From NCBI GenBank assembly GCA_945952065.1, contig CAMFGY010000002.1, forward strand, positions 186,001 to 250,000: 64,000 nt of DNA, written 5' to 3'. Within the stretch, counting starts at the first letter, position 1, and every line of letters begins with the position of its first letter. A program made the position numbers and the translations under genes. This document shows, piece by piece, positions 1-64,000 of the stretch. The stretch is from an uncultured Burkholderiales bacterium (lineage in GTDB: Bacteria > Pseudomonadota > Gammaproteobacteria > Burkholderiales > Burkholderiaceae_C). Below the pieces are notes generated by a model. The model did no database searches. It had not been told where the DNA came from and worked only from the letters and a program-made list of their open reading frames with translations.

Positions 1-540
1 ATTCGGATAGGCCTCCAGCGAGACATTGCCTTCGGGCGCATGGGCGATATAGCTGTAGTTGGCAATGTCAGCGATGCTGGGCTTGTCGCCAATCAGATAA
101 GGCTTGCGGGCCAGCTCTTTGTCCATCACCGCCAGCAGGCCATGGGCACGGCCAATCACTTCCTCGGCCCGGAAGCCAGCGCCAAACACGGTCACCAAGC
201 GGGCTGCTGCCGGACCGAAGGCCACCAAGCCGGCCGCCACCGACAGCCAACGCTGCACCGCCGCCTCGCCCACCGGGTCGCTGGGCAGCCAATCGGTGTT
301 GCCATAACGGCGCGCCAAATACACCAAGATGGCATTCGAGTCGGCCAGCACCACGCCGCCATCCGCGATCACCGGCACTTGGCCGAAGGGGTTCATGGCC
401 AGGAACTCGGCCGATTTTTGTTCGCCCTTGCGCAGATCGACCTCGATCAACTCGGTCGGCACATTCAACAAGGACAGGGCCAGACGCACCCGGTGAGCGT
501 GACCCGAGAGCGGGAAGGTGTAGAGCTTGACTGCGGACAT
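1..540 (-). CDS. Glutathione S-transferase family protein (C-terminus off the left edge)
   Basis: Reading the minus strand from the ATG at 540 gives 180 codons with no stop before the window edge, so the C-terminus is missing. The N-terminus has the thioredoxin-fold pattern of soluble GSTs: [21 protein letters not shown] near residues 5-24, then [10 protein letters not shown] and the glutathione-contacting ADSNAIL near residues 50-70. The following helical domain includes [14 protein letters not shown], the N-capping box typical of GST C-terminal domains. The family conjugates glutathione to electrophiles or acts as a peroxidase in the cytoplasm; the substrate cannot be told. Start choice: the ATG is preceded by an AGGAG-type ribosome site. 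Confidence 0.9.
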
Positions 541-703
541 GATGGACTCCTCAAAACAGGGGTTGAACGGCGCGGGCCTCGTGTTGCCGCGTCGATTCGC
601 CGTTCAGCGAATGCCTGAACTGTCCTCTCTTTACCCTGCCAGCAGAATCTCCAAATTTCCTAAATCACTATTCCTTCAATCGAAATAATCACAACCCAGC
701 GCC

Positions 704-3700
704 TCACAGCCGGATCAGATTGAGCTCGGGCCCCACAGCGCGCCGCACCAGCGCTTCGAGGTGTTGGTGGTGACTCAGAAAAATCACCTGGGTGCGCTCG
801 GACAGCTCGGCCAGCACCCGCAAGCCGGCCTCGGCGCGGCCATCGTCGTAGTTGATGAACACATCGTCCGCCACAAAGGGCAAGGCATGGCTGGGGTCTT
901 GTGCCAGATGCAGCTCCAGCGCGGCCAAGCGCAGCGCCAAAAAGAGCTGGTCGCGGGTGCCCTCACTCATGCCGGCAATGGGCACCAAGCGACCATCGGC
1001 GCGCAGGCCCTGCAGGCTCAGCGGGCTGACATCGAAGTCCAGGCTCAGGCGCTGGAAGCCCCCGCAGGTCAGGGCCGCAAAAATCTCTCCGGCCCGGCCC
1101 AGCATGGGGCCCTGCTTGGTTTCGCGGTAGCGGTCAATGGCCCACTTCAGCAAGCGCGCGGCGGTGTGCACCTTCACATAGCGCTCGGCCGCATTGGCCA
1201 TTTTGGCCAGGGCGTCCTGGCGCTGACCTTCGGCGCGCGCTGCATCATCCTGGCCGGCAATCTGCGCCAGCGCCGCCTCGGCTTGGGTCCATTCGGCGGT
1301 CAGGGCCTCGCTTTGTTGCAAGGCCTGCGCACGCTGGCGCGCCAGCTCGGCCATCTGCACCGGCAACTGCACCCAATCCACCGCGGCCAACTCGGCTTGC
1401 AAGGCCTCCAGCGGCAAGCCATCGCCGCCTTCATGCAGGGCCTGATGGGCCGCCTCGATCTGCGCCTGCAAGCGCCGCCGCTGCTCGCAGGCCTCGATCA
1501 CCGCAGGCAGCGCGGCCATGTCTTGCACCCCGGCCTGCTTGAGCAGGGGCTGCAGCCGCGCTTCGGCCTTGGCGCGCTGCAAGGCCGTGGCCGCCAACTG
1601 GGCCTGCAAGTCCTGCAAGGCCTGGCTCAAGCGCTGCGCCTCTTGGGCCGCCTGCCGCGCCGCATTGAAATCGCTGCTCAATTGGCGAATCCAGGCCTCG
1701 GCGGCATCGGGCGGGGGCGGGCTTTGGTCCAGGGCCTGAGCGCAGCGCGCCAGCTCACGGGCAAAGTCAGCGCACTCGGCCTGCATCGCTTGGATTTTGT
1801 GTTCGCGCAAGTCGCGCACCGCCCCCAGGCCGGCCTCCACGCGGGCCATCGCGGCGGCGATTTCATCGGCCAATGTGGGGTCCAGATCCGGTGCCAAATG
1901 CAGGCGCTGGCAGGCTTGCGCCCAAGCGCTGTGCCAGGCTTGCAATTGCTGTTGCGCCGCCAAGCACTTCTCACGCAAACCGGCTTGAGCCTGAAGGGCC
2001 AGATCGATTTGCTTTTGCAAGGCCTGGGCTTGCACCTGGGCAGCCGTGGCCGCCTCCACCGCAGCCTCGGCCTGCAGCAGCAAGCGGGGCAGAAGCTCAG
2101 CCCCGGCCTGCGCCTTCGGGTCCAGCGCTTGAGCGCTGTCGCTTTGCAGCGCCGCCCCCAGTTGCTGCACCACGGCATGGATCTGCTGCTCACGGGCCTG
2201 AGCTTCTTGTTGCGCCAAGGCCAGCGCCGCGGCCGCAGCCAGCACCCGCTCGCGCGCCGAGCGCCAGCCCTCCACATCCTGCAGCGCCAGCCCCGCCAGC
2301 CCCAAGCGCTCGGCGCAAGCGGCCCAGTCTTGCAACTGCGCCTGCAGCTCGGTCTCTTGCGCGGCGGCGTTGGCCTCGCAGGATTGCAGCGCCAGATTCA
2401 GGCGCGCCAAAGCGTCTTGCTGGGCTTGCAACTCGCTGGCTTCGCGGGCCTTGGCATAGCGCCGGTCGGCCAGCGCATCGGCCGCACGCACAGCGGACTC
2501 ATAGGCCGGGGCAGCCTGCGGCGGCGCCCATTCACCTTCGCGGATGCGCAGCCACAGCGCATCGCGCTCGGCACGCTGCTGCGCCAGCGCCTCGCCGCTG
2601 ACCGGCTGGTGCGCTTGGGCATATTGGCTGAGCGCCAGCTCGGCGCTGGCCTGCTCAGCGCGCAAGGCCTCCAGCCGCTCGGCCAATGCGCTGCAGCGCG
2701 AGCGCAAGGTCGTCACCTGCTGCAAACGTTGTTGAATCGCCGCCTCGGAGGGCAGCTGCAGCGCTGCCAAGGCCGGCTCGGGCAGGACCAGCGCGCCCAG
2801 CCCGCGGCGCGCCGCATCCAGATCGGCTTGCAAACGCAAGCGCTGCGCCAGCTCGCGCTGCTGCGCCTGCTGCACATCGCCCAAGGCGCGGGCGCGAGCG
2901 AGTGCCGCCTGCAAGAGGGCCGAAGGGCCTTGCTGCGACAAGCCTTGCAACTGCCCTTGCAGAGTTGCCAACTCTTGCGTCTTCTCTGCCAGCGCTGATT
3001 CGCTCAAAGCGCTGGTTTGCGCCAGCAAGGCATAACGCTTGGCCAAAGCGGCAAACGCGGCGCGATCCGGCATGCTGGGCAGCTGCGCCCAGAGCGCGGA
3101 TTCGTCCGCGCCAGCGGGCCAGCCCAAATAGCGTGCGTCAGCTTGCAGCTGCGCGCTGTGCACCTTGATTTCGGACTGGCAGCGCTCGATATCGCGCCCA
3201 TGATGACGCACCTGCACCGCCTGCTGCTGCAAGGCCTCGATGGCCGCTTGCTGCTGCAACAGCCCATGATCGATCTGCAAACCTTGCAAACGGGCTTGCA
3301 CCTGCTGGGCCTGCGCCGCCAAGAGCTGACTGCTGCTGGCGGCGGTGGCCAATTCCAGCTCCAAATCCGCGAGCCATCGGCGCGCGTCCTCGGGCAGTTG
3401 CTGGGTGGGGCTTAGCCCTCCCTCGCTTTGCAAGGCCTGCAAAGCCTGCTGGCTCTGCACCAAAGCCCGCAGCGCGGGTGCCACCCGACGGGCCCGCTCC
3501 AAGGCGCTGCGCTGCAAGTCCAGGCTTTGCAGTTCTTGGCGCAAAGCCTCACGGCGCTGCTGCAAGGCCTCGCAGCGCTGGCGTGCGTCCAGCCAGTCTT
3601 TGGTGCGCACCGTGGCGGCCTTCAGCGCCGCCTCGGCCGCAGCCAGTTCATCGCTGGCTTGGTAGTAGGCGCGGTCGCCCGAACGGCGCTTGGCCCAGAG

Positions 3701-4210
3701 CTTGTCGGCCTCGGCCTCCAAGCGCTCACGCACCTGACCCAGGCTGCCTATGCCCGCCGCGGACTGAAACAGAATCTGCCCCACATCGTTTTGCGCATGC
3801 AAAATCGCCTGCCCACCGGCCTCCAGCCGCGCATGGTCGAGGCCAAACATCTGCTCGTAAAAAGCCCGGTCGCTGTGCGCCAAAAATGCCGCCAGCGCCG
3901 ACTCCGGCAAGACCTGACCCCGCGCGTCCAAGAGAGACTTGCTGCGTGCCTTGGTGCGCACAAAGTCCAGCACCTGCGCCCCTTGCTCGATGCAAGCGCC
4001 CAAACGCATCTCGGCCTTGGCATGCAAAAAGTCGTAGCTGGAGCGGTTCTCGATGCCGTAGAGCAAATCAAGAATCGCCTGCCGGGTGGTGGACTTGCCG
4101 GCCTCGTTGGGGCCAACAATCAAATGGAAGTCGCGCTTGGCCTGCGGGAACACCAGACGCTGGTCGGTGAATTTGCCGTAGCGACTCAGATCGAGGTGTT
4201 GAAAGCGCAT
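704..4210 (-). CDS. yhaN: YhaN/SbcC-like AAA-type DNA-repair ATPase
   Basis: A 1168-residue SMC/Rad50-style ATPase. Walker A is GPNEAGKST at residues 33-41. A very long Ala/Gln/Leu-rich coiled coil fills the middle. The ABC signature (MSEGTRDQ) is near 1081, Walker B (PFVADDVF) near 1111, and the switch histidine region (LSHHQH) near 1146. The start MRFQHLDLSRYGKF matches the YhaN-type N-terminus; a longer reading frame to 4315 only adds non-conserved residues. YhaN proteins work with the nuclease YhaO, and such a protein is encoded upstream on the same strand (5843-7117). The two are separated by a DUF3313 gene and a divergent isomerase gene, which is unusual because the pair is normally adjacent. 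The role is inferred to be processing of DNA ends or recombination intermediates. Confidence 0.85.
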   Translation of the reverse strand: MRFQHLDLSRYGKFTDQRLVFPQAKRDFHLIVGPNEAGKSTTRQAILDLLYGIENRSSYDFLHAKAEMRLGACIEQGAQVLDFVRTKARSKSLLDARGQVLPESALAAFLAHSDRAFYEQMFGLDHARLEAGGQAILHAQNDVGQILFQSAAGIGSLGQVRERLEAEADKLWAKRRSGDRAYYQASDELAAAEAALKAATVRTKDWLDARQRCEALQQRREALRQELQSLDLQRSALERARRVAPALRALVQSQQALQALQSEGGLSPTQQLPEDARRWLADLELELATAASSSQLLAAQAQQVQARLQGLQIDHGLLQQQAAIEALQQQAVQVRHHGRDIERCQSEIKVHSAQLQADARYLGWPAGADESALWAQLPSMPDRAAFAALAKRYALLAQTSALSESALAEKTQELATLQGQLQGLSQQGPSALLQAALARARALGDVQQAQQRELAQRLRLQADLDAARRGLGALVLPEPALAALQLPSEAAIQQRLQQVTTLRSRCSALAERLEALRAEQASAELALSQYAQAHQPVSGEALAQQRAERDALWLRIREGEWAPPQAAPAYESAVRAADALADRRYAKAREASELQAQQDALARLNLALQSCEANAAAQETELQAQLQDWAACAERLGLAGLALQDVEGWRSARERVLAAAAALALAQQEAQAREQQIHAVVQQLGAALQSDSAQALDPKAQAGAELLPRLLLQAEAAVEAATAAQVQAQALQKQIDLALQAQAGLREKCLAAQQQLQAWHSAWAQACQRLHLAPDLDPTLADEIAAAMARVEAGLGAVRDLREHKIQAMQAECADFARELARCAQALDQSPPPPDAAEAWIRQLSSDFNAARQAAQEAQRLSQALQDLQAQLAATALQRAKAEARLQPLLKQAGVQDMAALPAVIEACEQRRRLQAQIEAAHQALHEGGDGLPLEALQAELAAVDWVQLPVQMAELARQRAQALQQSEALTAEWTQAEAALAQIAGQDDAARAEGQRQDALAKMANAAERYVKVHTAARLLKWAIDRYRETKQGPMLGRAGEIFAALTCGGFQRLSLDFDVSPLSLQGLRADGRLVPIAGMSEGTRDQLFLALRLAALELHLAQDPSHALPFVADDVFINYDDGRAEAGLRVLAELSERTQVIFLSHHQHLEALVRRAVGPELNLIRL

Positions 4211-4355
4211 GAGAGAGGGCGGCGAAGCAGGAGAAAGGGGCAGCAAATCACGGCCCAAATCGGCCGCCAAGACCGGCACTGTAGCGCCTGCCGACGCCAC
4301 AGACGCGTCACACAATGCGCGCCTACAATCCGCGCCAATTCAAGGGAGTGAATCC

Positions 4356-4958
4356 ATGTCCGCACCGATCGATTTCTTTTTCGACTTTGCCTCGCCCTAT
4401 GGCTATATCGCCTCGCAGCAAATCGACAAACTTGCCGCGCAATACGGGCGTTCGGTGACCTGGCGGGCGATTGTGCTGGATGCCAACTTCCAGTCGCTGG
4501 AACGCATCCGCATCCCCAGCAACATCATGCGCAGCGACTACATCCGCCGCGATGCGGAGCGCTTGGCCGCTTACTACAGTGTGCCTTACAAAACCCCCAG
4601 CCATCTGGGCGCCCACACCGAGCAGGCGGCGCGCATTTTTCACTGGGTGCATGACCGCCAGCCGCAACAGGGCCGCGACTTCGCCCACCGGGTCTTGAAG
4701 GCCTATTTCGTCGATGACCTGAACATTGCCGCCGAAGAGGTGCTGCAAGCCATTGCCAGCGAGATTGGCCTGAGCGCTGAAGACTTCCAGGACGCCAGTG
4801 CCAACCCCGCCAGCCGCGCCCGCCTGAAGGCCGAGGTCGACATGGCGGAAGCACGCGGCGTGTTCGGCTCGCCCTTCTTCATCGTTGAGGGCGAGCGCTT
4901 CTGGGGCAATGACCGCCTGCCCCAGTTGGAGCGCTGGCTGGCCAGCGGCCCTTACTGA
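4356..4958 (+). CDS. 2-hydroxychromene-2-carboxylate isomerase / DsbA-family (kappa GST-like) protein
   Basis: A 200-residue thioredoxin-fold protein. The N-terminal FFFDFASPYGYIAS has the Ser-Pro-Tyr that replaces the CxxC of DsbA in HCCA isomerases and kappa-class GSTs. The C-terminal GVFGSPFFIVEGERFWGNDRL is the family's cis-Pro and substrate-loop region. These enzymes use glutathione to isomerise chromene carboxylates in naphthalene breakdown, but many genomic members lie outside such pathways, as here, so the substrate is unknown. The ATG at 4356 is chosen because AAGGGAG lies just before it and the homologous N-terminus begins there. It is divergent from yhaN (gap about 145 nt). The stop codon sits in the first copy of a 7-nt tandem repeat. 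Confidence 0.85.
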   Translation: MSAPIDFFFDFASPYGYIASQQIDKLAAQYGRSVTWRAIVLDANFQSLERIRIPSNIMRSDYIRRDAERLAAYYSVPYKTPSHLGAHTEQAARIFHWVHDRQPQQGRDFAHRVLKAYFVDDLNIAAEEVLQAIASEIGLSAEDFQDASANPASRARLKAEVDMAEARGVFGSPFFIVEGERFWGNDRLPQLERWLASGPY

Positions 4959-4980
4959 GTACTGAGTACTGAGTACTGAG
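4953..4980 (+). repeat. Four perfect tandem copies of TACTGAG
   Basis: TACTGAG is repeated four times without mismatch. The first copy carries the TGA stop of the isomerase gene. Because 7 is not a multiple of 3, the copies place a TGA in all three forward frames. It lies between two convergent genes. Confidence 0.95.
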
Positions 4981-4997
4981 GCGCCGCGCCGGGCTTC

Positions 4998-5690
4998 TTA
5001 CTTCTTGCCGATTTCGTGCGCCTTGTCGAGCGACTTGCGCAGCACCTTGGCCCAGGCCGAGGCCATGATTTCGGCCTCTTGCGCGTTCATGACGCGGTTG
5101 CTCCAGGTCAGCTGACCGGGGAAGTTACGCGCTTCGCGCCGGTCCACCATGCGCGCCAGCACTTGGCCGGTTTCGGAGTCGCGCAGCTCGGCCACCAAGG
5201 TGGCTTCGCCGGCTGATGCGACATAGGTGCGGGTGCGGCCGGGCGTCAAGGTGTCGGGCGCGTTGACATACAGATCGATGATGCTGATCTTGACGCGCAA
5301 GACGTCTGGGCCCGCCTCGCTCACCAGCGGATAGCCGTCCTTGGCCTGCAAGGTCTTGGCGAATTCTTCTTGCACGATTTTGGCCATGCCGCCACGGATG
5401 TCCTCACGCTCTTCATGGCTGAGCTTGAAGTTGCTGCCGGTGCGCTTGGGGTCCCAGTATTTGGAGAAGCTCACCTCCACCGGGTCCAGCATCACCTTGC
5501 TGTAGGCGGCCAGGCTGGCGCCGGGGCGCGCATAGGCCAGATCCACTTCTTTGAGCTTGATTTGTTGCAGGCCATCATGGCTGATGCGCTCTTCCAGCTC
5601 TTTGCTGACCTTGGCGGCAAAGGCATTGGACATCAGCATCGACAGGGAAATCAGCACGGCAAGGCCGCTGCTGCGCGAGGAAATTTTCAT
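4998..5690 (-). CDS. DUF3313-like secreted protein
   Basis: 230 residues. The first 25 form a Sec signal peptide (Lys/Arg-rich start, hydrophobic core, AFAA cleavage region) without a lipobox cysteine, so a periplasmic protein is expected. The body contains LAYARPGASLAAYSKVMLDPVEVSF and later VAELRDSETGQVLARMVDRREAR, both typical of the DUF3313 family, many of whose members are lipoproteins of unknown function. A good GGAGGG ribosome site precedes the ATG at 5690. It sits between yhaO and yhaN on the same strand, but with a 152-nt upstream gap containing a possible terminator, so it is probably a separate unit. Confidence 0.8.
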   Translation of the reverse strand: MKISSRSSGLAVLISLSMLMSNAFAAKVSKELEERISHDGLQQIKLKEVDLAYARPGASLAAYSKVMLDPVEVSFSKYWDPKRTGSNFKLSHEEREDIRGGMAKIVQEEFAKTLQAKDGYPLVSEAGPDVLRVKISIIDLYVNAPDTLTPGRTRTYVASAGEATLVAELRDSETGQVLARMVDRREARNFPGQLTWSNRVMNAQEAEIMASAWAKVLRKSLDKAHEIGKK

Positions 5691-5824
5691 GCTTACCCTC
5701 CTGGCTTCTTGAACAAGAGCAGCGCGGGCCCGAGAGCCCGATTCACGCTGCCGCCAGCCACTTTAGCGAGTGCCGGCCCGGCTGCCCAGGCTCTGTACGC
5801 AATGCACACAAATCCCCCACAAAT

Positions 5825-5838
5825 CCCCTCACAAGGGG
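5825..5838 (-). terminator. Short GC hairpin after the recCBD-yhaO unit
   Basis: CCCCT-CACA-AGGGG forms a 5-bp stem directly after the yhaO stop. On the minus strand it is followed by ATTTGTG rather than a clean U tract, so termination here is only a suggestion. Confidence 0.35.
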
Positions 5839-5842
5839 GTGC

Positions 5843-7117
5843 TCAAGGGGAGGGTTTGGCCTCTTCGGCGCTGGCCAATTGGGCCAAGAGCGCGGGCGTC
5901 ACCGCCTCGATCAAGCCCAGCACCTCGCCACGACGAATTGCCTGGAACTCCGGCAGCGCCTCGATCAAGGCCAGTGGCGCCTTGGCCGTCAAGAGTTGCA
6001 GGTCTTCGCTGAGGCTGCGCAAAAACTCAGGGTCATCGGGCACCTCGGCCAAGAGCGCTTGCAAGTCGGCAATGGCATCGGCACGTGCGGCCAGTTGCGC
6101 CGCGTCCAGCGCGGGCGTGGTTTCGAGCTTGAGCTTTTCTATCCACAAACGACCGCCTTGCAAGGCCGCGGCCTGGGCCAGGATTTCTTCGCGCAGCTGC
6201 GCTTCCAGGCCAAATAGCAAGCCATGCGCGGGCGTGCGCCCTTGCAGACAAACCCGCAGCGCCAAGGGCCAGTGGCCGCTTTGGCGCAGCAGCAAACCCT
6301 CCAGCGCGCGGCCCGCCAGCGCCACCACAGCGGGCAGGTCTTCGGCAGCGCTGACGTCGATGTCCAGCCGCTCCCAGCGCAACACATCCACGATCAGCCG
6401 CTCCACCGACTGAATGCCCTGGTGATCGGCGCTGACCAGCACCGCGCCTCGCGGCCCAGGCTCGCGGATATGGCGCCCCTGCAAATTGCCCGGGAACACC
6501 ACCCAGGGCGATTCGCTCAGCACCGCATGCTCATGCACATGGCCCAGCGCCCAGTAGTCATAGCCCTTGGCGCAAAGCTCGGCCAAGCTGCAAGGGGCAT
6601 AACGCGCATGTGCCGCGTAGCCTTCCAGGGCGGTGTGCAGCACGCCGATATTGAGCCAGCCGCTGAGCGGATCGGGGTAGGCCAGCGCCAGGTTTTCGGT
6701 GGTGGCGGCGTCTTTGAAGCTGCGGCCATGCAGGGCCACACGCAGCGCTTCGATGCGGTAGGTGCTGGGCCGGCGGCTGTCGAACACATGCACATTCGGC
6801 GGCAGCGTCAAACGCCGCGTCATCTCGCTTTCGGCATCATGATTGCCATAGAGCAGATAGACCGGGATGCCGGCCTGATGCAGGCGCGCCATCTCGCGCA
6901 CAAAGAAGTGACCGGTGTTGTAGTCGCGCCAGTCGCCGTCGTAGAGGTCGCCGGCAATCACCATGAAGTCCACCGCTTCGTCGATGGCCGCATCGATCAA
7001 ACGGCTGAAGGCCTCGCGGCTGGCCGAGCGCAGGGTTTGCAGCGGCGCATTGGGATAAGAGGCCAGCCCGCACAAGGGGCTGTCCAGATGGATGTCGGCG
7101 GCGTGGATGAACTTCAT
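5843..7117 (-). CDS. yhaO: YhaO/SbcD-type DNA repair metallophosphoesterase
   Basis: 424 residues with the full calcineurin-like metal-site series: FIHAADIHLDSPL (DxH) at the N-terminus, AGDLYDGD (GDxxD), YGNHDAES (GNHD) and ALGHVHEH (GHxH). Family members are Mn-dependent exo/endonucleases that work with an SMC-like ATPase (YhaN or SbcC). Its ATG overlaps the recD stop by 4 nt (ATGA), so it is very likely translated as the last gene of the recC-recB-recD transcript. That linkage is noteworthy because RecBCD and SbcCD/YhaNO both act on DNA ends. The C-terminal 150 residues are helical and poorly conserved. Confidence 0.87.
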   Translation of the reverse strand: MKFIHAADIHLDSPLCGLASYPNAPLQTLRSASREAFSRLIDAAIDEAVDFMVIAGDLYDGDWRDYNTGHFFVREMARLHQAGIPVYLLYGNHDAESEMTRRLTLPPNVHVFDSRRPSTYRIEALRVALHGRSFKDAATTENLALAYPDPLSGWLNIGVLHTALEGYAAHARYAPCSLAELCAKGYDYWALGHVHEHAVLSESPWVVFPGNLQGRHIREPGPRGAVLVSADHQGIQSVERLIVDVLRWERLDIDVSAAEDLPAVVALAGRALEGLLLRQSGHWPLALRVCLQGRTPAHGLLFGLEAQLREEILAQAAALQGGRLWIEKLKLETTPALDAAQLAARADAIADLQALLAEVPDDPEFLRSLSEDLQLLTAKAPLALIEALPEFQAIRRGEVLGLIEAVTPALLAQLASAEEAKPSP

Positions 7118-9180
7118 GCTTGGCTTGGATTGTCGGTGCTCTGGAGCCCAGGAGGGGCCTTGGCCGACAAGAGCTCCAGCAAGCCACTGGCCCGCCGGGT
7201 GCGCTGCGCCAAGGCCATGGCAAAGGCGGGCGCACGGCCGCTGACCAGGGTGAAGGCCTGGCGCGCGCGGGTGATGCCGGTGTAGACCAGCTCACGCGTC
7301 AGCCCGCCGCCGCCCTCGGCCGGCAGCACCAGCACCGTGTGCTCGAACTCCGAGCCTTGCGATTTGTGCACCGTCATGGCGAAGGCGGTTTCCACATCGG
7401 CCAAGCGGCTCACCGCCACCGAGCGCAGCTGTTGGCCGTCTGAAAAATAGGCCCGCAGCCGCTGGCTGCCGCCGGCCGCCGCATCTTGCCCAAGCGGGCG
7501 CAGCACCATGCCGATGTCGCCATTGAACACACCCAGGCCGGGGTCATTGCGGGTCACCATCACCGGCCGCCCTTCGTACCATTCGCCGCGCTTGCTCAGC
7601 AGCCCCTCGGCCACCAAGGCACGCTCCACCGCCTGGTTCAAGCCCTCGGTGCCCCACTCGCCCTCGCGCACCGCGCAGAGCAGGCGAAAGCGCTCGAACG
7701 CCGCCAAGACCTTCAGCACCCAAGGCGCAAAGCCCTCCGGCGTGCTCGGTCGCGCGGCCAACAACTGCAGATAGCTGCGGTAGCCGCCCTCGGCGCCCGG
7801 GCGCCCGTGCAGGGCCAAGCGCACCGCGGCCTCGGCGCTGATGGCGGGCAGATTGAGCAAGACCTGACCCTCAGCCGCGCTCAGGAGCTGCTGCGCCAGC
7901 CGCGCATCCCCTCGGTTCACCGCCAGCGCCAGCTGACCGATGGGCCCGCCAAAGCGTCGGCTCTCGCGCAGCATGACGGTGTGTTGCGCCAGCAGCGTCG
8001 GCGGCGCAGCGGCTGGCAAGAGGAACTCGTCGGGCAGGGTCTGGCCGGTCACCGCCTCGGCGTAGGCCGCCGTGGCCGGGGCATAACGCCCCAACTCGGC
8101 GTCGCGACACAAGTCCCCCAAGACCGCGCCGGCCTCCACCGAGGCCAGCTGGTCTTTGTCGCCCAGCAGAATCAGGCGGCCCTGGGGCGGCATCGCGTCC
8201 AAGAGCGCGGCCATCATTTCCAGATGGATCATCGAGGCTTCGTCGACGATCAACACATCCAAGGCCAGCGGATGCGCCGCATCGGCGCGCAGCTTGCGGG
8301 TGTCGGGCCGCGCGCCCAACAGCGCATGCAGGGTGCGGGCCGAGCCCATTTGGCGAGCGAGCTGCTGCAAGTCGATGGCGTCCCCGAGCGGGCCTTGCAA
8401 CTGGCTGAGCGCGGATTCAATCGACTGCTTCAGCCGCGCCGCCGCCTTGCCGGTGGGCGCGGCCAGCCCGATGCGCAAGCGCTCGCGGTCTTCGTCAATG
8501 GCAAACAGCAAGGCCAGCAGGCGCGCGGCGGTGTAGGTCTTGCCGGTGCCGGGGCCGCCGGTGATGACGGCCAGGCGGCCGGCCGCTGCGATGCCGCAGG
8601 CGAGCTTTTGCCAGTCCAAGACCGCCAATGCCGCAGTGCTGGGGAAAAAGCGGTCCAGCCAGCGACGCACCGAGGCCGTGTCAGCCTCCGGCGCCACGCT
8701 GGCCCGCGCCAAGAGCTGCGTGGCCACGCGCTGCTCATAAGCCCAGTAGCGGCGCAAGTACAGCGTGCTGCCGCGCAGCACCAAGGGCTCGCCCTGGCCC
8801 GCAGGAGCGCGCCCGCCCGGCTCGTCCACAAAAACCAAAGGGCTGCGCTGCAAGGCTTGCAGCCAATCCGACAGCTCAGCGGGCAGCTGTGTTTGCAAGA
8901 GCTGGCGCAGCGCCTGGGCCTGAGGCGGCTTCCAGCCCAGCAGGCCCTCGGCATCGGCCAGCAACTCGTCCAGCGCCAAACAGCTGTGGCCGCGCCCTTC
9001 CATATGCGCCAGCAAGGCACTGGCCAAGAGCAAGGCGGGCGGCGCATCGCTTTGCTGCTCGCGCACAAAGCCGGCAAACGCCGCATCCAAACGCCGGATC
9101 ACCCCGGCGTCGCGCCAAGCGCCCAGCGCTTGCATCACTTGCGTGGCGGCATCCACCGCCGTCTCCTGCAGATCCAGCAT
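7114..9180 (-). CDS. recD: RecD, exodeoxyribonuclease V alpha subunit
   Basis: 688 residues from the ATG at 9180, which overlaps the recB stop by 1 nt (TGATG); a GTG one codon upstream is also possible. It has an N-terminal helical region, then a superfamily 1B helicase core with Walker A GGPGTGKT at 208-215 and Walker B region LIVDEASMIH. The C-terminal motif VHKSQGSEFEHTVLVLP is followed by LVYTGITRARQ, as in RecD. RecD is the fast 5'-3' motor of RecBCD, which resects double-strand breaks and loads RecA at Chi. It is the third gene of a tightly overlapped recC-recB-recD unit. Confidence 0.96.
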   Translation of the reverse strand: MLDLQETAVDAATQVMQALGAWRDAGVIRRLDAAFAGFVREQQSDAPPALLLASALLAHMEGRGHSCLALDELLADAEGLLGWKPPQAQALRQLLQTQLPAELSDWLQALQRSPLVFVDEPGGRAPAGQGEPLVLRGSTLYLRRYWAYEQRVATQLLARASVAPEADTASVRRWLDRFFPSTAALAVLDWQKLACGIAAAGRLAVITGGPGTGKTYTAARLLALLFAIDEDRERLRIGLAAPTGKAAARLKQSIESALSQLQGPLGDAIDLQQLARQMGSARTLHALLGARPDTRKLRADAAHPLALDVLIVDEASMIHLEMMAALLDAMPPQGRLILLGDKDQLASVEAGAVLGDLCRDAELGRYAPATAAYAEAVTGQTLPDEFLLPAAAPPTLLAQHTVMLRESRRFGGPIGQLALAVNRGDARLAQQLLSAAEGQVLLNLPAISAEAAVRLALHGRPGAEGGYRSYLQLLAARPSTPEGFAPWVLKVLAAFERFRLLCAVREGEWGTEGLNQAVERALVAEGLLSKRGEWYEGRPVMVTRNDPGLGVFNGDIGMVLRPLGQDAAAGGSQRLRAYFSDGQQLRSVAVSRLADVETAFAMTVHKSQGSEFEHTVLVLPAEGGGGLTRELVYTGITRARQAFTLVSGRAPAFAMALAQRTRRASGLLELLSAKAPPGLQSTDNPSQA

Positions 9181-12100
9181 CACAGCTCCCCCGGGGCTGG
9201 CAACTCAGCCGGCTTGTTGTCCAACAAAAGATCCAGCTCATTCAACAGCGCCTCGCTGGGCTGCACCCAGTAGCAGCCCTGGGCCGGGCCTTGCATGCCG
9301 CGCATGAAGACATACACCGCGCCGCCCAGATGCTGCGCCGGGCGATAGGCCTCGCCCAAACGCGCCCGCAGCAGCCGGTGCAGGGCCAAAAGATAAAGCG
9401 CGGCCTGCACGTCATAGCGGTGCTGCGCCATGGCGGCTTGCAGGGCCGCCTCGTGATAGTCGGCATCGCCCTCGCCCAAATGGTTGGACTTGTAGTCCAG
9501 CACAAAGTAGCGCCCCTGGTGCTCGAACACCAAGTCGGCAAAGCCCATCAACAAGCCCTGCAACTGGCGCTGCGGCAACTCGGGGCGGGCTTCCTCGCCC
9601 AGCAAATGACGGCGGCACAGGGCATCCAAAGCACTGGCCTGCAAGCGCTCAGCCGGGAACCAAAATTCCATTTCCGGCAGATGCCCGCGCAGCGCTTGCA
9701 AAGCGCAGCCCACCGGCGGCAAGGGCGTGGCGCAGAGCTGCTGCAGCCACAGCAGCACATCGCCTGCCCAATTGCCCCAGCCCTGGCGCTCGCATCGACG
9801 CAGCAGCTGCGCTTGCAACTCCTCCGAGCTGGCCAAGCGATCAAAGCCCTCTTCGGCCAGCCACTCCAGCAGATCGTGCAAAAAGTTGCCCGCAAACGCC
9901 CCCCGTGGGAAGCGATGCCAAGGCGGCAAAAGCGCGGCCTGGGTGGCCAGCGCATCCTGCTGGCGCGGCGCGTCTTGCAAAAGAGCCTGGTCGGTGGCCG
10001 CATGGCCTTCGTCCAAACGCGCCAGCTCACTGGACACCGCCCGCTGCGGCAGCGCCCGCACCAAGGCCGAGAAGCTGCCAATGCCCCAGCGGCGTTCGAA
10101 TTCGGCCTGGTAGGCCTGCGCCGCTTTCAAGGGGCTGGGGGCGGCGCGCGGGTTCAGCAAACTGGGCCCCAGGCTCGCGCCTGAAGCGGCAGCCTGCACC
10201 GCGATCTCGGAGTTGCCCGCGGCCAGGGCCTGGGCCAGCGCTTGCAGCTGGTCTTCCGAGAAGGCGGCCTCGCCGCCCAAGACATAGCCGATGGCGCTGC
10301 GCCAGGTTTCACAGCTCTTGCCATTGCGCACTTTCAGCGCCGCCACCCCAAGCCACAGGGCATGGCGGGCCCGGGTGAGCGCCACATACAGGAGGCGCAA
10401 ATCCTCGCGCAAGCGCTCGCGGTCGGCCTGCGCCAGCTGCTCTGCGCTGGGGGCCAAATGCAGCTGCGCCTCGCCGCAGGGCGAATCGGGCAAGGCTTGT
10501 TGCTTGACGAAGCGGGTGCGGGCCTTGTCCACCGCGCGGAAGCTGGCCGCAAAGGGCATGAAGACCAGCGGGTACTCCAGGCCCTTGGACTTGTGCACCG
10601 TCACCACTTTCACCAAATCGGCATCGCTTTCCAGGCGCAAGACCGCGCCCTCACCGGCCGCCGCACCCGGCACCTGGGCCGCCTCGATTTGCGCGGCCAA
10701 CCAGCGGATCAAGGCCTGCTCGCCGCCCTGCTCATGGCTGGCGGCTTGCAGCAGCTCGGCCAGATGCAAAACATTGGTGAGCCGACGCTCGCCGTCGGCG
10801 TCCTTGGCGCCGCGCTCATCTTGAGCCAGCCATTGCGAGGGCAAGGCAAAGGCATGCAGCAACTCGCGCAGCATGGCCAACACACCTTGGCTGAGCCAAA
10901 TGCTTTGCAAGGCCTTGAGCTCGTCGCTGCGTGCATCAAAGGCCTCGTCGTCTTGCGCCAGATGGGCCAGTTCCTTCAGGCTCAGGCCCAACAAACGCGT
11001 AGCCAGCGCGGCGCGCACCAAGCGCATATTCAGCGGCTCGGCCACGGCTTGCAAAACGCGCAGCAGATCGCGCGCCTCGGCGCTGGCGAACACCGAGTCT
11101 TTGTCCGACAAATACACCGAGGCGATCTGGCGGCGCCGCAGCTCGCGCCGCAGCGTGGCGGCCTCGCGCCCGGTGCGCACCAAGACCGCGATATCGGCCG
11201 GCCGCAGCCGTTCAAAGCGGCCGCTCGCCGGCTCCACAAAGCCTGCCGCCTCGTCATTCAAGAGCAGCGCAATTTGTTCGGCGCAGCGAGCCGCAAACAG
11301 GCGTAGGCTGCTGTTGGCATCGCGCAGCTGCGCGTCGACTTGCACACTCAGCGCCGGCACCGGCCCGGCGCTGCACACCAAGGTCTCGGCCCGGCCACGC
11401 GCGGCCACCGGCGCAAAGGGCAAGGGATTGGCCTCGGCCCCGGAGCTGCGGAACATGAAAGCGCCCGCCCCCTCGCGCTGCTCGGCATGCACAAACACCT
11501 GGTTCACCGCTGCCACCAGGGCCAGGCTGGAGCGATGGTTGGTGCCCAGCATGTAGTGGCGGCCGCTGGTTTTGCGGCGGGCTTCCAGATAACTGTAAAT
11601 ATCAGCGCCACGGAATCCGTAGATGGACTGCTTGGGGTCGCCGATCAAGAGCAGCGCGCTGTCGCGGGCGTTGTCGGCCAAGCGATAGAGGCGATCAAAA
11701 ATCCGCGCCTGCAGCGGCGAGGTGTCTTGGAACTCATCGATCAAGGCCACCGGATATTGCGCCAACATGCCTTGGCGCAGGCGCTCGGCGCTGGCGCCCT
11801 GGGTGGCGGGGTCGAGCGCCCGATCCAGCCGGTTCAACATATCGGCAAAGCCGAACAAACCGGTTTTGGCCTTGAGCTCGGCCAAGCGCGCACCAATGCA
11901 GGCGGCGGCATGCAAGCGCATCGGCGTGGCCACGCCTTGCAACGCCGCCAGCGCCGCCAACAAGTCCGCAAAGGCCTGGAACTCAGGCGGCCAGCTGGGC
12001 GCCGCTGCGTCGGGCTTGACGGCCTCGGCCAAACCGCTGGGCACCAGGCGGCGCAGGCCGGCCTCGCTGATCTCGGGCTGGGTCAGGGCGGGGTCTTGGG

Positions 12101-12971
12101 CCCAGTCGCGCAGCGCCTGCAACCAGGGCTGGTAGTAGCCAGGCCGCAGCTTGGTTTTGTTGAAGGGGCAGGTCTTGCCTTCCATCTGCCCATCCAAGAA
12201 GGCTTGCATGCGATCGGCAGCCTCGGCCCAGCCGCGCTTCAAGGCGGCAAGCTGCGCCGCATGCGCGGCTTGAGCGCGCTCGATCAGCGCGGCCAAAGGC
12301 TCGCTGACATCGGCCGCCATGGGCAGGTCTTGGGCCAGCAGCTGGCGCGCGTCCTGCGCCAGACTGTCCACCCGCGCAAACACCATCAAGGCCTGATCCA
12401 AGGCCTGGGTCGCCAGCGGGTAGACCTGGGCGCGCCAGTAGTCCTGGGTGGCCTCCAGCAAGAGCTCTTGCTCATCGCCTATCAGTTCTTCATGGAAGAG
12501 GCAGCCGCTGTCGAACGCATGCTCGCGCAACATGCGCTGGCACCAGGCGTCGATGGTGTGCACCGCCGCGTCGTCCATGCTCTCGGCGGCCAAGCCCAAA
12601 CGCCAGGCCGCCGCGCTGCGGCTCGGGCCCTCGGGGTAGTCGGCCAGCAAGGCGCTCAGCATGGCGTCATGGGCGGCCGCCTGGGCCTCGCCACGGAACA
12701 CCTTGGCGGCCTCCAGCAAGCGGGCGCGGATGCGGTCCGAGAGCTCGCGGGTGGCGGCGCGGGTGAAGGTCATCACCAAGATCTCTGAGGGCAGCAGCGG
12801 TCGCACAAAGCCGGCCTCGCCACCATGGCCCAGCACCAGGCGCAGATAGAGCGCGGCAATCGTCCAGGTCTTGCCGGTGCCGGCGCTGGCTTCGATCAGG
12901 CGGCTGCCCCACAGCGGGAAGTCCAGCGGGTTCAGCGTGTTGCTGCCCGGGGTGTTGGGCGTCGCGCTCAT
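9180..12971 (-). CDS. recB: RecB, exodeoxyribonuclease V beta subunit
   Basis: 1263 residues, a full-length RecB. UvrD-type Walker A ASAGTGKT is at 28-35. Helicase motifs include VALIDEFQDTSPLQ, LIGDPKQSIYGFRGAD and VVTVHKSKGLEYPLVFMP. The C-terminal nuclease domain has GFADLVFEHQGRYFVLDYKSN near 1143-1163, with the catalytic Asp and the D-Y-K residues, followed by the HRYDVQAALY helix. The nuclease therefore looks intact. The ATG at 12971 overlaps the recC stop by 4 nt. It is the 3'-5' motor and only nuclease of RecBCD. Confidence 0.97.
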   Translation of the reverse strand: MSATPNTPGSNTLNPLDFPLWGSRLIEASAGTGKTWTIAALYLRLVLGHGGEAGFVRPLLPSEILVMTFTRAATRELSDRIRARLLEAAKVFRGEAQAAAHDAMLSALLADYPEGPSRSAAAWRLGLAAESMDDAAVHTIDAWCQRMLREHAFDSGCLFHEELIGDEQELLLEATQDYWRAQVYPLATQALDQALMVFARVDSLAQDARQLLAQDLPMAADVSEPLAALIERAQAAHAAQLAALKRGWAEAADRMQAFLDGQMEGKTCPFNKTKLRPGYYQPWLQALRDWAQDPALTQPEISEAGLRRLVPSGLAEAVKPDAAAPSWPPEFQAFADLLAALAALQGVATPMRLHAAACIGARLAELKAKTGLFGFADMLNRLDRALDPATQGASAERLRQGMLAQYPVALIDEFQDTSPLQARIFDRLYRLADNARDSALLLIGDPKQSIYGFRGADIYSYLEARRKTSGRHYMLGTNHRSSLALVAAVNQVFVHAEQREGAGAFMFRSSGAEANPLPFAPVAARGRAETLVCSAGPVPALSVQVDAQLRDANSSLRLFAARCAEQIALLLNDEAAGFVEPASGRFERLRPADIAVLVRTGREAATLRRELRRRQIASVYLSDKDSVFASAEARDLLRVLQAVAEPLNMRLVRAALATRLLGLSLKELAHLAQDDEAFDARSDELKALQSIWLSQGVLAMLRELLHAFALPSQWLAQDERGAKDADGERRLTNVLHLAELLQAASHEQGGEQALIRWLAAQIEAAQVPGAAAGEGAVLRLESDADLVKVVTVHKSKGLEYPLVFMPFAASFRAVDKARTRFVKQQALPDSPCGEAQLHLAPSAEQLAQADRERLREDLRLLYVALTRARHALWLGVAALKVRNGKSCETWRSAIGYVLGGEAAFSEDQLQALAQALAAGNSEIAVQAAASGASLGPSLLNPRAAPSPLKAAQAYQAEFERRWGIGSFSALVRALPQRAVSSELARLDEGHAATDQALLQDAPRQQDALATQAALLPPWHRFPRGAFAGNFLHDLLEWLAEEGFDRLASSEELQAQLLRRCERQGWGNWAGDVLLWLQQLCATPLPPVGCALQALRGHLPEMEFWFPAERLQASALDALCRRHLLGEEARPELPQRQLQGLLMGFADLVFEHQGRYFVLDYKSNHLGEGDADYHEAALQAAMAQHRYDVQAALYLLALHRLLRARLGEAYRPAQHLGGAVYVFMRGMQGPAQGCYWVQPSEALLNELDLLLDNKPAELPAPGEL

Positions 12972-15900
12972 GCTGCGGCCTCCTCGGACTCGGCATGCAG
13001 TTCCAAACTCACCCCTTGTTGCAACCAGTCATGCAAGGCCCCGTACAAGCGCGGCGCCAGGGCTTCAAAACGGCCGTCGGCCGTCAAGGCCGCAAAGTCG
13101 GGGTAGAGCCGGGCCAGACAGGGCTCGTTGACCTCGCCACGGCTGTTGAAGCCGCCCTCATAGACCACGGCCACATCTTTTTGATCGGCCACCTGGGCCA
13201 GGCCGCTCAGGGCCGCGATGGGCAGGGGCTGGCGCATGCCTTCTTGCCAAAGCGCCAAGAGCTCGGCCAAATCGGCCTGCGCCTGCTCCGGTGGCAAGGG
13301 CTGCAGCGTCAGCTGCGCATCGCGCCCAATCAACACGCCTTGCAGCTGCAGGCCATGGGCACTGGCCACCAGCTGGCGCACCCAGGCCTCCAGCAAGCGC
13401 TCGGGGCGGGCCGACTTGTTTTTTTCATCGGCGCACAAACGATTGGGCAGCAGCGCCAGCCAAACCCGCTGGCCGCCCAGGGCCTGGGCGCGCAGATCGG
13501 CCAACCAGTCTTGCAAAAGCGGCTGCTCAAAGGGAAAGCTCAGCAGCTCTTTGGGCGCTTGCAGCGGATACAGCGCTTGCAGCCTGCGCCAAGCCTGCAA
13601 CATCGGCACCACGGCATCGACCAAGGCGCGCTCGGCGCGGCGCCCTTGCTCGGCCATGGGCAAGCGGCCGGCCTCGCGCATGCGCGCCGCCAGGCCGGCG
13701 ACACGGCGGGGCAGTTCAGCGTCCTCGGTGCTCTTGGGGTCCTCGACCTCAAAACCCTGCGCGGGCGGCGCCTGCAGCGCATCGTCCAGCAACTCGCTCA
13801 GCAGCTCGTGTTCGAGCAGGCCGTCCACAGCAAAGGCCTCATCGTCCTCTGCCGCCGTGGCGCTCTCGGTGAACTGCACATCCAGGCGTTGCTTGAAAAA
13901 ACTCTTCACCGGGTTCTTCAAAAAGGCCGCCAGGGTTTTGATGTCGAGCAGGGGCTGATCGGGGTCTGCGACCAAGGGCGGCAGCTCATGGCCATCGCCC
14001 TCGCTGTCCACATCGGGCTCGTCCTGCACCTCGTCCTGCGCCTGATGCGCTTGGCGCCATTCGCTGGCATGGGTAAAAAGCGCACTGCCCTGCTCGAAGT
14101 AGCGGCGGCTGAAAGGCTGCAAGGGGTGTTCGGTGCTCAGCGGAGCCAGCACGGCCTCGCCCCAGCCCGAGGCCAGATAGTCGCGCAGCTGCGAGACCAG
14201 CACCGAGGGCGGCTGCTCGCTGTTGTCGCGCACGCTGCGGCCGCTCCAGCTGATGTAGAGCTTGCGGCGCGCCGACAGCAGCGCTTCCAGAATCAGCTGG
14301 CGGTCGTCATCGCGCCGGGCGCGGTCGCCGGGGCGCAACAGGCCCGGCAGCCCCATCAGGTCAAAGTCGCTGCGGCTGCCGCGGCGCGGGTAGTCGCCAT
14401 CGTTCATGCCCAGCAGACACACCACTTCAAAAGGCACGGCACGCATCGGCATCAAGGTGCAAAACGTGACCCCACCGGCCTTGAAGCGACGGTTCAGCAT
14501 GGGCACATCCAGGCCGTCCAGCCAAGCCTCGCGCACCACGGCCAGATCCACCGCTTCAACAAACTCGGCCGCATCGCAGGCCTCCAGCCAGCTGCCCATG
14601 GCGCTTTGCAAAGCGGCCAAGGTCTGGCGCTCGCTGTCGTTTTGCGGCAAGAAAAAATCGTCCATCAAACGGCGGCCGCGCTCGGCCCACTCGGCGGGGC
14701 TGGCGGGCTCGGCCACCTGCTGCCACCAGCCTTCCAGCGCGTTCAAGAGTTCGGCCAGCGAGCCCGCCAGCGCGGCGTCCAGGCCGCCCACTTCGGTATA
14801 GGGCTGAATGCCTTGGAAGGCCGGGCCCGGCCCCGCGCTATAGCCCAGCAAGATGCGGCGCAGGCCAAAGGACCAGGCGTTTTGATCGCCACAAGCAGCC
14901 AGACCCAGCTCGGCGCGCTGCTCGGCGTTGAGGCCCCAGCGGATGCCCGCGCCCTCCATCCACTGGCTCAGGCGCGGCAAATCTTCGGCGCTGAGGCCAA
15001 AGCGCGCCGCCAGGCCCGGCACCTCCAGCAAGGCCTGGATCTCGCTCAGCCGGCAGCGCTGCTGCGGCAGGCGCAGCAGCCACTCCAGCGCCAGCAGCAG
15101 CGGGTTGTGGCCGCGCTCCTTCAGGTCGGCAATGTCAAAGGGGATGAAGCGCGGGTCCTGGCTGCGCCCATATTGGCCAAACACCGAGCGGATGGCCGGC
15201 GCAAAGCTGTCGATATCGGGCACCATGACCACGATGTCGCGCGGGCTCAGCGGCGCTTGGCCGGGCGCGGGGGCTTGGGCCAACAAGGCCAGCAGTTGGT
15301 CGTGCAGGATCTCGACCTCGCGCTGCGCGCCGTGGGCAATGTGGAATTCGATGGAGCGATCCTGCGGCGCCAGCGCCCGGCGCGGATGCTCGGCCAGGGG
15401 CGTCAGGTCGCGGATATGCGCTTGCACCTGGGCCAACAAGGTCTCGCCCGGGCCCTCGTCAAAGAGGTCGATCTTGGCTATGCCGAAGCGCTCTTGCGCC
15501 TGGGCGGCGTCGTCAAAGGCGTCGAGCTGGCGCACAAAGTCGCGCCCCTGGCGGCCCCAGCTGGCCAGCAGCGGATGCGCATGGGCATGCATCTGCTCCA
15601 GCGAGAGTTCGGCCAGATCGACGCCGCCGCGCAGCGGTTGGCGCCGCTTGTTTTGTGCGTTACGCAGCAGCTCGCGGCCATCGATGATGTCGGCCCAGTG
15701 GTAGCGGCAAGGGTTGGGGATGGCCAGAATCACCTGGCAATGCTCGGACAGGGCCGCCAAGGCCTGCAAGGTCTGCATCGGCACATGGGTCATGCCAAAC
15801 AACACCACGCGGCGCGCCATCGGGCTTTGCGGCACGCGCCCTTGCTGCAAGGCCTGCACAAAGCGTTGATGCAGCTGCGGCCGCGAAGCCTCGCGCTGCT

Positions 15901-16525
15901 GCGCCGACAGCGGCGCCAGCAACGCGCGCCACAGCGCCGCCTGCCAACGCTGGTCCGCCGGCAGCGGCAGCGCGTTGGCAAGCGCCTCGCCCGCGCTGCG
16001 GGGCAACACATCCTGGCCCTGCGCCCAGGCCTCCAGCCAGTCGCTGCGGTAGACCTGGTACTGGTCCAATAAATCGGCCAAGGCCTGCGCCAGCTGCAAG
16101 CGCCGCTCCATGGCGCCCAGGCGCAAAAAACCGGCCAGCGGCTCAAAGCCGGGCTGCTGGGCTAACTGCGGCAACAAGCGCATCAAGGCCCAGGTCAGCG
16201 GCAGCTTGTCCAGCCGCGACTGTGAAGGCACCGCCTCCCGCCCCAGCATCTGCCGATAAGCGCGCCACAAAAAGCGGCCCGGCAGCTCGACCCGGGTGGC
16301 GGCGCAAATGCCGGCCTGCTCGGCCAAGGTCATCTTCAACCACTCGGCCACGCCATTGCTCTGCACCAGAAAGATCTCTTCTTCCAGGGCACCCAAGGGA
16401 TGGCGACGCAGCCACTCAAACACCGTCTCGCCCAAAAGCTCGGCACGGTTGCCATGCAAGACCAAGAGGCCGGGCGTGATGGGAGGCTGGGACGGGCTGG
16501 AATTCGGGGTGCGGCTGCCGCTCAT
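12968..16525 (-). CDS. recC: RecC, exodeoxyribonuclease V gamma subunit
   Basis: 1185 residues. The N-terminus GLLVLHGNRAELLGETV, then EIFLVQSNGVAEWLKMTLAE and PGRFLWRAYRQML, aligns with the start of RecC. Later RAVPFEVVCLLGMNDGDYPR and FDLMGLPGLLRPGDRARRDDDR are typical RecC landmarks. RecC is a helicase-like but inactive scaffold that reads Chi. The start is uncertain: the ATG at 16525 is used, while a TTG at 16591 would add 22 low-complexity residues and has its purine stretch too close. It is the first gene of the recCBD-yhaO unit, 99 nt after the Ala/Gln-rich gene on the same strand. Confidence 0.95.
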   Translation of the reverse strand: MSGSRTPNSSPSQPPITPGLLVLHGNRAELLGETVFEWLRRHPLGALEEEIFLVQSNGVAEWLKMTLAEQAGICAATRVELPGRFLWRAYRQMLGREAVPSQSRLDKLPLTWALMRLLPQLAQQPGFEPLAGFLRLGAMERRLQLAQALADLLDQYQVYRSDWLEAWAQGQDVLPRSAGEALANALPLPADQRWQAALWRALLAPLSAQQREASRPQLHQRFVQALQQGRVPQSPMARRVVLFGMTHVPMQTLQALAALSEHCQVILAIPNPCRYHWADIIDGRELLRNAQNKRRQPLRGGVDLAELSLEQMHAHAHPLLASWGRQGRDFVRQLDAFDDAAQAQERFGIAKIDLFDEGPGETLLAQVQAHIRDLTPLAEHPRRALAPQDRSIEFHIAHGAQREVEILHDQLLALLAQAPAPGQAPLSPRDIVVMVPDIDSFAPAIRSVFGQYGRSQDPRFIPFDIADLKERGHNPLLLALEWLLRLPQQRCRLSEIQALLEVPGLAARFGLSAEDLPRLSQWMEGAGIRWGLNAEQRAELGLAACGDQNAWSFGLRRILLGYSAGPGPAFQGIQPYTEVGGLDAALAGSLAELLNALEGWWQQVAEPASPAEWAERGRRLMDDFFLPQNDSERQTLAALQSAMGSWLEACDAAEFVEAVDLAVVREAWLDGLDVPMLNRRFKAGGVTFCTLMPMRAVPFEVVCLLGMNDGDYPRRGSRSDFDLMGLPGLLRPGDRARRDDDRQLILEALLSARRKLYISWSGRSVRDNSEQPPSVLVSQLRDYLASGWGEAVLAPLSTEHPLQPFSRRYFEQGSALFTHASEWRQAHQAQDEVQDEPDVDSEGDGHELPPLVADPDQPLLDIKTLAAFLKNPVKSFFKQRLDVQFTESATAAEDDEAFAVDGLLEHELLSELLDDALQAPPAQGFEVEDPKSTEDAELPRRVAGLAARMREAGRLPMAEQGRRAERALVDAVVPMLQAWRRLQALYPLQAPKELLSFPFEQPLLQDWLADLRAQALGGQRVWLALLPNRLCADEKNKSARPERLLEAWVRQLVASAHGLQLQGVLIGRDAQLTLQPLPPEQAQADLAELLALWQEGMRQPLPIAALSGLAQVADQKDVAVVYEGGFNSRGEVNEPCLARLYPDFAALTADGRFEALAPRLYGALHDWLQQGVSLELHAESEEAAA

Positions 16526-16624
16526 AGGGTTCTGCAAAGATGGCGTCTCGGGCTGGGGCGGGCGCCGTCTTGGCCCAGAGCTGGAAGCCAAGCCTCCCTC
16601 ACGCCCGTCACTGAAGCCCGCACT

Positions 16625-18091
16625 TTAGCGGGCCGGCGAGCGCTGGGGTCGCGGGCGCCCCAAGTTCGTCAAATCCAAGGCTTGGGCCTCATGCGGCTGA
16701 CGCTGCGATTGCAGGGCCTCGCGCAAAGCCGGGCTGAGCTGCCAGTCCGCGCCTGCCCCCTGGGGCTGGGCGGGCGGCCGCACGGTCGTCAGCACGGGCG
16801 TCAGCACGGGCATGAGGTCGGCGCTGACCGAGGCAGCGACCGCTGCTTGGCGGGCCTGGGCCTGCACCAAGGCGGACAGGCCCTGCAGCTCAAGCTCGGC
16901 TTGCGCCTGCGGCTGCGCCAGGGCCGCCAAACCGGCCCAATCGAGCTCCGGCGGGGCGGCACCGGCATCGGCGGGCTGAGCCTTGAGGCTTTGACGCCAA
17001 GGCCCCAGGTCGAGCGCTGGGGTCGCACCTGCGCGCGGCGCTGCTGCGGCGGCAACGGCGAGCTTGGACAGGTCCACGCGCAAAAAAGGCGCGGCCGCCT
17101 CGGCCTGCAATCGCGCACGCTCGGCCGCCTGCGCTCGCCGCTGGGCTTGCGCTGCGGCTTGAGCTTGAGCTTGAGCTTGAGCTTCGGCCTCGGCTTCGGC
17201 TTGAGCCTGGCGAGCTGCGGCTACGGCCTCAGCCTGAGCTTTTGCCTGTGCTTTTGCCTGCGCTTCGGCCTGCGCCTCTGCCCTGCGCTGGGCTTGCGCC
17301 TGTTCGGCAGCGATACGCTCCGCCTCGAGCCGGGTTTGCAGTGCGAGTTCTTCTTGCCGGGCTCTCTCTTGCGCTTGCCTCTCTGCCTTGGCCTTGGCTT
17401 CAGCCTGGGCCTGGGCCTGGGCTCGAGCTTGGGCCCGCGCCTGCGCTTGTTGCTGCAGCTTCAAGCGCTGCGCGGCCTCAGCCCGGGCTTGTTTCGCGGC
17501 CCGCTGACTTTGGGCTTGGGCCTGTGCTTTGGTCTCTTTCGCACGCCGCTTTTCTTCGTTTTCTTCCTTGGTCCCAGGTTCCGAGACTTCGGCAGCAACA
17601 GGATGCGCTTCGGAAAGAACTGCGGGGGCTGGCATTGGCGCCGGTTCGGCTGCAGTTACGGGCGGGGGTTCGAGTGGGGCGACGGGCCGCACATCGACGA
17701 CCTCAACCCCGGCGTCGGGCGCTGGGGCCAAAGCCGGTGCAGGCAGCACAGGCAGCGCCGCCGGTGCCCTGCTGCGTCGCTCGGACAGGTCTTCAACATC
17801 GCTGACATCGCTCATGTCCCAGCGCCCTGCCGAAGCGCCAAAGCGCGAGCGAGCTTTGAGGTGCGAAGCGGCGCCGGGGCCCGCCGCCGAAGTGCCGCCG
17901 GGCTTGGCCGCAGCCGGGCCGGGCCGCTGCACGCGACTGTTGGCTTGCAAAGTGTCTTGCGAGATGGACAGATCGACCGGCTTGTCGCGCTCGCGCAAGC
18001 GTTCGGCAAAGACTTGCAGAATCGTGTTGGGGTCGAAGTCGGCGTCCGAGCGCTCGACCCAGCCCGAACTTGCCGCGGATTTCTCTGTCAT
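16625..18091 (-). CDS. Ala/Gln-rich coiled-coil protein, TolA-like composition, function unknown
   Basis: 488 residues. Residues 1-110 are an ordinary soluble segment ([32 protein letters not shown]). Residues 110-173 are Pro/Ala-rich. Residues 174-335 are an almost uninterrupted Ala/Gln/Glu/Arg/Lys helix with AQ, AQA and AEA dipeptide runs, resembling the TolA middle domain in composition only. The C-terminal 150 residues are moderately Ala/Leu-rich. No transmembrane segment or signal peptide is present, which argues against TolA itself. Start: ATG at 18091, the first that gives a compact N-terminus. It lies upstream of recC on the same strand and could share its transcript. I do not recognise a family. 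Confidence 0.7.
17161..17184 (+). repeat. Hexanucleotide microsatellite GAGCTT x4
   Basis: Four perfect GAGCTT units lie inside the coiled-coil gene and encode Gln-Ala dipeptides on the minus strand. Slippage would change length without breaking the frame. A related GCCTGG-type run lies near 17420-17440. Confidence 0.9.
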
Positions 18092-18290
18092 GCAACCATT
18101 GTGCCGGGGCTTGGTGACAGAATTTGCGGCAAAACCCGGGGTCAGGTCTGAAGCCCCTGCAAGCGGGGGGAGGACCATCGGCGGCACAATCGGTCGCAGC
18201 CGCGGCGCCTGCATCGCAACAGCGCCACGCCGTCAATGAAGAACCCCTTGCCATGCACCGGCAGGCCAAGAACCGCCCCATCCACCCGCC

Positions 18291-18851
18291 ATGAATTTCC
18301 GCCGCGCAAACCTGTCTGACGCCCCAGCCATCGCCGCTCTTCATGCGGCGAGTTGGCGCCACGCCTACAAGGGCGCACTGTCCGACGACTACTTGGAACA
18401 CCATGCCGACGCTGATCGGCAAAAGCTCTGGCTGGGGCGCTTGCAAGCCCCGCTTGAGGGGCAGAGCGTGCTGCTCGCTGAGCAGGGCGACGAGTTGCAG
18501 GGCTTCGCCTGTGTGTTCACCCAAGACCACCCGCAATGGGGTGCGCTTTTGGACAATATTCATGTGGCCCTGCCGCATCAGCGCAGCGGCCTGGGCACCG
18601 CTTTGCTGCAGCAAGCCGCCCAGTGCTGCGCCGAACAGGCGCCCCGTTCCGGCCTGTATCTGTGGGTTTTGCAGAGCAATCTGCCGGCGCAGCATTTCTA
18701 TCGCAAGCTCGGTGCCAGCGTCTGTGGCGACGATGTGTGGCAGCCGCCCGGCGGCGGCGCTGTCCCCAGGTTTCGCATGGCTTGGCCGAGCGCCGCGGCC
18801 CTGCTGGCCGCTGCAAGCCGGGCGCGGAACCACACGGCCCAAACGGCGTAA
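18291..18851 (+). CDS. GNAT family N-acetyltransferase
   Basis: 186 residues. It begins MNFRRANLSDAPAIAALHAASWRHAYKG, the usual start of a GNAT fold. The acetyl-CoA-binding motif A is HQRSGLGTALLQQA near residues 101-114, followed by LYLWVLQSNLPAQHFYRKLGAS (motif B region). Such enzymes move an acetyl group from acetyl-CoA to an amine of a small molecule or protein; the acceptor is unknown. It is divergent from the Ala/Gln-rich gene across a 199-nt gap in which I see no clear operator. The C-terminal 20 residues are low complexity. It is followed 38 nt later by a small membrane-protein gene that may be co-transcribed. Confidence 0.88.
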   Translation: MNFRRANLSDAPAIAALHAASWRHAYKGALSDDYLEHHADADRQKLWLGRLQAPLEGQSVLLAEQGDELQGFACVFTQDHPQWGALLDNIHVALPHQRSGLGTALLQQAAQCCAEQAPRSGLYLWVLQSNLPAQHFYRKLGASVCGDDVWQPPGGGAVPRFRMAWPSAAALLAAASRARNHTAQTA

Positions 18852-18889
18852 GGCCCGCCCCCGTCGACACGCCCATCCCGCACACCCCG

Positions 18890-19291
18890 ATGAACACACC
18901 CATCCATGAAGCAGTGAGCCAACAATCCACGGCCACGCCCGTATCGGGCAAGCGTTTTGCCGTGGTCTTGGCGGCTTGGAGCTTGTCGGGCCTGGGCCTT
19001 GGGGCCTCTTTGATCTTGCTCGGAGCAAGCGCGGCCCGTGATGGCGCGAGCTCGCCGTGGACTGTACTTTTCGCAGTGCTGCCGCTGCTGGCCTGGACCG
19101 CGCTGGCGGTGATGAGCTGGGCATGGCTGAAAGCGCGGCGCTGCCATTGGCTGTGGCCGCTCGTGGGCATGATCAGCGGCCTCGCTTCAGCGGTGTTTTT
19201 CCTGGCTTTGTTTGTCTTTTATGCGGCGGCATTGCCGCTGGCGGTCTACCTGAGCTGGTGGCACTTGAGACGCGAGCCGCCTCACCACTGA
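18890..19291 (+). CDS. Small four-helix membrane protein, unknown function
   Basis: 133 residues starting at the ATG at 18890. After a polar N-terminus there are hydrophobic stretches at about 23-46 (AVVLAAWSLSGLGLGASLIL), 56-80 and two more near 92-125, so about four membrane spans. It ends with a basic, His-containing tail. The ribosome site is weak. It follows the GNAT gene at 38 nt on the same strand and overlaps the end of the convergent Pro/Ala-rich gene by 10 nt. No family is recognised. Base composition matches the neighbours. Confidence 0.6.
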   Translation: MNTPIHEAVSQQSTATPVSGKRFAVVLAAWSLSGLGLGASLILLGASAARDGASSPWTVLFAVLPLLAWTALAVMSWAWLKARRCHWLWPLVGMISGLASAVFFLALFVFYAAALPLAVYLSWWHLRREPPHH

Positions 19292-20874
19292 CAACCCTTG
19301 GTGCCGCCGCGCACCGCGTCCACCGCCAGTGGCACCACGGCCAAGAGCCCCAGGGACTCGCCGTAGGCTTTTCGACAATCGGCGCGTTTGGCTTCTTCCA
19401 GGCTCTCGCTGAGCTTGGACTTGCGCTCCGGCGGCAGAGGCATCAGCGGCAAGACACCGCGGGAGCCTTGGGCCGACAACTCCCCGCCCCGCGGCAGACT
19501 CAGGTTCAAGGGCTTGCGCTCGGGCGCCGCCGAGGCCGGCGTGGCCACATCCCGCCCGAGCCGGGGGCCGGCATCGGGGGCGCCCAAGCGCGCTCGGGCC
19601 GTGCCGGGCTCCAGCAGTGAAGAGGCCGTACTGGCCGTTTTCTCGGGCTGAACCTCGCGCTTGGCCACGGCCTCCGACGGTGGCGCTGAGGCCACAGCAG
19701 GCGCTGAAGCCGCGGCCGGTGTCGGCTGGGCCAGCGCCTGCGCTGCCGGCGGCGTCGTCGAAGGCAAGGCAGCCGCCTCAGGCAATTCAGGGGATTTGGC
19801 CAAGGGCTGGCTGGGCAGCTCGGGCAATGGCCGCAGCTTGGCCACTTCAGCGGCGCCGAGCTGGGCCGGCTGACGCGCAGGCGGCAGGGCCAAAGGCGGC
19901 GCCAAAGTGGGCGCAGGCACAGACGCAGCCGCCTCGGACTTGGCCATGGCGGGCAATCGCTCGCTCAAAGCAGCGGGCCGGGGCGGCGGGGCTTCGAGCC
20001 TGCGCGCAGTCGTCGGCGCCGGTCGCAATTCGGCCAAAGGCTTGGGGGCTTCCAAGGCGGCTGAGCCCGGCGCGGCAATGGCATCCAGCGGACGCAGCAG
20101 CGGCGGCAGACTCGGCAATGCCCGGGGCTCCAGGGTCTGGGTGGCGAGTGCGGGGGCTTTGGGCAGCAGGGGCAAGGGGGCCGGGACAGCAGCGCTGGCG
20201 CGGCTGTCTTTGCGCGAAGGGCCCGCCCGCAGCACCGCCGTGCTGCGCGGCACATCGGCCAGCGCCGTCGGCGCAGGCAAGGGGGCCAGATCCATCGAAC
20301 GCAGCTCAGCCAATGCAGGAAGGGGCTGAGGGCTGGGTGGTGAAGGCGCCTCCGCAGGGCTTGGCGCAGGCTGAGCAGGGGCAGGAGCCGTCGGCGCGGG
20401 AGGGATCAGAGCGGGCTGCGGCGCCGGATTTGCATCCACTGAGGCGGGTGCCTGCGCCTCAGCGGCTTCGCCAGGTTCGGGCACGCGGCTGGCCCACTCG
20501 CCTTCACGGGCGGCGCCGGGGCTCAAGGGCAAGGGCTGCGGCGCTTCGGCAGGCCTGACGGCGCCGCCATGGCGCTCTTGCCGGCCTTTGCCAACAGGCC
20601 CCTGCTGGCGCGGCTTGTTCGTGTCTTGCGGGCTCACCGTCGCGTTCTCAGGGCCAATGCCGCCGGTCAGGGTCACATTGAAGCGGCCCCAGACGCCTGC
20701 CCCGGGCGGGGCCGTGCCGCCGGGCGCGGTGCCGATCCACAGCAGCAGCAAGGCATGCAGCAAGACCGCCAGCAGCAGGCATTGGCTGAGCTTTTCGGCC
20801 TGCGGGGCCGGTGGCAGTGGGGATGACAGCGCGGACACCCCAAGGCGCGCCGCGAAAAAGCGCGGCGTCAGCAC
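19282..20874 (-). CDS. Membrane-anchored Pro/Ala-rich protein, unknown function
   Basis: 530 residues. One membrane span (about 31-48, CLLLAVLLHALLLLWIG) follows a short basic N-terminus. About 380 residues rich in Pro, Ala, Leu and Ser come next, then a small conserved-looking C-terminal part (KPLNLSLPRGGEL, then ADCRKAYGESLGLLAVVPLAVDAVRGGTKGCQW) with two cysteines. The architecture resembles TonB-type or other envelope-spanning proteins, but no TonB C-terminal motif is seen. The start is probably GTG at 20874: the frame stays open for about 60 nt more but contains no ATG. It is divergent from alkB. Confidence 0.65.
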   Translation of the reverse strand: MLTPRFFAARLGVSALSSPLPPAPQAEKLSQCLLLAVLLHALLLLWIGTAPGGTAPPGAGVWGRFNVTLTGGIGPENATVSPQDTNKPRQQGPVGKGRQERHGGAVRPAEAPQPLPLSPGAAREGEWASRVPEPGEAAEAQAPASVDANPAPQPALIPPAPTAPAPAQPAPSPAEAPSPPSPQPLPALAELRSMDLAPLPAPTALADVPRSTAVLRAGPSRKDSRASAAVPAPLPLLPKAPALATQTLEPRALPSLPPLLRPLDAIAAPGSAALEAPKPLAELRPAPTTARRLEAPPPRPAALSERLPAMAKSEAAASVPAPTLAPPLALPPARQPAQLGAAEVAKLRPLPELPSQPLAKSPELPEAAALPSTTPPAAQALAQPTPAAASAPAVASAPPSEAVAKREVQPEKTASTASSLLEPGTARARLGAPDAGPRLGRDVATPASAAPERKPLNLSLPRGGELSAQGSRGVLPLMPLPPERKSKLSESLEEAKRADCRKAYGESLGLLAVVPLAVDAVRGGTKGCQW

Positions 20875-21049
20875 GATGGGGCGGAAATCTTCTGCATCGA
20901 CAAAGTTCGGCGCTTTGGCCTCGGGTTCATGCTGCGCAGTCTAATGGCCTGGGCCGATACTGCGGGAGCTCAGCGCAGCACAAAAGCGGCGACGGCATTG
21001 CGGCGAAGCGCTCTCGAGAGCCGCGCCTTGTTTCACTTCAGATCGCGTC

Positions 21050-21688
21050 ATGACTGAGTCTTTGTTTGGGCCCGCAGCGCCCATGGAGTTGGCCCCCGGC
21101 GCCTGGCTGCTGCCGGGCTTGGCCTTGGAGGCGGAGCCTGCCCTGCTGGCGGCCTTGCAAGCCGTGTTGGCCCAAGCGCCCTGGCGCCAGATGCAAACCC
21201 CGGGAGGGCAGACCATGCAGGTGGCGATGAGCAACTGCGGGCCGCTGGGCTGGGTGTCCAGCCGGGCCGGCTATCGCTACCAAGCGCTGGACCCGCTGAG
21301 CGGCCAGGCTTGGCCGCCGATGCCGACGGTCTTTCAAACCTTGGCGCGTCACGCCGCTGAGTTGGCCCATTATGAAAACTTTGCGCCCGACGCCTGTTTG
21401 ATCAATCGCTATCTGCCGGGCACCCGGCTGAGCCTGCACCAAGACCGCGACGAGCGCGACTTCAGTCAGCCGATTGTGTCGGTCTCGCTGGGCCTGCCGG
21501 CCGTGTTCTTGTTTGGCGGCCTGCAACGGGCCGACAAAACCTTGCGGCTGCCGCTTTCACACGGCGATGTGCTGGTCTGGGGTGGCCCGGCTCGGCTGCG
21601 TTTTCACGGTGTGATGCCGGTGGCCCAGGGCCAACACCCCCGTTTGGGCGCACAGCGCATCAATCTCACCTTCAGACGCGCCTGCTAG
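21050..21688 (+). CDS. alkB: AlkB, 2-oxoglutarate/Fe(II)-dependent DNA alkylation repair dioxygenase
   Basis: 212 residues, close to the usual AlkB length. The Fe(II) ligands are visible: His and Asp in RLSLHQDRDERD (near 140-146) and the distal His in RFHGVMP (near 185). The 2-oxoglutarate-binding arginines are in AQRINLTFR at the C-terminus. The nucleotide-recognition region has GYRYQALDPLSGQAWPPMP, as in E. coli AlkB, and the INRYLPGTRLSLHQD signature. AlkB oxidatively removes methyl groups from 1-meA and 3-meC in DNA and RNA. No Ada-type regulator is adjacent; the gene stands alone between a divergent and a convergent gene. Confidence 0.95.
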   Translation: MTESLFGPAAPMELAPGAWLLPGLALEAEPALLAALQAVLAQAPWRQMQTPGGQTMQVAMSNCGPLGWVSSRAGYRYQALDPLSGQAWPPMPTVFQTLARHAAELAHYENFAPDACLINRYLPGTRLSLHQDRDERDFSQPIVSVSLGLPAVFLFGGLQRADKTLRLPLSHGDVLVWGGPARLRFHGVMPVAQGQHPRLGAQRINLTFRRAC

Positions 21689-21712
21689 CGTTTGCCCCGA
21701 GTCGGTCCGCCG

Positions 21713-22882
21713 CTACTTGGCGCCTTTGAGCTCGACAAACTTGGGCTGAGCCCGCCCCCCTTGGCCCACATGCAAGGCAAAGCCGCCCAGGTCCAGCGGG
21801 CCCATTTGGGCCAGCGCTTCCAACACCGAGGCGCGGCTCAGCGGTGCTTTGGCGCGGCGCAGGGCTTCGACCATGACGCGAGCGGCGATATAGCCCTCCA
21901 GGCTGATCGAATCGAAATGCTTGTCACCGGCCTGCCGCATGGCTTGTTGATAGGCCGCAACCAGGGGCAGCGACGCCTCTTGAGGGTCTGGCACCACTTG
22001 CGCCAGGGTCACGCCGCCCAGGTTTTTGCCCAGGGCTTCCCGCAAGGGCTCCAGGCCCGCAAAGGACAAGGTGTAGAAATGCCCGCGGTAACCCAAGCCG
22101 CGCGCCGCTTTGACAAAGGCGGCGCAGGTGGCATAGGTGCTGACCATGAAGATGGCGTCGGCCCGCGACTTGCGCACCAACTCGGTGGCCACATCGGCCA
22201 CGCTTTCGGAGTTGCGTTTCACGGTGGCGCTGACCGCCACCTGAATGCCCTGTTCGGCCGCGGCCGCCTTGATCGCCTCCAGCCCGGAGCGGCCGAACAT
22301 ATCGGCTTGCACCATCACATTGATCGAACGCACCCCGGCGGCCTTCATGGCCTGCGCCAGCTTGCGACTTTCGTCGGCATAGCTGGCACGCACATTGAAC
22401 ACATAGGGGCTGGGCGGCTCGCGCAAGACCTCGGAGCCGGTGTAGGCCCCGACGAAAGCCACTTGAGCGCGCCGCACATAGGGCAAGGCCACAAAGCTGG
22501 TGGGCGTGCCCACATAGCCGAACAGAGCCAGGGTGCGCGGGTCTTCCAGCAACTGACGGGTATTGGCCTCGGCTCGCTCGGACTCGTAGGCGTCATCCAG
22601 CAAGTCCAGCGCAATCATGGCGCCGCCCACGCCGCCTTGCTTGTTGACCTGCGCAAAATAGGCTTGCGATCCGGCATGAAAACGCTGGCCCAACAAGGCC
22701 GCCGGACCACTGAGCGCAGCCGATGCGCCCAAATGAATCACTGCGGGCGCCGTCGCCGCGGCCCCCGCACCGGCGTTGCTGAGCAGCTGCTCCACTGCGG
22801 GCATTGCCGCAGCCCTCGCCCCCAGGGCCAGGCCTGCGGGCGTGAACATCAACAACAGCAAGGGACGGTAGCGCCGCAGCAT
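21713..22882 (-). CDS. Branched-chain amino-acid-type ABC transporter substrate-binding protein
   Basis: 389 residues with an N-terminal signal peptide (RRYRPLLLLMFTPAGLALGARA). The mature part has the two-lobed Leu/Ile/Val-binding fold: IHLGASAALSGPAALLGQRFHAGSQAYFAQVNKQGGVGG, DLLDDAYESERAEANTRQLLED, GYVGTPTSFVALPYV, and later FVGAYTGSEVLREP. It binds a small amino-acid-like or aromatic ligand in the periplasm. No permease or ATPase gene adjoins it, so it is an orphan binding protein that may feed a transporter or sensor elsewhere. It is convergent with alkB with only 24 nt between. Confidence 0.9.
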   Translation of the reverse strand: MLRRYRPLLLLMFTPAGLALGARAAAMPAVEQLLSNAGAGAAATAPAVIHLGASAALSGPAALLGQRFHAGSQAYFAQVNKQGGVGGAMIALDLLDDAYESERAEANTRQLLEDPRTLALFGYVGTPTSFVALPYVRRAQVAFVGAYTGSEVLREPPSPYVFNVRASYADESRKLAQAMKAAGVRSINVMVQADMFGRSGLEAIKAAAAEQGIQVAVSATVKRNSESVADVATELVRKSRADAIFMVSTYATCAAFVKAARGLGYRGHFYTLSFAGLEPLREALGKNLGGVTLAQVVPDPQEASLPLVAAYQQAMRQAGDKHFDSISLEGYIAARVMVEALRRAKAPLSRASVLEALAQMGPLDLGGFALHVGQGGRAQPKFVELKGAK

Positions 22883-23110
22883 GGGGTCGTGAAAAAAGCG
22901 GTGAGGAAATGAAAGACGTCGAAGGACAACACCAAAAGCAAAACCTGCTCTGCCCCCAGTCTACGTCCTGGCTTCAGGCTTGGCGATGACAGCGGGGCCA
23001 GGTCTTGCCTGCCAGGCCCCGGTCCGCTGGCCGAGGGGCGCGCAGCGGCCCCTTGTTTTTGACCTTGATCAGACATTGGCCAAATGCAGGCGGCCCGCAG
23101 GCCCTGTTCA

Positions 23111-23175
23111 CGTCGGCGTCACCCCGGCGTCACCCGAACGTCATGCAGGGCGGTCACGCTGCCGTCACGCATTCC
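23111..23175 (+). promoter_or_regulatory. Array of 11-nt spaced GTCA(C/T) repeats, candidate Pho box
   Basis: GTCAC/GTCAT begins at 23118, 23129, 23140, 23153 and 23164, giving spacings of 11, 11, 13 and 11 nt. PhoB boxes are direct repeats of a CTGTCAT-like core at 11-nt spacing, so this array fits in pattern, though the flanks are GC-rich. The last unit is about 50 nt before the start of the next gene. The array lies in the 338-nt gap 22883-23220; I see nothing else in that gap. Confidence 0.45.
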
Positions 23176-23220
23176 GTTTTCTTTGCTTTGCGCCTCATTC
23201 ACTTTCAAGGAGCCCCACCC

Positions 23221-23847
23221 ATGCGTTTGCATGACTTTCACCAAATGCTCGAAACCCTGCGCTGGGACGACCACCGCTACTACCACCAATGCCGCATCAA
23301 CCAGACGTTGCACCTGATCAGCGCGATCAGCTTTTTGTGCGCCTATGTCTTGCTCTTCATCGACCCGGCGCTGGCCGGCATCGTCGGCTGGACCATCGGC
23401 ATGGTGACACGCCAATCGGGCCATATCTTTTTCGAGCCACGGGGCTACGACACCATCAACCAGGCCAGCGATGCGCACAAAGAAGCCATCAAGGTCGGCT
23501 TCAATATGCGCCGCAAGGCGGTGCTGATCGGGGTTTGGCTGGCCTTGCCGGTGCTGCTGTGGGCCGAGCCCGGTTTGTGGGGGCTGATCACGCCCAGCCA
23601 CAGCTTGTCGGGCTGGCTGCATGACGTCGGCCTGAGTTGGTTGGCGCTGGGAGCAGCGGGCTTGCTGGCGCGCACCGTGCACCTGTTCTTCCTGCGCAGC
23701 CCGGCCTGGGGCTTGGCCTGGGCCGCCAAAATCATCAGCGACCCCTTCCACAATGTAGCGATTTACTGGCGCTCCCCCCTCGCCCTGTTGCGCGGCCAGC
23801 GCTTCGACCCGATGCAAGAGGGCGCGCCGCAGTCCGGGGCCGCCTGA
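23221..23847 (+). CDS. Membrane protein with a DUF962/Mpo1-like His pattern
   Basis: 208 residues with a good AAGGAG site before the ATG. It has a soluble N-terminus with spaced His/Asn (DDHRYYHQCRINQTLHLISA), a hydrophobic hairpin (SFLCAYVLLFIDPALAGIVGWTIG), then GHIFFEPRGYD and further membrane segments (KAVLIGVWLALPVLLW; LSWLALGAAGLLART). The H...N...H before a double span and the H-x-F-F-E after it resemble the DUF962/Mpo1 family (Fe-dependent fatty-acid alpha-oxidation in yeast). The resemblance is only by pattern and the identification is tentative. A likely Pho-type repeat array lies just upstream, suggesting phosphate-responsive expression. Confidence 0.6.
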   Translation: MRLHDFHQMLETLRWDDHRYYHQCRINQTLHLISAISFLCAYVLLFIDPALAGIVGWTIGMVTRQSGHIFFEPRGYDTINQASDAHKEAIKVGFNMRRKAVLIGVWLALPVLLWAEPGLWGLITPSHSLSGWLHDVGLSWLALGAAGLLARTVHLFFLRSPAWGLAWAAKIISDPFHNVAIYWRSPLALLRGQRFDPMQEGAPQSGAA

Positions 23848-23935
23848 GGCGCAGGCCGTGGAAGAATCCAGCGCAGGCGCGGCACTTGCACTTGTGCTTG
23901 CACTGCTTCCACATTCCCCAAGCTGCTCAACCCTC

Positions 23936-23980
23936 TCAGCCCCTTCAGCCCCTTCAGCCCCTTCAGCCCCCTCAGCCCAT
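23936..23980 (+). repeat. Five tandem 9-nt units (TCAGCCCCT-like)
   Basis: TCAGCCCCT occurs three times exactly, followed by TCAGCCCCC and TCAGCCCAT. The run ends just before the start of the small secreted protein gene and lies in its leader. Confidence 0.9.
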
Positions 23981-23988
23981 CTTGGATA

Positions 23989-24291
23989 ATGAAGACTTCG
24001 CCTGTTCTGCGTCCCCTGCTGCTCTTGCTGCCCCTGCTTGGGGCCAGCAGCAGCTCGGCCTTGCCGGCCCCCAAATACCTGTCGATCGAGCGCTTTGAAC
24101 AGTGCTTGGCCACACAGCGCCAGGCGAGCCATCAGAGCTGGTGCATGCCGGCCCAGAAAGCCGCCGCTTGCCCCGAGTCGAGCTGGCAGCAGCTGAAAAA
24201 CCTCGCGCCCCAAGACCAAGTGCCCGCCTGCCAAGCGCCGCCTGGGGCGGCCGCAGCTTCCGCGGCCTCGGCCGCATCGGCCCCAAACTGA
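23989..24291 (+). CDS. Small secreted Cys-containing protein, unknown function
   Basis: 100 residues. Residues 1-24 form a clear signal peptide (KTSPVLRPLLLLLPLLGASSSSALP). The mature part contains four cysteines (EQCLATQ, SWCMPAQ, AACPESS, PACQAPP), which could form two disulfides, and an LSIERFEQCL helix. The tail is an Ala/Ser-rich run. The protein is too small for a confident family. The 9-nt tandem repeat immediately upstream leaves no strong ribosome site, which lowers confidence in the start. Confidence 0.6.
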   Translation: MKTSPVLRPLLLLLPLLGASSSSALPAPKYLSIERFEQCLATQRQASHQSWCMPAQKAAACPESSWQQLKNLAPQDQVPACQAPPGAAAASAASAASAPN

Positions 24292-24321
24292 TGCCCCTGC
24301 ACGGCGCGGAGTCCGTCGGGC

Positions 24322-24828
24322 TCAGTCCCCGGCTTGCTGGCGCGCCGCCGCCTTGGTCTTGACGTCCTCGGGCGACCAAAACAGCCATTGCCGCGCTTGC
24401 ATATGCTCGCGGATCGCCTCGCTCTGGCCCTGGCTGATCTTGCCCGCGATCAGCCCCAGCGACACCTGGGTTTGCGTATTGATCAAGCCCTGCTCCAACA
24501 GCTCTTGCTTCAAACGATGGAGCACGATCTGGCGGTAGGGCTCCGAGGTGAACAGCTTGAAGCGCCCGGTGGGCACCTCATGCAACTCTTGCAATTGCGC
24601 CAGCTTGACGCCCGGCGTGTCTGAATAGGCCTTCACCTCCAAGGCCAACAGTTCATTGCGGGCGGGCTGAAACGCGAGCATGTCGATCTCGGTGCGCAAG
24701 CTGGCCTGCTTGCCAATTTGCCGCTTTTCCTCCGGCGTGAGCTTCACCCTGAAGCTGCGGCGCAGCCAATAGCCTTCGGCCTCAAGCAGCGTCGCCACGG
24801 TGTTCTCAAACTTGTCAATCATCATCAT
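24322..24828 (-). CDS. PD-(D/E)XK nuclease-like small protein
   Basis: 168 residues. The N-terminus IDKFENTVATLLEAEGYWLRRSFRVKL is followed by RTEIDMLAFQPARNELLALEVKAY: Glu47, Asp49, Glu64-x-Lys66, with the hydrophobic strands expected around a PD-(D/E)XK active site. This arrangement is common to restriction-like endonucleases and Holliday-junction-type nucleases, and is also found in some non-catalytic relatives. Its start overlaps the gntR stop by 4 nt and its ribosome site (GAGG) lies in the last gntR codons, so it is translationally coupled. Three ATGs in a row (24828, 24825, 24822) leave the exact start open. Confidence 0.65.
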   Translation of the reverse strand: MMMIDKFENTVATLLEAEGYWLRRSFRVKLTPEEKRQIGKQASLRTEIDMLAFQPARNELLALEVKAYSDTPGVKLAQLQELHEVPTGRFKLFTSEPYRQIVLHRLKQELLEQGLINTQTQVSLGLIAGKISQGQSEAIREHMQARQWLFWSPEDVKTKAAARQQAGD

Positions 24829-25520
24829 GCTTGGGTTTCCTCTTCAGGCCCGGCGACGAGCGGGGCGGGCTCGCTGAGCGCTTGCTGCTGCCGCAGCACC
24901 GCCATCACCTGCGCACTCAAACGTGCGGTGTGCTGACGCATGGCCCGCTCCGCGGCCGGCGCATCACCGGCCTGCACGGCTTGCAAAATGGCTTGATGTT
25001 CTGCCAGCGAGATCTGCAGCCTTTGCTCCACCGCTTTGAGCGCCGCGCCAAATGGCGCCAGCCGCTCACGCAGGCCCTCCAACAGGGTCTGCAGGACTTG
25101 GTTCTGCGCGGCACCGCTGATCAAACGATGAAATTGTTGGTTCAGCCCTAAGTAGCTGGCCTGATCACCGCAGGCCGCGCAGCGCTGCGCTTGCGCATGC
25201 AAGAGGGCCAGCTGCTCTTTCTGCGCCGCACTCATGCGCAGCGCACTGAGGCCGCAGCACAAAGACTCCAAGGCCGCCAGCGCCTCCAGCATCTCGGACA
25301 AATCTGCCAGGCTGATGCGGCGCACCACGCCGCCTTTGCGTGGCTGCAGTTCGATCAAGCCGCGTGCATGCAGCTCGCGCAAAGCTTCCCGGATGGGCGT
25401 GCGGGACACCTGGAATCGCTCGGCCAAAACCAGTTCTTCAAGCTTTTGCCCAGGCGGCAGTTTGCCGCTCACGATGTCTTCCGCCAGGCTGCGGCAGATG
25501 CCCGAGGATGCGTTTCCCAT
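24825..25520 (-). CDS. GntR/FadR-family transcriptional regulator
   Basis: 231 residues. The N-terminal winged helix has LAEDIVSGKLPPGQKLEELVLAERFQVSRTPIREALRELHARGLIELQPRKGGVVRRI, the signature GntR DNA-binding domain. An all-helical FCD ligand domain follows (LEALAALESLCCGLSALRMS; LNQQFHRLISGAAQNQVL; EHQAILQAVQAGDAPAAERAMRQHTARL). The FCD metal/ligand histidines are present. The ATG at 25520 is chosen because the fold starts there; a longer frame adds Arg/Pro-rich residues. FCD regulators usually sense organic acids. It is divergent from the TauE exporter and may control it. Confidence 0.92.
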   Translation of the reverse strand: MGNASSGICRSLAEDIVSGKLPPGQKLEELVLAERFQVSRTPIREALRELHARGLIELQPRKGGVVRRISLADLSEMLEALAALESLCCGLSALRMSAAQKEQLALLHAQAQRCAACGDQASYLGLNQQFHRLISGAAQNQVLQTLLEGLRERLAPFGAALKAVEQRLQISLAEHQAILQAVQAGDAPAAERAMRQHTARLSAQVMAVLRQQQALSEPAPLVAGPEEETQA

Positions 25521-25788
25521 GATCTTGCCTGCGTGATGGTGTCGGGAGGGGGGATGAGGTCGGGCCGCGCGCCTGCAGCGCGGGCGCATTCTAGCGAGCA
25601 AGGCCCAACCCCTGGGCAAGACTCAGCCACTACGGATTGCCACTCGCCAAGTCAAGACAGAAACACAGCGCATCCAAGGCCAGCGTCGGCAATCTAAGCT
25701 ATGGTCGCAGCCTGAAGTGTTGGATCAAACAGGCGTGCTGACGATGGGGCATGCCGAACAAGCGCTGGAGCAGGTGATGGGTGTGGGG

Positions 25789-26613
25789 ATGAACGAGTTG
25801 GCGGCCTATCTGGCCCTGGGGGCGGGGACGGGCGTGTTGGCCGGGCTCTTGGGGGTGGGCGGCGGCATTGTGATCGTGCCCATGTTGGTGTGGATCTTCA
25901 GCGCCCTGCCCTGGGGCGAAGCCCATGCCGCCAGCATCGCACACCTGGCCTTGGGCACCTCCCTGGCCAGCATTGTGTTCACCGCCATCTCCAGTGTGCG
26001 CGCCCACCACCGACGCGGCGCCGTGGACTGGCCCCTGGTCAAGCAACTGAGCCCGGGCTTGCTGCTCGGCACCCTGGCCGGCAGCTGGCTGGCCAGCCAG
26101 ATGTCCACGCCGCTGCTGAAGGCGGTATTCATTGCCTTCGCTTTCTATGTGGGCCTGCAAATGCTGTTCAACCTGAAGCCCTCGGCGGGCCGCGATTTGC
26201 CCGGCCCCTGGGGCTTGGGCGGCGTGGGCCTGGGCATTGGGGTGTTCTCCAGCCTGGTGGGCATTGGCGGCGGCTCGGTGTCGGTGCCCTTCATGAGCTG
26301 GTGCCGGGTGCCCTTGCACCGCGCCATTGCCACCTCGGCGGCCCTGGGCTTTCCCATCGCCGTGGCCGGCGCCACCGGCTACATCCTCAACGGCCTGCAT
26401 CTGATTCAAGAGCAAGGCCCTCAAGCCCTGCCCGCCCACGCTTTGGGTTATGTCTATTTACCGGCCTTGGCCGGTGTGGCCTTGGGCTCGGTGCTCACCG
26501 CCCCCTTCGGCGCCAAGCTCGCCCACGCGCTGCCGGTGGCCCGGCTCAAGCAGTGCTTTGCAGTGCTCTTGCTCTTGCTGGGCAGCCGGATGCTATGGAG
26601 CCTGTTGCGCTGA
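25789..26613 (+). CDS. TauE/SafE-family (sulfite/organosulfonate) exporter
   Basis: 274 residues. The N-terminal half has LALGAGTGVLAGLLGVGGGIVIVPMLVWIF and the second half repeats the pattern (GVGLGIGVFSSLVGIGGGSVSVPFMSW). This is the internal duplication with GxGGG turns that defines TauE/SafE. About eight membrane spans are visible. Members move sulfite, sulfonates or other organic anions across the inner membrane. Start: ATG at 25789; in-frame GTG 25717 and ATG 25744 are possible but add polar residues. The divergent GntR gene 268 nt away is a plausible regulator. Confidence 0.87.
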   Translation: MNELAAYLALGAGTGVLAGLLGVGGGIVIVPMLVWIFSALPWGEAHAASIAHLALGTSLASIVFTAISSVRAHHRRGAVDWPLVKQLSPGLLLGTLAGSWLASQMSTPLLKAVFIAFAFYVGLQMLFNLKPSAGRDLPGPWGLGGVGLGIGVFSSLVGIGGGSVSVPFMSWCRVPLHRAIATSAALGFPIAVAGATGYILNGLHLIQEQGPQALPAHALGYVYLPALAGVALGSVLTAPFGAKLAHALPVARLKQCFAVLLLLLGSRMLWSLLR

Positions 26614-26748
26614 GCGCGCCGTCCGATGGGTGCGACTTCATGACAAAGGGGCTTGACCGGACAGAAGCCCAATTAGGGCTTGAGCGGTGCCACTCAAAGA
26701 GTGCTAACGCCGAATCCTCCCCCCCCTAACTTCAAGTGCCCACCCCTT

Positions 26749-26772
26749 AAACAGGGGAGGTGAGTCCTGTTT
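26749..26772 (+). promoter_or_regulatory. Dyad AAACAGG-N10-CCTGTTT, candidate operator
   Basis: Two perfect 7-nt inverted arms are separated by 10 nt. The dyad lies about 10 nt before a TATAGT hexamer (26783-26788) that could be the -10 of the giant beta-strand-repeat gene. An overlapping small hairpin (CCCCT-TAAAC-AGGGG, 26743-26757) could instead end the TauE transcript. Confidence 0.4.
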
Positions 26773-26788
26773 GATCGCTGGATATAGT

Positions 26789-26809
26789 GCCCCCGCTTGC
26801 TCCGGGGGC
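26789..26809 (+). promoter_or_regulatory. Leader stem-loop of the beta-strand-repeat gene
   Basis: GCCCCCG and CGGGGGC pair perfectly around a 7-nt loop, 56 nt before the ATG. It would fall at the very 5' end of a transcript starting after TATAGT, where it could stabilise the long mRNA. Confidence 0.4.
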
Positions 26810-26865
26810 GTACTGCGACGTGACCATGCGAGAGGCGCTAACTCATAAGAACCAGGGAAGCTCCA

Positions 26866-29800
26866 ATGACCGCACGCCGTCACAAAAACGTCACGCCAAG
26901 CCAGCCGCTGGCAGCCTCCGCGCGCTTGAAGCGCCAAGCCGCCCAGACAGGCGCCCGCGCGTTGCGCCCGACCTGCTTGGCGGCAGCGAGCTTGCTGATG
27001 GCCATGAGCGCCAGCCATGCGAAGGTTTTCATCCTGCCCGCCGATGGCAGCAGCTTCATCACCCAGCCGGCCGGCATGGTCCCGGCCGATACCTTGCTGG
27101 TGCGCGGCACTGGCGCCTTGACGATTCTGGGCAACTTCACCCACACCGGCACCTTGTTCGTTGAAAACGGGCGGGTCAATGTCGGCGACGGCGGCACCGT
27201 GGGTTCCATCAGCAACAGCACGGTGGAACTCAACAGCGTCAGTTCGATCTTGGCCTTCAATCGTTCCGACAATCTGAGCTTCGCCGGCACGATCCAGGGG
27301 GATGGTCGGCTGCTCAAGTACGGTAGCGGTGAACTCACCCTGACCGGCTTCAATGGGCAGCTGCGGGGCGGCGCACTGCTGGGCGGCGGCACCCTGGTGC
27401 TGGGCTCGGGCTCGGCTCTGGGCAGCGGCAGCATCCGCTTCGAAGGTGGCGCCCTTCGTTACACCGCAGTCAGCGCTTCCGGTCTGGCGCGCGACTATTC
27501 CTTCCAATTTGACCGCGGCGATGACCAGCGCTATGCGGTGGACACAGGCGGCCAGCGAGTCAGCTGGGGCGGCGATCTGAGCAGCCTGGGCGGCGAATTG
27601 GGCAAGTTCGGCGCGGGCACCTTGGTGCTCAGCGGCGCCAACAACTACACCGGCAACACCTCGGTCACGGCCGGCAATCTGCTTTTTGCCAAGCGGCAAT
27701 CGCTGTACAACGGTGACACCAGCCAGTGGCGTGCCGACAAGCTGAGCGTGAGCGCCGGGGCGGTCGCCGCCTTCGCCGTGGGTGGCAACGGCGAATTCAC
27801 GGCCGCTGACATCGACCAGCTCAAGCTGCTCAGCACACCGGGGATCTCCGACACCCGGGGCTTTCAAAGTGGCGCCTTCCTGGGCCTGGACACCAGCAAT
27901 GCCAGCGGCGGCCGCTTCGTCTATGCCAGCAATATTGCCGACAACGCCGGCAAGCGCTTGGGCCTGGCCAAACTGGGCGCCGGCACCCTGGTGCTGAGCG
28001 GCGCCAACAGTTTCTCGGGCGGGGTCCAATTGCAAGAGGGCGTGCTCGCCCTGGGCTCCGCCCAGGCGCTGGGCACACAAGGCAGCATCAGCTTCTTGGG
28101 CGGCGCCTTGCAATACTCCAGCGTCAACGCGCTGGACTATTCGGAACGCTTCAGTCGTGCGGACAAGCAGCAGTTCAAGGTGGACACCAATGGGCGCGAT
28201 GTGCGCTGGGCCACCGGCTTGGTGAGCGCCGGCGGCTCGCTGGAAAAGCTGGGCAACGGCAGCTTGACCCTTTTGGAGCCGACCGTGTTGAGCGGCGGTA
28301 CCAAGATCCAAGCCGGCTCCCTGATCTTTGCGCACAGCGGCTTTGCTGAGCTGGGCGGCTCGCTCGAAGGCAGCGGCACCCTGCAAGTCAGTGGCAGCGG
28401 CCAACTCACCCTGAGCGGCGCCAGCTTGCTGAGTGGCAACACTGCCCTCAACAGCGGCACCCTGCTCTACACCAATCGCACCGCTTTCTACGACGATGAC
28501 CCCACGCAATGGGGCAAGCTGTCGGTGGCGCCTGGCGCCACCTTGGGTCTGCGCGTGGGCAGCGGCGGGCTGGACTTCAGCGCCGCCCACATCGATCAGG
28601 TGCGCAGCCGGGTCAATGCCGGCGCCGGCTTGCCCAATGGCGCCCTCTTGGGCCTGGACCTGGCATCGGGCAGCTACACCTATGCCAGCAATCTGAGCGG
28701 CAGCAATGGCAAGGCCTTGGGCTTGGCCAAATTGGGTGGCGGCACCTTGGTGCTCAGCGGCAGCAACAGCTTCGCTGCGGGCACCGAGCTGCGGGCCGGT
28801 GGCCTGGAATTGGGCAGCGCCCAAGCGCTGGGCAGCCAAGGCAGCATCAGCTTCAGCGGCGGCATGCTGCGCTACACAGGCAGCAATAGCCAAGACTATT
28901 CAAGCCGCTTCAGCACGGCCGCCAACCAGGTCATCAAAGTCGACACCAACGGCCAAAACGTCAGCTGGGCCAGCGGCCTGGTCAGCGAAGGCGGCAGCCT
29001 GACCAAGGCGGGCAATGGGACGCTGACGCTGAGCGGCGTCAACCGTTATACCGGCTTCACCGACATCCAAAATGGCAGCCTGGTCATTGCCAGCAACGAT
29101 GCACAAACCCTGACCGGCGCCGTGGTCGGCCGCGGCAACTTCACCAAATCGGGCTGGGGCAATCTCGTGCTGGCCGGCGACAACGGCGGTTTCTCGGGCG
29201 ACCTGTACCTGGATAACGGCAGCTTGGAGCTGGGCTCGGCCAAGGCCTTGGGGAATAGCGCGATCTACTTCCGTGGCGGCACGCTCAAGTACAGCAGCGC
29301 CTTCACCCAAGACAACTCGCAGAACTTCTCCAGCACCTATGGCGGCGACCAAGGCTTTACCGTCGATTACAAGGTCGACACCAATGGACAGCAAATCAGC
29401 TGGGCCCGCGACTTTTACGGAGTTGGCAACGCCAACCCGCTCTTGTCCAAGTTCGGCGCGGGCACCCTCACCCTGACAGGCATCGGCGCCTTCTCCAATG
29501 TCTACCTGAGCGAAGGCACGCTCAATCTGGGGTCGGGTGCCGCGGTGAGCCTGGGCTCGCAATGGATTTTTGCCGGCGGTACCCTGCAATACAGCGACAA
29601 AAACACCCAGGACTACTCTTCCCGCCTGAACAGCCGCCCCGGACAAAACCAACAGCTTCGGGTGGACACCAATGGGCAGAACGTGACTTGGGCCAACGGC
29701 TTGGCCAATCAAGACAGGTACACCACCTCGGTGACCAAGCTCGGCCCGGGTACCTGGACGCTACGCGGCGCCAACACCTACACCGGCACGACCGAGGTGC

Positions 29801-32800
29801 TCGGCGGGCGCCTGCTGTTCGCCAAGCGCCAAGCGCTTTACAACGGTGACACCAGCCGCTGGACCGCAGGCAATGTTCGCGTGGCCAATGGCGCCACCGC
29901 GGTCTTCCCGGTCGGCGGCAATGATGAGTTCAACGCCAGCGACCTTGACCGCATCAAGTCACTGGGCTTCGTCACTGGCTCCCTGCTGGCCTTGGACACC
30001 AGCAATGCCAGCGGCGGCCGCTTCAGCTATAGCGGCGCCATCGCCGATCTCGGCGGCAACAAACTGGCCCTGGTCAAAGAAGGCACAGGGGTGCTGGAGC
30101 TCAGCGGCAACAACAGCTTCTCGGGCGGCATCACGCTGCAAAACGGCGTCCTGGCCCTGGGCTCGGCCCAGGCTTTGGGCACACAGGGGCTGATCAGCTT
30201 CGAAGGCGGCGTGCTGCAGCATGGCAGCGCCAATGCGGTGGACTACTCCAGCCGTTTCAGCACGGCCTTTGGCCAGCAATTCAAGGTCGACACCGGCGGG
30301 CGCAACATCGTCTGGGCCGGCTCTTTGGCCGGCTCGGGGAACAGCCTGGTCAAACAGGGCATGGGGCAGCTGCAACTGCTGGCCCCCTACAACAATTTCA
30401 GCGCTGGCGTGCAGCTGCAAGCCGGCGTGCTGGCCCTGGCCGGCGATGGCGCACTGGGCTCGGAGGGCCGCATCAGCCTCGAGGGCGGCACCCTGCAATT
30501 CAGCGCTGCGAACACACGGGACTATTCCGCTCGCTTCGTCAACGCCGGCAATCAGCAATACAAGCTCGACACCAACAATCAGGTCCTGAACTGGGCCAAC
30601 CCGCTGCAGAACGCGAGCGGCAATCTCAGCAAGCTCGGCGCGGGCAAGCTGGTCTTGACCAATGATGTGAGCGTGGCCAGCAGCAGCATCGAAGCAGGCA
30701 CGCTGCAAATTGGCAATGGCGGTCGCAGTGGCCGGCTGAGCGGCGCCATCAACTTGAAGAGCGATCTGATCGTCAATCGCAGCGATGCGCTCAGCTTGAA
30801 TGATTCGATCTCCGGCAGCGGCCGCCTGCTGCAAATCGGCAATGGCAAGCTGAGCCTGAACAAGCTCGACGGGGCCTTCACGGGCCAGCTGGAAGTTCAG
30901 GGCGGCACGCTGGAGCTCAATGGCGCCAGCGCCGGTTCGGTCAATGCAAGCATCAACAATCAAAGCCAGTTGCTGCTCATCGGCACGCTGGCTTTGAATG
31001 GCAAACTCACCAGCGAGGGCAGCATCCAACTGGGCACCGGCAGCGCAGTGACCATCAACGGTTCCAACACCATCAACGGCCCGCTCGTTTTAGGGACTGG
31101 CGCGGCCATCACTTTGGGCAACGACCGGGCCTTGGGCAGTCAGTACGGCGGCAGCATCAGCTTCGAACAATCCAGCCAGCTCTTGCTGAGCAGCCGCGGC
31201 GGCTTTTACTACACCAGCGACCGCACCACCGATTACTCCTACCGTTTCAGCGATATCGCCAACCAGGTTTTTTCGGTTCACACCGGTGGCAACGACGTGC
31301 AATGGGGCGCCAATTTCAGTGGCGCCGTGGCGAATTGCGGCAGCAGCTGCGGCAACAAGGGGCAGCTCTTGCTCGCGGACGGCGGCAGCTTGACGCTGAG
31401 CGGCAAGAACGCCTTCAACCAAGTCAGCGTGAAGTCATCGACCCTGCGTATCGGCAATGGCAGCCGGGCGGAACTCACCGGCGGCAGCGTCAAACTCGAT
31501 GGCCGCAGCACCCTGGTCTTGGATCGCGTGGGCGACTTTGCCTATGTGCTGCCTGAAATCACCGTCATGTCGAGCAGCAGCAGCAGCAAGCTCAGCAAGC
31601 AAGGCAGCGGCCATGCGTCCGTCGCCGCCCTGCGGGGTACCGACAGCACGGTCTTGAATGTGCAATTGCTGGACGGCAGCTTGGGCGCCGGCACCCGCAG
31701 CAACCTCAGCCGTGTGAGCTTCAACTTCGCGGGAGGCGCCCTGTCCAACAAGGGCTTTGACAACAGCGGCACGCCGCGCACCATGGCGGACTTCGACCTC
31801 TCGGCCTACTTCAGCCAGAGCGCAGGCCAACGCTACCGCATGGACACGGCCGGCATTGACGTCAGCTGGGCCACCTCGCTGAACAGCGCGCAAGCTTCCT
31901 TGCAAAAGGAAGGCGCAGGCCTGCTGTCGCTGTTGCGCAGCAATAGCTTTGAAGGCGGTGTGCTGCTGCGCGGCGGCACCCTGGGTCTGGACGCGGCCAA
32001 TGCCATCGGCAGCCAGGGCGAAATCGACTTCCAAGGCGGCACGCTGCGCTACTCCGCCGCCTATCGCCAGGATGATTCGGCGCGCTTCTCCGCAGCCGAT
32101 CAGCAGCTCTACAACGTGGACACCAATGGCCAAGACATTGTGTGGCGCAGTGGCCTGAACAGCCTAGGCGGCAGTTTGCTCAAGCAAGGGGCGGGCAGCC
32201 TCACGCTGACGGGCAGCAACGGCTTCGACGGTGCCAGCAAGGTGGCAGCCGGCACCCTGCAAATCGGCGATGGCGGCAGCAGCGGCAGCCTCGTCGGCGA
32301 TGTGATCTTGGCCGCTGGCAGCCGCTTGGGCTTCAATCGGGCCGACGCCCTGAGCTTCGCCGGTGCCATCCAAGGCGAAGGCCAGCTGTTCAAAAATGGC
32401 GCGGGCACTTTGACCCTGACCGGGCTCAGCGACCACATCGGCGGCACCCAGATCAACGCCGGCACATTGCAGATCGGCGGCACCGGCACCGAGCTGCGAG
32501 TGCTGCAAGGCGCCATCGTCAACCAGGGCCAGCTCAGCATCAATCGCAGCGGGCGTGTGGACATTGCCGGCGACCTCAGCGGCAGCGGCGCGCTCAATTT
32601 GCTCGGCAGCGGCACGGTGGCGCTGCAAGGCAATAACAGCTTCTCCGGCATGGTCAATCTCAATAACGGCGTCTTGGAGTTGGCCTCGGCCACCGCCCTG
32701 GGCAGCAACACCGCCAGCCTGATCAATTTCAATGGCGGCGTTTTGAGCTACAGCGCCGCCAACGCGCTGGACTACTCCGACCGATTCAGCAAGACAGGCA

Positions 32801-34089
32801 AGCAGCAATTCAAGGTTGACACAGCCCAGCAAAACGTTCGCTGGGCGGCCAATCTGAGCAGCAGCAGCGGCGCTTCGCTGACCAAGATGGGCGAAGGCGT
32901 GCTGAGCCTGAGCGGCAACAATAACTTCGCCAATGATGTGACGCTGCAGGGCGGCGTGCTGGCCTTGGACTCGGCCAACGCCCTGGGCGGCCTCGGTGCG
33001 ATTCGCTTCGTCGGTGGCAGCGTGCGCTACAGCAGCGCCAACGCGCAAGACCTCTCGGGCCGCATCGCGCCGGTCAACAACCAGCAGATCAAGGTGGACA
33101 CCAATGGCCAGACGGTCAGCTGGAAGACCGCCATCACCGCGGCGGGCAACTCTGTGCAGAAGAGCGGCTTGGGCCGACTCAGCCTGGAAGGTTCGCTGAG
33201 CAGTCTGGGCGCAGTCAACATCGCAACCGGCGAACTGGCGCTGAGCGCTCAAGCAGGCCGGGTGGAGACTTACAGCGGCGCCACCAGTGGCAGCGGCACC
33301 CTGGTCAAAACCGGTCAGGGTCAGCTGAATCTGCGCGGCACGCTGGGCCACACCGGCAAGACCCAGATCGAGGCCGGCATTCTGGACCTCAGCAGCAACC
33401 AGGCCCTGAGCTTCGCAGGCGACATCGTCGGCGCCGGTCAATTGCAAAAGTCCGGCACGGGCACGCTCAGCCTGCAAGGCCTGGTGCAGCACACCGGCAG
33501 AACCAACATCAAGCAAGGCGCGCTCGAAGTGGGCCAAACGCTGGCCGGCAGCTCGCTGCTGACCATCGACCGCGGCGCAAGCCTGATCAGCAGCAGCTCG
33601 CGGGCCGTGACGATTGCAGCTGCCGACGTGGCCATGAACGGCATCTTGGCGCCGGGCGGCACTGGTTTGGGTGAGATGGACTTCGCGCTCAGCGCCAACG
33701 GCAAGCTGCGCTTGGACACCAGCAGCGAATTGCGCTTCGATCTTGGGGCCCAACAAGACCTGATCAGCTTTGACCGCGTGGGCGATTGGCTCAGCGGCAG
33801 CGGCAAAGCCAAGCTGGTGCTGAACCTGGGCGGCGCGGACTTTGACTATGGCAAGACCTACACGCTCTTCCACAACGTCAGCGCCGCCGACTTCAGCTTC
33901 AACAGCATCAGCGGCTTTGACAGCCAGCTCTACAGCGTCAAGCTGCTGCACAACGGCACGGACTACAGCTTGCAGTTCAGCGCAGCCGCCGTGCCTGAGC
34001 CGCAGACCTACGCCATGCTCTTGGCCGGCCTGGCTTTGCTGGGCGCCTATGGCCGGCGCCGCCTTGCGCCTCGGGCTTTGACCCATTGA
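26866..34089 (+). CDS. Giant autotransporter-type beta-strand-repeat protein with PEP-CTERM sorting signal
   Basis: 2407 residues. A long signal region (residues 1-52, hydrophobic core LRPTCLAAASLLMAMSASHA) precedes Gly/Ser/Asn/Leu-rich repeats such as LxKxGxGTLxLSGxNxFSGG followed by LxxGxLALGSAQALG, the autotransporter-associated beta-strand repeat. A motif of the form DYSxRFS...Q.KVDTNGQ.V.W recurs 12 times, about every 100-200 residues. A longer module (LLFAKRQxLYNGDTSxW) recurs three times. There is no autotransporter barrel. Instead the C-terminus has VPEP at 2376-2379, a hydrophobic segment and GRRR, the PEP-CTERM signal cut by exosortase, so it is sorted to the surface or exopolysaccharide. 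A GGGAAG site precedes the ATG. No exosortase gene is in the window. Confidence 0.93.
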   Translation: MTARRHKNVTPSQPLAASARLKRQAAQTGARALRPTCLAAASLLMAMSASHAKVFILPADGSSFITQPAGMVPADTLLVRGTGALTILGNFTHTGTLFVENGRVNVGDGGTVGSISNSTVELNSVSSILAFNRSDNLSFAGTIQGDGRLLKYGSGELTLTGFNGQLRGGALLGGGTLVLGSGSALGSGSIRFEGGALRYTAVSASGLARDYSFQFDRGDDQRYAVDTGGQRVSWGGDLSSLGGELGKFGAGTLVLSGANNYTGNTSVTAGNLLFAKRQSLYNGDTSQWRADKLSVSAGAVAAFAVGGNGEFTAADIDQLKLLSTPGISDTRGFQSGAFLGLDTSNASGGRFVYASNIADNAGKRLGLAKLGAGTLVLSGANSFSGGVQLQEGVLALGSAQALGTQGSISFLGGALQYSSVNALDYSERFSRADKQQFKVDTNGRDVRWATGLVSAGGSLEKLGNGSLTLLEPTVLSGGTKIQAGSLIFAHSGFAELGGSLEGSGTLQVSGSGQLTLSGASLLSGNTALNSGTLLYTNRTAFYDDDPTQWGKLSVAPGATLGLRVGSGGLDFSAAHIDQVRSRVNAGAGLPNGALLGLDLASGSYTYASNLSGSNGKALGLAKLGGGTLVLSGSNSFAAGTELRAGGLELGSAQALGSQGSISFSGGMLRYTGSNSQDYSSRFSTAANQVIKVDTNGQNVSWASGLVSEGGSLTKAGNGTLTLSGVNRYTGFTDIQNGSLVIASNDAQTLTGAVVGRGNFTKSGWGNLVLAGDNGGFSGDLYLDNGSLELGSAKALGNSAIYFRGGTLKYSSAFTQDNSQNFSSTYGGDQGFTVDYKVDTNGQQISWARDFYGVGNANPLLSKFGAGTLTLTGIGAFSNVYLSEGTLNLGSGAAVSLGSQWIFAGGTLQYSDKNTQDYSSRLNSRPGQNQQLRVDTNGQNVTWANGLANQDRYTTSVTKLGPGTWTLRGANTYTGTTEVLGGRLLFAKRQALYNGDTSRWTAGNVRVANGATAVFPVGGNDEFNASDLDRIKSLGFVTGSLLALDTSNASGGRFSYSGAIADLGGNKLALVKEGTGVLELSGNNSFSGGITLQNGVLALGSAQALGTQGLISFEGGVLQHGSANAVDYSSRFSTAFGQQFKVDTGGRNIVWAGSLAGSGNSLVKQGMGQLQLLAPYNNFSAGVQLQAGVLALAGDGALGSEGRISLEGGTLQFSAANTRDYSARFVNAGNQQYKLDTNNQVLNWANPLQNASGNLSKLGAGKLVLTNDVSVASSSIEAGTLQIGNGGRSGRLSGAINLKSDLIVNRSDALSLNDSISGSGRLLQIGNGKLSLNKLDGAFTGQLEVQGGTLELNGASAGSVNASINNQSQLLLIGTLALNGKLTSEGSIQLGTGSAVTINGSNTINGPLVLGTGAAITLGNDRALGSQYGGSISFEQSSQLLLSSRGGFYYTSDRTTDYSYRFSDIANQVFSVHTGGNDVQWGANFSGAVANCGSSCGNKGQLLLADGGSLTLSGKNAFNQVSVKSSTLRIGNGSRAELTGGSVKLDGRSTLVLDRVGDFAYVLPEITVMSSSSSSKLSKQGSGHASVAALRGTDSTVLNVQLLDGSLGAGTRSNLSRVSFNFAGGALSNKGFDNSGTPRTMADFDLSAYFSQSAGQRYRMDTAGIDVSWATSLNSAQASLQKEGAGLLSLLRSNSFEGGVLLRGGTLGLDAANAIGSQGEIDFQGGTLRYSAAYRQDDSARFSAADQQLYNVDTNGQDIVWRSGLNSLGGSLLKQGAGSLTLTGSNGFDGASKVAAGTLQIGDGGSSGSLVGDVILAAGSRLGFNRADALSFAGAIQGEGQLFKNGAGTLTLTGLSDHIGGTQINAGTLQIGGTGTELRVLQGAIVNQGQLSINRSGRVDIAGDLSGSGALNLLGSGTVALQGNNSFSGMVNLNNGVLELASATALGSNTASLINFNGGVLSYSAANALDYSDRFSKTGKQQFKVDTAQQNVRWAANLSSSSGASLTKMGEGVLSLSGNNNFANDVTLQGGVLALDSANALGGLGAIRFVGGSVRYSSANAQDLSGRIAPVNNQQIKVDTNGQTVSWKTAITAAGNSVQKSGLGRLSLEGSLSSLGAVNIATGELALSAQAGRVETYSGATSGSGTLVKTGQGQLNLRGTLGHTGKTQIEAGILDLSSNQALSFAGDIVGAGQLQKSGTGTLSLQGLVQHTGRTNIKQGALEVGQTLAGSSLLTIDRGASLISSSSRAVTIAAADVAMNGILAPGGTGLGEMDFALSANGKLRLDTSSELRFDLGAQQDLISFDRVGDWLSGSGKAKLVLNLGGADFDYGKTYTLFHNVSAADFSFNSISGFDSQLYSVKLLHNGTDYSLQFSAAAVPEPQTYAMLLAGLALLGAYGRRRLAPRALTH

Positions 34090-34095
34090 ACTGAC

Positions 34096-34127
34096 GCGGC
34101 ACGGGCGATCCACACCGCCTGTGCCGC
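34096..34127 (+). terminator. Strong hairpin after the PEP-CTERM gene
   Basis: A 12-bp stem (GCGGCACGGGCG with CGCCTGTGCCGC, one G-U pair) and an 8-nt loop start 7 nt after the stop codon. No U tract follows, so it may block exonucleases or work with Rho. Confidence 0.55.
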
Positions 34128-34327
34128 GCCTAACCAGGCACAAACTCACGCGCCTCGATCACGCCAAAAGAGCGGACAAGACCGCCCAGTTTGGGCTTTA
34201 GCGCTTTTGCGGGCCAAAGCGACAAGAAAGCACGGCCCTATTCCAAAGACCAAGACAGGCAGCGGCTGCGTACATTCTTCGGACGAGAAACCCAGAACTT
34301 GAGAGGTTTTTCGAATCGGAGTTTCAG

Positions 34328-37300
34328 ATGTCGTCCATCTCGTCTTTGTCGCCCAGTCAAATCGCCGCACTCAGCACGGCCACCATTGCCGCCCTGGGCA
34401 GTGCCGACTGGCTGGCCTTCAGTGGCGAGCAAATGGGGGCCCTGACGGCGGCCCAGCTCAGCGCCATGTCGAGCGGCGCCTGGAACACCATCAGCACCAG
34501 TCAACTCGGCAGCCTGAGCGAAGACGCGCTGCACGGCATGAATGCCCGCGCCATCAGCCTGTGGCCCACCCGGCTGCTGAGTGCCTTGCAAGACGAGCAA
34601 CTGGCCGCTCTCGACACTTCGGCCTTCCGCGCCCTGACCGCCAGCCAGGCGCCGGCCCTGCAGCCCAGCTGGTTGCAACACCTCAGCAGCCCGCAGCTGC
34701 AAGCGATCAGCAGCCAGGCTTTGACGGCCCTGGACAGCAGCCAGATCAAGCAGCTGGCCCTGGATACGGTGCAGAACCTGGCCAGCGCGCAGATTCAGGT
34801 CTTGCGCACCCAGCAGGTGGCAGCCTTCAGCACCGAGCAAGTGGCCGCGCTGAGCGTGGCCCAGTTGCAAGCGGTGAACACCGCGCAGATCGTGGCCATG
34901 AGCAGCAGCCAGATCCAAAGCCTGGGGCTGGAACAGGTGCAAGGCTTGGCCAGCCAGCAAGTGGCGGCCCTCAGCAGCACACAGCTCAACACCTTTTCAG
35001 ACCAGGAGTTGCAAGGCCTGGGCAGCGCCCAGCTGCGCGGCCTGAGCGCGCAACAACTGAATGCCCTGGGCTCCAGCCGCCTGGGCAATTTCGACGAATC
35101 CCAGATCTCGCTCCTGGGTTCGCGCCAACTCAGCGGCCTGGCCTCCGAGACCTTGTCGGCCTTCAACACCGCCCAGATCCAAGCCTTGAGCACCGCCGCC
35201 TTGCGCGCCTTGGGCAGCAGCCAGTTGCAAGGGCTGGACGGCGACCAGGCCGCCGCCCTCACCCCCGCGCAGCTGGGCGCACTCAGCAGCCAAGCCATAC
35301 GCGGGCTCAGTGACCGCGCGTTGGGCGGCTTGGAAGTGAGCGATCTGGGGTCGCTGACCTCCAGCCAGCTCAATGCCATGAGCACCCATCAGCTGCAGCA
35401 GCTGAGCCCGGACCAGATCGCCGCGCTCAGCACCAATGCGCTGCGCGGCTTGGCTACACTGGGCGCCGCCGCCCTGACGCCTTTGCAGCTGGGCGCCCTC
35501 AGCTCCGACCAGCTCGGCGCCTTCAGCACCCAAGCGGTGCGCGCCTTCCAGCTGAGCCAGCTCAACGCGCTCTCGGTGGACCAGTTGGACGGTTTGAGCG
35601 CCGCCCAAGTCAGCGCGCTCAGCACTGCGCAGCTGCAAGGCATGAGCGCCGCCTCGATTGACAGCTTCTCGGTCAAGCAGCTGCAGGCCCTGAGCTCCGC
35701 TCAATTTGCACGTTTGAACACCGCAGCCCTGGAAGGCTTGACGGCCGAGCAGTTCGCAGGCCTGAGCAGCAAGCAGTTGCTGGGCTTGAGCAGCGCGCAG
35801 TTCAGCCTCTTGAGCGCCGACGAGGTGGCCGCGCTCAGCATCAGCGCCTTGCGCGGCCTGAGCAGCACCCAGGTGGCCGGCTTTAGCGCCGAAGATTTTG
35901 TGGCCCTGAGCAGCAGCCAGATGCAGGCCTTGAATGCCAACAGCCTGCGCGCCCTGGGCGACGGCCTGATCGACAAGCTGGGCCTGGACCAATTGGGCGA
36001 GCTGAGCTCCAGCCAGCTGGCGGGCTTCACGCTCAGCCAAATCCGCCACCTGAGCCCGGAGCAAATCGCGGCCTTGAGCACCTCGGCCCTGGCCGGCTTG
36101 GGGGCCACCACTGCCGCCGCGCTGACCACCGCCCAGATCGCCGCCTTGGACAACGAGCATCTGCGCGCCCTCTCGCCCGCGGCCCTGAATGCCTTGAGCA
36201 GCGCCGCTGTGGGCGGGCTCAGCCCGGCCCAGCTGGCCGGCCTCAGCACCAGCCAGATCGCCGCCCTGGGCAGCGCCCAAATCGCGGCCCTGGACGCCCA
36301 CCAAATCGACGCCCTCAGCGCCGCCCAAATCGCGGCCTTGAGCAGCCAGCAAATCAGCCGCCTGAACGAGCAGGCCTTGGCGGCGTTGAATGCCGATCAA
36401 CTGGGCGCACTGAGCGCCCGCCAACTGGCAGGCCTGACAACGCAGCAAATCGGCACGCTCACGCCGGACCAGTTCCGCTTCATCGCGCCGCAAGCCTTCT
36501 CGGCACTGAACAATGCGCAGCTCGGGGCCCTGAGTGCTGCCGACATGGCCGCCCTCAGCGGCGCACAAATTGGCGCCCTGGGGGCCGGCCAGTTGCGCGC
36601 CCTGCCCGATGCCACCTGGGCCGCCCTCAGCATTGACCAGTTGGCCGGCATCAGCGCCAGCCAAGCAGCCGGCCTGGGCGCCAAGCAAATCCAAGCCCTC
36701 AGCCCCGGCCAGTTGGCGGCACTTTCGCCCGCCGCCTTGCATGTGCTGAGCGCCGTGGCCGGTGGCGCGATGAGCGTGCCGCAGATTCAAGCGCTGAGCC
36801 CCGAGCAGCTGGCCAATCTGCCCACCCAGGCCATGAGCAGCTGGAGCAGCAGCCAGCTGCAAGCGCTGAGTGCCGATCAATGGCTGGGCCTGGGCAGCGC
36901 TCACATCAGCGCGCTCAGCCTGGCCCAGGTCGCCACGCTGACGGGCAGCCAGTTGCAGCACTTCAGCACGGCCGAGCTGGCCGCGCTGAGCGCCAGCCAA
37001 ATGAGCAAGCTCAGCAGCCAAGCGCTGCAAGGCCTGGAGAATGAACAACTGGCCGCGCTGAGCGCCAAGCAGCTGCAAGCCTTCAGCAGCGCCCAGCTGC
37101 GCGCCCTCAGCAATGAACAGTTGGCAGCCCTGAGCCCGGCGGCTTTGGCCGGCCTGTCGGTGGCCACGGTGGCGGGGATGAGCAGCAGCCAGCTGTCGGC
37201 CCTCAGCGCCAGCCAGTTGGCGGGGCTGAGCGCCGCCCAGCTGCATGCCTTCAGCGACAGCCAGCTGGCCGGGCTGAGCACACAGCAAATGAGCGGATTG

Positions 37301-40300
37301 CTGGGCAGCCAGTTGTCCAGCCTGACGGCCCAGCAGTTCGCGCAGCTCACGCCTGCCCAGGTAGCGGCGCTCAGCAGCTCGGCCTTTGCGGCCCTGCCCA
37401 GCTCGGCGGCGGCCGCCCTGCTGAGCGCACAGGTGAGCGCCCTCAAAACCGAGCAATGGGCCGCCTTGAGCTCCCAAGCCGCGCATGCCATCTCCGCGTC
37501 CAACTGGGGCCTGCTCAGCAGTGCCCAAGCCGCGGCGCTGAGCACCGCCGCCCTGGGCGCCCTGAATAGCGCGCAGTTCAGCAGCTTGTCGGGCGACGCG
37601 CTGCATGCCTTGGGCTCGGCCCAGTTGCTGGCTTTGAACAGCGCCGAAATGCGCAGCCTGGGCACCCAAGGCTTGGCGGCCTTCAGCGACAGCCAATGGG
37701 TCAGCATGGGCTCGCGCCAGTTGCAGGCCTTGAGCAGCAGCCAATTGGGCGCGCTCAGCGCCGCAGAAATGAAGGCGCTGAACAGCACGGCGCTGAGCGG
37801 GCTGAGCAGCCAGCAATGGCTGGCCTTCAACACCGAGCAGATCCATGCACTCAACAGCGCGGCCCTGCAAGCGCTGAGCGGCAGCACCCTCGCCGGCCTG
37901 AGCCTCAGCCAGGTGCAGGCCCTGGACTCGGCGCAGATCCGCGCCCTGGCGGGCGCCGCCCTGCAAAAGCTGGACAGCCAGCAGCTGCAAGAGTTCAGCA
38001 GCGCCCAGTTCCAGGCCTTCAGCAGCAACCAAATCGGCGCCTTGAGCGCTAATGTCTTGCCTGCACTGACCGAGCAGCTGGCTTGGTTGGGCAGCCATCA
38101 GCTGATGGGCTTGAGCGCCACCCAAGTGGCGGCCTTCACCAGCGCCGACTTGCGCGTGCTCAACAGCAGCCAGATCGGGGCCCTCAGCGCCGGTGCCATC
38201 GCAGCCCTCAACACCGCAGCCCTGAGCGTGCTGAGCTCGGCGCAGCTGTCCGGCTTGAGCACCGGCCAGATGCAGGCCTTGACGGTGGCCGAGGTGCAGT
38301 CGCTGAACACCGCCCAGCTCGATGCCTTGAACAGCCAGCAAATCGGCGCGCTCATGCCCAGCGCCATCGCCGCCCTGAACAGCGACCAGCTGGCGGTGGT
38401 GGCCGCGCACAATTTGGCCGCCATCAGCCCGAGTGCTTTTGCCACCCTGGGCAGCGCGGCGATTGCCCAGCTCACTTCGGTGGCACGGCCCGAGCTCAGC
38501 ACCGCCCAGCTCGGCGCCTTGACGGCGGCGCAAGCCCCAGGCCTGGGCACAGCCGAATTGGCCAGCCTGACCGAGGCGCAGATGTCGGCCCTGTCTTTGG
38601 CCGCGGTACAAAACCTCAGCAGCGCGCAGTTCAGCGCCTTCAACAGCAGCCAGATCCTGGCCCTGAGCAGCGCGCAGTTTGGCGTGCTCAGCAGCAAAGA
38701 ATTGCCGCTGCTGGACCTGGCCACCTTGCAAGCCCTCAACCCGGCCCAGCTGCACGCCCTGAACAGCAGCCAGGTACAGCTGCTCAGCGATGCGCAGCTG
38801 CAAGCCATCAGCCCGGACAGCATCGCCGCCCTGACGCCCGCCGCCTTGCATGCCTTGGGCGCGGCGCATTTGGCGGCCCTGCGGCCGGCGCAGATTGCCG
38901 CCCTCGGTGCGGACCAGCTGGCCGAGCTGGACGCCAGCCAGATCCGCGCCCTGCCCACGGCCTCCTTGCAGGCGATGAATCTGGCCCAGATGTCTTTGCT
39001 GAGTACTGCCCAGGTGCAGGCGCTGAGCCTGAGCCAGGTCAGTGCCTTGCTGCCGCAGCAGGTCGTGGCCTTGAGCGTCCCGGCCGTGGCGGCGCTCAAT
39101 CTGGATCAGCTGCAAGCGCTGAGCCCGGAGCAAATCGGCAGCCTGAGCCCCAGCCAGCTCAATGCCCTCTCGGTCTTTCACCTCAGCAATTTGAGCAGCA
39201 GCGCGATTGCCGCCCTCAGCGTCGAGCAGCTGGGTGGGCTCAATGTCTTGCAGGTGCTCAGCATGAAGCCCGAGCAACTCGGCGCGCTCAGCCCCGAGCA
39301 AATGCAAGGCCTGAGCACGGCCGCGCTGCACGCCATGGCGCCCACCCAATTCGATGACTTCCGGCCCGAGCAGGTGGCAGGTCTGACAGGCACGCAGTTC
39401 GCAGCCCTGACACCGGCTGAAATCCGCACCCTCAGCCCGGCCCACATCACCGCCCTGGAGGGCCAGCATCTGCAAGCGCTGACGCCCACGCAGGTCAGCG
39501 CCCTCAGCGTGGCGCAGGTGCAGGCCATCGGCCCGCAGGAGTTGGCCCTGTTCAGCAGCAAACAGATCGCGGCCCTGGGCGCCGATGAGGTGGGCGCCTT
39601 GTCGGTGGAGCAGCTGAATGCGCTGCCTCTGAGCAATATGCCGGCCTTCACGCAGGCACAGATCGCCAGCCTGAGCACCACCACGCTTTCGCACATGGAC
39701 ATGAGCCATGTGGCCGCCTTCACCGGCTTGCAGCGCGAGGCCATGACGCCCGATCAGCTGGCCGCCTTGAGCGCCGCATCACCGCTGGTGCTGGACCTCA
39801 GCGGCATCGGGGTGCAAACCGTCGATGTGGCGCATGGCGTGAGCTTTGACATCAATGACACCGGCCAGGCCACACAGATCGGCTGGGTGGCCCAGGGCAG
39901 CGGCCTGCTGGCCTTGGACCGCAATGGCAATGGGCAGATCGACAGCGGCGCTGAACTCTTTGGCACCGCCACCCGCTTGGCCAACGGCCATTTGGCCGAC
40001 AACGGTTTTCAAGCCCTGGCCCAGCTGGACAGCAATCACGACGGCAAGATCAGCGCTGCAGACGCAGAGTTCGATCACCTCAAAGTCTGGGTGGACAGCG
40101 GCCAAGGGCATGCGGGCAAACTGCTCAGCCTCAAGGAGCTGGAGGTGGTGGAGCTGGACCTGCATGCCACTGCCCAAGACAGGATCCAGAACGGGAATTT
40201 GATCGGTCTGGAAGGCGCCTACAAAACCAGCGACGGCAAGAGCCATGAGTTGGCCGATGTGTGGTTTGGGCAGAGCGCCAATGCCGGCGCCGCGCATCAC

Positions 40301-40510
40301 GCCACAACGAGCGCCGCGCCACCGACCCTGGGCGATTTACTGCAAGCACCGTCCGGCCCCTTGTTGGCCGAGGCCGGCAGCGGCGCGGCCGATGGGGCGC
40401 ACAGCCCCAGCCGCGCGCACACCGGCGAGGGCTGGTTGAGCAGCTACAGCCTGGAGCAACTCAAGCAGCACCACGACCCACAGCAGCAGAACAACAACTG
40501 GTTGATCTGA
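34328..40510 (+). CDS. Giant octapeptide-repeat protein with C-terminal calcium-loop domain
   Basis: 2060 residues, ATG after GGAG. From residue 7 to 1813 it consists of 226 consecutive octapeptides, consensus [L/F/M/I]-[S/T/N/G]-x-x-[Q]-[I/L/V]-x-[A/G], with Leu1 and the aliphatic at 6 nearly invariant. Only unit 156 (LTEQLAW, residues 1247-1253) departs from length 8. I saw no Cys or Tyr in the array. After it, a domain at about 1815-1960 has LDRNGNGQIDSGAELFG (Asp at 1864) and LDSNHDGKISAADAEFDHLKVWVD (Asp at 1901), calcium-binding loops common in large secreted RTX-type and adhesin proteins. There is no signal peptide, no PEP-CTERM and no barrel, so type I secretion or a cytoplasmic location are both possible. 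Function is unknown; a surface filament or adhesin stalk is my inference. Confidence 0.88.
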   Translation: MSSISSLSPSQIAALSTATIAALGSADWLAFSGEQMGALTAAQLSAMSSGAWNTISTSQLGSLSEDALHGMNARAISLWPTRLLSALQDEQLAALDTSAFRALTASQAPALQPSWLQHLSSPQLQAISSQALTALDSSQIKQLALDTVQNLASAQIQVLRTQQVAAFSTEQVAALSVAQLQAVNTAQIVAMSSSQIQSLGLEQVQGLASQQVAALSSTQLNTFSDQELQGLGSAQLRGLSAQQLNALGSSRLGNFDESQISLLGSRQLSGLASETLSAFNTAQIQALSTAALRALGSSQLQGLDGDQAAALTPAQLGALSSQAIRGLSDRALGGLEVSDLGSLTSSQLNAMSTHQLQQLSPDQIAALSTNALRGLATLGAAALTPLQLGALSSDQLGAFSTQAVRAFQLSQLNALSVDQLDGLSAAQVSALSTAQLQGMSAASIDSFSVKQLQALSSAQFARLNTAALEGLTAEQFAGLSSKQLLGLSSAQFSLLSADEVAALSISALRGLSSTQVAGFSAEDFVALSSSQMQALNANSLRALGDGLIDKLGLDQLGELSSSQLAGFTLSQIRHLSPEQIAALSTSALAGLGATTAAALTTAQIAALDNEHLRALSPAALNALSSAAVGGLSPAQLAGLSTSQIAALGSAQIAALDAHQIDALSAAQIAALSSQQISRLNEQALAALNADQLGALSARQLAGLTTQQIGTLTPDQFRFIAPQAFSALNNAQLGALSAADMAALSGAQIGALGAGQLRALPDATWAALSIDQLAGISASQAAGLGAKQIQALSPGQLAALSPAALHVLSAVAGGAMSVPQIQALSPEQLANLPTQAMSSWSSSQLQALSADQWLGLGSAHISALSLAQVATLTGSQLQHFSTAELAALSASQMSKLSSQALQGLENEQLAALSAKQLQAFSSAQLRALSNEQLAALSPAALAGLSVATVAGMSSSQLSALSASQLAGLSAAQLHAFSDSQLAGLSTQQMSGLLGSQLSSLTAQQFAQLTPAQVAALSSSAFAALPSSAAAALLSAQVSALKTEQWAALSSQAAHAISASNWGLLSSAQAAALSTAALGALNSAQFSSLSGDALHALGSAQLLALNSAEMRSLGTQGLAAFSDSQWVSMGSRQLQALSSSQLGALSAAEMKALNSTALSGLSSQQWLAFNTEQIHALNSAALQALSGSTLAGLSLSQVQALDSAQIRALAGAALQKLDSQQLQEFSSAQFQAFSSNQIGALSANVLPALTEQLAWLGSHQLMGLSATQVAAFTSADLRVLNSSQIGALSAGAIAALNTAALSVLSSAQLSGLSTGQMQALTVAEVQSLNTAQLDALNSQQIGALMPSAIAALNSDQLAVVAAHNLAAISPSAFATLGSAAIAQLTSVARPELSTAQLGALTAAQAPGLGTAELASLTEAQMSALSLAAVQNLSSAQFSAFNSSQILALSSAQFGVLSSKELPLLDLATLQALNPAQLHALNSSQVQLLSDAQLQAISPDSIAALTPAALHALGAAHLAALRPAQIAALGADQLAELDASQIRALPTASLQAMNLAQMSLLSTAQVQALSLSQVSALLPQQVVALSVPAVAALNLDQLQALSPEQIGSLSPSQLNALSVFHLSNLSSSAIAALSVEQLGGLNVLQVLSMKPEQLGALSPEQMQGLSTAALHAMAPTQFDDFRPEQVAGLTGTQFAALTPAEIRTLSPAHITALEGQHLQALTPTQVSALSVAQVQAIGPQELALFSSKQIAALGADEVGALSVEQLNALPLSNMPAFTQAQIASLSTTTLSHMDMSHVAAFTGLQREAMTPDQLAALSAASPLVLDLSGIGVQTVDVAHGVSFDINDTGQATQIGWVAQGSGLLALDRNGNGQIDSGAELFGTATRLANGHLADNGFQALAQLDSNHDGKISAADAEFDHLKVWVDSGQGHAGKLLSLKELEVVELDLHATAQDRIQNGNLIGLEGAYKTSDGKSHELADVWFGQSANAGAAHHATTSAAPPTLGDLLQAPSGPLLAEAGSGAADGAHSPSRAHTGEGWLSSYSLEQLKQHHDPQQQNNNWLI
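34346..39766 (+). repeat. 226 imperfect 24-nt tandem repeats encoding octapeptides
   Basis: Parsed by eye, the array gives 225 units of 24 nt and one of 21 nt (38066-38086), total 5421 nt. DNA copies differ freely at synonymous and surface positions, while the Leu, Ser, Gln and aliphatic codons persist, so the array is old and kept by selection rather than freshly amplified. Confidence 0.9.
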
Positions 40511-40540
40511 GCCGCGGGGCGAGCAAGCCCCGGCAAGGCT

Positions 40541-41863
40541 TCAGCTGCGCGCCCGATCGCGGATCTGCCGGATCGGCGTCAAGCCCAGGCCCAGCAACAC
40601 AATCAGCAGCAGCGCCGCGCCACTGCCCATGAAGAGCCCGGCCGGCGTCAGGTAGCGCAGCGCCGCGCCCGCAACAGCCGCAGCCAGCGGCGCCAAGCCC
40701 ATGAAGATGAACATGAAGACGCTCATCGCCCGCCCCAACATGGCCGGCGGGACGCGCTGCTGCATCCAGGTGAACACGGCCACTTGCACAAAGCCGCCCA
40801 GCGCGCCCAGTGGCGCCAGCAAGGCCACGCCCTGCCAAGTGGCGCGGATCTGACCGAAGGGCATGAAGACCAGGCCCGCCGTCGCGTCAATGGCCAGCAG
40901 CGTCAGGCCCAGGGTTTTCAAACGCCAGTGGGGTCGCGCCCCGGCCACCGCCATGCCCAGCAAGGTCCCCAAGCCATGGCCGCCCAGCAAGAGACCCAAG
41001 GCTGCGGCGCCCTCGGGCAACTGCTGCTGGGCCAGCACCGGCAAGGCGACCTGCACCGTGCCGCCGACAAAAAAGCCGATGGCCGCGAAATACAGGCACA
41101 GGGTGCGCAGCTCCACATCCCGCCACATATTGGCCAGCGCGTCTCGCACCGAGGCCCACACCGAGGCCTCCGAAGCCGGGGCCGGCGCATGCGCCATCTG
41201 CACCCGGCGCAGCGTCCAGGCCGAGATCACAAAGCTCGCGGCATCGAAGCCAAAGGCCAGGCCCAGGCCGCGCGCATCTGCAAGCCGGGCGCCCTCGGCC
41301 ACCGCGCCATCCCCCCAGGCCGCGATCAACAAACCGGCCATCACCGGGCCCAGCAAGACCGACAACTGGCGCAGCCCCATCAGGGCGCCGTTGGCGGGCT
41401 GCAGCAAATCCGGCGGCACGGTGCGCGGCAAGATGGCGCTGCCGGCCGGATAGCTGAATGCGGTCACCAGCCCAATCGCCAGCGCCAGCCCATCCACCAT
41501 CCACAGCTGCACCGCGCCTTGCCACACCAACAGCGCCAGCGCCGTGAGCAGGCCGGCGTTGAGCCATTTGGTGATGAGCAAAACGCGCTTGGGCGAGTTG
41601 CGGTCCACCATCGCGCCGCCAATCAAAATGAAGACCGCACGCGGCAGACCCATCAGGGCCAGCACCAGGCCCAGCCGCAGCGGATCGCCGCTGAGCTTCA
41701 AGACCAACCAGGGCAAGGCGATCAGGGTGAACTGGTCACCCAGCATGGACAAGGCCCCGCCGCCCAGCAGCCAGCGGAAATTGGCGTTCGCGAACAAGCC
41801 TTGCTTGAGTGCCGCCGACTGCGCCACCGATTGCGCCGCCCCGGACCGAAGGTCGGTCTTCAT
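40541..41863 (-). CDS. MFS transporter
   Basis: 440 residues with about 12 membrane spans. It starts with NFRWLLGGGALSMLGDQFTLIALPWLVL, typical of the MFS_3/enterobactin-exporter-like group. The loop 2-3 motif appears as GGAMVDRNSPKRVLL (the G-x-x-x-D-R-x-x-x-R type). A central cytoplasmic loop carries HAPAPASEASVW. The start overlaps the merR stop by 4 nt (ATGA), so the exporter is translationally coupled to its likely regulator. A role in drug or metabolite efflux follows from this pairing; the substrate is unknown. It is convergent with the octapeptide-repeat gene with 30 nt between. Confidence 0.9.
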   Translation of the reverse strand: MKTDLRSGAAQSVAQSAALKQGLFANANFRWLLGGGALSMLGDQFTLIALPWLVLKLSGDPLRLGLVLALMGLPRAVFILIGGAMVDRNSPKRVLLITKWLNAGLLTALALLVWQGAVQLWMVDGLALAIGLVTAFSYPAGSAILPRTVPPDLLQPANGALMGLRQLSVLLGPVMAGLLIAAWGDGAVAEGARLADARGLGLAFGFDAASFVISAWTLRRVQMAHAPAPASEASVWASVRDALANMWRDVELRTLCLYFAAIGFFVGGTVQVALPVLAQQQLPEGAAALGLLLGGHGLGTLLGMAVAGARPHWRLKTLGLTLLAIDATAGLVFMPFGQIRATWQGVALLAPLGALGGFVQVAVFTWMQQRVPPAMLGRAMSVFMFIFMGLAPLAAAVAGAALRYLTPAGLFMGSGAALLLIVLLGLGLTPIRQIRDRARS

Positions 41864-42612
41864 GCCTCACCGCCTTTCGGGGCCTGTGCGGGCGCGCTGC
41901 CGCTGCCCACGGCGGCACGCAAGTAGGCGATCAGATCGGGCGTGACGCCGGTGTCGCGCTGCAAGCCGCTTTCTTGGCTCCACATGGTCTGGAACTTGGC
42001 CTTGACCTGGGCGTCTTCGCCCAGGAACTGCGCCAGCATGGCCTGCCAGCGCGCCGCCAAGGCCTGCACCCGCGCCGCGCTCGGGGCGGTGCCGCGGGCC
42101 ATCTCGCTGCGCACCGCCCGGATCAGGGCCGGCCACTCGGCTTCGCTGGCGCGAAGCTGGGCTTCGCCCAACTCAGCGCGGCGCTCGTCCAGGCGGCGCA
42201 AATCGTCTTCGTCGAAGTATTTTTCGTAGCTGCGCATCATGCCCATGGTGACCAGCAGGTCTTCGGTCACCCCTTGCTCATGTTTGGCTGCACGCTCGGC
42301 CACCCGCTGCAAGGCCTCCAAGAGGCGCTGCTGGCGGCGCAGCTGCGCTTGCACCTGGGCGATATGGCCTTGCAAGACTTCCAGCAGAGGCGGGTCTTGC
42401 GCGTCCAGCAGCGGCCCAATGTCTTTCAAGGCCAGGCCGGAATGCCGGTAGGCCAGCAGCCGGTGCAGGCGCAGCACATCGGCTTCGTTGTAGAGGCGGT
42501 AGCCCGCTTCGCTGCGGCCTGAGGGGCAGAGCAGCGCTAACTTTTCATAATGGTGCAGGGCCCGCACGGTCAAGCCGCAGCGTTTAGCCAAGTCACCGAC
42601 GGTGTATTCCAT
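41860..42612 (-). CDS. MerR-family regulator with TipAS-type ligand domain
   Basis: 250 residues. The N-terminal MerR helix-turn-helix is YTVGDLAKRCGLTVRALHHYEKLALLCPSGRSEAGYRLYNEADVLRLH. A coiled-coil dimerisation helix follows (HIAQVQAQLRRQQRLLEALQRV). The C-terminal helical domain (MRSYEKYFDEDDLRRLDERR; ALAARWQAMLAQFLGED) matches the TipAS antibiotic-recognition fold. Such regulators bind cationic or thiopeptide-like drugs and activate efflux genes, which fits the coupled MFS gene downstream. The spacer to the divergent AraC gene is about 107 nt; the promoter within it was not resolved. Confidence 0.93.
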   Translation of the reverse strand: MEYTVGDLAKRCGLTVRALHHYEKLALLCPSGRSEAGYRLYNEADVLRLHRLLAYRHSGLALKDIGPLLDAQDPPLLEVLQGHIAQVQAQLRRQQRLLEALQRVAERAAKHEQGVTEDLLVTMGMMRSYEKYFDEDDLRRLDERRAELGEAQLRASEAEWPALIRAVRSEMARGTAPSAARVQALAARWQAMLAQFLGEDAQVKAKFQTMWSQESGLQRDTGVTPDLIAYLRAAVGSGSAPAQAPKGGEA

Positions 42613-42719
42613 GGTGAGGGATCAAGTGAAAACGTTGAAGCTCGGCATGATGAACCCTCACCTTGCGTGAGGGTCAAGCATTTTTTTGGCGCTGCTGCCA
42701 ATGCTGCGATCATGCGGGC

Positions 42720-43577
42720 ATGCAAGACGGCTGCTTTGAACATCCCGAAGACCTTGCCCGCTACCGGCGCCCCGCGCACCGCGGCGGCGTGGAGCTGTAC
42801 CACGCCAGCATCCGGCGGCACCGCTTTGCGCCGCACACCCACGAGGCCTATGGGCTGGGCGCCATCACCGGCGGGGTTGGGCGCTTTCAATGGCGGGGTG
42901 CAGAGCATTTGGCACCGCGCGCCACCTTGATGTTGATGAACCCCGAGGACATGCACACCGGTCAAGCCGAGACCGAGGATGCCTGGGCCTATCGCATGGT
43001 CTATCTGGAGCCGCACTTGCTGAGCGAGCTCAGCGGCCAGCCCGCCTGGTTGTTCAAGTCCGCGGTGGCGCATGACAGTGCCAGTGCCGCGCAAACCGCC
43101 GCCCTGATCGCCGGCCTGTGGCAGGCGCGCGAGCCCTTGGCCTTTGACAGCCAGTTGCTCTTGCTGGTGCAAGCCCTGGGTCGGCATGCCCGCATGCCCG
43201 CGGTCCAAGACCCGCGCCATGCCCCGCGCTTTGCGCCGGTGATCGATTTCATGCGCGCCCACCTGGCGGAAAGCCTGAGCTTGCCCGATCTGGCGGCCGT
43301 CGCCGGGCTCAGCCCCTTTCATTTTTTACGGGCATTCAAGGCGCAACAGCACGCCACGCCGCAGCAGGTCTTGATGGCCTTGCGCCTGTTCGATGCCAAA
43401 CGTCGGCTGGCCCGGGGCGAAGCACCCGCCGAGGTGGCGGCCGCCGTGGGCCTGAGCGATCAAGCGCATTTGAACCGCAGCTTTCTCAGCCGTTTTGGGC
43501 TCACGCCCGGGGCTTATCAAGGCCAGCTGGGCGTCAAACCAGCCCGCGCTTTGCGGCCGCCACAACCGCCGCGCTGA
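42720..43577 (+). CDS. AraC-family transcriptional regulator
   Basis: 285 residues. The N-terminal cupin-like sensing domain has RHRFAPHTHEAYGLGAITGG and LMLMNPEDMHTGQAE. The C-terminal double helix-turn-helix has MRAHLAESLSLPDLAAVAGLSPFHFLRAFKAQQHATPQQVLMALRLFDAKRRLARG, then VGLSDQAHLNRSFLSRFGLTPGAYQ. This architecture is common among AraC regulators that control a neighbouring amino-acid exporter of the LysE type; the only LysE-type gene nearby is argO, behind argP, so a link is speculative. Start: ATG at 42720; ribosome site weak. The 3' end overlaps the end of the convergent argP by 44 nt. Confidence 0.92.
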   Translation: MQDGCFEHPEDLARYRRPAHRGGVELYHASIRRHRFAPHTHEAYGLGAITGGVGRFQWRGAEHLAPRATLMLMNPEDMHTGQAETEDAWAYRMVYLEPHLLSELSGQPAWLFKSAVAHDSASAAQTAALIAGLWQAREPLAFDSQLLLLVQALGRHARMPAVQDPRHAPRFAPVIDFMRAHLAESLSLPDLAAVAGLSPFHFLRAFKAQQHATPQQVLMALRLFDAKRRLARGEAPAEVAAAVGLSDQAHLNRSFLSRFGLTPGAYQGQLGVKPARALRPPQPPR

Positions 43578-44427
43578 GCCGCTCCAACATCGGCAGGGCC
43601 TGCCGTGTGCATTGCCAGTACAAGGGCAGGCGCAGCTCCGACTGACCCGGCAACAGACATTGCAAGCGCCCCTCGGCCAGCGCCGCCGCCACCGCGCTGG
43701 CTGGGTTCATGCCCCAGCCCAGGCCCGCACAAGCGGCATCCACAAAGCCCTGGCTGGACGGCACCCAATGGGTGGGCAGATTCAGATGCATCCCCCAAAC
43801 CTGCGCCACCCAGCGCGCCTGCAGGCCGTCTTGCCGGTTGAAGCACAGGCTGGGCGCGCGGGCCAAGGTCTCTGCATTGACGCCTTCAGAAAAATAACGT
43901 TGAACAAAAGCGGGGCTGGCCGTGGCCAGGTAAGGCATGCTGCCCAGCGGCAGGCTGCGGCAGCCCTGCACCGGCTCGGCCAGATCGGTCACGGCCGCCA
44001 GCACCTCGCCACTGCGCAGGCGCTCGGCGGTCAGCGATTGATCTTCCAGGCTGAGGTCCAGCAAAGCGGCTTCGGCCTCGGCAAAGGCCGCCGCGGCGGG
44101 CATGAACCAGGTGGCCAAGCTGTCGGCATTCACCGCCACCCGCAGCGTGACGCGGCCCAGACCGTCGGGCGCCAAGGCCGGCACGCGCGCCAGCAACTCA
44201 TGCTCCAGCATCCCCACCTGCTCGACATGCCGGCACAACAGCCGGCCCGCCTCGGTGGCCACACAGGGCGTGCCGCGCACCACCAGCACCTGGCCCATGC
44301 GCTGCTCCAGCAGCTTGACGCGCTGCGACACCGCCGAGGGCGAGATGTGCAAGACCCGCGCAGCGCGCTCAAAGCTGCTTTCGCGCACCACCGCCGCCAG
44401 CGCGGCCAAAAGAGAATAGTCCAGCAT
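43534..44427 (-). CDS. argP: ArgP/IciA-type LysR transcriptional regulator
   Basis: 297 residues. The LysR helix-turn-helix is LDYSLLAALAAVVRESSFERAARVLHISPSAVSQRVKLLEQRMGQVLVVR, with the ArgP-like MLDYxLL start. The effector domain has LRVAVNADSLATWFMPA and LEDQSLTAERLRSGEVLAAVT, which closely follow E. coli ArgP. ArgP activates the arginine exporter argO and is inhibited by lysine. The ATG at 44427 is chosen over a TTG two codons upstream. The divergent gene is argO, 84 nt away, so the shared gap should hold the ArgP site. Confidence 0.93.
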   Translation of the reverse strand: MLDYSLLAALAAVVRESSFERAARVLHISPSAVSQRVKLLEQRMGQVLVVRGTPCVATEAGRLLCRHVEQVGMLEHELLARVPALAPDGLGRVTLRVAVNADSLATWFMPAAAAFAEAEAALLDLSLEDQSLTAERLRSGEVLAAVTDLAEPVQGCRSLPLGSMPYLATASPAFVQRYFSEGVNAETLARAPSLCFNRQDGLQARWVAQVWGMHLNLPTHWVPSSQGFVDAACAGLGWGMNPASAVAAALAEGRLQCLLPGQSELRLPLYWQCTRQALPMLERLSAAVVAAAKRGLV

Positions 44428-44511
44428 AGGCAATCAAGAACGGGGGCGGCGCTTCAGCCGGGCTTCATCGGGTGAAGCAAGTCTAACTGGCCGCTTGGCG
44501 GGGCTCGCGGC

Positions 44512-45183
44512 ATGCTTGCGCCCATGAACGACTTCCTCCCCTCCCCTTCCACCCTGGCGCCACCGCTGTGGCCCAGCTATGCCCAGGGCTTGACCCTGGG
44601 CCTGAGCCTGATCATGGCCATCGGCGCGCAAAACGCCTTTGTCTTGCGCCAGGGCCTGCGGCGCGAGCATGTGGGCTTGATCGTGCTGTGCTGCGCCTGG
44701 GCCGACACGGTGTTGATGGCCGCAGGCATCTTCGGCTTGGCCGCCTTGATCGGCGAACACCGCGGGCTGACCCAAGCCCTGACGGCGGGCGGCGCCCTGT
44801 TTCTGGCGTTTTATGGCCTGCAGGCGCTGAAGCGCGCAAGACGGGCAGCGCAAGGCATGCAACCCGGCAAAGGCGCAGGCCAGGGCCGGCGCCAAGTCTT
44901 GCTGCAGCTGGCGGGCTTCACCCTGCTCAACCCGCATGTCTACCTCGACACGGTCTTGCTGGTGGGCTCGCTGGGGGCGCAGCATGCGGGCGCGGCCCAG
45001 CTGGCGTTTTTGGCGGGGGCGGCCAGCGCCAGCTTGGTGTGGTTCACCGGCCTGGGCTATGGGGCGCGCTGGCTGGCCCCGGTGTTTGCAAAGCCGCGTG
45101 CTTGGCAGGTGCTGGATGGCTTGATCGGCCTCACCCTGCTGGCGCTGGCGGGCCTGCTGCTGCGGCAACTCTTGCTCGGCTGA
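44512..45183 (+). CDS. argO: ArgO/LysE-family basic amino-acid exporter
   Basis: 223 residues with five to six membrane spans. The N-terminal GLTLGLSLIMAIGAQNAFVLRQGLRREH is the LysE signature, and LLNPHVYLDTVLLVGSLG later is the ArgO/LysE landmark. It exports arginine or lysine when internal levels rise, protecting the cell from peptide-derived excess. It is divergent from argP, its expected activator. The start at 44512 is used; the ATG at 44524 is equally possible since neither has a strong ribosome site. Confidence 0.94.
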   Translation: MLAPMNDFLPSPSTLAPPLWPSYAQGLTLGLSLIMAIGAQNAFVLRQGLRREHVGLIVLCCAWADTVLMAAGIFGLAALIGEHRGLTQALTAGGALFLAFYGLQALKRARRAAQGMQPGKGAGQGRRQVLLQLAGFTLLNPHVYLDTVLLVGSLGAQHAGAAQLAFLAGAASASLVWFTGLGYGARWLAPVFAKPRAWQVLDGLIGLTLLALAGLLLRQLLLG

Positions 45184-45250
45184 GAGGTTTCAACACAACA
45201 CCGCAATCTCGTACAAGACAGTCAAGCACCCAGGCAGCGACACTGTTTGA

Positions 45251-46198
45251 ATGTGGATCGGAATCTCTTTTGCGCTGGCCGCAGGCCTGATGTGGGGCTT
45301 GGTGTTCGTGGCCCCCTTGATGCTGGCCGACTACCCGCCGCTGATGCTGACGGTCGGGCGCTATCTGGCTTTTGGCCTGATCGCGCTGCCGCTGGGCTGG
45401 GTGGACCGCCACGCCCTGGCCCGCCTGCTGCGCCGCGACTGGCTGCAGGCCCTGGGACTGAGCATGGTGGGCAATTTTTTGTACTACCTGCTTTTGTCCA
45501 GTGCCATCCAAAGAGCCGGCGCGCCGCTGCCCACGGTCATCATCGGCACCTTGCCGGTGGTGATTGCCATCTGCGCCAATCTGCGCAGCCACAAGCCCCT
45601 GCCCTGGCCCAAGCTGGCGCCTTCGCTGGTGTTGATCGCCCTGGGCATTGCCTGCGTCAACCACAGCGAGCTGCAGCTGCTTTTGGCCTCCGCGCAGGAG
45701 CACGCAGCGCTGCAACGTTATGGAACAGGTGCCTTGCTGGCCCTGGGGGCGGTGGCTTGCTGGACCTGGTACCCGATCCGCAATGCCGATTGGTTGCAGG
45801 CCCATCCGGAGGCCAGCCCGCGCGTTTGGGCCACGGCTCAGGGGCTGATGACCCTGCCGTTGGCGCTTTTGGGCTGGGCGCTGTTGTTGCTGGCCCAGGC
45901 CTTGGGCTGGCCGCTGCTGGACGCAGATTTCGCGCTGCCGCTCGGGCCGCGTGCACTGGACTATGTCGGCTTGATGCTGGCCGTGGGGCTGTTGTCGTCC
46001 TGGCTGGGCACGCTGTGCTGGAACGAAGCCAGCCAGCGCCTGCCCACCGGCTTGGTGGGGCAATTGATCGTTTTTGAATCCCTGGCCGCACTCAGCTATG
46101 CCTTTGCCTTGCGCGGGCAATGTCCCCAGGGGCTGACGCTTTTGGGCGTGGGCTTTTTGTTGGCGGGTCTGATCTGGGCATTGCGCCGCCCGGCTTGA
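45251..46198 (+). CDS. DMT-superfamily (EamA) transporter
   Basis: 315 residues with ten predicted spans in two EamA halves. The first half starts WIGISFALAAGLMWGLVFVAPLML, with the Trp/Gly-rich start of helix 1. The second half starts ALLALGAVACWTWYPIRNADWL, with the same pattern, and ends LLGVGFLLAGLIWALRR. Such proteins export amino acids or small metabolites. It lies 67 nt after argO on the same strand and may be co-transcribed with it, which would suggest an amino-acid-related substrate. A weak hairpin CGGCC-TTTTC-GGCCG followed by TATTT (46241-46259) lies shortly downstream. Confidence 0.88.
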   Translation: MWIGISFALAAGLMWGLVFVAPLMLADYPPLMLTVGRYLAFGLIALPLGWVDRHALARLLRRDWLQALGLSMVGNFLYYLLLSSAIQRAGAPLPTVIIGTLPVVIAICANLRSHKPLPWPKLAPSLVLIALGIACVNHSELQLLLASAQEHAALQRYGTGALLALGAVACWTWYPIRNADWLQAHPEASPRVWATAQGLMTLPLALLGWALLLLAQALGWPLLDADFALPLGPRALDYVGLMLAVGLLSSWLGTLCWNEASQRLPTGLVGQLIVFESLAALSYAFALRGQCPQGLTLLGVGFLLAGLIWALRRPA

Positions 46199-46240
46199 GG
46201 TCGGCGGCGTCAGGTGTCGCCAGGAGGGGCGTGGAACTCC

Positions 46241-46259
46241 CGGCCTTTTCGGCCGTATT
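46241..46259 (+). terminator. Weak hairpin after the DMT transporter gene
   Basis: A 5-bp stem CGGCC/GGCCG with loop TTTTC is followed by TATTT. It is short but correctly placed between the transporter and the glycan cassette. Confidence 0.35.
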
Positions 46260-46336
46260 TCAGCCCCCAGGCCGGGCGAGGCCGCCGCCACAATGGGGCC
46301 ATTCATTTCACCACGCCGCCCGAGGCGGCATGCGCC

Positions 46337-47623
46337 ATGTCCATGCCTTTGAATCAGCTGCTCGCCCTTTGCGGCCAGGTGTCCGCCGAGACCGTCGATG
46401 CGCTGAGCCGCGAGATGCAAGCGCAGCTGGCGCAAGGCCCGGATGAGGCACTGAAGCCCGCGCTGAAAAACGCCAGCATCCCGCTGATCAACAGCTTCAT
46501 CCAACAAGGGCGGCTGAGCGACTGCCTGCAGCTGATCCACGCGCTGCAGGCCCACACAGAAGCGCCGGAGTTGACGCAGCTGCGCGCGGAGTTGGGCCAG
46601 CACCTCGCCAAGGCCACGCTGCGCCAGACCAGCCAGCAAGCGCTGGCTGTGAGCGGGCAATTGATCTCGGGCCTGAGCCGCCCGCTCAAGGCGGCCGACT
46701 ATCAGCTGGAGTCCGACATCGCCCTGCCCTGCCGCATCGCCCTGGTAATGCAAGGCCCGGTCTTGCATGAGCTGAGCTTCACGCTGGAGACGCTGAAGAT
46801 CTACAGCCAGCTCTACCCCACGCTGGATTTGGTGCTGTCGACCTGGGAGGACGAAGACCTCGGCGCGATTGAAGCGGCCCAGCTGCCGCGCTTGCACATC
46901 GTTCGCAACGCCAAGCCCAGCGTGCCCGGCCCGTCCAATATCAACTTTCAGATCACCAGCGCCAAGCAAGGCCTGGTCTATGCCATCGAGCATCTGCAGC
47001 CCGACTATCTGCTGAAGACCCGCACCGATATGCGCATGTACAACCCCAACTTTTTGTTGGACATGTTGGCCCTGCTGGACGGCTTTGCGGCCCGCCCCGA
47101 ACACGGCCAAGCGCAGCGCTTGCTGATCATCAGCGATGTGGTGAAGTACATGATGTACGCCGTGCCCGACAAGAATATGTTCGGCAGCGCCCGCGAGATG
47201 TGGCGCTACTGGGATCAGCCCTTGGACGCCCGCGCTGCGGCCAAGCTCTCCGGTGGCAATTCGATGCGCAGCTTTTCGCAAGAAGCGCCCGCCGAGGTCT
47301 ATTTGCTGCGCAACTACCTGAGCAAGCTGGGCTGGCCGCTGGCCGAGACCTTGGGCGACCACTTCAATGTCTTGCGCGACCTCTTTGTGGTGTACGACCG
47401 CGCGGCGGCCGATTTGTATTGGCACAAATACGCCTACCACCTGGAATACCGCTTCAAACACTACGCCTTCAACCAGATCCTGGAAGAGTTTGGCTTCAAC
47501 GATTGGCTGCGCTTGCAGTCCTCGCGCCTGCGCTTGTGCGACAGCGAGGCGATTGCCAACGCCCCGAGCAACAAGCCCATCACGCCCTGGATTCAAGCCC
47601 ACAAATCTAGCCCCGGCGCTTGA
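46337..47623 (+). CDS. WavE-like lipopolysaccharide/surface glycan synthesis protein
   Basis: 428 residues. An N-terminal helical region of about 110 residues is followed by a glycosyltransferase-like core: CRIALVMQGPVLHELSFTLETLKIYSQLYPTLDLVLSTWED, then LPRLHIVRNAKPSVPGPSNINFQITSAKQGL, and LLKTRTDMRMYNPNFL with the D-x-R-x-Y pattern of the WavE family. WavE is needed for LPS core synthesis in Vibrio cholerae, and the family is scattered in O-antigen and capsule loci. The ATG at 46337 is used (an alternative is two codons later). It is the first gene of a same-strand set with cupin and nucleotidyltransferases. Confidence 0.82.
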   Translation: MSMPLNQLLALCGQVSAETVDALSREMQAQLAQGPDEALKPALKNASIPLINSFIQQGRLSDCLQLIHALQAHTEAPELTQLRAELGQHLAKATLRQTSQQALAVSGQLISGLSRPLKAADYQLESDIALPCRIALVMQGPVLHELSFTLETLKIYSQLYPTLDLVLSTWEDEDLGAIEAAQLPRLHIVRNAKPSVPGPSNINFQITSAKQGLVYAIEHLQPDYLLKTRTDMRMYNPNFLLDMLALLDGFAARPEHGQAQRLLIISDVVKYMMYAVPDKNMFGSAREMWRYWDQPLDARAAAKLSGGNSMRSFSQEAPAEVYLLRNYLSKLGWPLAETLGDHFNVLRDLFVVYDRAAADLYWHKYAYHLEYRFKHYAFNQILEEFGFNDWLRLQSSRLRLCDSEAIANAPSNKPITPWIQAHKSSPGA

Positions 47624-47664
47624 GCGCCGGCTTGCAAGCGGGCCCCACAGGCACTCCTCTTCAA

Positions 47665-48009
47665 ATGCACCCCAAGACCATGTCCGCTCCCTCTCTGACC
47701 GACTTGCGCACCATGACCAAGGGCTGGTTCATCGGCCCCTTCACGCCCACCGCCTTTCACACCGAGCAGTTTGAATGCGCCATCAAGCGCTACCAGGCCG
47801 GCGAGTCCGAAGGCCGGCATCTGCACCGCATCGCCACCGAGTACACCGTCATCGTCAGCGGCCAAGTGCGCATGAATGGGGTGGTGTACGGGCCTGACGC
47901 CATCATCGAAATTCCACCCGGCCACGCCACCGACTTCGAAGCCCTGAGCGACACCGTGACGGTGGTCGTCAAAGTACCCGCCGCCTTGGGAGATAAATAT
48001 GAATGCTGA
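47665..48009 (+). CDS. Small cupin-fold protein of the glycan cassette
   Basis: 114 residues. The single cupin barrel is seen in FECAIKRYQAGESEGRHLHRIATEYTVIVSGQVRMNGVVYGPDAIIEIPPGHATDFEAL: HxH and E as possible metal ligands, then a Pro-Gly-His. Cupins in sugar loci act as nucleotide-sugar epimerases or isomerases, or as regulators; this one is short and the activity is unknown. The start could also be the ATG at 47680. Its 3' end overlaps the next gene by 11 nt, so the two are coupled. Confidence 0.75.
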   Translation: MHPKTMSAPSLTDLRTMTKGWFIGPFTPTAFHTEQFECAIKRYQAGESEGRHLHRIATEYTVIVSGQVRMNGVVYGPDAIIEIPPGHATDFEALSDTVTVVVKVPAALGDKYEC

Positions 48010-48775
48010 GTTCTTGAACATCGTGGTGCCCATGGCCGGCCGCGGCTCGCGCTTCTCGCAGGCCGGCTACGCCCTGCCCAAGCCTTTGCTGCCGGTGCGC
48101 GGACGCCCCATGATTGAAGTGGTGATCGACAACATCCGCCCCAGCTGCCCGCATCGCTTCATCTTCATCTGCCAGCGCGAGCATCTGCAGGACCATGCGC
48201 TGGCGCAGTCGCTGCAATACGCCGGCCCGGACACCCAGATCGTGCCGATTGACGGCGTGACCGAGGGCGCCGCCTGCACCGTGCTGCTCGCCGAGGCATG
48301 GATCAACACGCCCCAAGCCTTGATGATTGCCAATTGCGACCAGTACATCAGCACCCCCATCGACACCTACTTGGCCGGCATGCGCGAGGGCGGTTTCGAG
48401 GGCTACATCATGACCATGACGGCCGATGATCCCAAATGGTCGTTTGTGCGCTTGGACGAGGCCGGCCGGGTCACCGAGGTGGCGGAAAAGCGGGTGGTGT
48501 CCCAGGAAGCCACCGTGGGCATCTACAACTTCAAACATGGCAGCGACTTTGTGCAGGCCGCCCAGCGCATGATTGCCCAGCAAGACAAGACCAACAACGA
48601 GTACTACGTCGCGCCGGCCTACAACTACCTGCCCAAGAGCGCCCGCATTGGCATCCATAACATCGGCTCCGAGCGGGCTGGCATGTATGGGCTGGGCATT
48701 CCCGAGGACCTGAGCTACTTCAACGCCCTGCCGCAGTGGCCCGGGCCCGCACCGCGCCAGCCCATCGCGGCTTGA
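47999..48775 (+). CDS. Sugar-phosphate nucleotidyltransferase (intact signature)
   Basis: 258 residues with the Rossmann-like pyrophosphorylase fold. The N-terminal MAGRGSRF...LPKPLLPVRGRPMIE is the G-x-G-x-R-(x)n-P-K signature; Arg16 and Lys27 of this protein are the NTP-binding residues by analogy. LMIANCDQYI carries the metal-binding Asp, and WSFVRLDEAGRVTEVAEKRVVS the sugar-binding region. It makes an NDP-activated sugar or polyol; the nucleotide and sugar are unknown. GGGAGAT precedes the ATG within the cupin gene. A degenerate paralogue lies at 50273-51007. Confidence 0.87.
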   Translation: MNAEFLNIVVPMAGRGSRFSQAGYALPKPLLPVRGRPMIEVVIDNIRPSCPHRFIFICQREHLQDHALAQSLQYAGPDTQIVPIDGVTEGAACTVLLAEAWINTPQALMIANCDQYISTPIDTYLAGMREGGFEGYIMTMTADDPKWSFVRLDEAGRVTEVAEKRVVSQEATVGIYNFKHGSDFVQAAQRMIAQQDKTNNEYYVAPAYNYLPKSARIGIHNIGSERAGMYGLGIPEDLSYFNALPQWPGPAPRQPIAA

Positions 48776-48890
48776 TGACGCGCCGGGGCGCGCTTGCCCG
48801 CCCCCAAGATGGCCTGAATAGCCCCTTCTTTTCAGCCTAAAGCTGGCCGCCTGCTCGCCGGAAGATCTGGTTTGTTGAGTGCGGTGCGAA

Positions 48891-48909
48891 GGGGCCATTG
48901 GCTGGCCCC
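48891..48909 (+). promoter_or_regulatory. Hairpin in the gap between the nucleotidyltransferase and GDPD genes
   Basis: GGGGCCA and TGGCCCC form a 7-bp stem with a 5-nt loop, flanked by an outer TGAGTG/CACTCA pair. It sits in the 216-nt gap 48776-48991, the only sizeable gap inside the cassette, and could terminate or attenuate transcription. There is no U tract. Confidence 0.4.
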
Positions 48910-48991
48910 ACTCAGGAGGCCAGAAATTGCAAAACTTTCCCCATGATGGACGCAGCGTGCGGCCTGTCCAACACGCGCAGGGCCGCCGACC

Positions 48992-49627
48992 ATGAAGATG
49001 CTGTGCCATCGCGGCCTGTGGCTGAGCCCGGGTGAGAAGAATTCGCCGCAAGCCTTGCAAGCTGCCATCGCCCGTGGCTTCGGTCTGGAGACCGATGTGC
49101 GGGATTGCGACGGCGACTTGATGATCTCGCACGATGCGCCGCGGCGCGCCACGGCCGATGGGCTGGAGGCGTTTTTGCAGTTCTATGCGGCCCAGGCGGC
49201 GCGCCCGCTCTTGGCCTTGAACATCAAGTCCGATGGCTTGCAGGCCTCCCTGGCCCAAGCCTTGGCGCGGCATCAGATCCGCAACTACTTTGTCTTTGAC
49301 ATGTCGGTGCCCGACACCTTGGCCTACCGCAGAGCGGGCATGCCTTTTGCCGTGCGCCTGAGCGAGTACGAGCCCGCCAATGCCCTGCTCGATGACGCGG
49401 CTTTTGTGTGGCTGGATGCTTTCGACGGGGAGTGGTACTCAACCGAGCTGATCGAACAACTGCTGCGCCGAGGCAAGCAGGTGGCCGTGGTCTCGCCCGA
49501 ACTGCACCGCCGGCCCCACCAAGCCCTGTGGTCCCAGCTGAAGTCATTGGAGATGAGCCCGCAGCTGCACCTGTGCACCGATTTTTTTGATGAAGCGCTG
49601 GAGGTCTTTCATGTCGAAAGCAATTAA
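48992..49627 (+). CDS. Glycerophosphodiester phosphodiesterase-like protein
   Basis: 211 residues, shorter than the usual 240-300. It carries the GDPD active-site elements in order: CHRGLW (His-Arg), GLETDVRDCDG (Glu and Asp for the metal) and LMISHDAP (second His). The remaining TIM-barrel strands are present (LLALNIKSDG; NYFVFDMSVPDTLAY; AAFVWLDAFDGEW). GDPDs cleave glycerophosphodiesters to glycerol-3-phosphate. Here, between two nucleotidyltransferases and a HAD phosphatase, it may trim or recycle a phosphodiester-linked surface sugar; that is inference. It overlaps the HAD gene by 17 nt. Confidence 0.8.
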   Translation: MKMLCHRGLWLSPGEKNSPQALQAAIARGFGLETDVRDCDGDLMISHDAPRRATADGLEAFLQFYAAQAARPLLALNIKSDGLQASLAQALARHQIRNYFVFDMSVPDTLAYRRAGMPFAVRLSEYEPANALLDDAAFVWLDAFDGEWYSTELIEQLLRRGKQVAVVSPELHRRPHQALWSQLKSLEMSPQLHLCTDFFDEALEVFHVESN

Positions 49628-50273
49628 GGCGGTGATCTTTGACATGGACGGCGTTTTGATCGACGCCAAGGAATGGCATTACGAGGCCTTGAACCAGGCG
49701 CTGCGACTCTTTGGCATGGAGATCAGCCGTTATGACCATTTGGTCACTTTTGACGGCTTGCCCACCCGCAAGAAGCTGGAGATGCTCACCCGAGAACGCG
49801 GCCTGCCGCAGCAGCTGCATGGCTTGCTCAATGAGCTCAAGCAGCAATACACCATGAAGATGGTGCACAGCCTGTGCCGGCCGCGCTTTGTGCACCAGTA
49901 CGCCTTGTCGCGCTTGAAGGCCATGGGCATGAAGGTGGCGGTGTGTTCGAACTCGATTCACGACACCATCGATGTGATCATGCACAAGGCCGATTTGATC
50001 CGGCATCTGGACTTTTTCTTGTCCAACCAAGACGTCAAACACGGCAAGCCCGACCCTGAGATCTACCACCTGGCGATTGCGCGCTTGGGCCTGCAGCCCG
50101 AGGAATGCTTGATTGTGGAAGACAACCCCAACGGCATTCTGGCGGCGAAGCGCTCGGGCGCCCATGTGATGGAAGTGACCGACACCGACGAGGTCAATCT
50201 GGACAATATCCTGGCGCACATTCGGCAGGCCGAGGCGGCCATGCAAGCGCAGGTCTCCTTGAGTGCTGCCTGA
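49611..50273 (+). CDS. HAD-superfamily phosphatase/phosphomutase (beta-phosphoglucomutase-like)
   Basis: 220 residues with all four HAD motifs: IFDMDGVLIDAKEWHYEAL (motif I, DxD), VCSNS (motif II), KHGKPDPEIY (motif III Lys) and ECLIVEDNPNGI (motif IV). The cap-domain helix GLPTRKKLEML resembles the beta-phosphoglucomutase and sugar-phosphatase subgroup. It could interconvert or dephosphorylate a sugar phosphate used by the neighbouring nucleotidyltransferases. A clear GGAGG precedes the ATG at 49611. Its stop overlaps the next start by 1 nt (TGATG). Confidence 0.88.
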   Translation: MSKAIKAVIFDMDGVLIDAKEWHYEALNQALRLFGMEISRYDHLVTFDGLPTRKKLEMLTRERGLPQQLHGLLNELKQQYTMKMVHSLCRPRFVHQYALSRLKAMGMKVAVCSNSIHDTIDVIMHKADLIRHLDFFLSNQDVKHGKPDPEIYHLAIARLGLQPEECLIVEDNPNGILAAKRSGAHVMEVTDTDEVNLDNILAHIRQAEAAMQAQVSLSAA

Positions 50274-51007
50274 TGATCAATATTCTTTTGCCGATGGCGG
50301 GTACTTCGGCGCTGTTTGACCCGCAGCTCTACCCCTACCCTTTGCCCTTGACCGAGGTGTCGGGCAAGCCTTTGATCGAGCGGGTGATCGACAACCTCAG
50401 CAGCATCGATGACGAGCTGCATTTCATCTTCGTGGTCAAGGCCGCCGACTGCCGCCGCTTCCACCTGGACCGCACCCTGGCCCTGCTGGCCCCCGGGCGC
50501 TGCTCCATTGTGCAACTGAGCGCCGACACCCAAGGCGCGCTGTGTTCTGCGCTGATGGCCATCGAGCACATCAACAATGACTCGCCCTTGGTGATTGCCA
50601 ACTTTGACCAGCTGATTGAGCCCGGCCTGGCCGGCCTGGTGCAGCAACTCAAAGCCTGCGGCGGCGACGCGGGCTGCCTCACTTTTGACTCGGTGCACCC
50701 GCGTTGGTCTTATGTGCGAGTGGAAGCGGGCGAGGTGGTCGAAGCGGCGGAGAAGAAGCCCATCAGCCGCCAGGCGATTGCCGGCTTTTACTTCTACCGC
50801 AGCGGGGCGCTCTTTGTGGAGGCGGCCCAGCGCACCATTGCCAACCAGGGTTCGGTGGGGGAGCTGTACTACGTCTCCCTGGTTTTCAATGAGCTGATTC
50901 TGGCGGGCAAGTCGGTCAAGTCCCTGCCGCTGGGGCCGCAGCAATACCATTCTTTCTACACGCCGCAGCGCATCGAAGAGTACGAACGCACGCTGCGCGG
51001 GCGCTGA
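50273..51007 (+). CDS. Nucleotidyltransferase-fold paralogue with degenerate signature
   Basis: 244 residues. It shares with the 47999-48775 protein the opening LLPMAG, the GKPLIERVIDNL helix, VIANFDQLIE and WSYVRVEAGEVVEAAEKKPIS, so the fold is the same. The signature loop differs: where the paralogue has MAGRGSRF...LPK, this one has MAGTSALF...YPL with equal spacing, so the conserved Arg and Lys are both Leu. A loss or change of NTP transfer is expected; it may regulate, partner the active paralogue or bind sugar. It is translationally coupled to the HAD gene. Confidence 0.82.
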   Translation: MINILLPMAGTSALFDPQLYPYPLPLTEVSGKPLIERVIDNLSSIDDELHFIFVVKAADCRRFHLDRTLALLAPGRCSIVQLSADTQGALCSALMAIEHINNDSPLVIANFDQLIEPGLAGLVQQLKACGGDAGCLTFDSVHPRWSYVRVEAGEVVEAAEKKPISRQAIAGFYFYRSGALFVEAAQRTIANQGSVGELYYVSLVFNELILAGKSVKSLPLGPQQYHSFYTPQRIEEYERTLRGR

Positions 51008-51024
51008 GCCCGGCCCGGCCCACG

Positions 51025-52305
51025 TCAACGAGAGCCGGCTTGTCTGGCTTCGGGGCTGATGCCCAGCAAGAGTGCCAGCGGGGCGGGTAGGCGCCGCGCC
51101 AGGGCATAGACCCAGCCGCACAGCATCAGCGTTATGGCGATCAGCAACAAGCCCTCAGGCAGCGGCGCCAAGTGCCAGGGCTTGAGCGCTTGGCTGGCCA
51201 CGATGATGACGGTTTGGTGCAGGATGTAGACGCAAAACACCGCAGCGCTGAGACGACGGCGCAAAGGGCTGTCGCGATGCAATGCGTGGCGGGCAAAGCC
51301 ACAGACGGCCACCAAAACCCACCACTGCATGCCGCCCCAGAGCAGCCGCATCAGCTGGCGCAAAGCCTCGGGCGGGGTTTGGGTCGCATAGGCATTGAAA
51401 TAAAACATCAACAGGGCCCAGCTCAGCAGGGCTGCTGCCAAGGCCAGCCAACGCAGCCGGCGCAGGCCCAGCCAGAGTGCATCGCCCGCGCCGGCCATCC
51501 AAGCTCCGAGCAAAAACAGGCTGAGGTATTGCGCGTGGCTGTACCAGTCCCACACCAGGTTGTGCGTCACTTCAAAGCGGACCAAGAACACACGGGCAGC
51601 CATCAAGGGCAGCGCGCCCAGCAGCATCAGCCGCCACTTCGAGCCGCTGGCCGCTACCACGGCGGCGCTGCCACGGGCCAACAGCCCGGGCGCCCAGGCC
51701 CGGATCAGCAGGAACAGCCCGGTGTAGGCCCACAGATAGGGCAAGAACCAAAGATGGTTCCAAGTCGGCAGGATCAGGCAGCGCCTGCGCTCTTCTTCGA
51801 GCCGGCAAAAGTCGTCGCGCCCACTCAAGTAGTCCAGCAAGAACTCCCCGTAGCTGCCGCTGTAGCCGAACTTGCCGACCACCTCAAAGAACGACTGCGG
51901 GGGCACGATCACCAACATGCCGAACAGCAAGGGCCACAGCAGCCGCGCACTGCGGCGGCGAAAAAATGCGCCCAGGGGCTGCGGCTGGGCCGCCACCGCA
52001 TGCATCAAGGCCGCGCCTGAAATCAAAAAGAGCAAGCCCATGCGCCAGGGCGAGCTCAGCATCATCAAGGGCTCGATGGCATCGCTGGCCGCCGGGCTTT
52101 TGACATGCCAGCCCCAGCTGACGTAGTACATGCCCACGTGGTAGGCCACCAGCAGGCCAAAGGCCAGTATCCGCAGCCAGTCCAGGAAGTAGAGCCGCTG
52201 CGTGTCGGCGGCCGACGCGGGTAGCGTCGCACTGTGGGTCCAGGGCATCGGCGATGCCGACGAAGTAGAAGATGGGGTCGAGGTGTGTGCCATGGCCCAG
52301 AGCAT
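51025..52305 (-). CDS. Acyltransferase-3 family membrane protein
   Basis: About 426 residues from the ATG at 52305 (52293 equally possible). About ten membrane spans. The family start is RLYFLDWLRILAFGLLVAYHVGMYYV with the catalytic-region His, then GLLFLISGAALMHA and RRSARLLWPLLFGMLVIVPPQSF. LPTWNHLWFLPYLWAY is a typical acyltransferase-3/OpgC-like segment. Such proteins add acyl groups to surface sugars. It is on the opposite strand, convergent with the glycan cassette, and may modify its product. The longer frame to 52494 crosses the fba terminator and is unlikely. Confidence 0.85.
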   Translation of the reverse strand: MLWAMAHTSTPSSTSSASPMPWTHSATLPASAADTQRLYFLDWLRILAFGLLVAYHVGMYYVSWGWHVKSPAASDAIEPLMMLSSPWRMGLLFLISGAALMHAVAAQPQPLGAFFRRRSARLLWPLLFGMLVIVPPQSFFEVVGKFGYSGSYGEFLLDYLSGRDDFCRLEEERRRCLILPTWNHLWFLPYLWAYTGLFLLIRAWAPGLLARGSAAVVAASGSKWRLMLLGALPLMAARVFLVRFEVTHNLVWDWYSHAQYLSLFLLGAWMAGAGDALWLGLRRLRWLALAAALLSWALLMFYFNAYATQTPPEALRQLMRLLWGGMQWWVLVAVCGFARHALHRDSPLRRRLSAAVFCVYILHQTVIIVASQALKPWHLAPLPEGLLLIAITLMLCGWVYALARRLPAPLALLLGISPEARQAGSR

Positions 52306-52432
52306 CGTCGCCCGCCCCGGCCCGGCCAAGGGTTTTGGGGCGACTGGGTTTTGGCTTGGGGTGAAATGTCGCGCGCTGTGGCTGAAAGCACCGCCCCAGC
52401 TGCTTGGGTCAAATCCCCTCCCCCAAATGAAA

Positions 52433-52462
52433 CAGCCCACCGCGCTTGCGTGCGGTGGGCTG
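52433..52462 (-). terminator. Rho-independent-type terminator of fba
   Basis: CAGCCCACCGC and GCGGTGGGCTG form a perfect 11-bp stem with an 8-nt loop, 70 nt after the fba stop. On the minus strand it is followed by TTTCATTT. Confidence 0.75.
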
Positions 52463-52531
52463 TGGCCGGGCGGCGGTTCGCGCGAAAGAGTCACGTGAGG
52501 CGCGTGACCCGAGAGGCGCGAAGGCGCTGGC

Positions 52532-53596
52532 TTACTTGACCAACTGATTCAGCTCGCCACGGGCATAGGCGGCGGCGATGTCAACCAGGGTGCGCGGCTG
52601 GATCTTGCCGGCCTGACCTTCGCAGCCGAACTCCAGATAGCGCTGCTTGCACACCGCCTTGGCGGCTTCGCGGGCGGGCTTGAGCCACTCGCGGGCGTCG
52701 AACTTGTCGGGGTTCTCAAACAAGAACTTGCGCACCGCGCCGGTCATGGCCAGGCGGATGTCGGTGTCGATATTGATCTTGCGAACACCATGCTTGATGG
52801 CTTCTTGGATCTCTTCCACCGGCACGCCGAAGGTTTCCTTCATCTTGCCGCCGTACTGATTGATGATGGCCAGCAGCTCTTGCGGCACGCTGGATGAGCC
52901 ATGCATCACCAAGTGCGTGTTGGGAATGCGGGAGTGGATTTCCTTGACGCGGCTGATGGCCAGGATGTCTCCGGTGGGCTTGCGGCTGAATTTGTAGGCG
53001 CCGTGGCTGGTGCCAATGGCGATGGCCAGCGCGTCCAGCTGGGTGGCCTTGACGAAGGTGGCGGCTTCTTCGGGGTCGGTCAGCATCTGGCTGTGGTCCA
53101 GCTTGCCCACGGCGCCAATGCCGTCTTCTTCGCCGGCATCGCCGGTTTCCAGATTGCCCAGGCAGCCCAGTTCACCTTCAACGGTGACGCCCACCTTGTG
53201 GGCCATCTCCACCACGCGGCGGGTCACGTCCACGTTGTAATCAAAGGAGGACGGGGTCTTGCCGTCTTCCATCAGCGAGCCGTCCATCATCACCGAGCCA
53301 AAGCCCAGGTCGATGGCGCCCTGGCAAACCTTGGGGCTGGTGCCATGGTCTTGGTGCATCACCAAGGGAATGTGCGGGAAGGCTTCGGTGGCAGCCTGGA
53401 TCAGGTGCTTGATGAAGGGCTCACCCGCGTATTTGCGGGCGCCGGCCGAGGCCTGCAGGATGACGGGCGCGCCGACTTCATCGGCGGCGGCCATCACGGC
53501 CTGCACTTGCTCCAGGTTGTTGACGTTGAAAGCCGGGATGCCATAGCCGTGTTCGGCGGCATGGTCCAGCAGTTGGCGCATGGAAACGAGAGCCAT
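52532..53596 (-). CDS. fba: Fructose-bisphosphate aldolase class II (Calvin-cycle subtype)
   Basis: 354 residues. The sequence carries the class II metal ligands: [13 protein letters not shown] (His-x-Asp-His region), [19 protein letters not shown] and MHGSSSVP. The insertion [19 protein letters not shown] matches the subtype found in Calvin-cycle and many betaproteobacterial aldolases. It splits fructose-1,6-bisphosphate into DHAP and glyceraldehyde-3-phosphate (reversible). The ATG at 53596 follows an AAGGGA site. TGTAAC direct repeats lie about 80 nt upstream. It stands alone, not in a cbb cluster, so glycolysis/gluconeogenesis is the likely role. Confidence 0.97.
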
Positions 53597-53674
53597 GAGA
53601 GAGTCCCTTGGGAAGTTAAAAACCTTGAAAAACTCTGCGAACGCAGCCTACCGCCAAACCGGCCCGGCGGGGCA

Positions 53675-53691
53675 TGTAACCGCGTTGTAAC
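53675..53691 (-). promoter_or_regulatory. Paired TGTAAC direct repeats upstream of fba
   Basis: TGTAAC occurs at 53675-53680 and 53686-53691, an 11-nt spacing (one helical turn), about 80 nt before the fba start. It may be an operator for an unidentified regulator. Confidence 0.3.
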
Positions 53692-53844
53692 TGGCGGCGA
53701 TTCTAGCGGGGCCCCGGGGCCCTGGCGCCCGGGCAGACTCGCTTGCATGAGGGGGATGTGAGCAATTAGGCTGTGAGCCGGGCTTTTTCGAGGTTTAGGC
53801 GCAATGCCTTTGCACCCACACTGCAAAGCCCAGGAGCCCATTGC

Positions 53845-54864
53845 ATGACTCGTCTCGCCCTTGACCATCTGACCCTTTGGATCACCGCTGCCGCGCGCGA
53901 GCACTCGCACGACCTGGCCAGCCATCTGGAGGAGCGCACCGGCTGCAGCCGCCGCGCCGCCCTGGCCGCCCTGCGCCGCCTGGTCGACGCCCATTGGCTG
54001 CAACGCAGCGGCAGCGACCGCCGCCCGGTCTACGGCCCTGGCCTGCTGCGCCAAGTGGCGCGCACCTACAGCCTGCATGGCTTGCAAGAAGACCTGCCCT
54101 GGCAGCGTGACTTTGCGCCCAACTTCGAACTGCCGCCCCATGTGGCGCGCATGGTTCAGCATGGTTTCACCGAGTTGGTGAACAACGCCGTGGACCACAG
54201 CGGCGGCAGCAGCGTCACCGTGTCCCTGCGCCAAACGCCCAGCCATGTGCAGCTGCTGGTGTCTGACGATGGCTGCGGCGTGTTCGACAAAATCTGTTCG
54301 GCCTTTGACATCGCCACGGCCCAGCACGCCATGCTGGAGCTCAGCAAGGGCCGACTGACCAGCCAACCCGAGCAGCACACCGGCCGCGGCCTGTTCTTCA
54401 GCTCACAGCTGGCCGATGTGTTCGATATCCATGCCAATGGCACGGCCTTCCAGCGGCGCGCCTGGGAGAGCGGCGGCTGGCAGCCGGGCCGGCCGATGCC
54501 GCGCCAGGGCAGCTCCATCTATATGTCGATCTCGCTGGACACCGAGCGCACGTTGGACCAGGTGTTGGAAGCCTGGAGCCTGGACGGCAGCGGCATCGAG
54601 TTCGACCACACCACCATCGCCCTGCGCCTGCTGGCCGGCCCCGGCCAGCCGCTGGACACCCGCGCCCAAGCCCGCCGCGTGGCCGCCCGGCTGCCGATGT
54701 TCCGGCGTGCCGAGATCAATTTCGACGGCGTGGAAGATGTAGGACACGGCTTCACCGATGAGTTGTTTCGCGTTTTTGCCCGCGCCCACCGCGAAGTTGA
54801 GCTACTGCCCACCCACATGACGCCGCGCATCGCGGCCTTGGTGAAAAGCGCCCAAAACGCCTAA
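53845..54864 (+). CDS. Winged-helix / HATPase / STAS-like (DUF4325) signalling protein
   Basis: 339 residues in three parts. Residues 1-75 look like a winged helix (RTGCSRRAALAALRRLVDAHWLQRSGSDRRPVYGPG). Residues 95-200 form a GHKL ATPase with N-box ELVNNAVDHS (110-119), G1 DDGCGVF (141-147) and G2-like HTGRGLFFSS (178-187). Residues 250-330 match the STAS-like DUF4325 (INFDGVEDVGHGFTDELFRVF). There is no phosphorylatable His, so it is not a sensor kinase; it resembles anti-sigma-type kinases with a built-in STAS partner. CAGGAG precedes the ATG. Its last codon overlaps the convergent gene's stop by 4 nt. Confidence 0.8.
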   Translation: MTRLALDHLTLWITAAAREHSHDLASHLEERTGCSRRAALAALRRLVDAHWLQRSGSDRRPVYGPGLLRQVARTYSLHGLQEDLPWQRDFAPNFELPPHVARMVQHGFTELVNNAVDHSGGSSVTVSLRQTPSHVQLLVSDDGCGVFDKICSAFDIATAQHAMLELSKGRLTSQPEQHTGRGLFFSSQLADVFDIHANGTAFQRRAWESGGWQPGRPMPRQGSSIYMSISLDTERTLDQVLEAWSLDGSGIEFDHTTIALRLLAGPGQPLDTRAQARRVAARLPMFRRAEINFDGVEDVGHGFTDELFRVFARAHREVELLPTHMTPRIAALVKSAQNA

Positions 54865-55847
54865 CGCGAGGCGGGCTTGAGCTCGCTGCCTGCCAAGGCG
54901 GCGGGCGGGTTGGTGGCGGAGGCGGCAGCGGAAAGCGGCGCAGCCACGGCAGCGATGCGCGCCCTGAAGTTGGGCCGCTCCTCCGCCGGCAGCAAGGCTT
55001 CGTATTGCTCGCGCAGGCGCTGCCGTTCAGCGTCCATGCCGGTCAAGCGATCAATGCTTTGCATCACCTGCTTGCCCCAGGGCGTCAGGCTGCAAGACAC
55101 ATAGTTGGGAATCAAGGCGGCGCTCTCGGCCAAGGGCAGGTACTGAAACTCATCCAAGCCGCCCTGGCTCTTGCGAAGCTGCTCCACCTCGACCGCATAG
55201 CCCAAGGTGACATCAAAGCGATGCCGACTCAAGGTGTGCAAGAGCCCGGAGAGCAAGCCATATTCACCAAAGTCCAGCACCTGGTCCGGATGGGCCGCGC
55301 GGGCTTGACGCAAGACCTCATCCACGGCCGGGCCGAAGCGACGCTTGGGCAAGGTGCCGACCCGAACCTCGCCGGAACGCAAGAGTTCAGACAAAGAAAC
55401 CTCGCCCCCGGGCCGTTTTTTCCAGCCCCCGGGGGGCGCATAGCCGCGTCGGGCAATCAGCACGGGCGGTAACTGCATGAAATAAGGCTCCGCGCTGTAA
55501 CGGGTGTAAACCTCGCGCTCTGGCACTTTCAAGATGGACAAAGAGCAGACCGGCTGACCGGCCTGCATGAATTGCGCAATGCGTTCGGTGCTGCTGACTT
55601 CCCATTGGTGCTGGTACTCGGGCAGCCGCTTGATCAAGGCATTCAGGTATTGATCTCTCAGACCTTGACCCTTGTTGGAGCCGTCGATCAGGTGATAGGG
55701 CACAAAGTCCAGCAAGAGCCAGCGAATCACCGGGGGCTGCGCCGGGGAGGCTGGGGCCGGCGCGGTTTGCGCGAGGCCAGACCCAGCGGCCAGCAGCAGC
55801 GCCACCGTCCACAGCATGAGAAGCAAAGACCTGCCGTATGCCCACAT
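54861..55847 (-). CDS. TIGR02285-like periplasmic solute-binding protein
   Basis: 328 residues with a signal peptide (WAYGRSLLLMLWTVALLLAAGSGLAQ). The mature part resembles family 3 binding proteins: IRWLLLDFVPYHLIDGSNKGQGLRDQYL, VCSLSILKVPEREVYTRYSAEPYFMQLPPVLI, RVGTLPKRRFGPAVDEVL and SLTPWGKQVMQSIDRL. Such proteins have no known ligand and often sit near signalling genes. Start: ATG at 55847 with GGAGG upstream. No transporter genes adjoin. The Ala/Pro tail is low complexity. Confidence 0.78.
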   Translation of the reverse strand: MWAYGRSLLLMLWTVALLLAAGSGLAQTAPAPASPAQPPVIRWLLLDFVPYHLIDGSNKGQGLRDQYLNALIKRLPEYQHQWEVSSTERIAQFMQAGQPVCSLSILKVPEREVYTRYSAEPYFMQLPPVLIARRGYAPPGGWKKRPGGEVSLSELLRSGEVRVGTLPKRRFGPAVDEVLRQARAAHPDQVLDFGEYGLLSGLLHTLSRHRFDVTLGYAVEVEQLRKSQGGLDEFQYLPLAESAALIPNYVSCSLTPWGKQVMQSIDRLTGMDAERQRLREQYEALLPAEERPNFRARIAAVAAPLSAAASATNPPAALAGSELKPASR

Positions 55848-55967
55848 ACCCAGCCTCCAAGTCCCACGGACGCGTTGATGTGCCGGGACCAAGCCCACTT
55901 TAACCGGGCCGCCCCATGCACGATATCGGCCTTTATCTCATTGACAAACAGCGGGCCGCCCGCGTTT

Positions 55968-56777
55968 TCAAAAATCCCGCTCCACCAAGGCCTGAATCTC
56001 GCGCGTTTTTTGCCTGATGGCCGCGTTCAAGCGAGCCAAGACCGGGGTCTCGGGGTGGGACTTGGCCAAGGCGAAGTGAATCGGGTCCACCTGCAAAGGT
56101 GTGGGCAGCACCGACAGCGCCGCCGAATGCCCGGTTTGCTCGCGCAAAAGGCGCTCAAACATCCAAGGCTGCGAGCTGCGGTGCGAGCTCAGCAGCACAT
56201 CGCAGCGGCCCGCCATCAGCATGCGCACCCGGGCTTTCAAGTCGCCGTCCGCCGACTCAACTTTGAACAAGCTGCCCTTGGCCGCTTCGAATTCCGGCCC
56301 ATAGCTGATGCCGCGCGCCATGCACAGGGTGTGGCCACTCAAATCGCTGAGCTTGCGATAGTCCACGGCGTGATCCCGGCGCATCACCATCCAAACATGG
56401 TTGTCAAACACCGGCTCACTGAAATTGAAACGCTGGTTTCGCTCGGGCGTGCGCGACAGGCCAAACACCATCATCTGCCCGCGCTCCGCCATCAGCAGGG
56501 CACGCGCCCAGGGCACAGGCTGAAGTTGCCAGTCGATTTGCGCCGCCTCACCAATCAAGCCCAGCAAGGCTTTGACGAAAGGGCGCTGCGAGGCTTCGTT
56601 GATGGCCAGCGAAACTTGCAAGCGCTCAGGCCTGAGTTTTTCAGCCGGGAGCGGCTGGGCCAGCGCCCCTGCGCTCGGGCTCAGTGCTGGCAGTGCGGCG
56701 GCCCCATGCAGCAGCCGCAACAGGGCGCCACGCCTGCTTTGACAACAATCGTTCTTCGGGCAACTGAACTCTGACAT
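55968..56777 (-). CDS. Family 3 extracellular solute-binding protein
   Basis: 269 residues. The N-terminus has SRRGALLRLLHGAAALPAL, a twin-arginine-like export signal. The mature part has LQVSLAINEASQRPFVKALLGLIGEAAQIDWQLQPVPWARALLMAERGQMMVFGLSRTPERNQRFNFSEPVFDNHVWMVMRR, the classical SBP_bac_3 core, followed by LSGHTLCMARGISYGPEF. It binds an amino-acid-like ligand. It lies 120 nt upstream of the similar protein gene on the same strand, and no permease is encoded nearby. Start: ATG at 56777. Confidence 0.82.
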   Translation of the reverse strand: MSEFSCPKNDCCQSRRGALLRLLHGAAALPALSPSAGALAQPLPAEKLRPERLQVSLAINEASQRPFVKALLGLIGEAAQIDWQLQPVPWARALLMAERGQMMVFGLSRTPERNQRFNFSEPVFDNHVWMVMRRDHAVDYRKLSDLSGHTLCMARGISYGPEFEAAKGSLFKVESADGDLKARVRMLMAGRCDVLLSSHRSSQPWMFERLLREQTGHSAALSVLPTPLQVDPIHFALAKSHPETPVLARLNAAIRQKTREIQALVERDF

Positions 56778-56875
56778 CACAAACCAACCGAAAAACGGTC
56801 GGCCCAGGATATCAGCCAAGCAGCCCGCCAAAGCGAGGCAGTGCCCGGCTGCATGCCTGCTTTTTCACGCCTCGT

Positions 56876-56889
56876 GGGGCATCAGCCCC
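56876..56889 (-). terminator. Short hairpin after pyk
   Basis: GGGGC-ATCA-GCCCC forms a compact 5-bp stem 8 nt after the pyk stop. A U tract is lacking on the minus strand, so this is tentative. Confidence 0.35.
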
Positions 56890-56896
56890 TGGTCCT

Positions 56897-58330
56897 TCAA
56901 TCGCCGACGCGGCAGACCTTGAGCATATTGGTGCCGCCGGGGTAGCCCATCGGTTCGCCGCAGGTGATGGCATAGGTGTCGCCGGGCATCAGCACGCCCT
57001 TGTCCACCAAGATCTTCTCGGCGGCTTTCAGCGCGGTGTCACGGTCTTCATACTTGGGCATCAAGAGCGGGCGCACATTGCGGTACAGCGTCATCTTGCG
57101 CTGGCTGACCTCTTGGGTGGTCAGCGCATAGATCGGCACTTGGATGCGGTGGCGGCTCATCCACAAGGCGGTCGAGCCCGATTCGGTCAGCGCCAAAATC
57201 GCTTTGCAACCCAGATGGTGGGCGGTGAACAAAGCGCCCATGGCGATCGATTGGTCAATGCGGCCAAACTGGCGACCGGCGAAATCGGTGTCCAGGCTCA
57301 CATACTCGGCGCGCTCAGCTTCCAAGGCGATGGCGGCCATCTGTTCGATGGTTTCCACCGGGAACTTGCCGGCGGCGGTCTCGGCGCTCAGCATCACCGC
57401 ATCAGTGCCGTCCAGCACCGCATTGGCCACGTCCGACACCTCGGCGCGGGTGGGCACCGGGTTGACGATCATGGACTCCATCATCTGCGTGGCCGTGATG
57501 GCCACTTTGTCCAGCTCCAAGGCCATTTTGATCATGCGCTTTTGCAGGGCCGGCACGGCCGCATTGCCCACCTCCACCGCCAAATCGCCGCGCGCGACCA
57601 TGATGCCGTCGCTGGCCTTCAGGATCGATTCCAGATGCGGAATGGCTTCGGAACGCTCGATCTTGGCAATCATGCTGGGCTTGTGGCCATAGGGCTCGCC
57701 GGCCATATTGGCCAGTTGGCGCGCCATTTCCATATCGGTGGCGTTCTTGGGGAAGCTGATGGCCAGGTACTCGCAGCGGAAGCTCATCGCGGTTTTGATG
57801 TCTTCCATGTCCTTGGCGGTCAAGGCCGGGGCGGTGAGGCCGCCACCTTGTTTGTTGATGCCCTTGTTATTGGAGAGCTCGCCGCCCAGCTTGACGATGG
57901 TGTGCACTGCCGCGCCGCGCACCGCTTCCACGGTCAGCACCAGAAGGCCATCGTTCAGCAGCAAGGTGTCGCCGGGTTTCACATCGCGCGGCAACTCTTT
58001 GTAATCCAGGCCCACGGCCTCTTCATTGCCGAGCTCGGTGCGCTCGGCATCCAAGATGAAACGCGCGCCGTTGACCAGCTCGATCTTGCCGTTCTCAAAC
58101 TTGCCGACCCGGATCTTGGGGCCTTGCATATCGGCCATGATGGCCACTTCTTTGCCGGCGGCGCGGGCCGCCTCGCGCACCAGGCGGGCGCGGTCGATAT
58201 GGTCTTGCGCCTTGCCGTGCGAGAAGTTCAAGCGCACCACATCGACGCCAGACCGGATCATCTGCTCCAGGATCTCCGGTGAAGAAGAAGCGGGGCCGAG
58301 GGTGGCAACGATCTTGGTGGCTCGGGTCAT
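56897..58330 (-). CDS. pyk: Pyruvate kinase
   Basis: 477 residues. The N-terminus is TRATKIVATLGPASSSPEILEQMIRSGVDVVRLNFSHG. KIERSEAIPHLESILKASDGIMVARGDLAVEVG contains the active-site Lys and metal-binding residues, and ITATQMMESMI the substrate site. The C-terminal allosteric domain is complete. It converts PEP and ADP to pyruvate and ATP. The ATG at 58330 is used (a GTG three codons earlier is possible). The upstream gap holds nested inverted repeats that reach into the ribosome-binding region, and maeB lies upstream on the same strand, joining two PEP/pyruvate-node genes. Confidence 0.97.
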   Translation of the reverse strand: MTRATKIVATLGPASSSPEILEQMIRSGVDVVRLNFSHGKAQDHIDRARLVREAARAAGKEVAIMADMQGPKIRVGKFENGKIELVNGARFILDAERTELGNEEAVGLDYKELPRDVKPGDTLLLNDGLLVLTVEAVRGAAVHTIVKLGGELSNNKGINKQGGGLTAPALTAKDMEDIKTAMSFRCEYLAISFPKNATDMEMARQLANMAGEPYGHKPSMIAKIERSEAIPHLESILKASDGIMVARGDLAVEVGNAAVPALQKRMIKMALELDKVAITATQMMESMIVNPVPTRAEVSDVANAVLDGTDAVMLSAETAAGKFPVETIEQMAAIALEAERAEYVSLDTDFAGRQFGRIDQSIAMGALFTAHHLGCKAILALTESGSTALWMSRHRIQVPIYALTTQEVSQRKMTLYRNVRPLLMPKYEDRDTALKAAEKILVDKGVLMPGDTYAITCGEPMGYPGGTNMLKVCRVGD

Positions 58331-58337
58331 GGCGGGC

Positions 58338-58403
58338 ACTCACTGAAATAAAGTTACAAGCTTTGATTATGGCCCCCGCCGAGGGCCATAAGTTTCAGTG
58401 AGT
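58338..58403 (-). promoter_or_regulatory. Nested inverted repeats in the pyk leader
   Basis: Outer arms ACTCACTGAAA (58338-58348) and TTTCAGTGAGT (58393-58403) are perfectly complementary over 11 nt. Inside, TTATGGCCC (58367-58375) and GGGCCATAA (58383-58391) form a 9-bp stem with a 7-nt loop. On the minus strand the outer arm ends 7 nt before the pyk ATG, so a folded leader would cover the ribosome site. Confidence 0.6.
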
Positions 58404-58416
58404 TACTGAGGACGCT

Positions 58417-58450
58417 CAGCCTTTGGATCAGCCCTTGGATTAGCCTTTGG
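58417..58450 (-). repeat. Three tandem 12-nt units across the maeB stop
   Basis: CAGCCTTTGGAT, CAGCCCTTGGAT and TAGCCTTTGG(CG) follow each other. On the coding strand each carries a stop codon in the maeB frame (TAA, then TGA, then TGA), so the real stop is backed up by two more in phase. Confidence 0.85.
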
Positions 58451-60761
58451 CGGCCAACACATCCGCCACCGCCAGCGCCGTCATATTGACGATGCGGCGC
58501 ACCGTGGCCGAGGGCGTCAGGATGTGCACCGGCGCAGCCGTGCCCAGCAAGATGGGCCCCACGGTCACGCCCTTGCCGGCCGTCACCTTCAGCACATTGA
58601 AGAGGATGTTGGCCGCATCCAGCGAGGGCAGCACCAAGAGATTGGCCGCGCCCTTGAGCGTGCTGTCCGGCAAGAAGGTGTTGCGCACCGATTCACTCAG
58701 CGCCGCATCGCCATGCATTTCGCCATCGCATTCCACATCGGGCGCATGCTGGGTGAAAAGTTCGCGCGCGCGGCGCATCTTCAGCGCCGAGGGTCGCTTA
58801 CTGGAGCCAAACATCGAGTGCGACACAAAAGCCAGCTTGGGCGGCAGGCCAAAGCGGCGCACTTCCTCGGCCGCCATGGCGGCGATCTCGGCCAGCTGCT
58901 CGGCATCGGGCTGGTCGTTGACGAAGGTGTCGGTGAGGAACAGCGTGTGCTCGTCCAGCATCAGCGCATTCATGGTGGCGAAATTGCGCGCGCCGGGTTT
59001 CAGGCCGATCAGGTCGGCCACATGCTCCAGGTGGTTGTCAAAGCGCCCCACCATGCCGCAAATCATGGCGTCGGCGTCGCCCAGCTTGATGGCCAGCGCG
59101 CCGATGGTGGTGGCCGAGCGCCGCACCGCTGCCTTGGCCATCTCGGGCGTCACGCCCTGACGGCCCATGGCTTGGTGGTAAGCCTCCCAATACTGGCGGA
59201 AGCGCGCGTCATTGTTGGGGTCGATCACCGCCACGTCCTCGCCCAGTTTGAGGCGCAAGCCCGCCCGCTCGATGCGGGTGGCGATGACCTCGGGGCGGCC
59301 AATCAAGGTCGGCTTGACGATGCCTTCGTCCAGCGCCACCTGCACCGCGCGCAGCACGCGCTCGTCTTCACCTTCGGCATAGATCACCCGTGCCGGGTTG
59401 GCCTTGGCCGCGGTGAACACCGGGCGCATGAACATGCCGGTTTGATAGACGTAACGCTCCAGCGACTGGCGGTAAGCGGCCATGTCGGCAATCGGGCGCT
59501 CGGCCACGCCCGAGTCGGCCGCCGCCTGAGCCACGGCTGGTGCGATGCGCAAAATCAAGCGCGCATCAAAAGGCTTGGGGATCAGGTAGTCGGGGCCGAA
59601 ATGCAGCTCTTCGCCGGCATAGGCGGCGGCCACTTCATCGCTGGTCTCGGCCTTGGCCAGGGCGGCGATTTCACGCACGCAGGCCAGCTTCATGGCCTCG
59701 GTGATCTTGCTGGCGCCGCAGTCCAGCGCACCACGGAAGATGTAGGGGAAGCACAGGACGTTGTTGACCTGATTTGGATAGTCGGAGCGGCCGGTGGCAA
59801 TGATGCAGTCGGGCCGCACCGCCTTGGCCAACTCGGGGCGAATCTCCGGCTCGGGATTGGCCAGGGCCAGGATGATGGGGCTGGCGGCCATGGTCTTGAC
59901 CATCTCTGCCGTCAGCACGCCCGCGGCCGAGCAACCGAGGAAGACATCGGCACCGTTGACCACATCGGCCAGCGTGCGCGCGGCGGTCGTCTGGCAATAG
60001 CGCTGCTTGGATTCGTCCAGCTTGCCGGCCTTGGCGTCATCACGTTCAGACTGGATCACGCCCTTGGAGTCGCAGACAAAAATATGCTTGCGCTGCACGC
60101 CCAGGCCCACCATCACATCCAGGCAGGCAATCGCGGCGGCCCCAGCGCCAGAGACGGCCAGCTTGACGGTGGCGATGTCCTTGCCCACCAACTCCAAGCC
60201 ATTGAGCAGCGCGGCGCTGGAGATGATGGCCGTGCCATGTTGGTCGTCGTGGAAGACCGGAATATTCATGCGCTCTTTGAGCTTCTTCTCGATGTAGAAG
60301 CATTCGGGCGCCTTGATGTCTTCCAGGTTCACGCCGCCCAGGGTGGGCTCCATGGCGGCAATGATCTCGACCAGCTTGTCGGGGTCGCGCTCGGCCAATT
60401 CGATGTCAAACACATCGATGCCGGCGAACTTCTTGAACAGGCAGCCCTTGCCCTCCATCACCGGCTTGGCGGCCAGCGGGCCGATATCGCCCAGGCCCAG
60501 CACGGCCGTGCCATTGGTGATCACGCCGACCAGATTGGCGCGCGAGGTGTAGTCGGCGGCTTTGAGCGGGTCGGCCTCGATGTCCAGGCAGGGATAGGCC
60601 ACGCCCGGCGAATAGGCCAGCGAGAGGTCGCGCTGGTTGGACAATGCCTTGGTCGGGGTCACGGCAATTTTGCCGCGAGTCGGGCTGCGGTGGTACTCGC
60701 GGGCGGCGTCGCGCAGTGCGGCCTCAGCCGGGGACAAAGACTTGTTGTTCTGTTCGCTCAT
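58440..60761 (-). CDS. maeB: NADP-dependent malic enzyme with C-terminal phosphotransacetylase-like domain
   Basis: 773 residues. The malic enzyme part includes [64 protein letters not shown] and the NAD(P) site [21 protein letters not shown]. From about residue 430 the PTA-like domain follows ([58 protein letters not shown]). The enzyme turns malate into pyruvate, giving NADPH; the PTA domain is regulatory and binds acetyl-CoA in known MaeB proteins. The ATG at 60761 has AGGAGAGCAGGGA upstream. The longer frame to 60971 is not supported. Confidence 0.96.
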
Positions 60762-60891
60762 TCCCTGCTCTCCTGGAAATTGGGAAAAATCAAAGTTCCG
60801 GGAGGTTACATCGGCAAGCATGACCCGCTGATGCCGAGAGTTTTGTCTTTCATGCAAAGACGGCAATACGCCCAGCGCATAGACCGAGGGC

Positions 60892-63690
60892 TCAGGCCGC
60901 CAGATTCTCAGGGCCTTGAATCGGCAAACGCAGGGTGAAACAGCTGCCCTGCCCCGGGCGAGACTCCACATCGATGCGACCTTTGTGCTTCTTGATGATG
61001 GAGAAAGACAAGGAAAGCCCCAGCCCCGTTCCCTGGCCCACCGGCTTGGTGGTGAAAAAGGGCTCGAAGATGCGGTTCACCACGTCCTCAGGCATGCCGC
61101 AGCCGTTGTCGCGCACCGAGATGCAGGCCCACACGTCCTCGACCCAGGAGCGGACATGGATCTGCCCATCGCGCTCGATGGCATGGCCTGCGTTCACCAA
61201 AAGATTCATCAAGACCTGATTGATCTGCGCAGACAAGCAGTACACGGCGGGCAAGTCCGCCAGGTCTTTGTGCACCTGGGCCTTGTAGCGAATCTCGTGC
61301 ATCAGCATATTCAGCGTGGACTCGATGCCTTCGTTCAGATCAGCGAACAGCCAGTCCGAGGCATCCACCCGGGAGAAGCTGCGCAAGTCCTGCACGATGC
61401 GCTTGACCCTTTGCAGGCCGTCCGTGCTTTCTTGAATCATCTGGGGCAAGTCTTCGGCCAAAAAATCCAGGTCCAGGCTCTGCTCCAGCGTGCGAGCCTT
61501 TTGGCGCAGCGCTGTTCCGGCATCGTCGGCGCCTGCGGCATTGGCGGCGCGGTAAGCCTCGACCAAGCTCAACAAATGGCCGACATCGCGGGCCAAGGTG
61601 CCGAGATTGCTATTCACAAAACCAATTGGATTGTTGATCTCGTGGGCAACCCCGGCCGCCAGTTGCCCGATGGAGGCCATTTTTTCTTGCGCAGCCACCT
61701 GGCGCTGCAATTCGCCCAGCTTTTCATAGGCTCTGGCGTTGTCCATGGCCACGGCGGTGTAGGCGCACAAATTCCGAAAGATCAACTGCTCATTCGCCCC
61801 AAAACACTGGGCCTGGGGCCCCAGCACCCGCATCACCCCAATGACGCGCTCGGCCACTTGCAAGGGCGCCACCATGCATTGGCCATCGATCAGCAGTTCG
61901 GTGCGGCTGCGCAAGGCCCGGACGCAATCGTTCGACACATCCGTCATCGCAATGCTGGCGCCGAGCGCAGACCTATCGGCGCAACCCAAGGCGCATTGCA
62001 GCAGGTCGCCGCGGTCGTCGAGCAAGAACACCGCCAGCTGGCTGCTTTGCAAGAGCTCCTGAACATGGCGCTGCAGGACCGCCAAGACCCGGTCGACATT
62101 GAGCTGCGCGGTGATCTCTTTGCCACTTTCCCCCAGGTGCAGCAGCACCGAATGCAGGTTCTGAAATGCCTGTGAGCGCGCAGACTCGGACTGCGCCAGT
62201 TGACGCAAATGCTCTTGCTCGGCGCGCGCGCTCTCCACCTGGTGCTGAACATGCAGCATGGCCGCCTGCTTGCCGGATTCTTCGGTGAAGACCTGCTGTC
62301 GCACCTCGCTGGCGCGCTGGCTCAAACCGTAGGCGGCTTGATAGTCGTTTTGCGCCGCATGGGCTGCGGCGGCGCTCTCCAACAAGGCCGGCGGGAGACG
62401 GTAGCCCGGCAAGCGCTCGGCCTGCTCCAAGGCTTGTTGCAACCAGGCCAGCACCGCCGCCGACCCGCAGCCACTGGCCTGATCAATCTCCGAGAGCGCC
62501 CAAAAGATATCGACCAAAGTGCTGCGCTCGCGCTGCTGCTGCGCGAGCGCACGGGCTTGCAGCGCTGCATCACGGGCCGCATCCAAACGCCCCAGCTGCA
62601 ACAAGGCGCGAGCTTGCCCCAGCGCGGCGTCGGTTTGCATGTCTTTGGAGTCCACCGATTGCGCGCGCTCGGCCAGCAAGAGGAAATGCTGCAAAGCACT
62701 CTCGTTCTCATGCAGGTCCAACTCAATCTCAGACAAGTACTTGAGCGCCAACATGGCACTGCGGTTTTGCGGATGGTCCAGCAACAGGGTCTGGCACTCC
62801 AGCAGCAATTCACGGGCCGACGCCAACTGGCCAATGCGACGCATCGCGTCGCCCGTCTGGGCCAAGGCCAGCGACAGCGAGCCCGGCCAAGCCGCTTGGC
62901 GCGCCAGACTCAGACCGCGCTGCAGCCACTCCACCGCCTGGGCATAGTCGGACATGCTGGTGAAGGTGTAGCCCAGATTGGAAGCAATCGACATCGCGCG
63001 CCGCAGCTGCCCGGATTCGACCGACCAGCGGTAGGCCTCCGCCAACCATCGCGCCGCCGGCGCGAAATCGGCCGACAGGCCACTTTGCAGGCCCCGGTAG
63101 TCCGCCAGGGCCGCTGCGCAGGCCGGGCTGAGCCCCTCCGTACTGCGCGGCAGGCGCTCGTCCCAGGCTTGATTGGCCAGGGTCTGATCCCGAAACAGCT
63201 CAGAACGCGCCAAGGTCAGCTGCAGCATCAAGACGCGTTCAGGGTCCGCCAGTCGCTCGGCCCATTCGATGGCCGTCAGCAAGCCTTGGCGCAGCAACTC
63301 GGCCTGGCCCCGATCTGCCGCCTCGTAGTGGCGCAGCCAGTGCACATCGCACAGCCCGCGCCAATCCTGCAGCGTGCCAAACTGCTGCTCTGCCTGGTCC
63401 AGCAACTGGTGGGCTGGGTCCAGACGCATGCCCAGCAAAGCCACTTCGGCCTGCACCAAGCGCATACGCGCCGCCATGCGATTGCAGCTCGCGGCATCCA
63501 TAGGCTCCAGCGCCAAGCGCTCCAGCACCGTGTCTGCAAGCCGAAGGGCTTGCTCGCTGTCTTGCTGTCGCAGACACCAGGCCTGCGCCGCCAACTGCTC
63601 GACGCCGGTCTCGGCCACCCCGCTCCCCGCCATGGCAGGCTCTTGCGTCGCCTTAGACGGGAACAATTCGAGATCGCCAGACCAGCTCAT
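60892..63690 (-). CDS. TPR-GAF sensor histidine kinase
   Basis: 932 residues, no membrane segment, so cytoplasmic. Residues about 35-460 are helical TPR-like repeats (LGYTFTSMSDYAQAVEWLQRGLSLAR is a clear one). A GAF domain follows at about 500-650 (LNVDRVLAVLQRHVQELLQSSQLAVFLLDD; MVAPLQVAERVIGVMRVLGP). The kinase core has the H-box MASIGQLAAGVAHEINNPIGF (His683), N-box INQVLMNLLVNAGHAI, G1 VRDNGCGMP and G2 GTGLGLSLS. No response regulator gene is adjacent, so it is an orphan kinase, perhaps linked to the GGDEF gene upstream. Start: ATG at 63690 after GGGTGAG. Confidence 0.92.
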   Translation of the reverse strand: MSWSGDLELFPSKATQEPAMAGSGVAETGVEQLAAQAWCLRQQDSEQALRLADTVLERLALEPMDAASCNRMAARMRLVQAEVALLGMRLDPAHQLLDQAEQQFGTLQDWRGLCDVHWLRHYEAADRGQAELLRQGLLTAIEWAERLADPERVLMLQLTLARSELFRDQTLANQAWDERLPRSTEGLSPACAAALADYRGLQSGLSADFAPAARWLAEAYRWSVESGQLRRAMSIASNLGYTFTSMSDYAQAVEWLQRGLSLARQAAWPGSLSLALAQTGDAMRRIGQLASARELLLECQTLLLDHPQNRSAMLALKYLSEIELDLHENESALQHFLLLAERAQSVDSKDMQTDAALGQARALLQLGRLDAARDAALQARALAQQQRERSTLVDIFWALSEIDQASGCGSAAVLAWLQQALEQAERLPGYRLPPALLESAAAAHAAQNDYQAAYGLSQRASEVRQQVFTEESGKQAAMLHVQHQVESARAEQEHLRQLAQSESARSQAFQNLHSVLLHLGESGKEITAQLNVDRVLAVLQRHVQELLQSSQLAVFLLDDRGDLLQCALGCADRSALGASIAMTDVSNDCVRALRSRTELLIDGQCMVAPLQVAERVIGVMRVLGPQAQCFGANEQLIFRNLCAYTAVAMDNARAYEKLGELQRQVAAQEKMASIGQLAAGVAHEINNPIGFVNSNLGTLARDVGHLLSLVEAYRAANAAGADDAGTALRQKARTLEQSLDLDFLAEDLPQMIQESTDGLQRVKRIVQDLRSFSRVDASDWLFADLNEGIESTLNMLMHEIRYKAQVHKDLADLPAVYCLSAQINQVLMNLLVNAGHAIERDGQIHVRSWVEDVWACISVRDNGCGMPEDVVNRIFEPFFTTKPVGQGTGLGLSLSFSIIKKHKGRIDVESRPGQGSCFTLRLPIQGPENLAA

Positions 63691-63835
63691 AGGCTCACCC
63701 TGCTTCAACAGTGTGGAGAGCCTACGCCCAGCCCTCCCGGCATGAGCAGACCGAGGCTTAGCCAGCTGCAGCCGCCGTGAACGATGTCACGGTGTGTGGC
63801 CGCTCGCCGGGCCGCCGCGGCCCGGGCGGGCAAGT

Positions 63836-64000
63836 TCAACGCGACTCACCGCAGCCCTCTTCATCGGCCGAAGCCAGCACCACGCGATCGCGGCCTTCGC
63901 GTTTGGCGCGGTACATGGCTTGGTCGGCGCAGCGCATGGCTGCGTCGACGCCGGCTTCGCCTTCATCATGCCGGGCGGCCAGCGCCACGCCAAAACTAGC
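63836..64000 (-). CDS. GGDEF-domain protein, C-terminal fragment (cut by the right edge)
   Basis: The minus strand from the window edge reads 54 residues to a TGA at 63836-63838. SFGVALAARHDEGEAGVDAAMRCADQAMYRAKREGRDRVVLA is the end of a diguanylate cyclase domain (the AD-x-AMYRAK-x-GR-x-R-V pattern). The GG(D/E)EF loop itself is outside the window. Diguanylate cyclases make c-di-GMP, which promotes adhesion and surface polymer output. The next gene downstream on this strand is the histidine kinase. Confidence 0.9.
   Translation of the reverse strand, partial: ASFGVALAARHDEGEAGVDAAMRCADQAMYRAKREGRDRVVLASADEEGCGESR

Follow-up and report, generated by a model that had tools for sequence, protein, structure and literature searches.

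What kind of protein is encoded by a giant gene whose product consists for most of its length of one octapeptide after another, and does this repeat form a class of its own? The gene lies in a stretch of 64,000 nucleotides from contig CAMFGY010000002.1 of an uncultured Burkholderiales bacterium, here called the window, and its parts are as follows.

34328-40510, plus strand: the giant octad gene, an ORF encoding 2060 aa
34328-34345, plus strand: leader MSSISS (residues 1-6, from the translation), followed directly by the array
34346-39766, plus strand: array of 225 octapeptides and 1 heptapeptide, 226 units in all (residues 7-1813; ALTTAQ_rpt, from the parse and PF20080)
38066-38086, plus strand: the sole short unit, LTEQLAW (residues 1247-1253, unit 156, from the parse)
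39767-39781, plus strand: junction LSAAS, 5 residues (1814-1818), the last being a Ser at the position of the FrpC clip Asp
39782-40264, plus strand: domain resembling the FrpC self-processing module (residues 1819-1979; phmmer and ligand counts), with the clip Asp absent and two of the four FrpC calcium sites degraded
40265-40507, plus strand: C-terminal tail (residues 1980-2060) ending in NNWLI, from an alignment of the tails of three paralogs; likely a type I secretion signal

Short starts resembling the leader were also found in the paralogs C38 and C49a and in several relatives, and the heptad LTEQLAW is retained in the ortholog L079. A long antisense ORF (34997-39709, minus strand) overlaps the array and was taken as a by-product of the repeat codon pattern.

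The units of the array were delimited by a dynamic-programming parse, which gave a score of 3304 as against -159 (sd 46) in 50 residue shuffles. The count of 226 consecutive units with a single one of odd length, made in the preliminary description, was exact. Consensus counts cover 224 octads, the last one, MTPDQLAA (residues 1806-1813), being excluded, and no two of these octads are identical. Position 1 was L, F, M or I in 220 of them and position 6 was L, I, V, F or M in 204; A, G or S occupied position 8 in 180, Q position 5 in 137 and S position 2 in 112. In addition, 8,328 distinct octads were compiled, arrays of fewer than 15 units or with a score below 150 being left out. Ser or Thr accounted for 59% of the residues at position 2, acidic residues were found at positions 4 and 5 and basic ones at position 7, and the frequency of Pro was 4.0% at position 3 as against at most 1.3% at the other positions. 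This composition agrees with the proposal that S-x-x-Q is a helix N-capping motif. Each octad reads as a helix start, and would form a short helix in which positions 1 and 6 make a hydrophobic staple while Ser/Thr 2 and Gln/Glu/Asp 5 make a capping box.

Such a repeat had been suggested as a possible new class. A profile search, the very check on which that claim had been staked, placed the units in the Pfam family ALTTAQ_rpt (PF20080), which matched the array along its whole length in 60 stretches (E=8.2e-220, 710.6 bits; cut-off, 26.4). Together with the PDB entry 9ZEM (HeliScrew4), which matches window residues 1570-1686 (E=5.7e-17), this rules out novelty of the repeat; of the earlier interpretation, length conservation stood, N-capping agrees with the composition, and the thin rod gained indirect support. 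In sequence the window units cannot be distinguished from PF20080, whose model spans 38 residues, whereas the window array has 226 units and is fused to an FrpC-like module. As judged by name and sequence, 9ZEM is a chain of 120 residues made of the same octads (LTPEQIAA type) that aligns without gaps; it differs in being short (15 octads) and apparently free-standing. CAAP1 and LRR_EndoS also exceeded their Pfam cut-offs, but had no passing stretch, or no separate one, and were swamped by PF20080. The EF-hand models stayed below their own cut-offs on the array, as did two NCBIfam matches, by a wide margin (21 bits). The PDB searches also gave LRR, TAL-effector, lanmodulin and mesothelin chains, with scores well under that of 9ZEM; these matches were attributed to composition. 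The search of phages matched two records, of which Vibrio phage F23s1 carries an unrelated perfect tandem repeat of HIRRLSPA. Among the matches listed, no literature on the octad family was found in open-licence PMC papers, and we know of no function attached to the ALTTAQ repeat.

The window protein is of low complexity, rich in A, S, Q and L and devoid of cysteine, as might be expected of an intracellular or disordered protein without a fixed fold. We consider this very improbable. A PDB entry exists for the 15-octad relative, and comparison with seven orthologs showed that the octad frame is kept through indels at array identities of 46-81%: one deletion of 3 residues (in four of the seven) and two insertions, each exactly 80 residues long (in two of the seven), were found, and nothing else. 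The dN/dS ratio relative to the nearest ortholog was 0.13, and identity was 96% at position 5 of the octad and 64% at position 4. The suggestion that unit length is strictly conserved under selection is thus borne out.

The repeat itself already has a name; what is new here is a charge periodicity of 3.39 octads. In the window, acidic residues at position 4 recur with a period of 3.37-3.40 octads, which was reached in none of 20,000 shuffles and was the best among 69 features. The signal is strong up to the heptad and absent in units 157-226 (power 1.4 at 3.40). Long arrays, defined as those of at least 60 octads, were then analysed in the same way, a 56th being excluded as an antisense artefact. 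An acidic period of 3.3-3.5 octads was found in 45 of the 55, each at no more than 1 in 1,000 shuffles; it was not significant in the remaining ten, including both Pseudomonas arrays, which have a period of 2.44-2.45 instead. Basic residues at position 7 stood at phase 0.47-0.74 relative to the acids in 23 of 24 arrays, that is, in the opposite phase. A test for covariation of side-chain volume among the core positions was uninformative: no correlation exceeded 0.15, and the nulls were similar. Duplicated blocks were found to be near-integer multiples of 3.39 octads, since 47 of 50 runs fell on this lattice, as compared with 7 of the 45 possible offsets; one of the 50 runs is the antisense artefact. 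The top offset was 17 octads in 21 of the runs and 27 octads in 13.

Duplicated blocks of 17 or 27 octads are common and bear the same charge pattern, so that the period could be a fossil of an ancestral block with no structural pitch. This appears improbable to us. In the window, the similarity of units separated by 17 or 27 exceeds the average by only 0.02-0.04, and the block lengths, which differ between lineages, share one pitch. Moreover, among the harmonics of 17 in the window, 5/17 had a power of 19.8 and the other seven at most 5.9; the period is therefore not a mere ghost of the 17-octad block. Taken together, the acidic recurrence, the opposite basic phase and the block lengths predict a screw of about 27 residues per turn. 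The sequence thus points to a stiff rod, shaped like a screw and with charge on its faces, in agreement with the very long thin rod envisaged before. If about 3.39 octads make one turn, the 226 units would form about 67 turns, and the rod would be about 65 nm long with an acidic face, assuming roughly 1 nm per turn.

The array leads into the FrpC-like module with its phase unbroken, so the predicted screw would continue into a calcium-binding domain. The homology to the FrpC module is clear (phmmer to 6sjw, E=1.3e-30); the second phage record, MT835772, matches part of this module and nothing else. To compare the modules we omitted hits that scored below 60 bits or began beyond model position 15, as well as the own-genome duplicates L013-L015, and used the calcium-site definitions of PMC7078468 (structures PDB 6SJW and 6SJX). 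By these definitions, the D579 equivalent and the calcium sites D462-E474 and D499 onward are retained in 45 of 45 aligned modules. The window module keeps D462-E474 and D499-D503 and has lost ligands at the positions of D421, D423, D456, N523 and E532.

With such a homologue and a conserved D579, the protein might work like FrpC, the module cleaving off the array and joining it to a neighbour in the presence of calcium. This we regard as hardly credible. None of the 78 readable array fusions has the Asp that precedes the scissile bond; the residue preceding the module Pro is S in 41, T in 36 and A in 1 (Ser-Pro instead of Asp-Pro in the window), whereas six of nine module proteins without an array have the Asp. 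On the same site definitions, the D478 position is D in none of the 45 aligned modules, and D421 and D423 are missing in eight of eight window-type proteins. The window protein further differs from FrpC in having no RTX repeats. Since the Asp-Pro clip is lost, the module is more likely a folded cap after export than a self-cutting linker. The junction before it is 5 residues long in 62 of the 78 fusions.

How might such a protein leave the cell? It resembles the RTX and type I adhesins in its giant size, in a C-terminal end without a recognised domain and in the presence of an LssB-type exporter in the genome, but array proteins bear octads in place of RTX nonapeptides: RTX motifs numbered zero in the window protein, and three or more were found in one of 83 array proteins. 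Among 83 array-fused frames, 56 end in two hydrophobic residues. The genome has one ABC gene of the LssB family above the curated cut-off (795 bits; cut-off, 693) and a single HlyD gene that reaches its own, both on contig C49 between octad genes. A weaker second ABC/HlyD pair is located at C1:382-385 kb. The secretion operon on C49 adjoins the one GT41 gene of the genome, an OGT-like enzyme with TPRs whose closest PDB relatives are XcOGT and human OGT; operon and GT41 gene together are enclosed by two octad genes. No secretion or GT41 gene was found among the scanned neighbours of the window gene, and no convincing one in the flanks of its seven orthologs; action in trans is therefore assumed, and the window protein would be exported by the single LssB-HlyD-TolC operon on C49. 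The best 80 of 105 relatives were surveyed for their neighbours. A dedicated exporter lies near the C49 paralogs, and both LssB-like and HlyD-like genes flank 10 of the 80 loci, two of which lack arrays. Because many loci are at MAG contig ends, the neighbourhood counts, those for GT41 included, are lower bounds.

GT41 genes were found in the flanks of 22 of the 80 loci. Of 39 relatives, 31 have a GT41, and many of these are octad-free, so co-occurrence by itself means little. In 13 of the 80 loci, the enzyme is encoded by the next downstream gene on the same strand within 700 bp, in lineages that include Pseudomonas, Geobacteraceae, Accumulibacter, Methylococcaceae and Betaproteobacteria, and the adjacency recurs on a Pseudomonas plasmid. 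From this neighbourhood we infer that octad proteins are probably O-glycosylated before export, the window protein in trans; the enzyme would modify octad Ser/Thr in the cytoplasm. A related arrangement is reported for the HMW1 adhesin (PMC3983070, PMC3012730), a large protein exported by two-partner secretion and encoded alongside the cytoplasmic GT41 enzyme HMW1C, which N-glycosylates it. The octad system differs from HMW1 in its OGT-like enzyme with TPRs and its probable type I exporter.

The same rod could be exported unglycosylated if the GT41 acted on a polysaccharide, flagellin or another target and Ser/Thr merely capped helices. The C49 neighbourhood also has GT2, GT10, DegT aminotransferase and acetyltransferase genes, resembling a surface-sugar cluster, and Ser/Thr stand at the expected N-cap positions. 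In view of the downstream gene order repeated in several lineages and on the plasmid, we think this unlikely, yet it deserves serious attention. Glycosylation before export by the C49 GT41 belongs to the reading we find reasonably probable, namely a giant non-RTX surface rod of the ALTTAQ family, exported by type I secretion, bearing a clip-less FrpC-like cap and possibly serving in adhesion.

For the family as a whole, we put forward more tentatively, as a possibility somewhat short of even, a distinct class of bacterial surface fibres. These would be screws of about 3.39 octads per turn with opposed acidic and basic faces, growing by whole turns (7, 10, 17, 24, 27, 34 and 44 octads) and combining a clip-less FrpC cap, cytoplasmic O-glycosylation by a dedicated OGT-like GT41 and linked type I export. 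As the pitch and the charged faces can be read from the sequence and duplications comprise whole turns, the fold is directly testable against 9ZEM. If type I export is indeed linked to an OGT-like enzyme, eukaryote-like cytoplasmic glycosylation would be tied to a family of giant bacterial surface proteins, and the octad array would offer a simple modular rod for design.

The octad gene encodes a protein in which residues 7–1813 were parsed as 226 consecutive units, 225 octapeptides and one heptapeptide (1247–1253), with a score of 3304 against −159 (sd 46) for shuffled sequences. On re-parsing, the coordinates and the unit count of the preliminary description proved exact. No two of the 224 parsed octads were identical. 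The domain past the junction that follows the array is homologous to the self-processing module of FrpC (6sjw, E=1.3e-30).

34328-40510, +: octad gene, open reading frame of 2060 residues (translation)
directly after the array, +: five-residue junction (sequence)
after the FrpC-like module, +: C-terminal tail of 81 residues (sequence)
26866-34089, +: second giant repeat protein, just upstream of the octad gene; 2407-aa ORF in which PATR beta-strand repeats (PF12951) are numerous and a PEP-CTERM sorting motif (PF07589) is present
7114-16591, −: consecutive RecD-, RecB- and RecC-like genes, with an adjoining metallophosphoesterase and AAA_27 protein; ordinary

A 1570-aa frame is also open antisense to the array (34997-39709, −), probably a by-product of the repeat codons; the related locus L053 is similarly open.

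The window array certainly belongs to the Pfam family PF20080 (ALTTAQ repeat, E=8.2e-220), and PDB chain 9zem ('HeliScrew4') aligned with residues 1570–1686 (E=5.7e-17). A new repeat class had been proposed, with a profile search as the test that could refute it; that search placed the units in the described family. As PF20080 and 9zem already contain it, the octad unit is not new.

PF20080 occurred in 17 of the 18 genus genomes (own genome counted), in one of five other genera of the family and in none of 16 genomes searched across the order; in a phylum-wide sample of 299 genomes it reached E<=1e-10 in six (own genome counted). The named relatives are chiefly Burkholderiales (Paucibacter, Roseateles, Pelomonas, Aquabacterium, Rubrivivax), with others in Pseudomonas, Geobacteraceae, Accumulibacter, Thiobaca and elsewhere. 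A record of Vibrio phage F23s1 starts with a perfect HIRRLSPA tandem repeat (L106:2-572), which is annotated as a hypothetical protein and was rejected as unrelated. At the nearest ortholog, L079 (Paucibacter sp. Y2R2-4), the MFS, MerR and LysR neighbours are retained at 79–82% identity, and the window therefore comes from a close relative of that strain. The own genome (5.27 Mb, 74 contigs) has further octad frames on contigs C38, C23 and both ends of C49, all at contig ends. The frames on C23 and one C49 end (C49a) have the end string ISTAVVRALATDVLAAF in common; most simply, these frames would be two more long proteins split by assembly, C38+C49b and C49a+C23.

Array identity between the window and seven orthologs was 81% for L079, 53–55% for L085, L086, L087 and L090, and 46–48% for L073 and L082. 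The only length changes inside the array were one 3-residue deletion (four of the seven) and two insertions of 80 residues (ten octads) apiece, carried by L073 and L082. Between the window and L079, dN/dS by difference counting was 0.13 overall, and octad position 5 was 96% identical, position 4 only 64%.

The earlier suggestion of a helix N-cap is supported by octad composition across 95 arrays (one an antisense artefact), which together gave 8,328 distinct octads. Position 2 was Ser or Thr in 59% of octads and position 3 in 73%; positions 4 and 5 were acidic in 22% and 17%, and position 7 was basic in 14%. Pro accounted for 4.0% of residues at position 3 and did not exceed 1.3% at any other position. 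This is the N', N-cap, N1, N2, N3, N4 order of a helix that begins with a capping box and a hydrophobic staple.

In the window array, position 4 carries 39 acidic residues, which recur with a period of 3.37–3.40 octads (power 16.8, 0 of 20,000 shuffles), the strongest periodicity among 69 position/class features. The power rose to 21.2 in units 1–155, and no acidic periodicity was found in units 157–226 (38087-39766), after the heptad. An acidic period of 3.3–3.5 octads at position 4 or 5 was seen in 45 of 55 genuine long arrays (at most 1 in 1,000 shuffles), which are mutually related and hence not 45 independent cases; the other ten did not fit, including both Pseudomonas arrays (2.44–2.45 octads). 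In 37 arrays the position-4 signal was strong. Of these, 24 also had periodic basic residues at position 7, whose phase was 0.47–0.74 in 23, and position-5 acids lay at most 0.21 turn from position 4 in 21 of 24 arrays; these counts cover features whose power exceeded a set limit. Repeated blocks follow this lattice too: a top offset stood out clearly in 50 runs (one an antisense artefact), and in 47 of them it was 10, 17, 24, 27, 34 or 44 octads, approximately integer multiples of 3.39, for which just 7 of 45 possible offsets qualify. Structure is a simpler cause than common ancestry, because in the window array such blocks are barely visible and the 3.4 component alone is strong. The octad array is very likely a helical screw, and the pitch deduced from the period is likely: we infer a turn of about 27 residues, some 67 turns in all and a single acidic face, which the arrays of many relatives would combine with an opposite basic face.

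An octad array precedes 83 of 92 FrpC-like module matches, and in 62 of 78 fusions the final octad stops five residues ahead of the module's first Pro. The residue before this Pro was Ser in 41 array fusions, Thr in 36, Ala in one, unreadable in five and never Asp; in the nine modules lacking an array it was Asp in six and Ser in three. At least three RTX motifs occurred in one of 83 array proteins, and the six Asp-Pro proteins had 1–12. By these counts, the array-bearing proteins have octads in place of RTX repeats and have dropped the clip, the Asp-Pro cleavage site. Changing D478 of FrpC is reported to weaken cleavage (PMC7078468). This position was Asp in 0 of 45 aligned modules, D579 was retained in all 45, and 8 of 8 window-type proteins had lost ligands of FrpC calcium site 1. 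Three FrpC-like modules of Ideonella paludis (L097, L098) have Ser-Pro instead of Asp-Pro and no octads, a clip loss without octads.

In the own genome, a single LssB-type ABC gene and a single HlyD gene score above curated cut-offs; with a TolC-like gene (71 bits, under its own cut-off) they form one operon on C49, flanked by two octad frames. A second ABC/HlyD pair, with weaker matches, is encoded at C1:382-385 kb. Immediately upstream of the C49 operon is the sole GT41 gene of the genome (TPR plus Glyco_transf_41; closest PDB relatives XcOGT and human OGT). Genes for GT2, a fucosyltransferase-like GT10, a DegT aminotransferase and an acetyltransferase also surround this operon, between the octad genes (L010/L011). 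Among the best 80 of 105 relatives, GT41 occurred in the flanks of 22 loci, and in 13 it came immediately downstream, encoded on the same strand no more than 700 bp away. The expected number is about 0.3, from ~725 kb of flank and a hand count of ~65 GT41 genes in ~169 Mb of relatives. A Pseudomonas plasmid carries a GT41 gene whose start lies 118 bases past an octad gene, with type I genes close by. In the genus, GT41 lay on the contig of a listed octad match, no more than 40 kb away, in the own genome; the same was true of 9 of the 17 other octad-positive genomes searched, a count that includes G022 from a sister genus. In the remaining eight they were on separate contigs, the octads were not among the matches listed, or the search found no GT41 (G002). 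A flank search also found no GT41 at the six Asp-Pro loci. From gene order, glycosylation of octad proteins by GT41 is a good hypothesis, and type I export of the family is likely.

The scanned neighbours of the window gene include neither GT41 nor type I genes, and its orthologs have none convincingly; for this reason the window protein, if exported by the type I route as the family context suggests, would rely on the C49 exporter and GT41 in trans. We infer that the octad protein may serve as a surface rod or adhesin.
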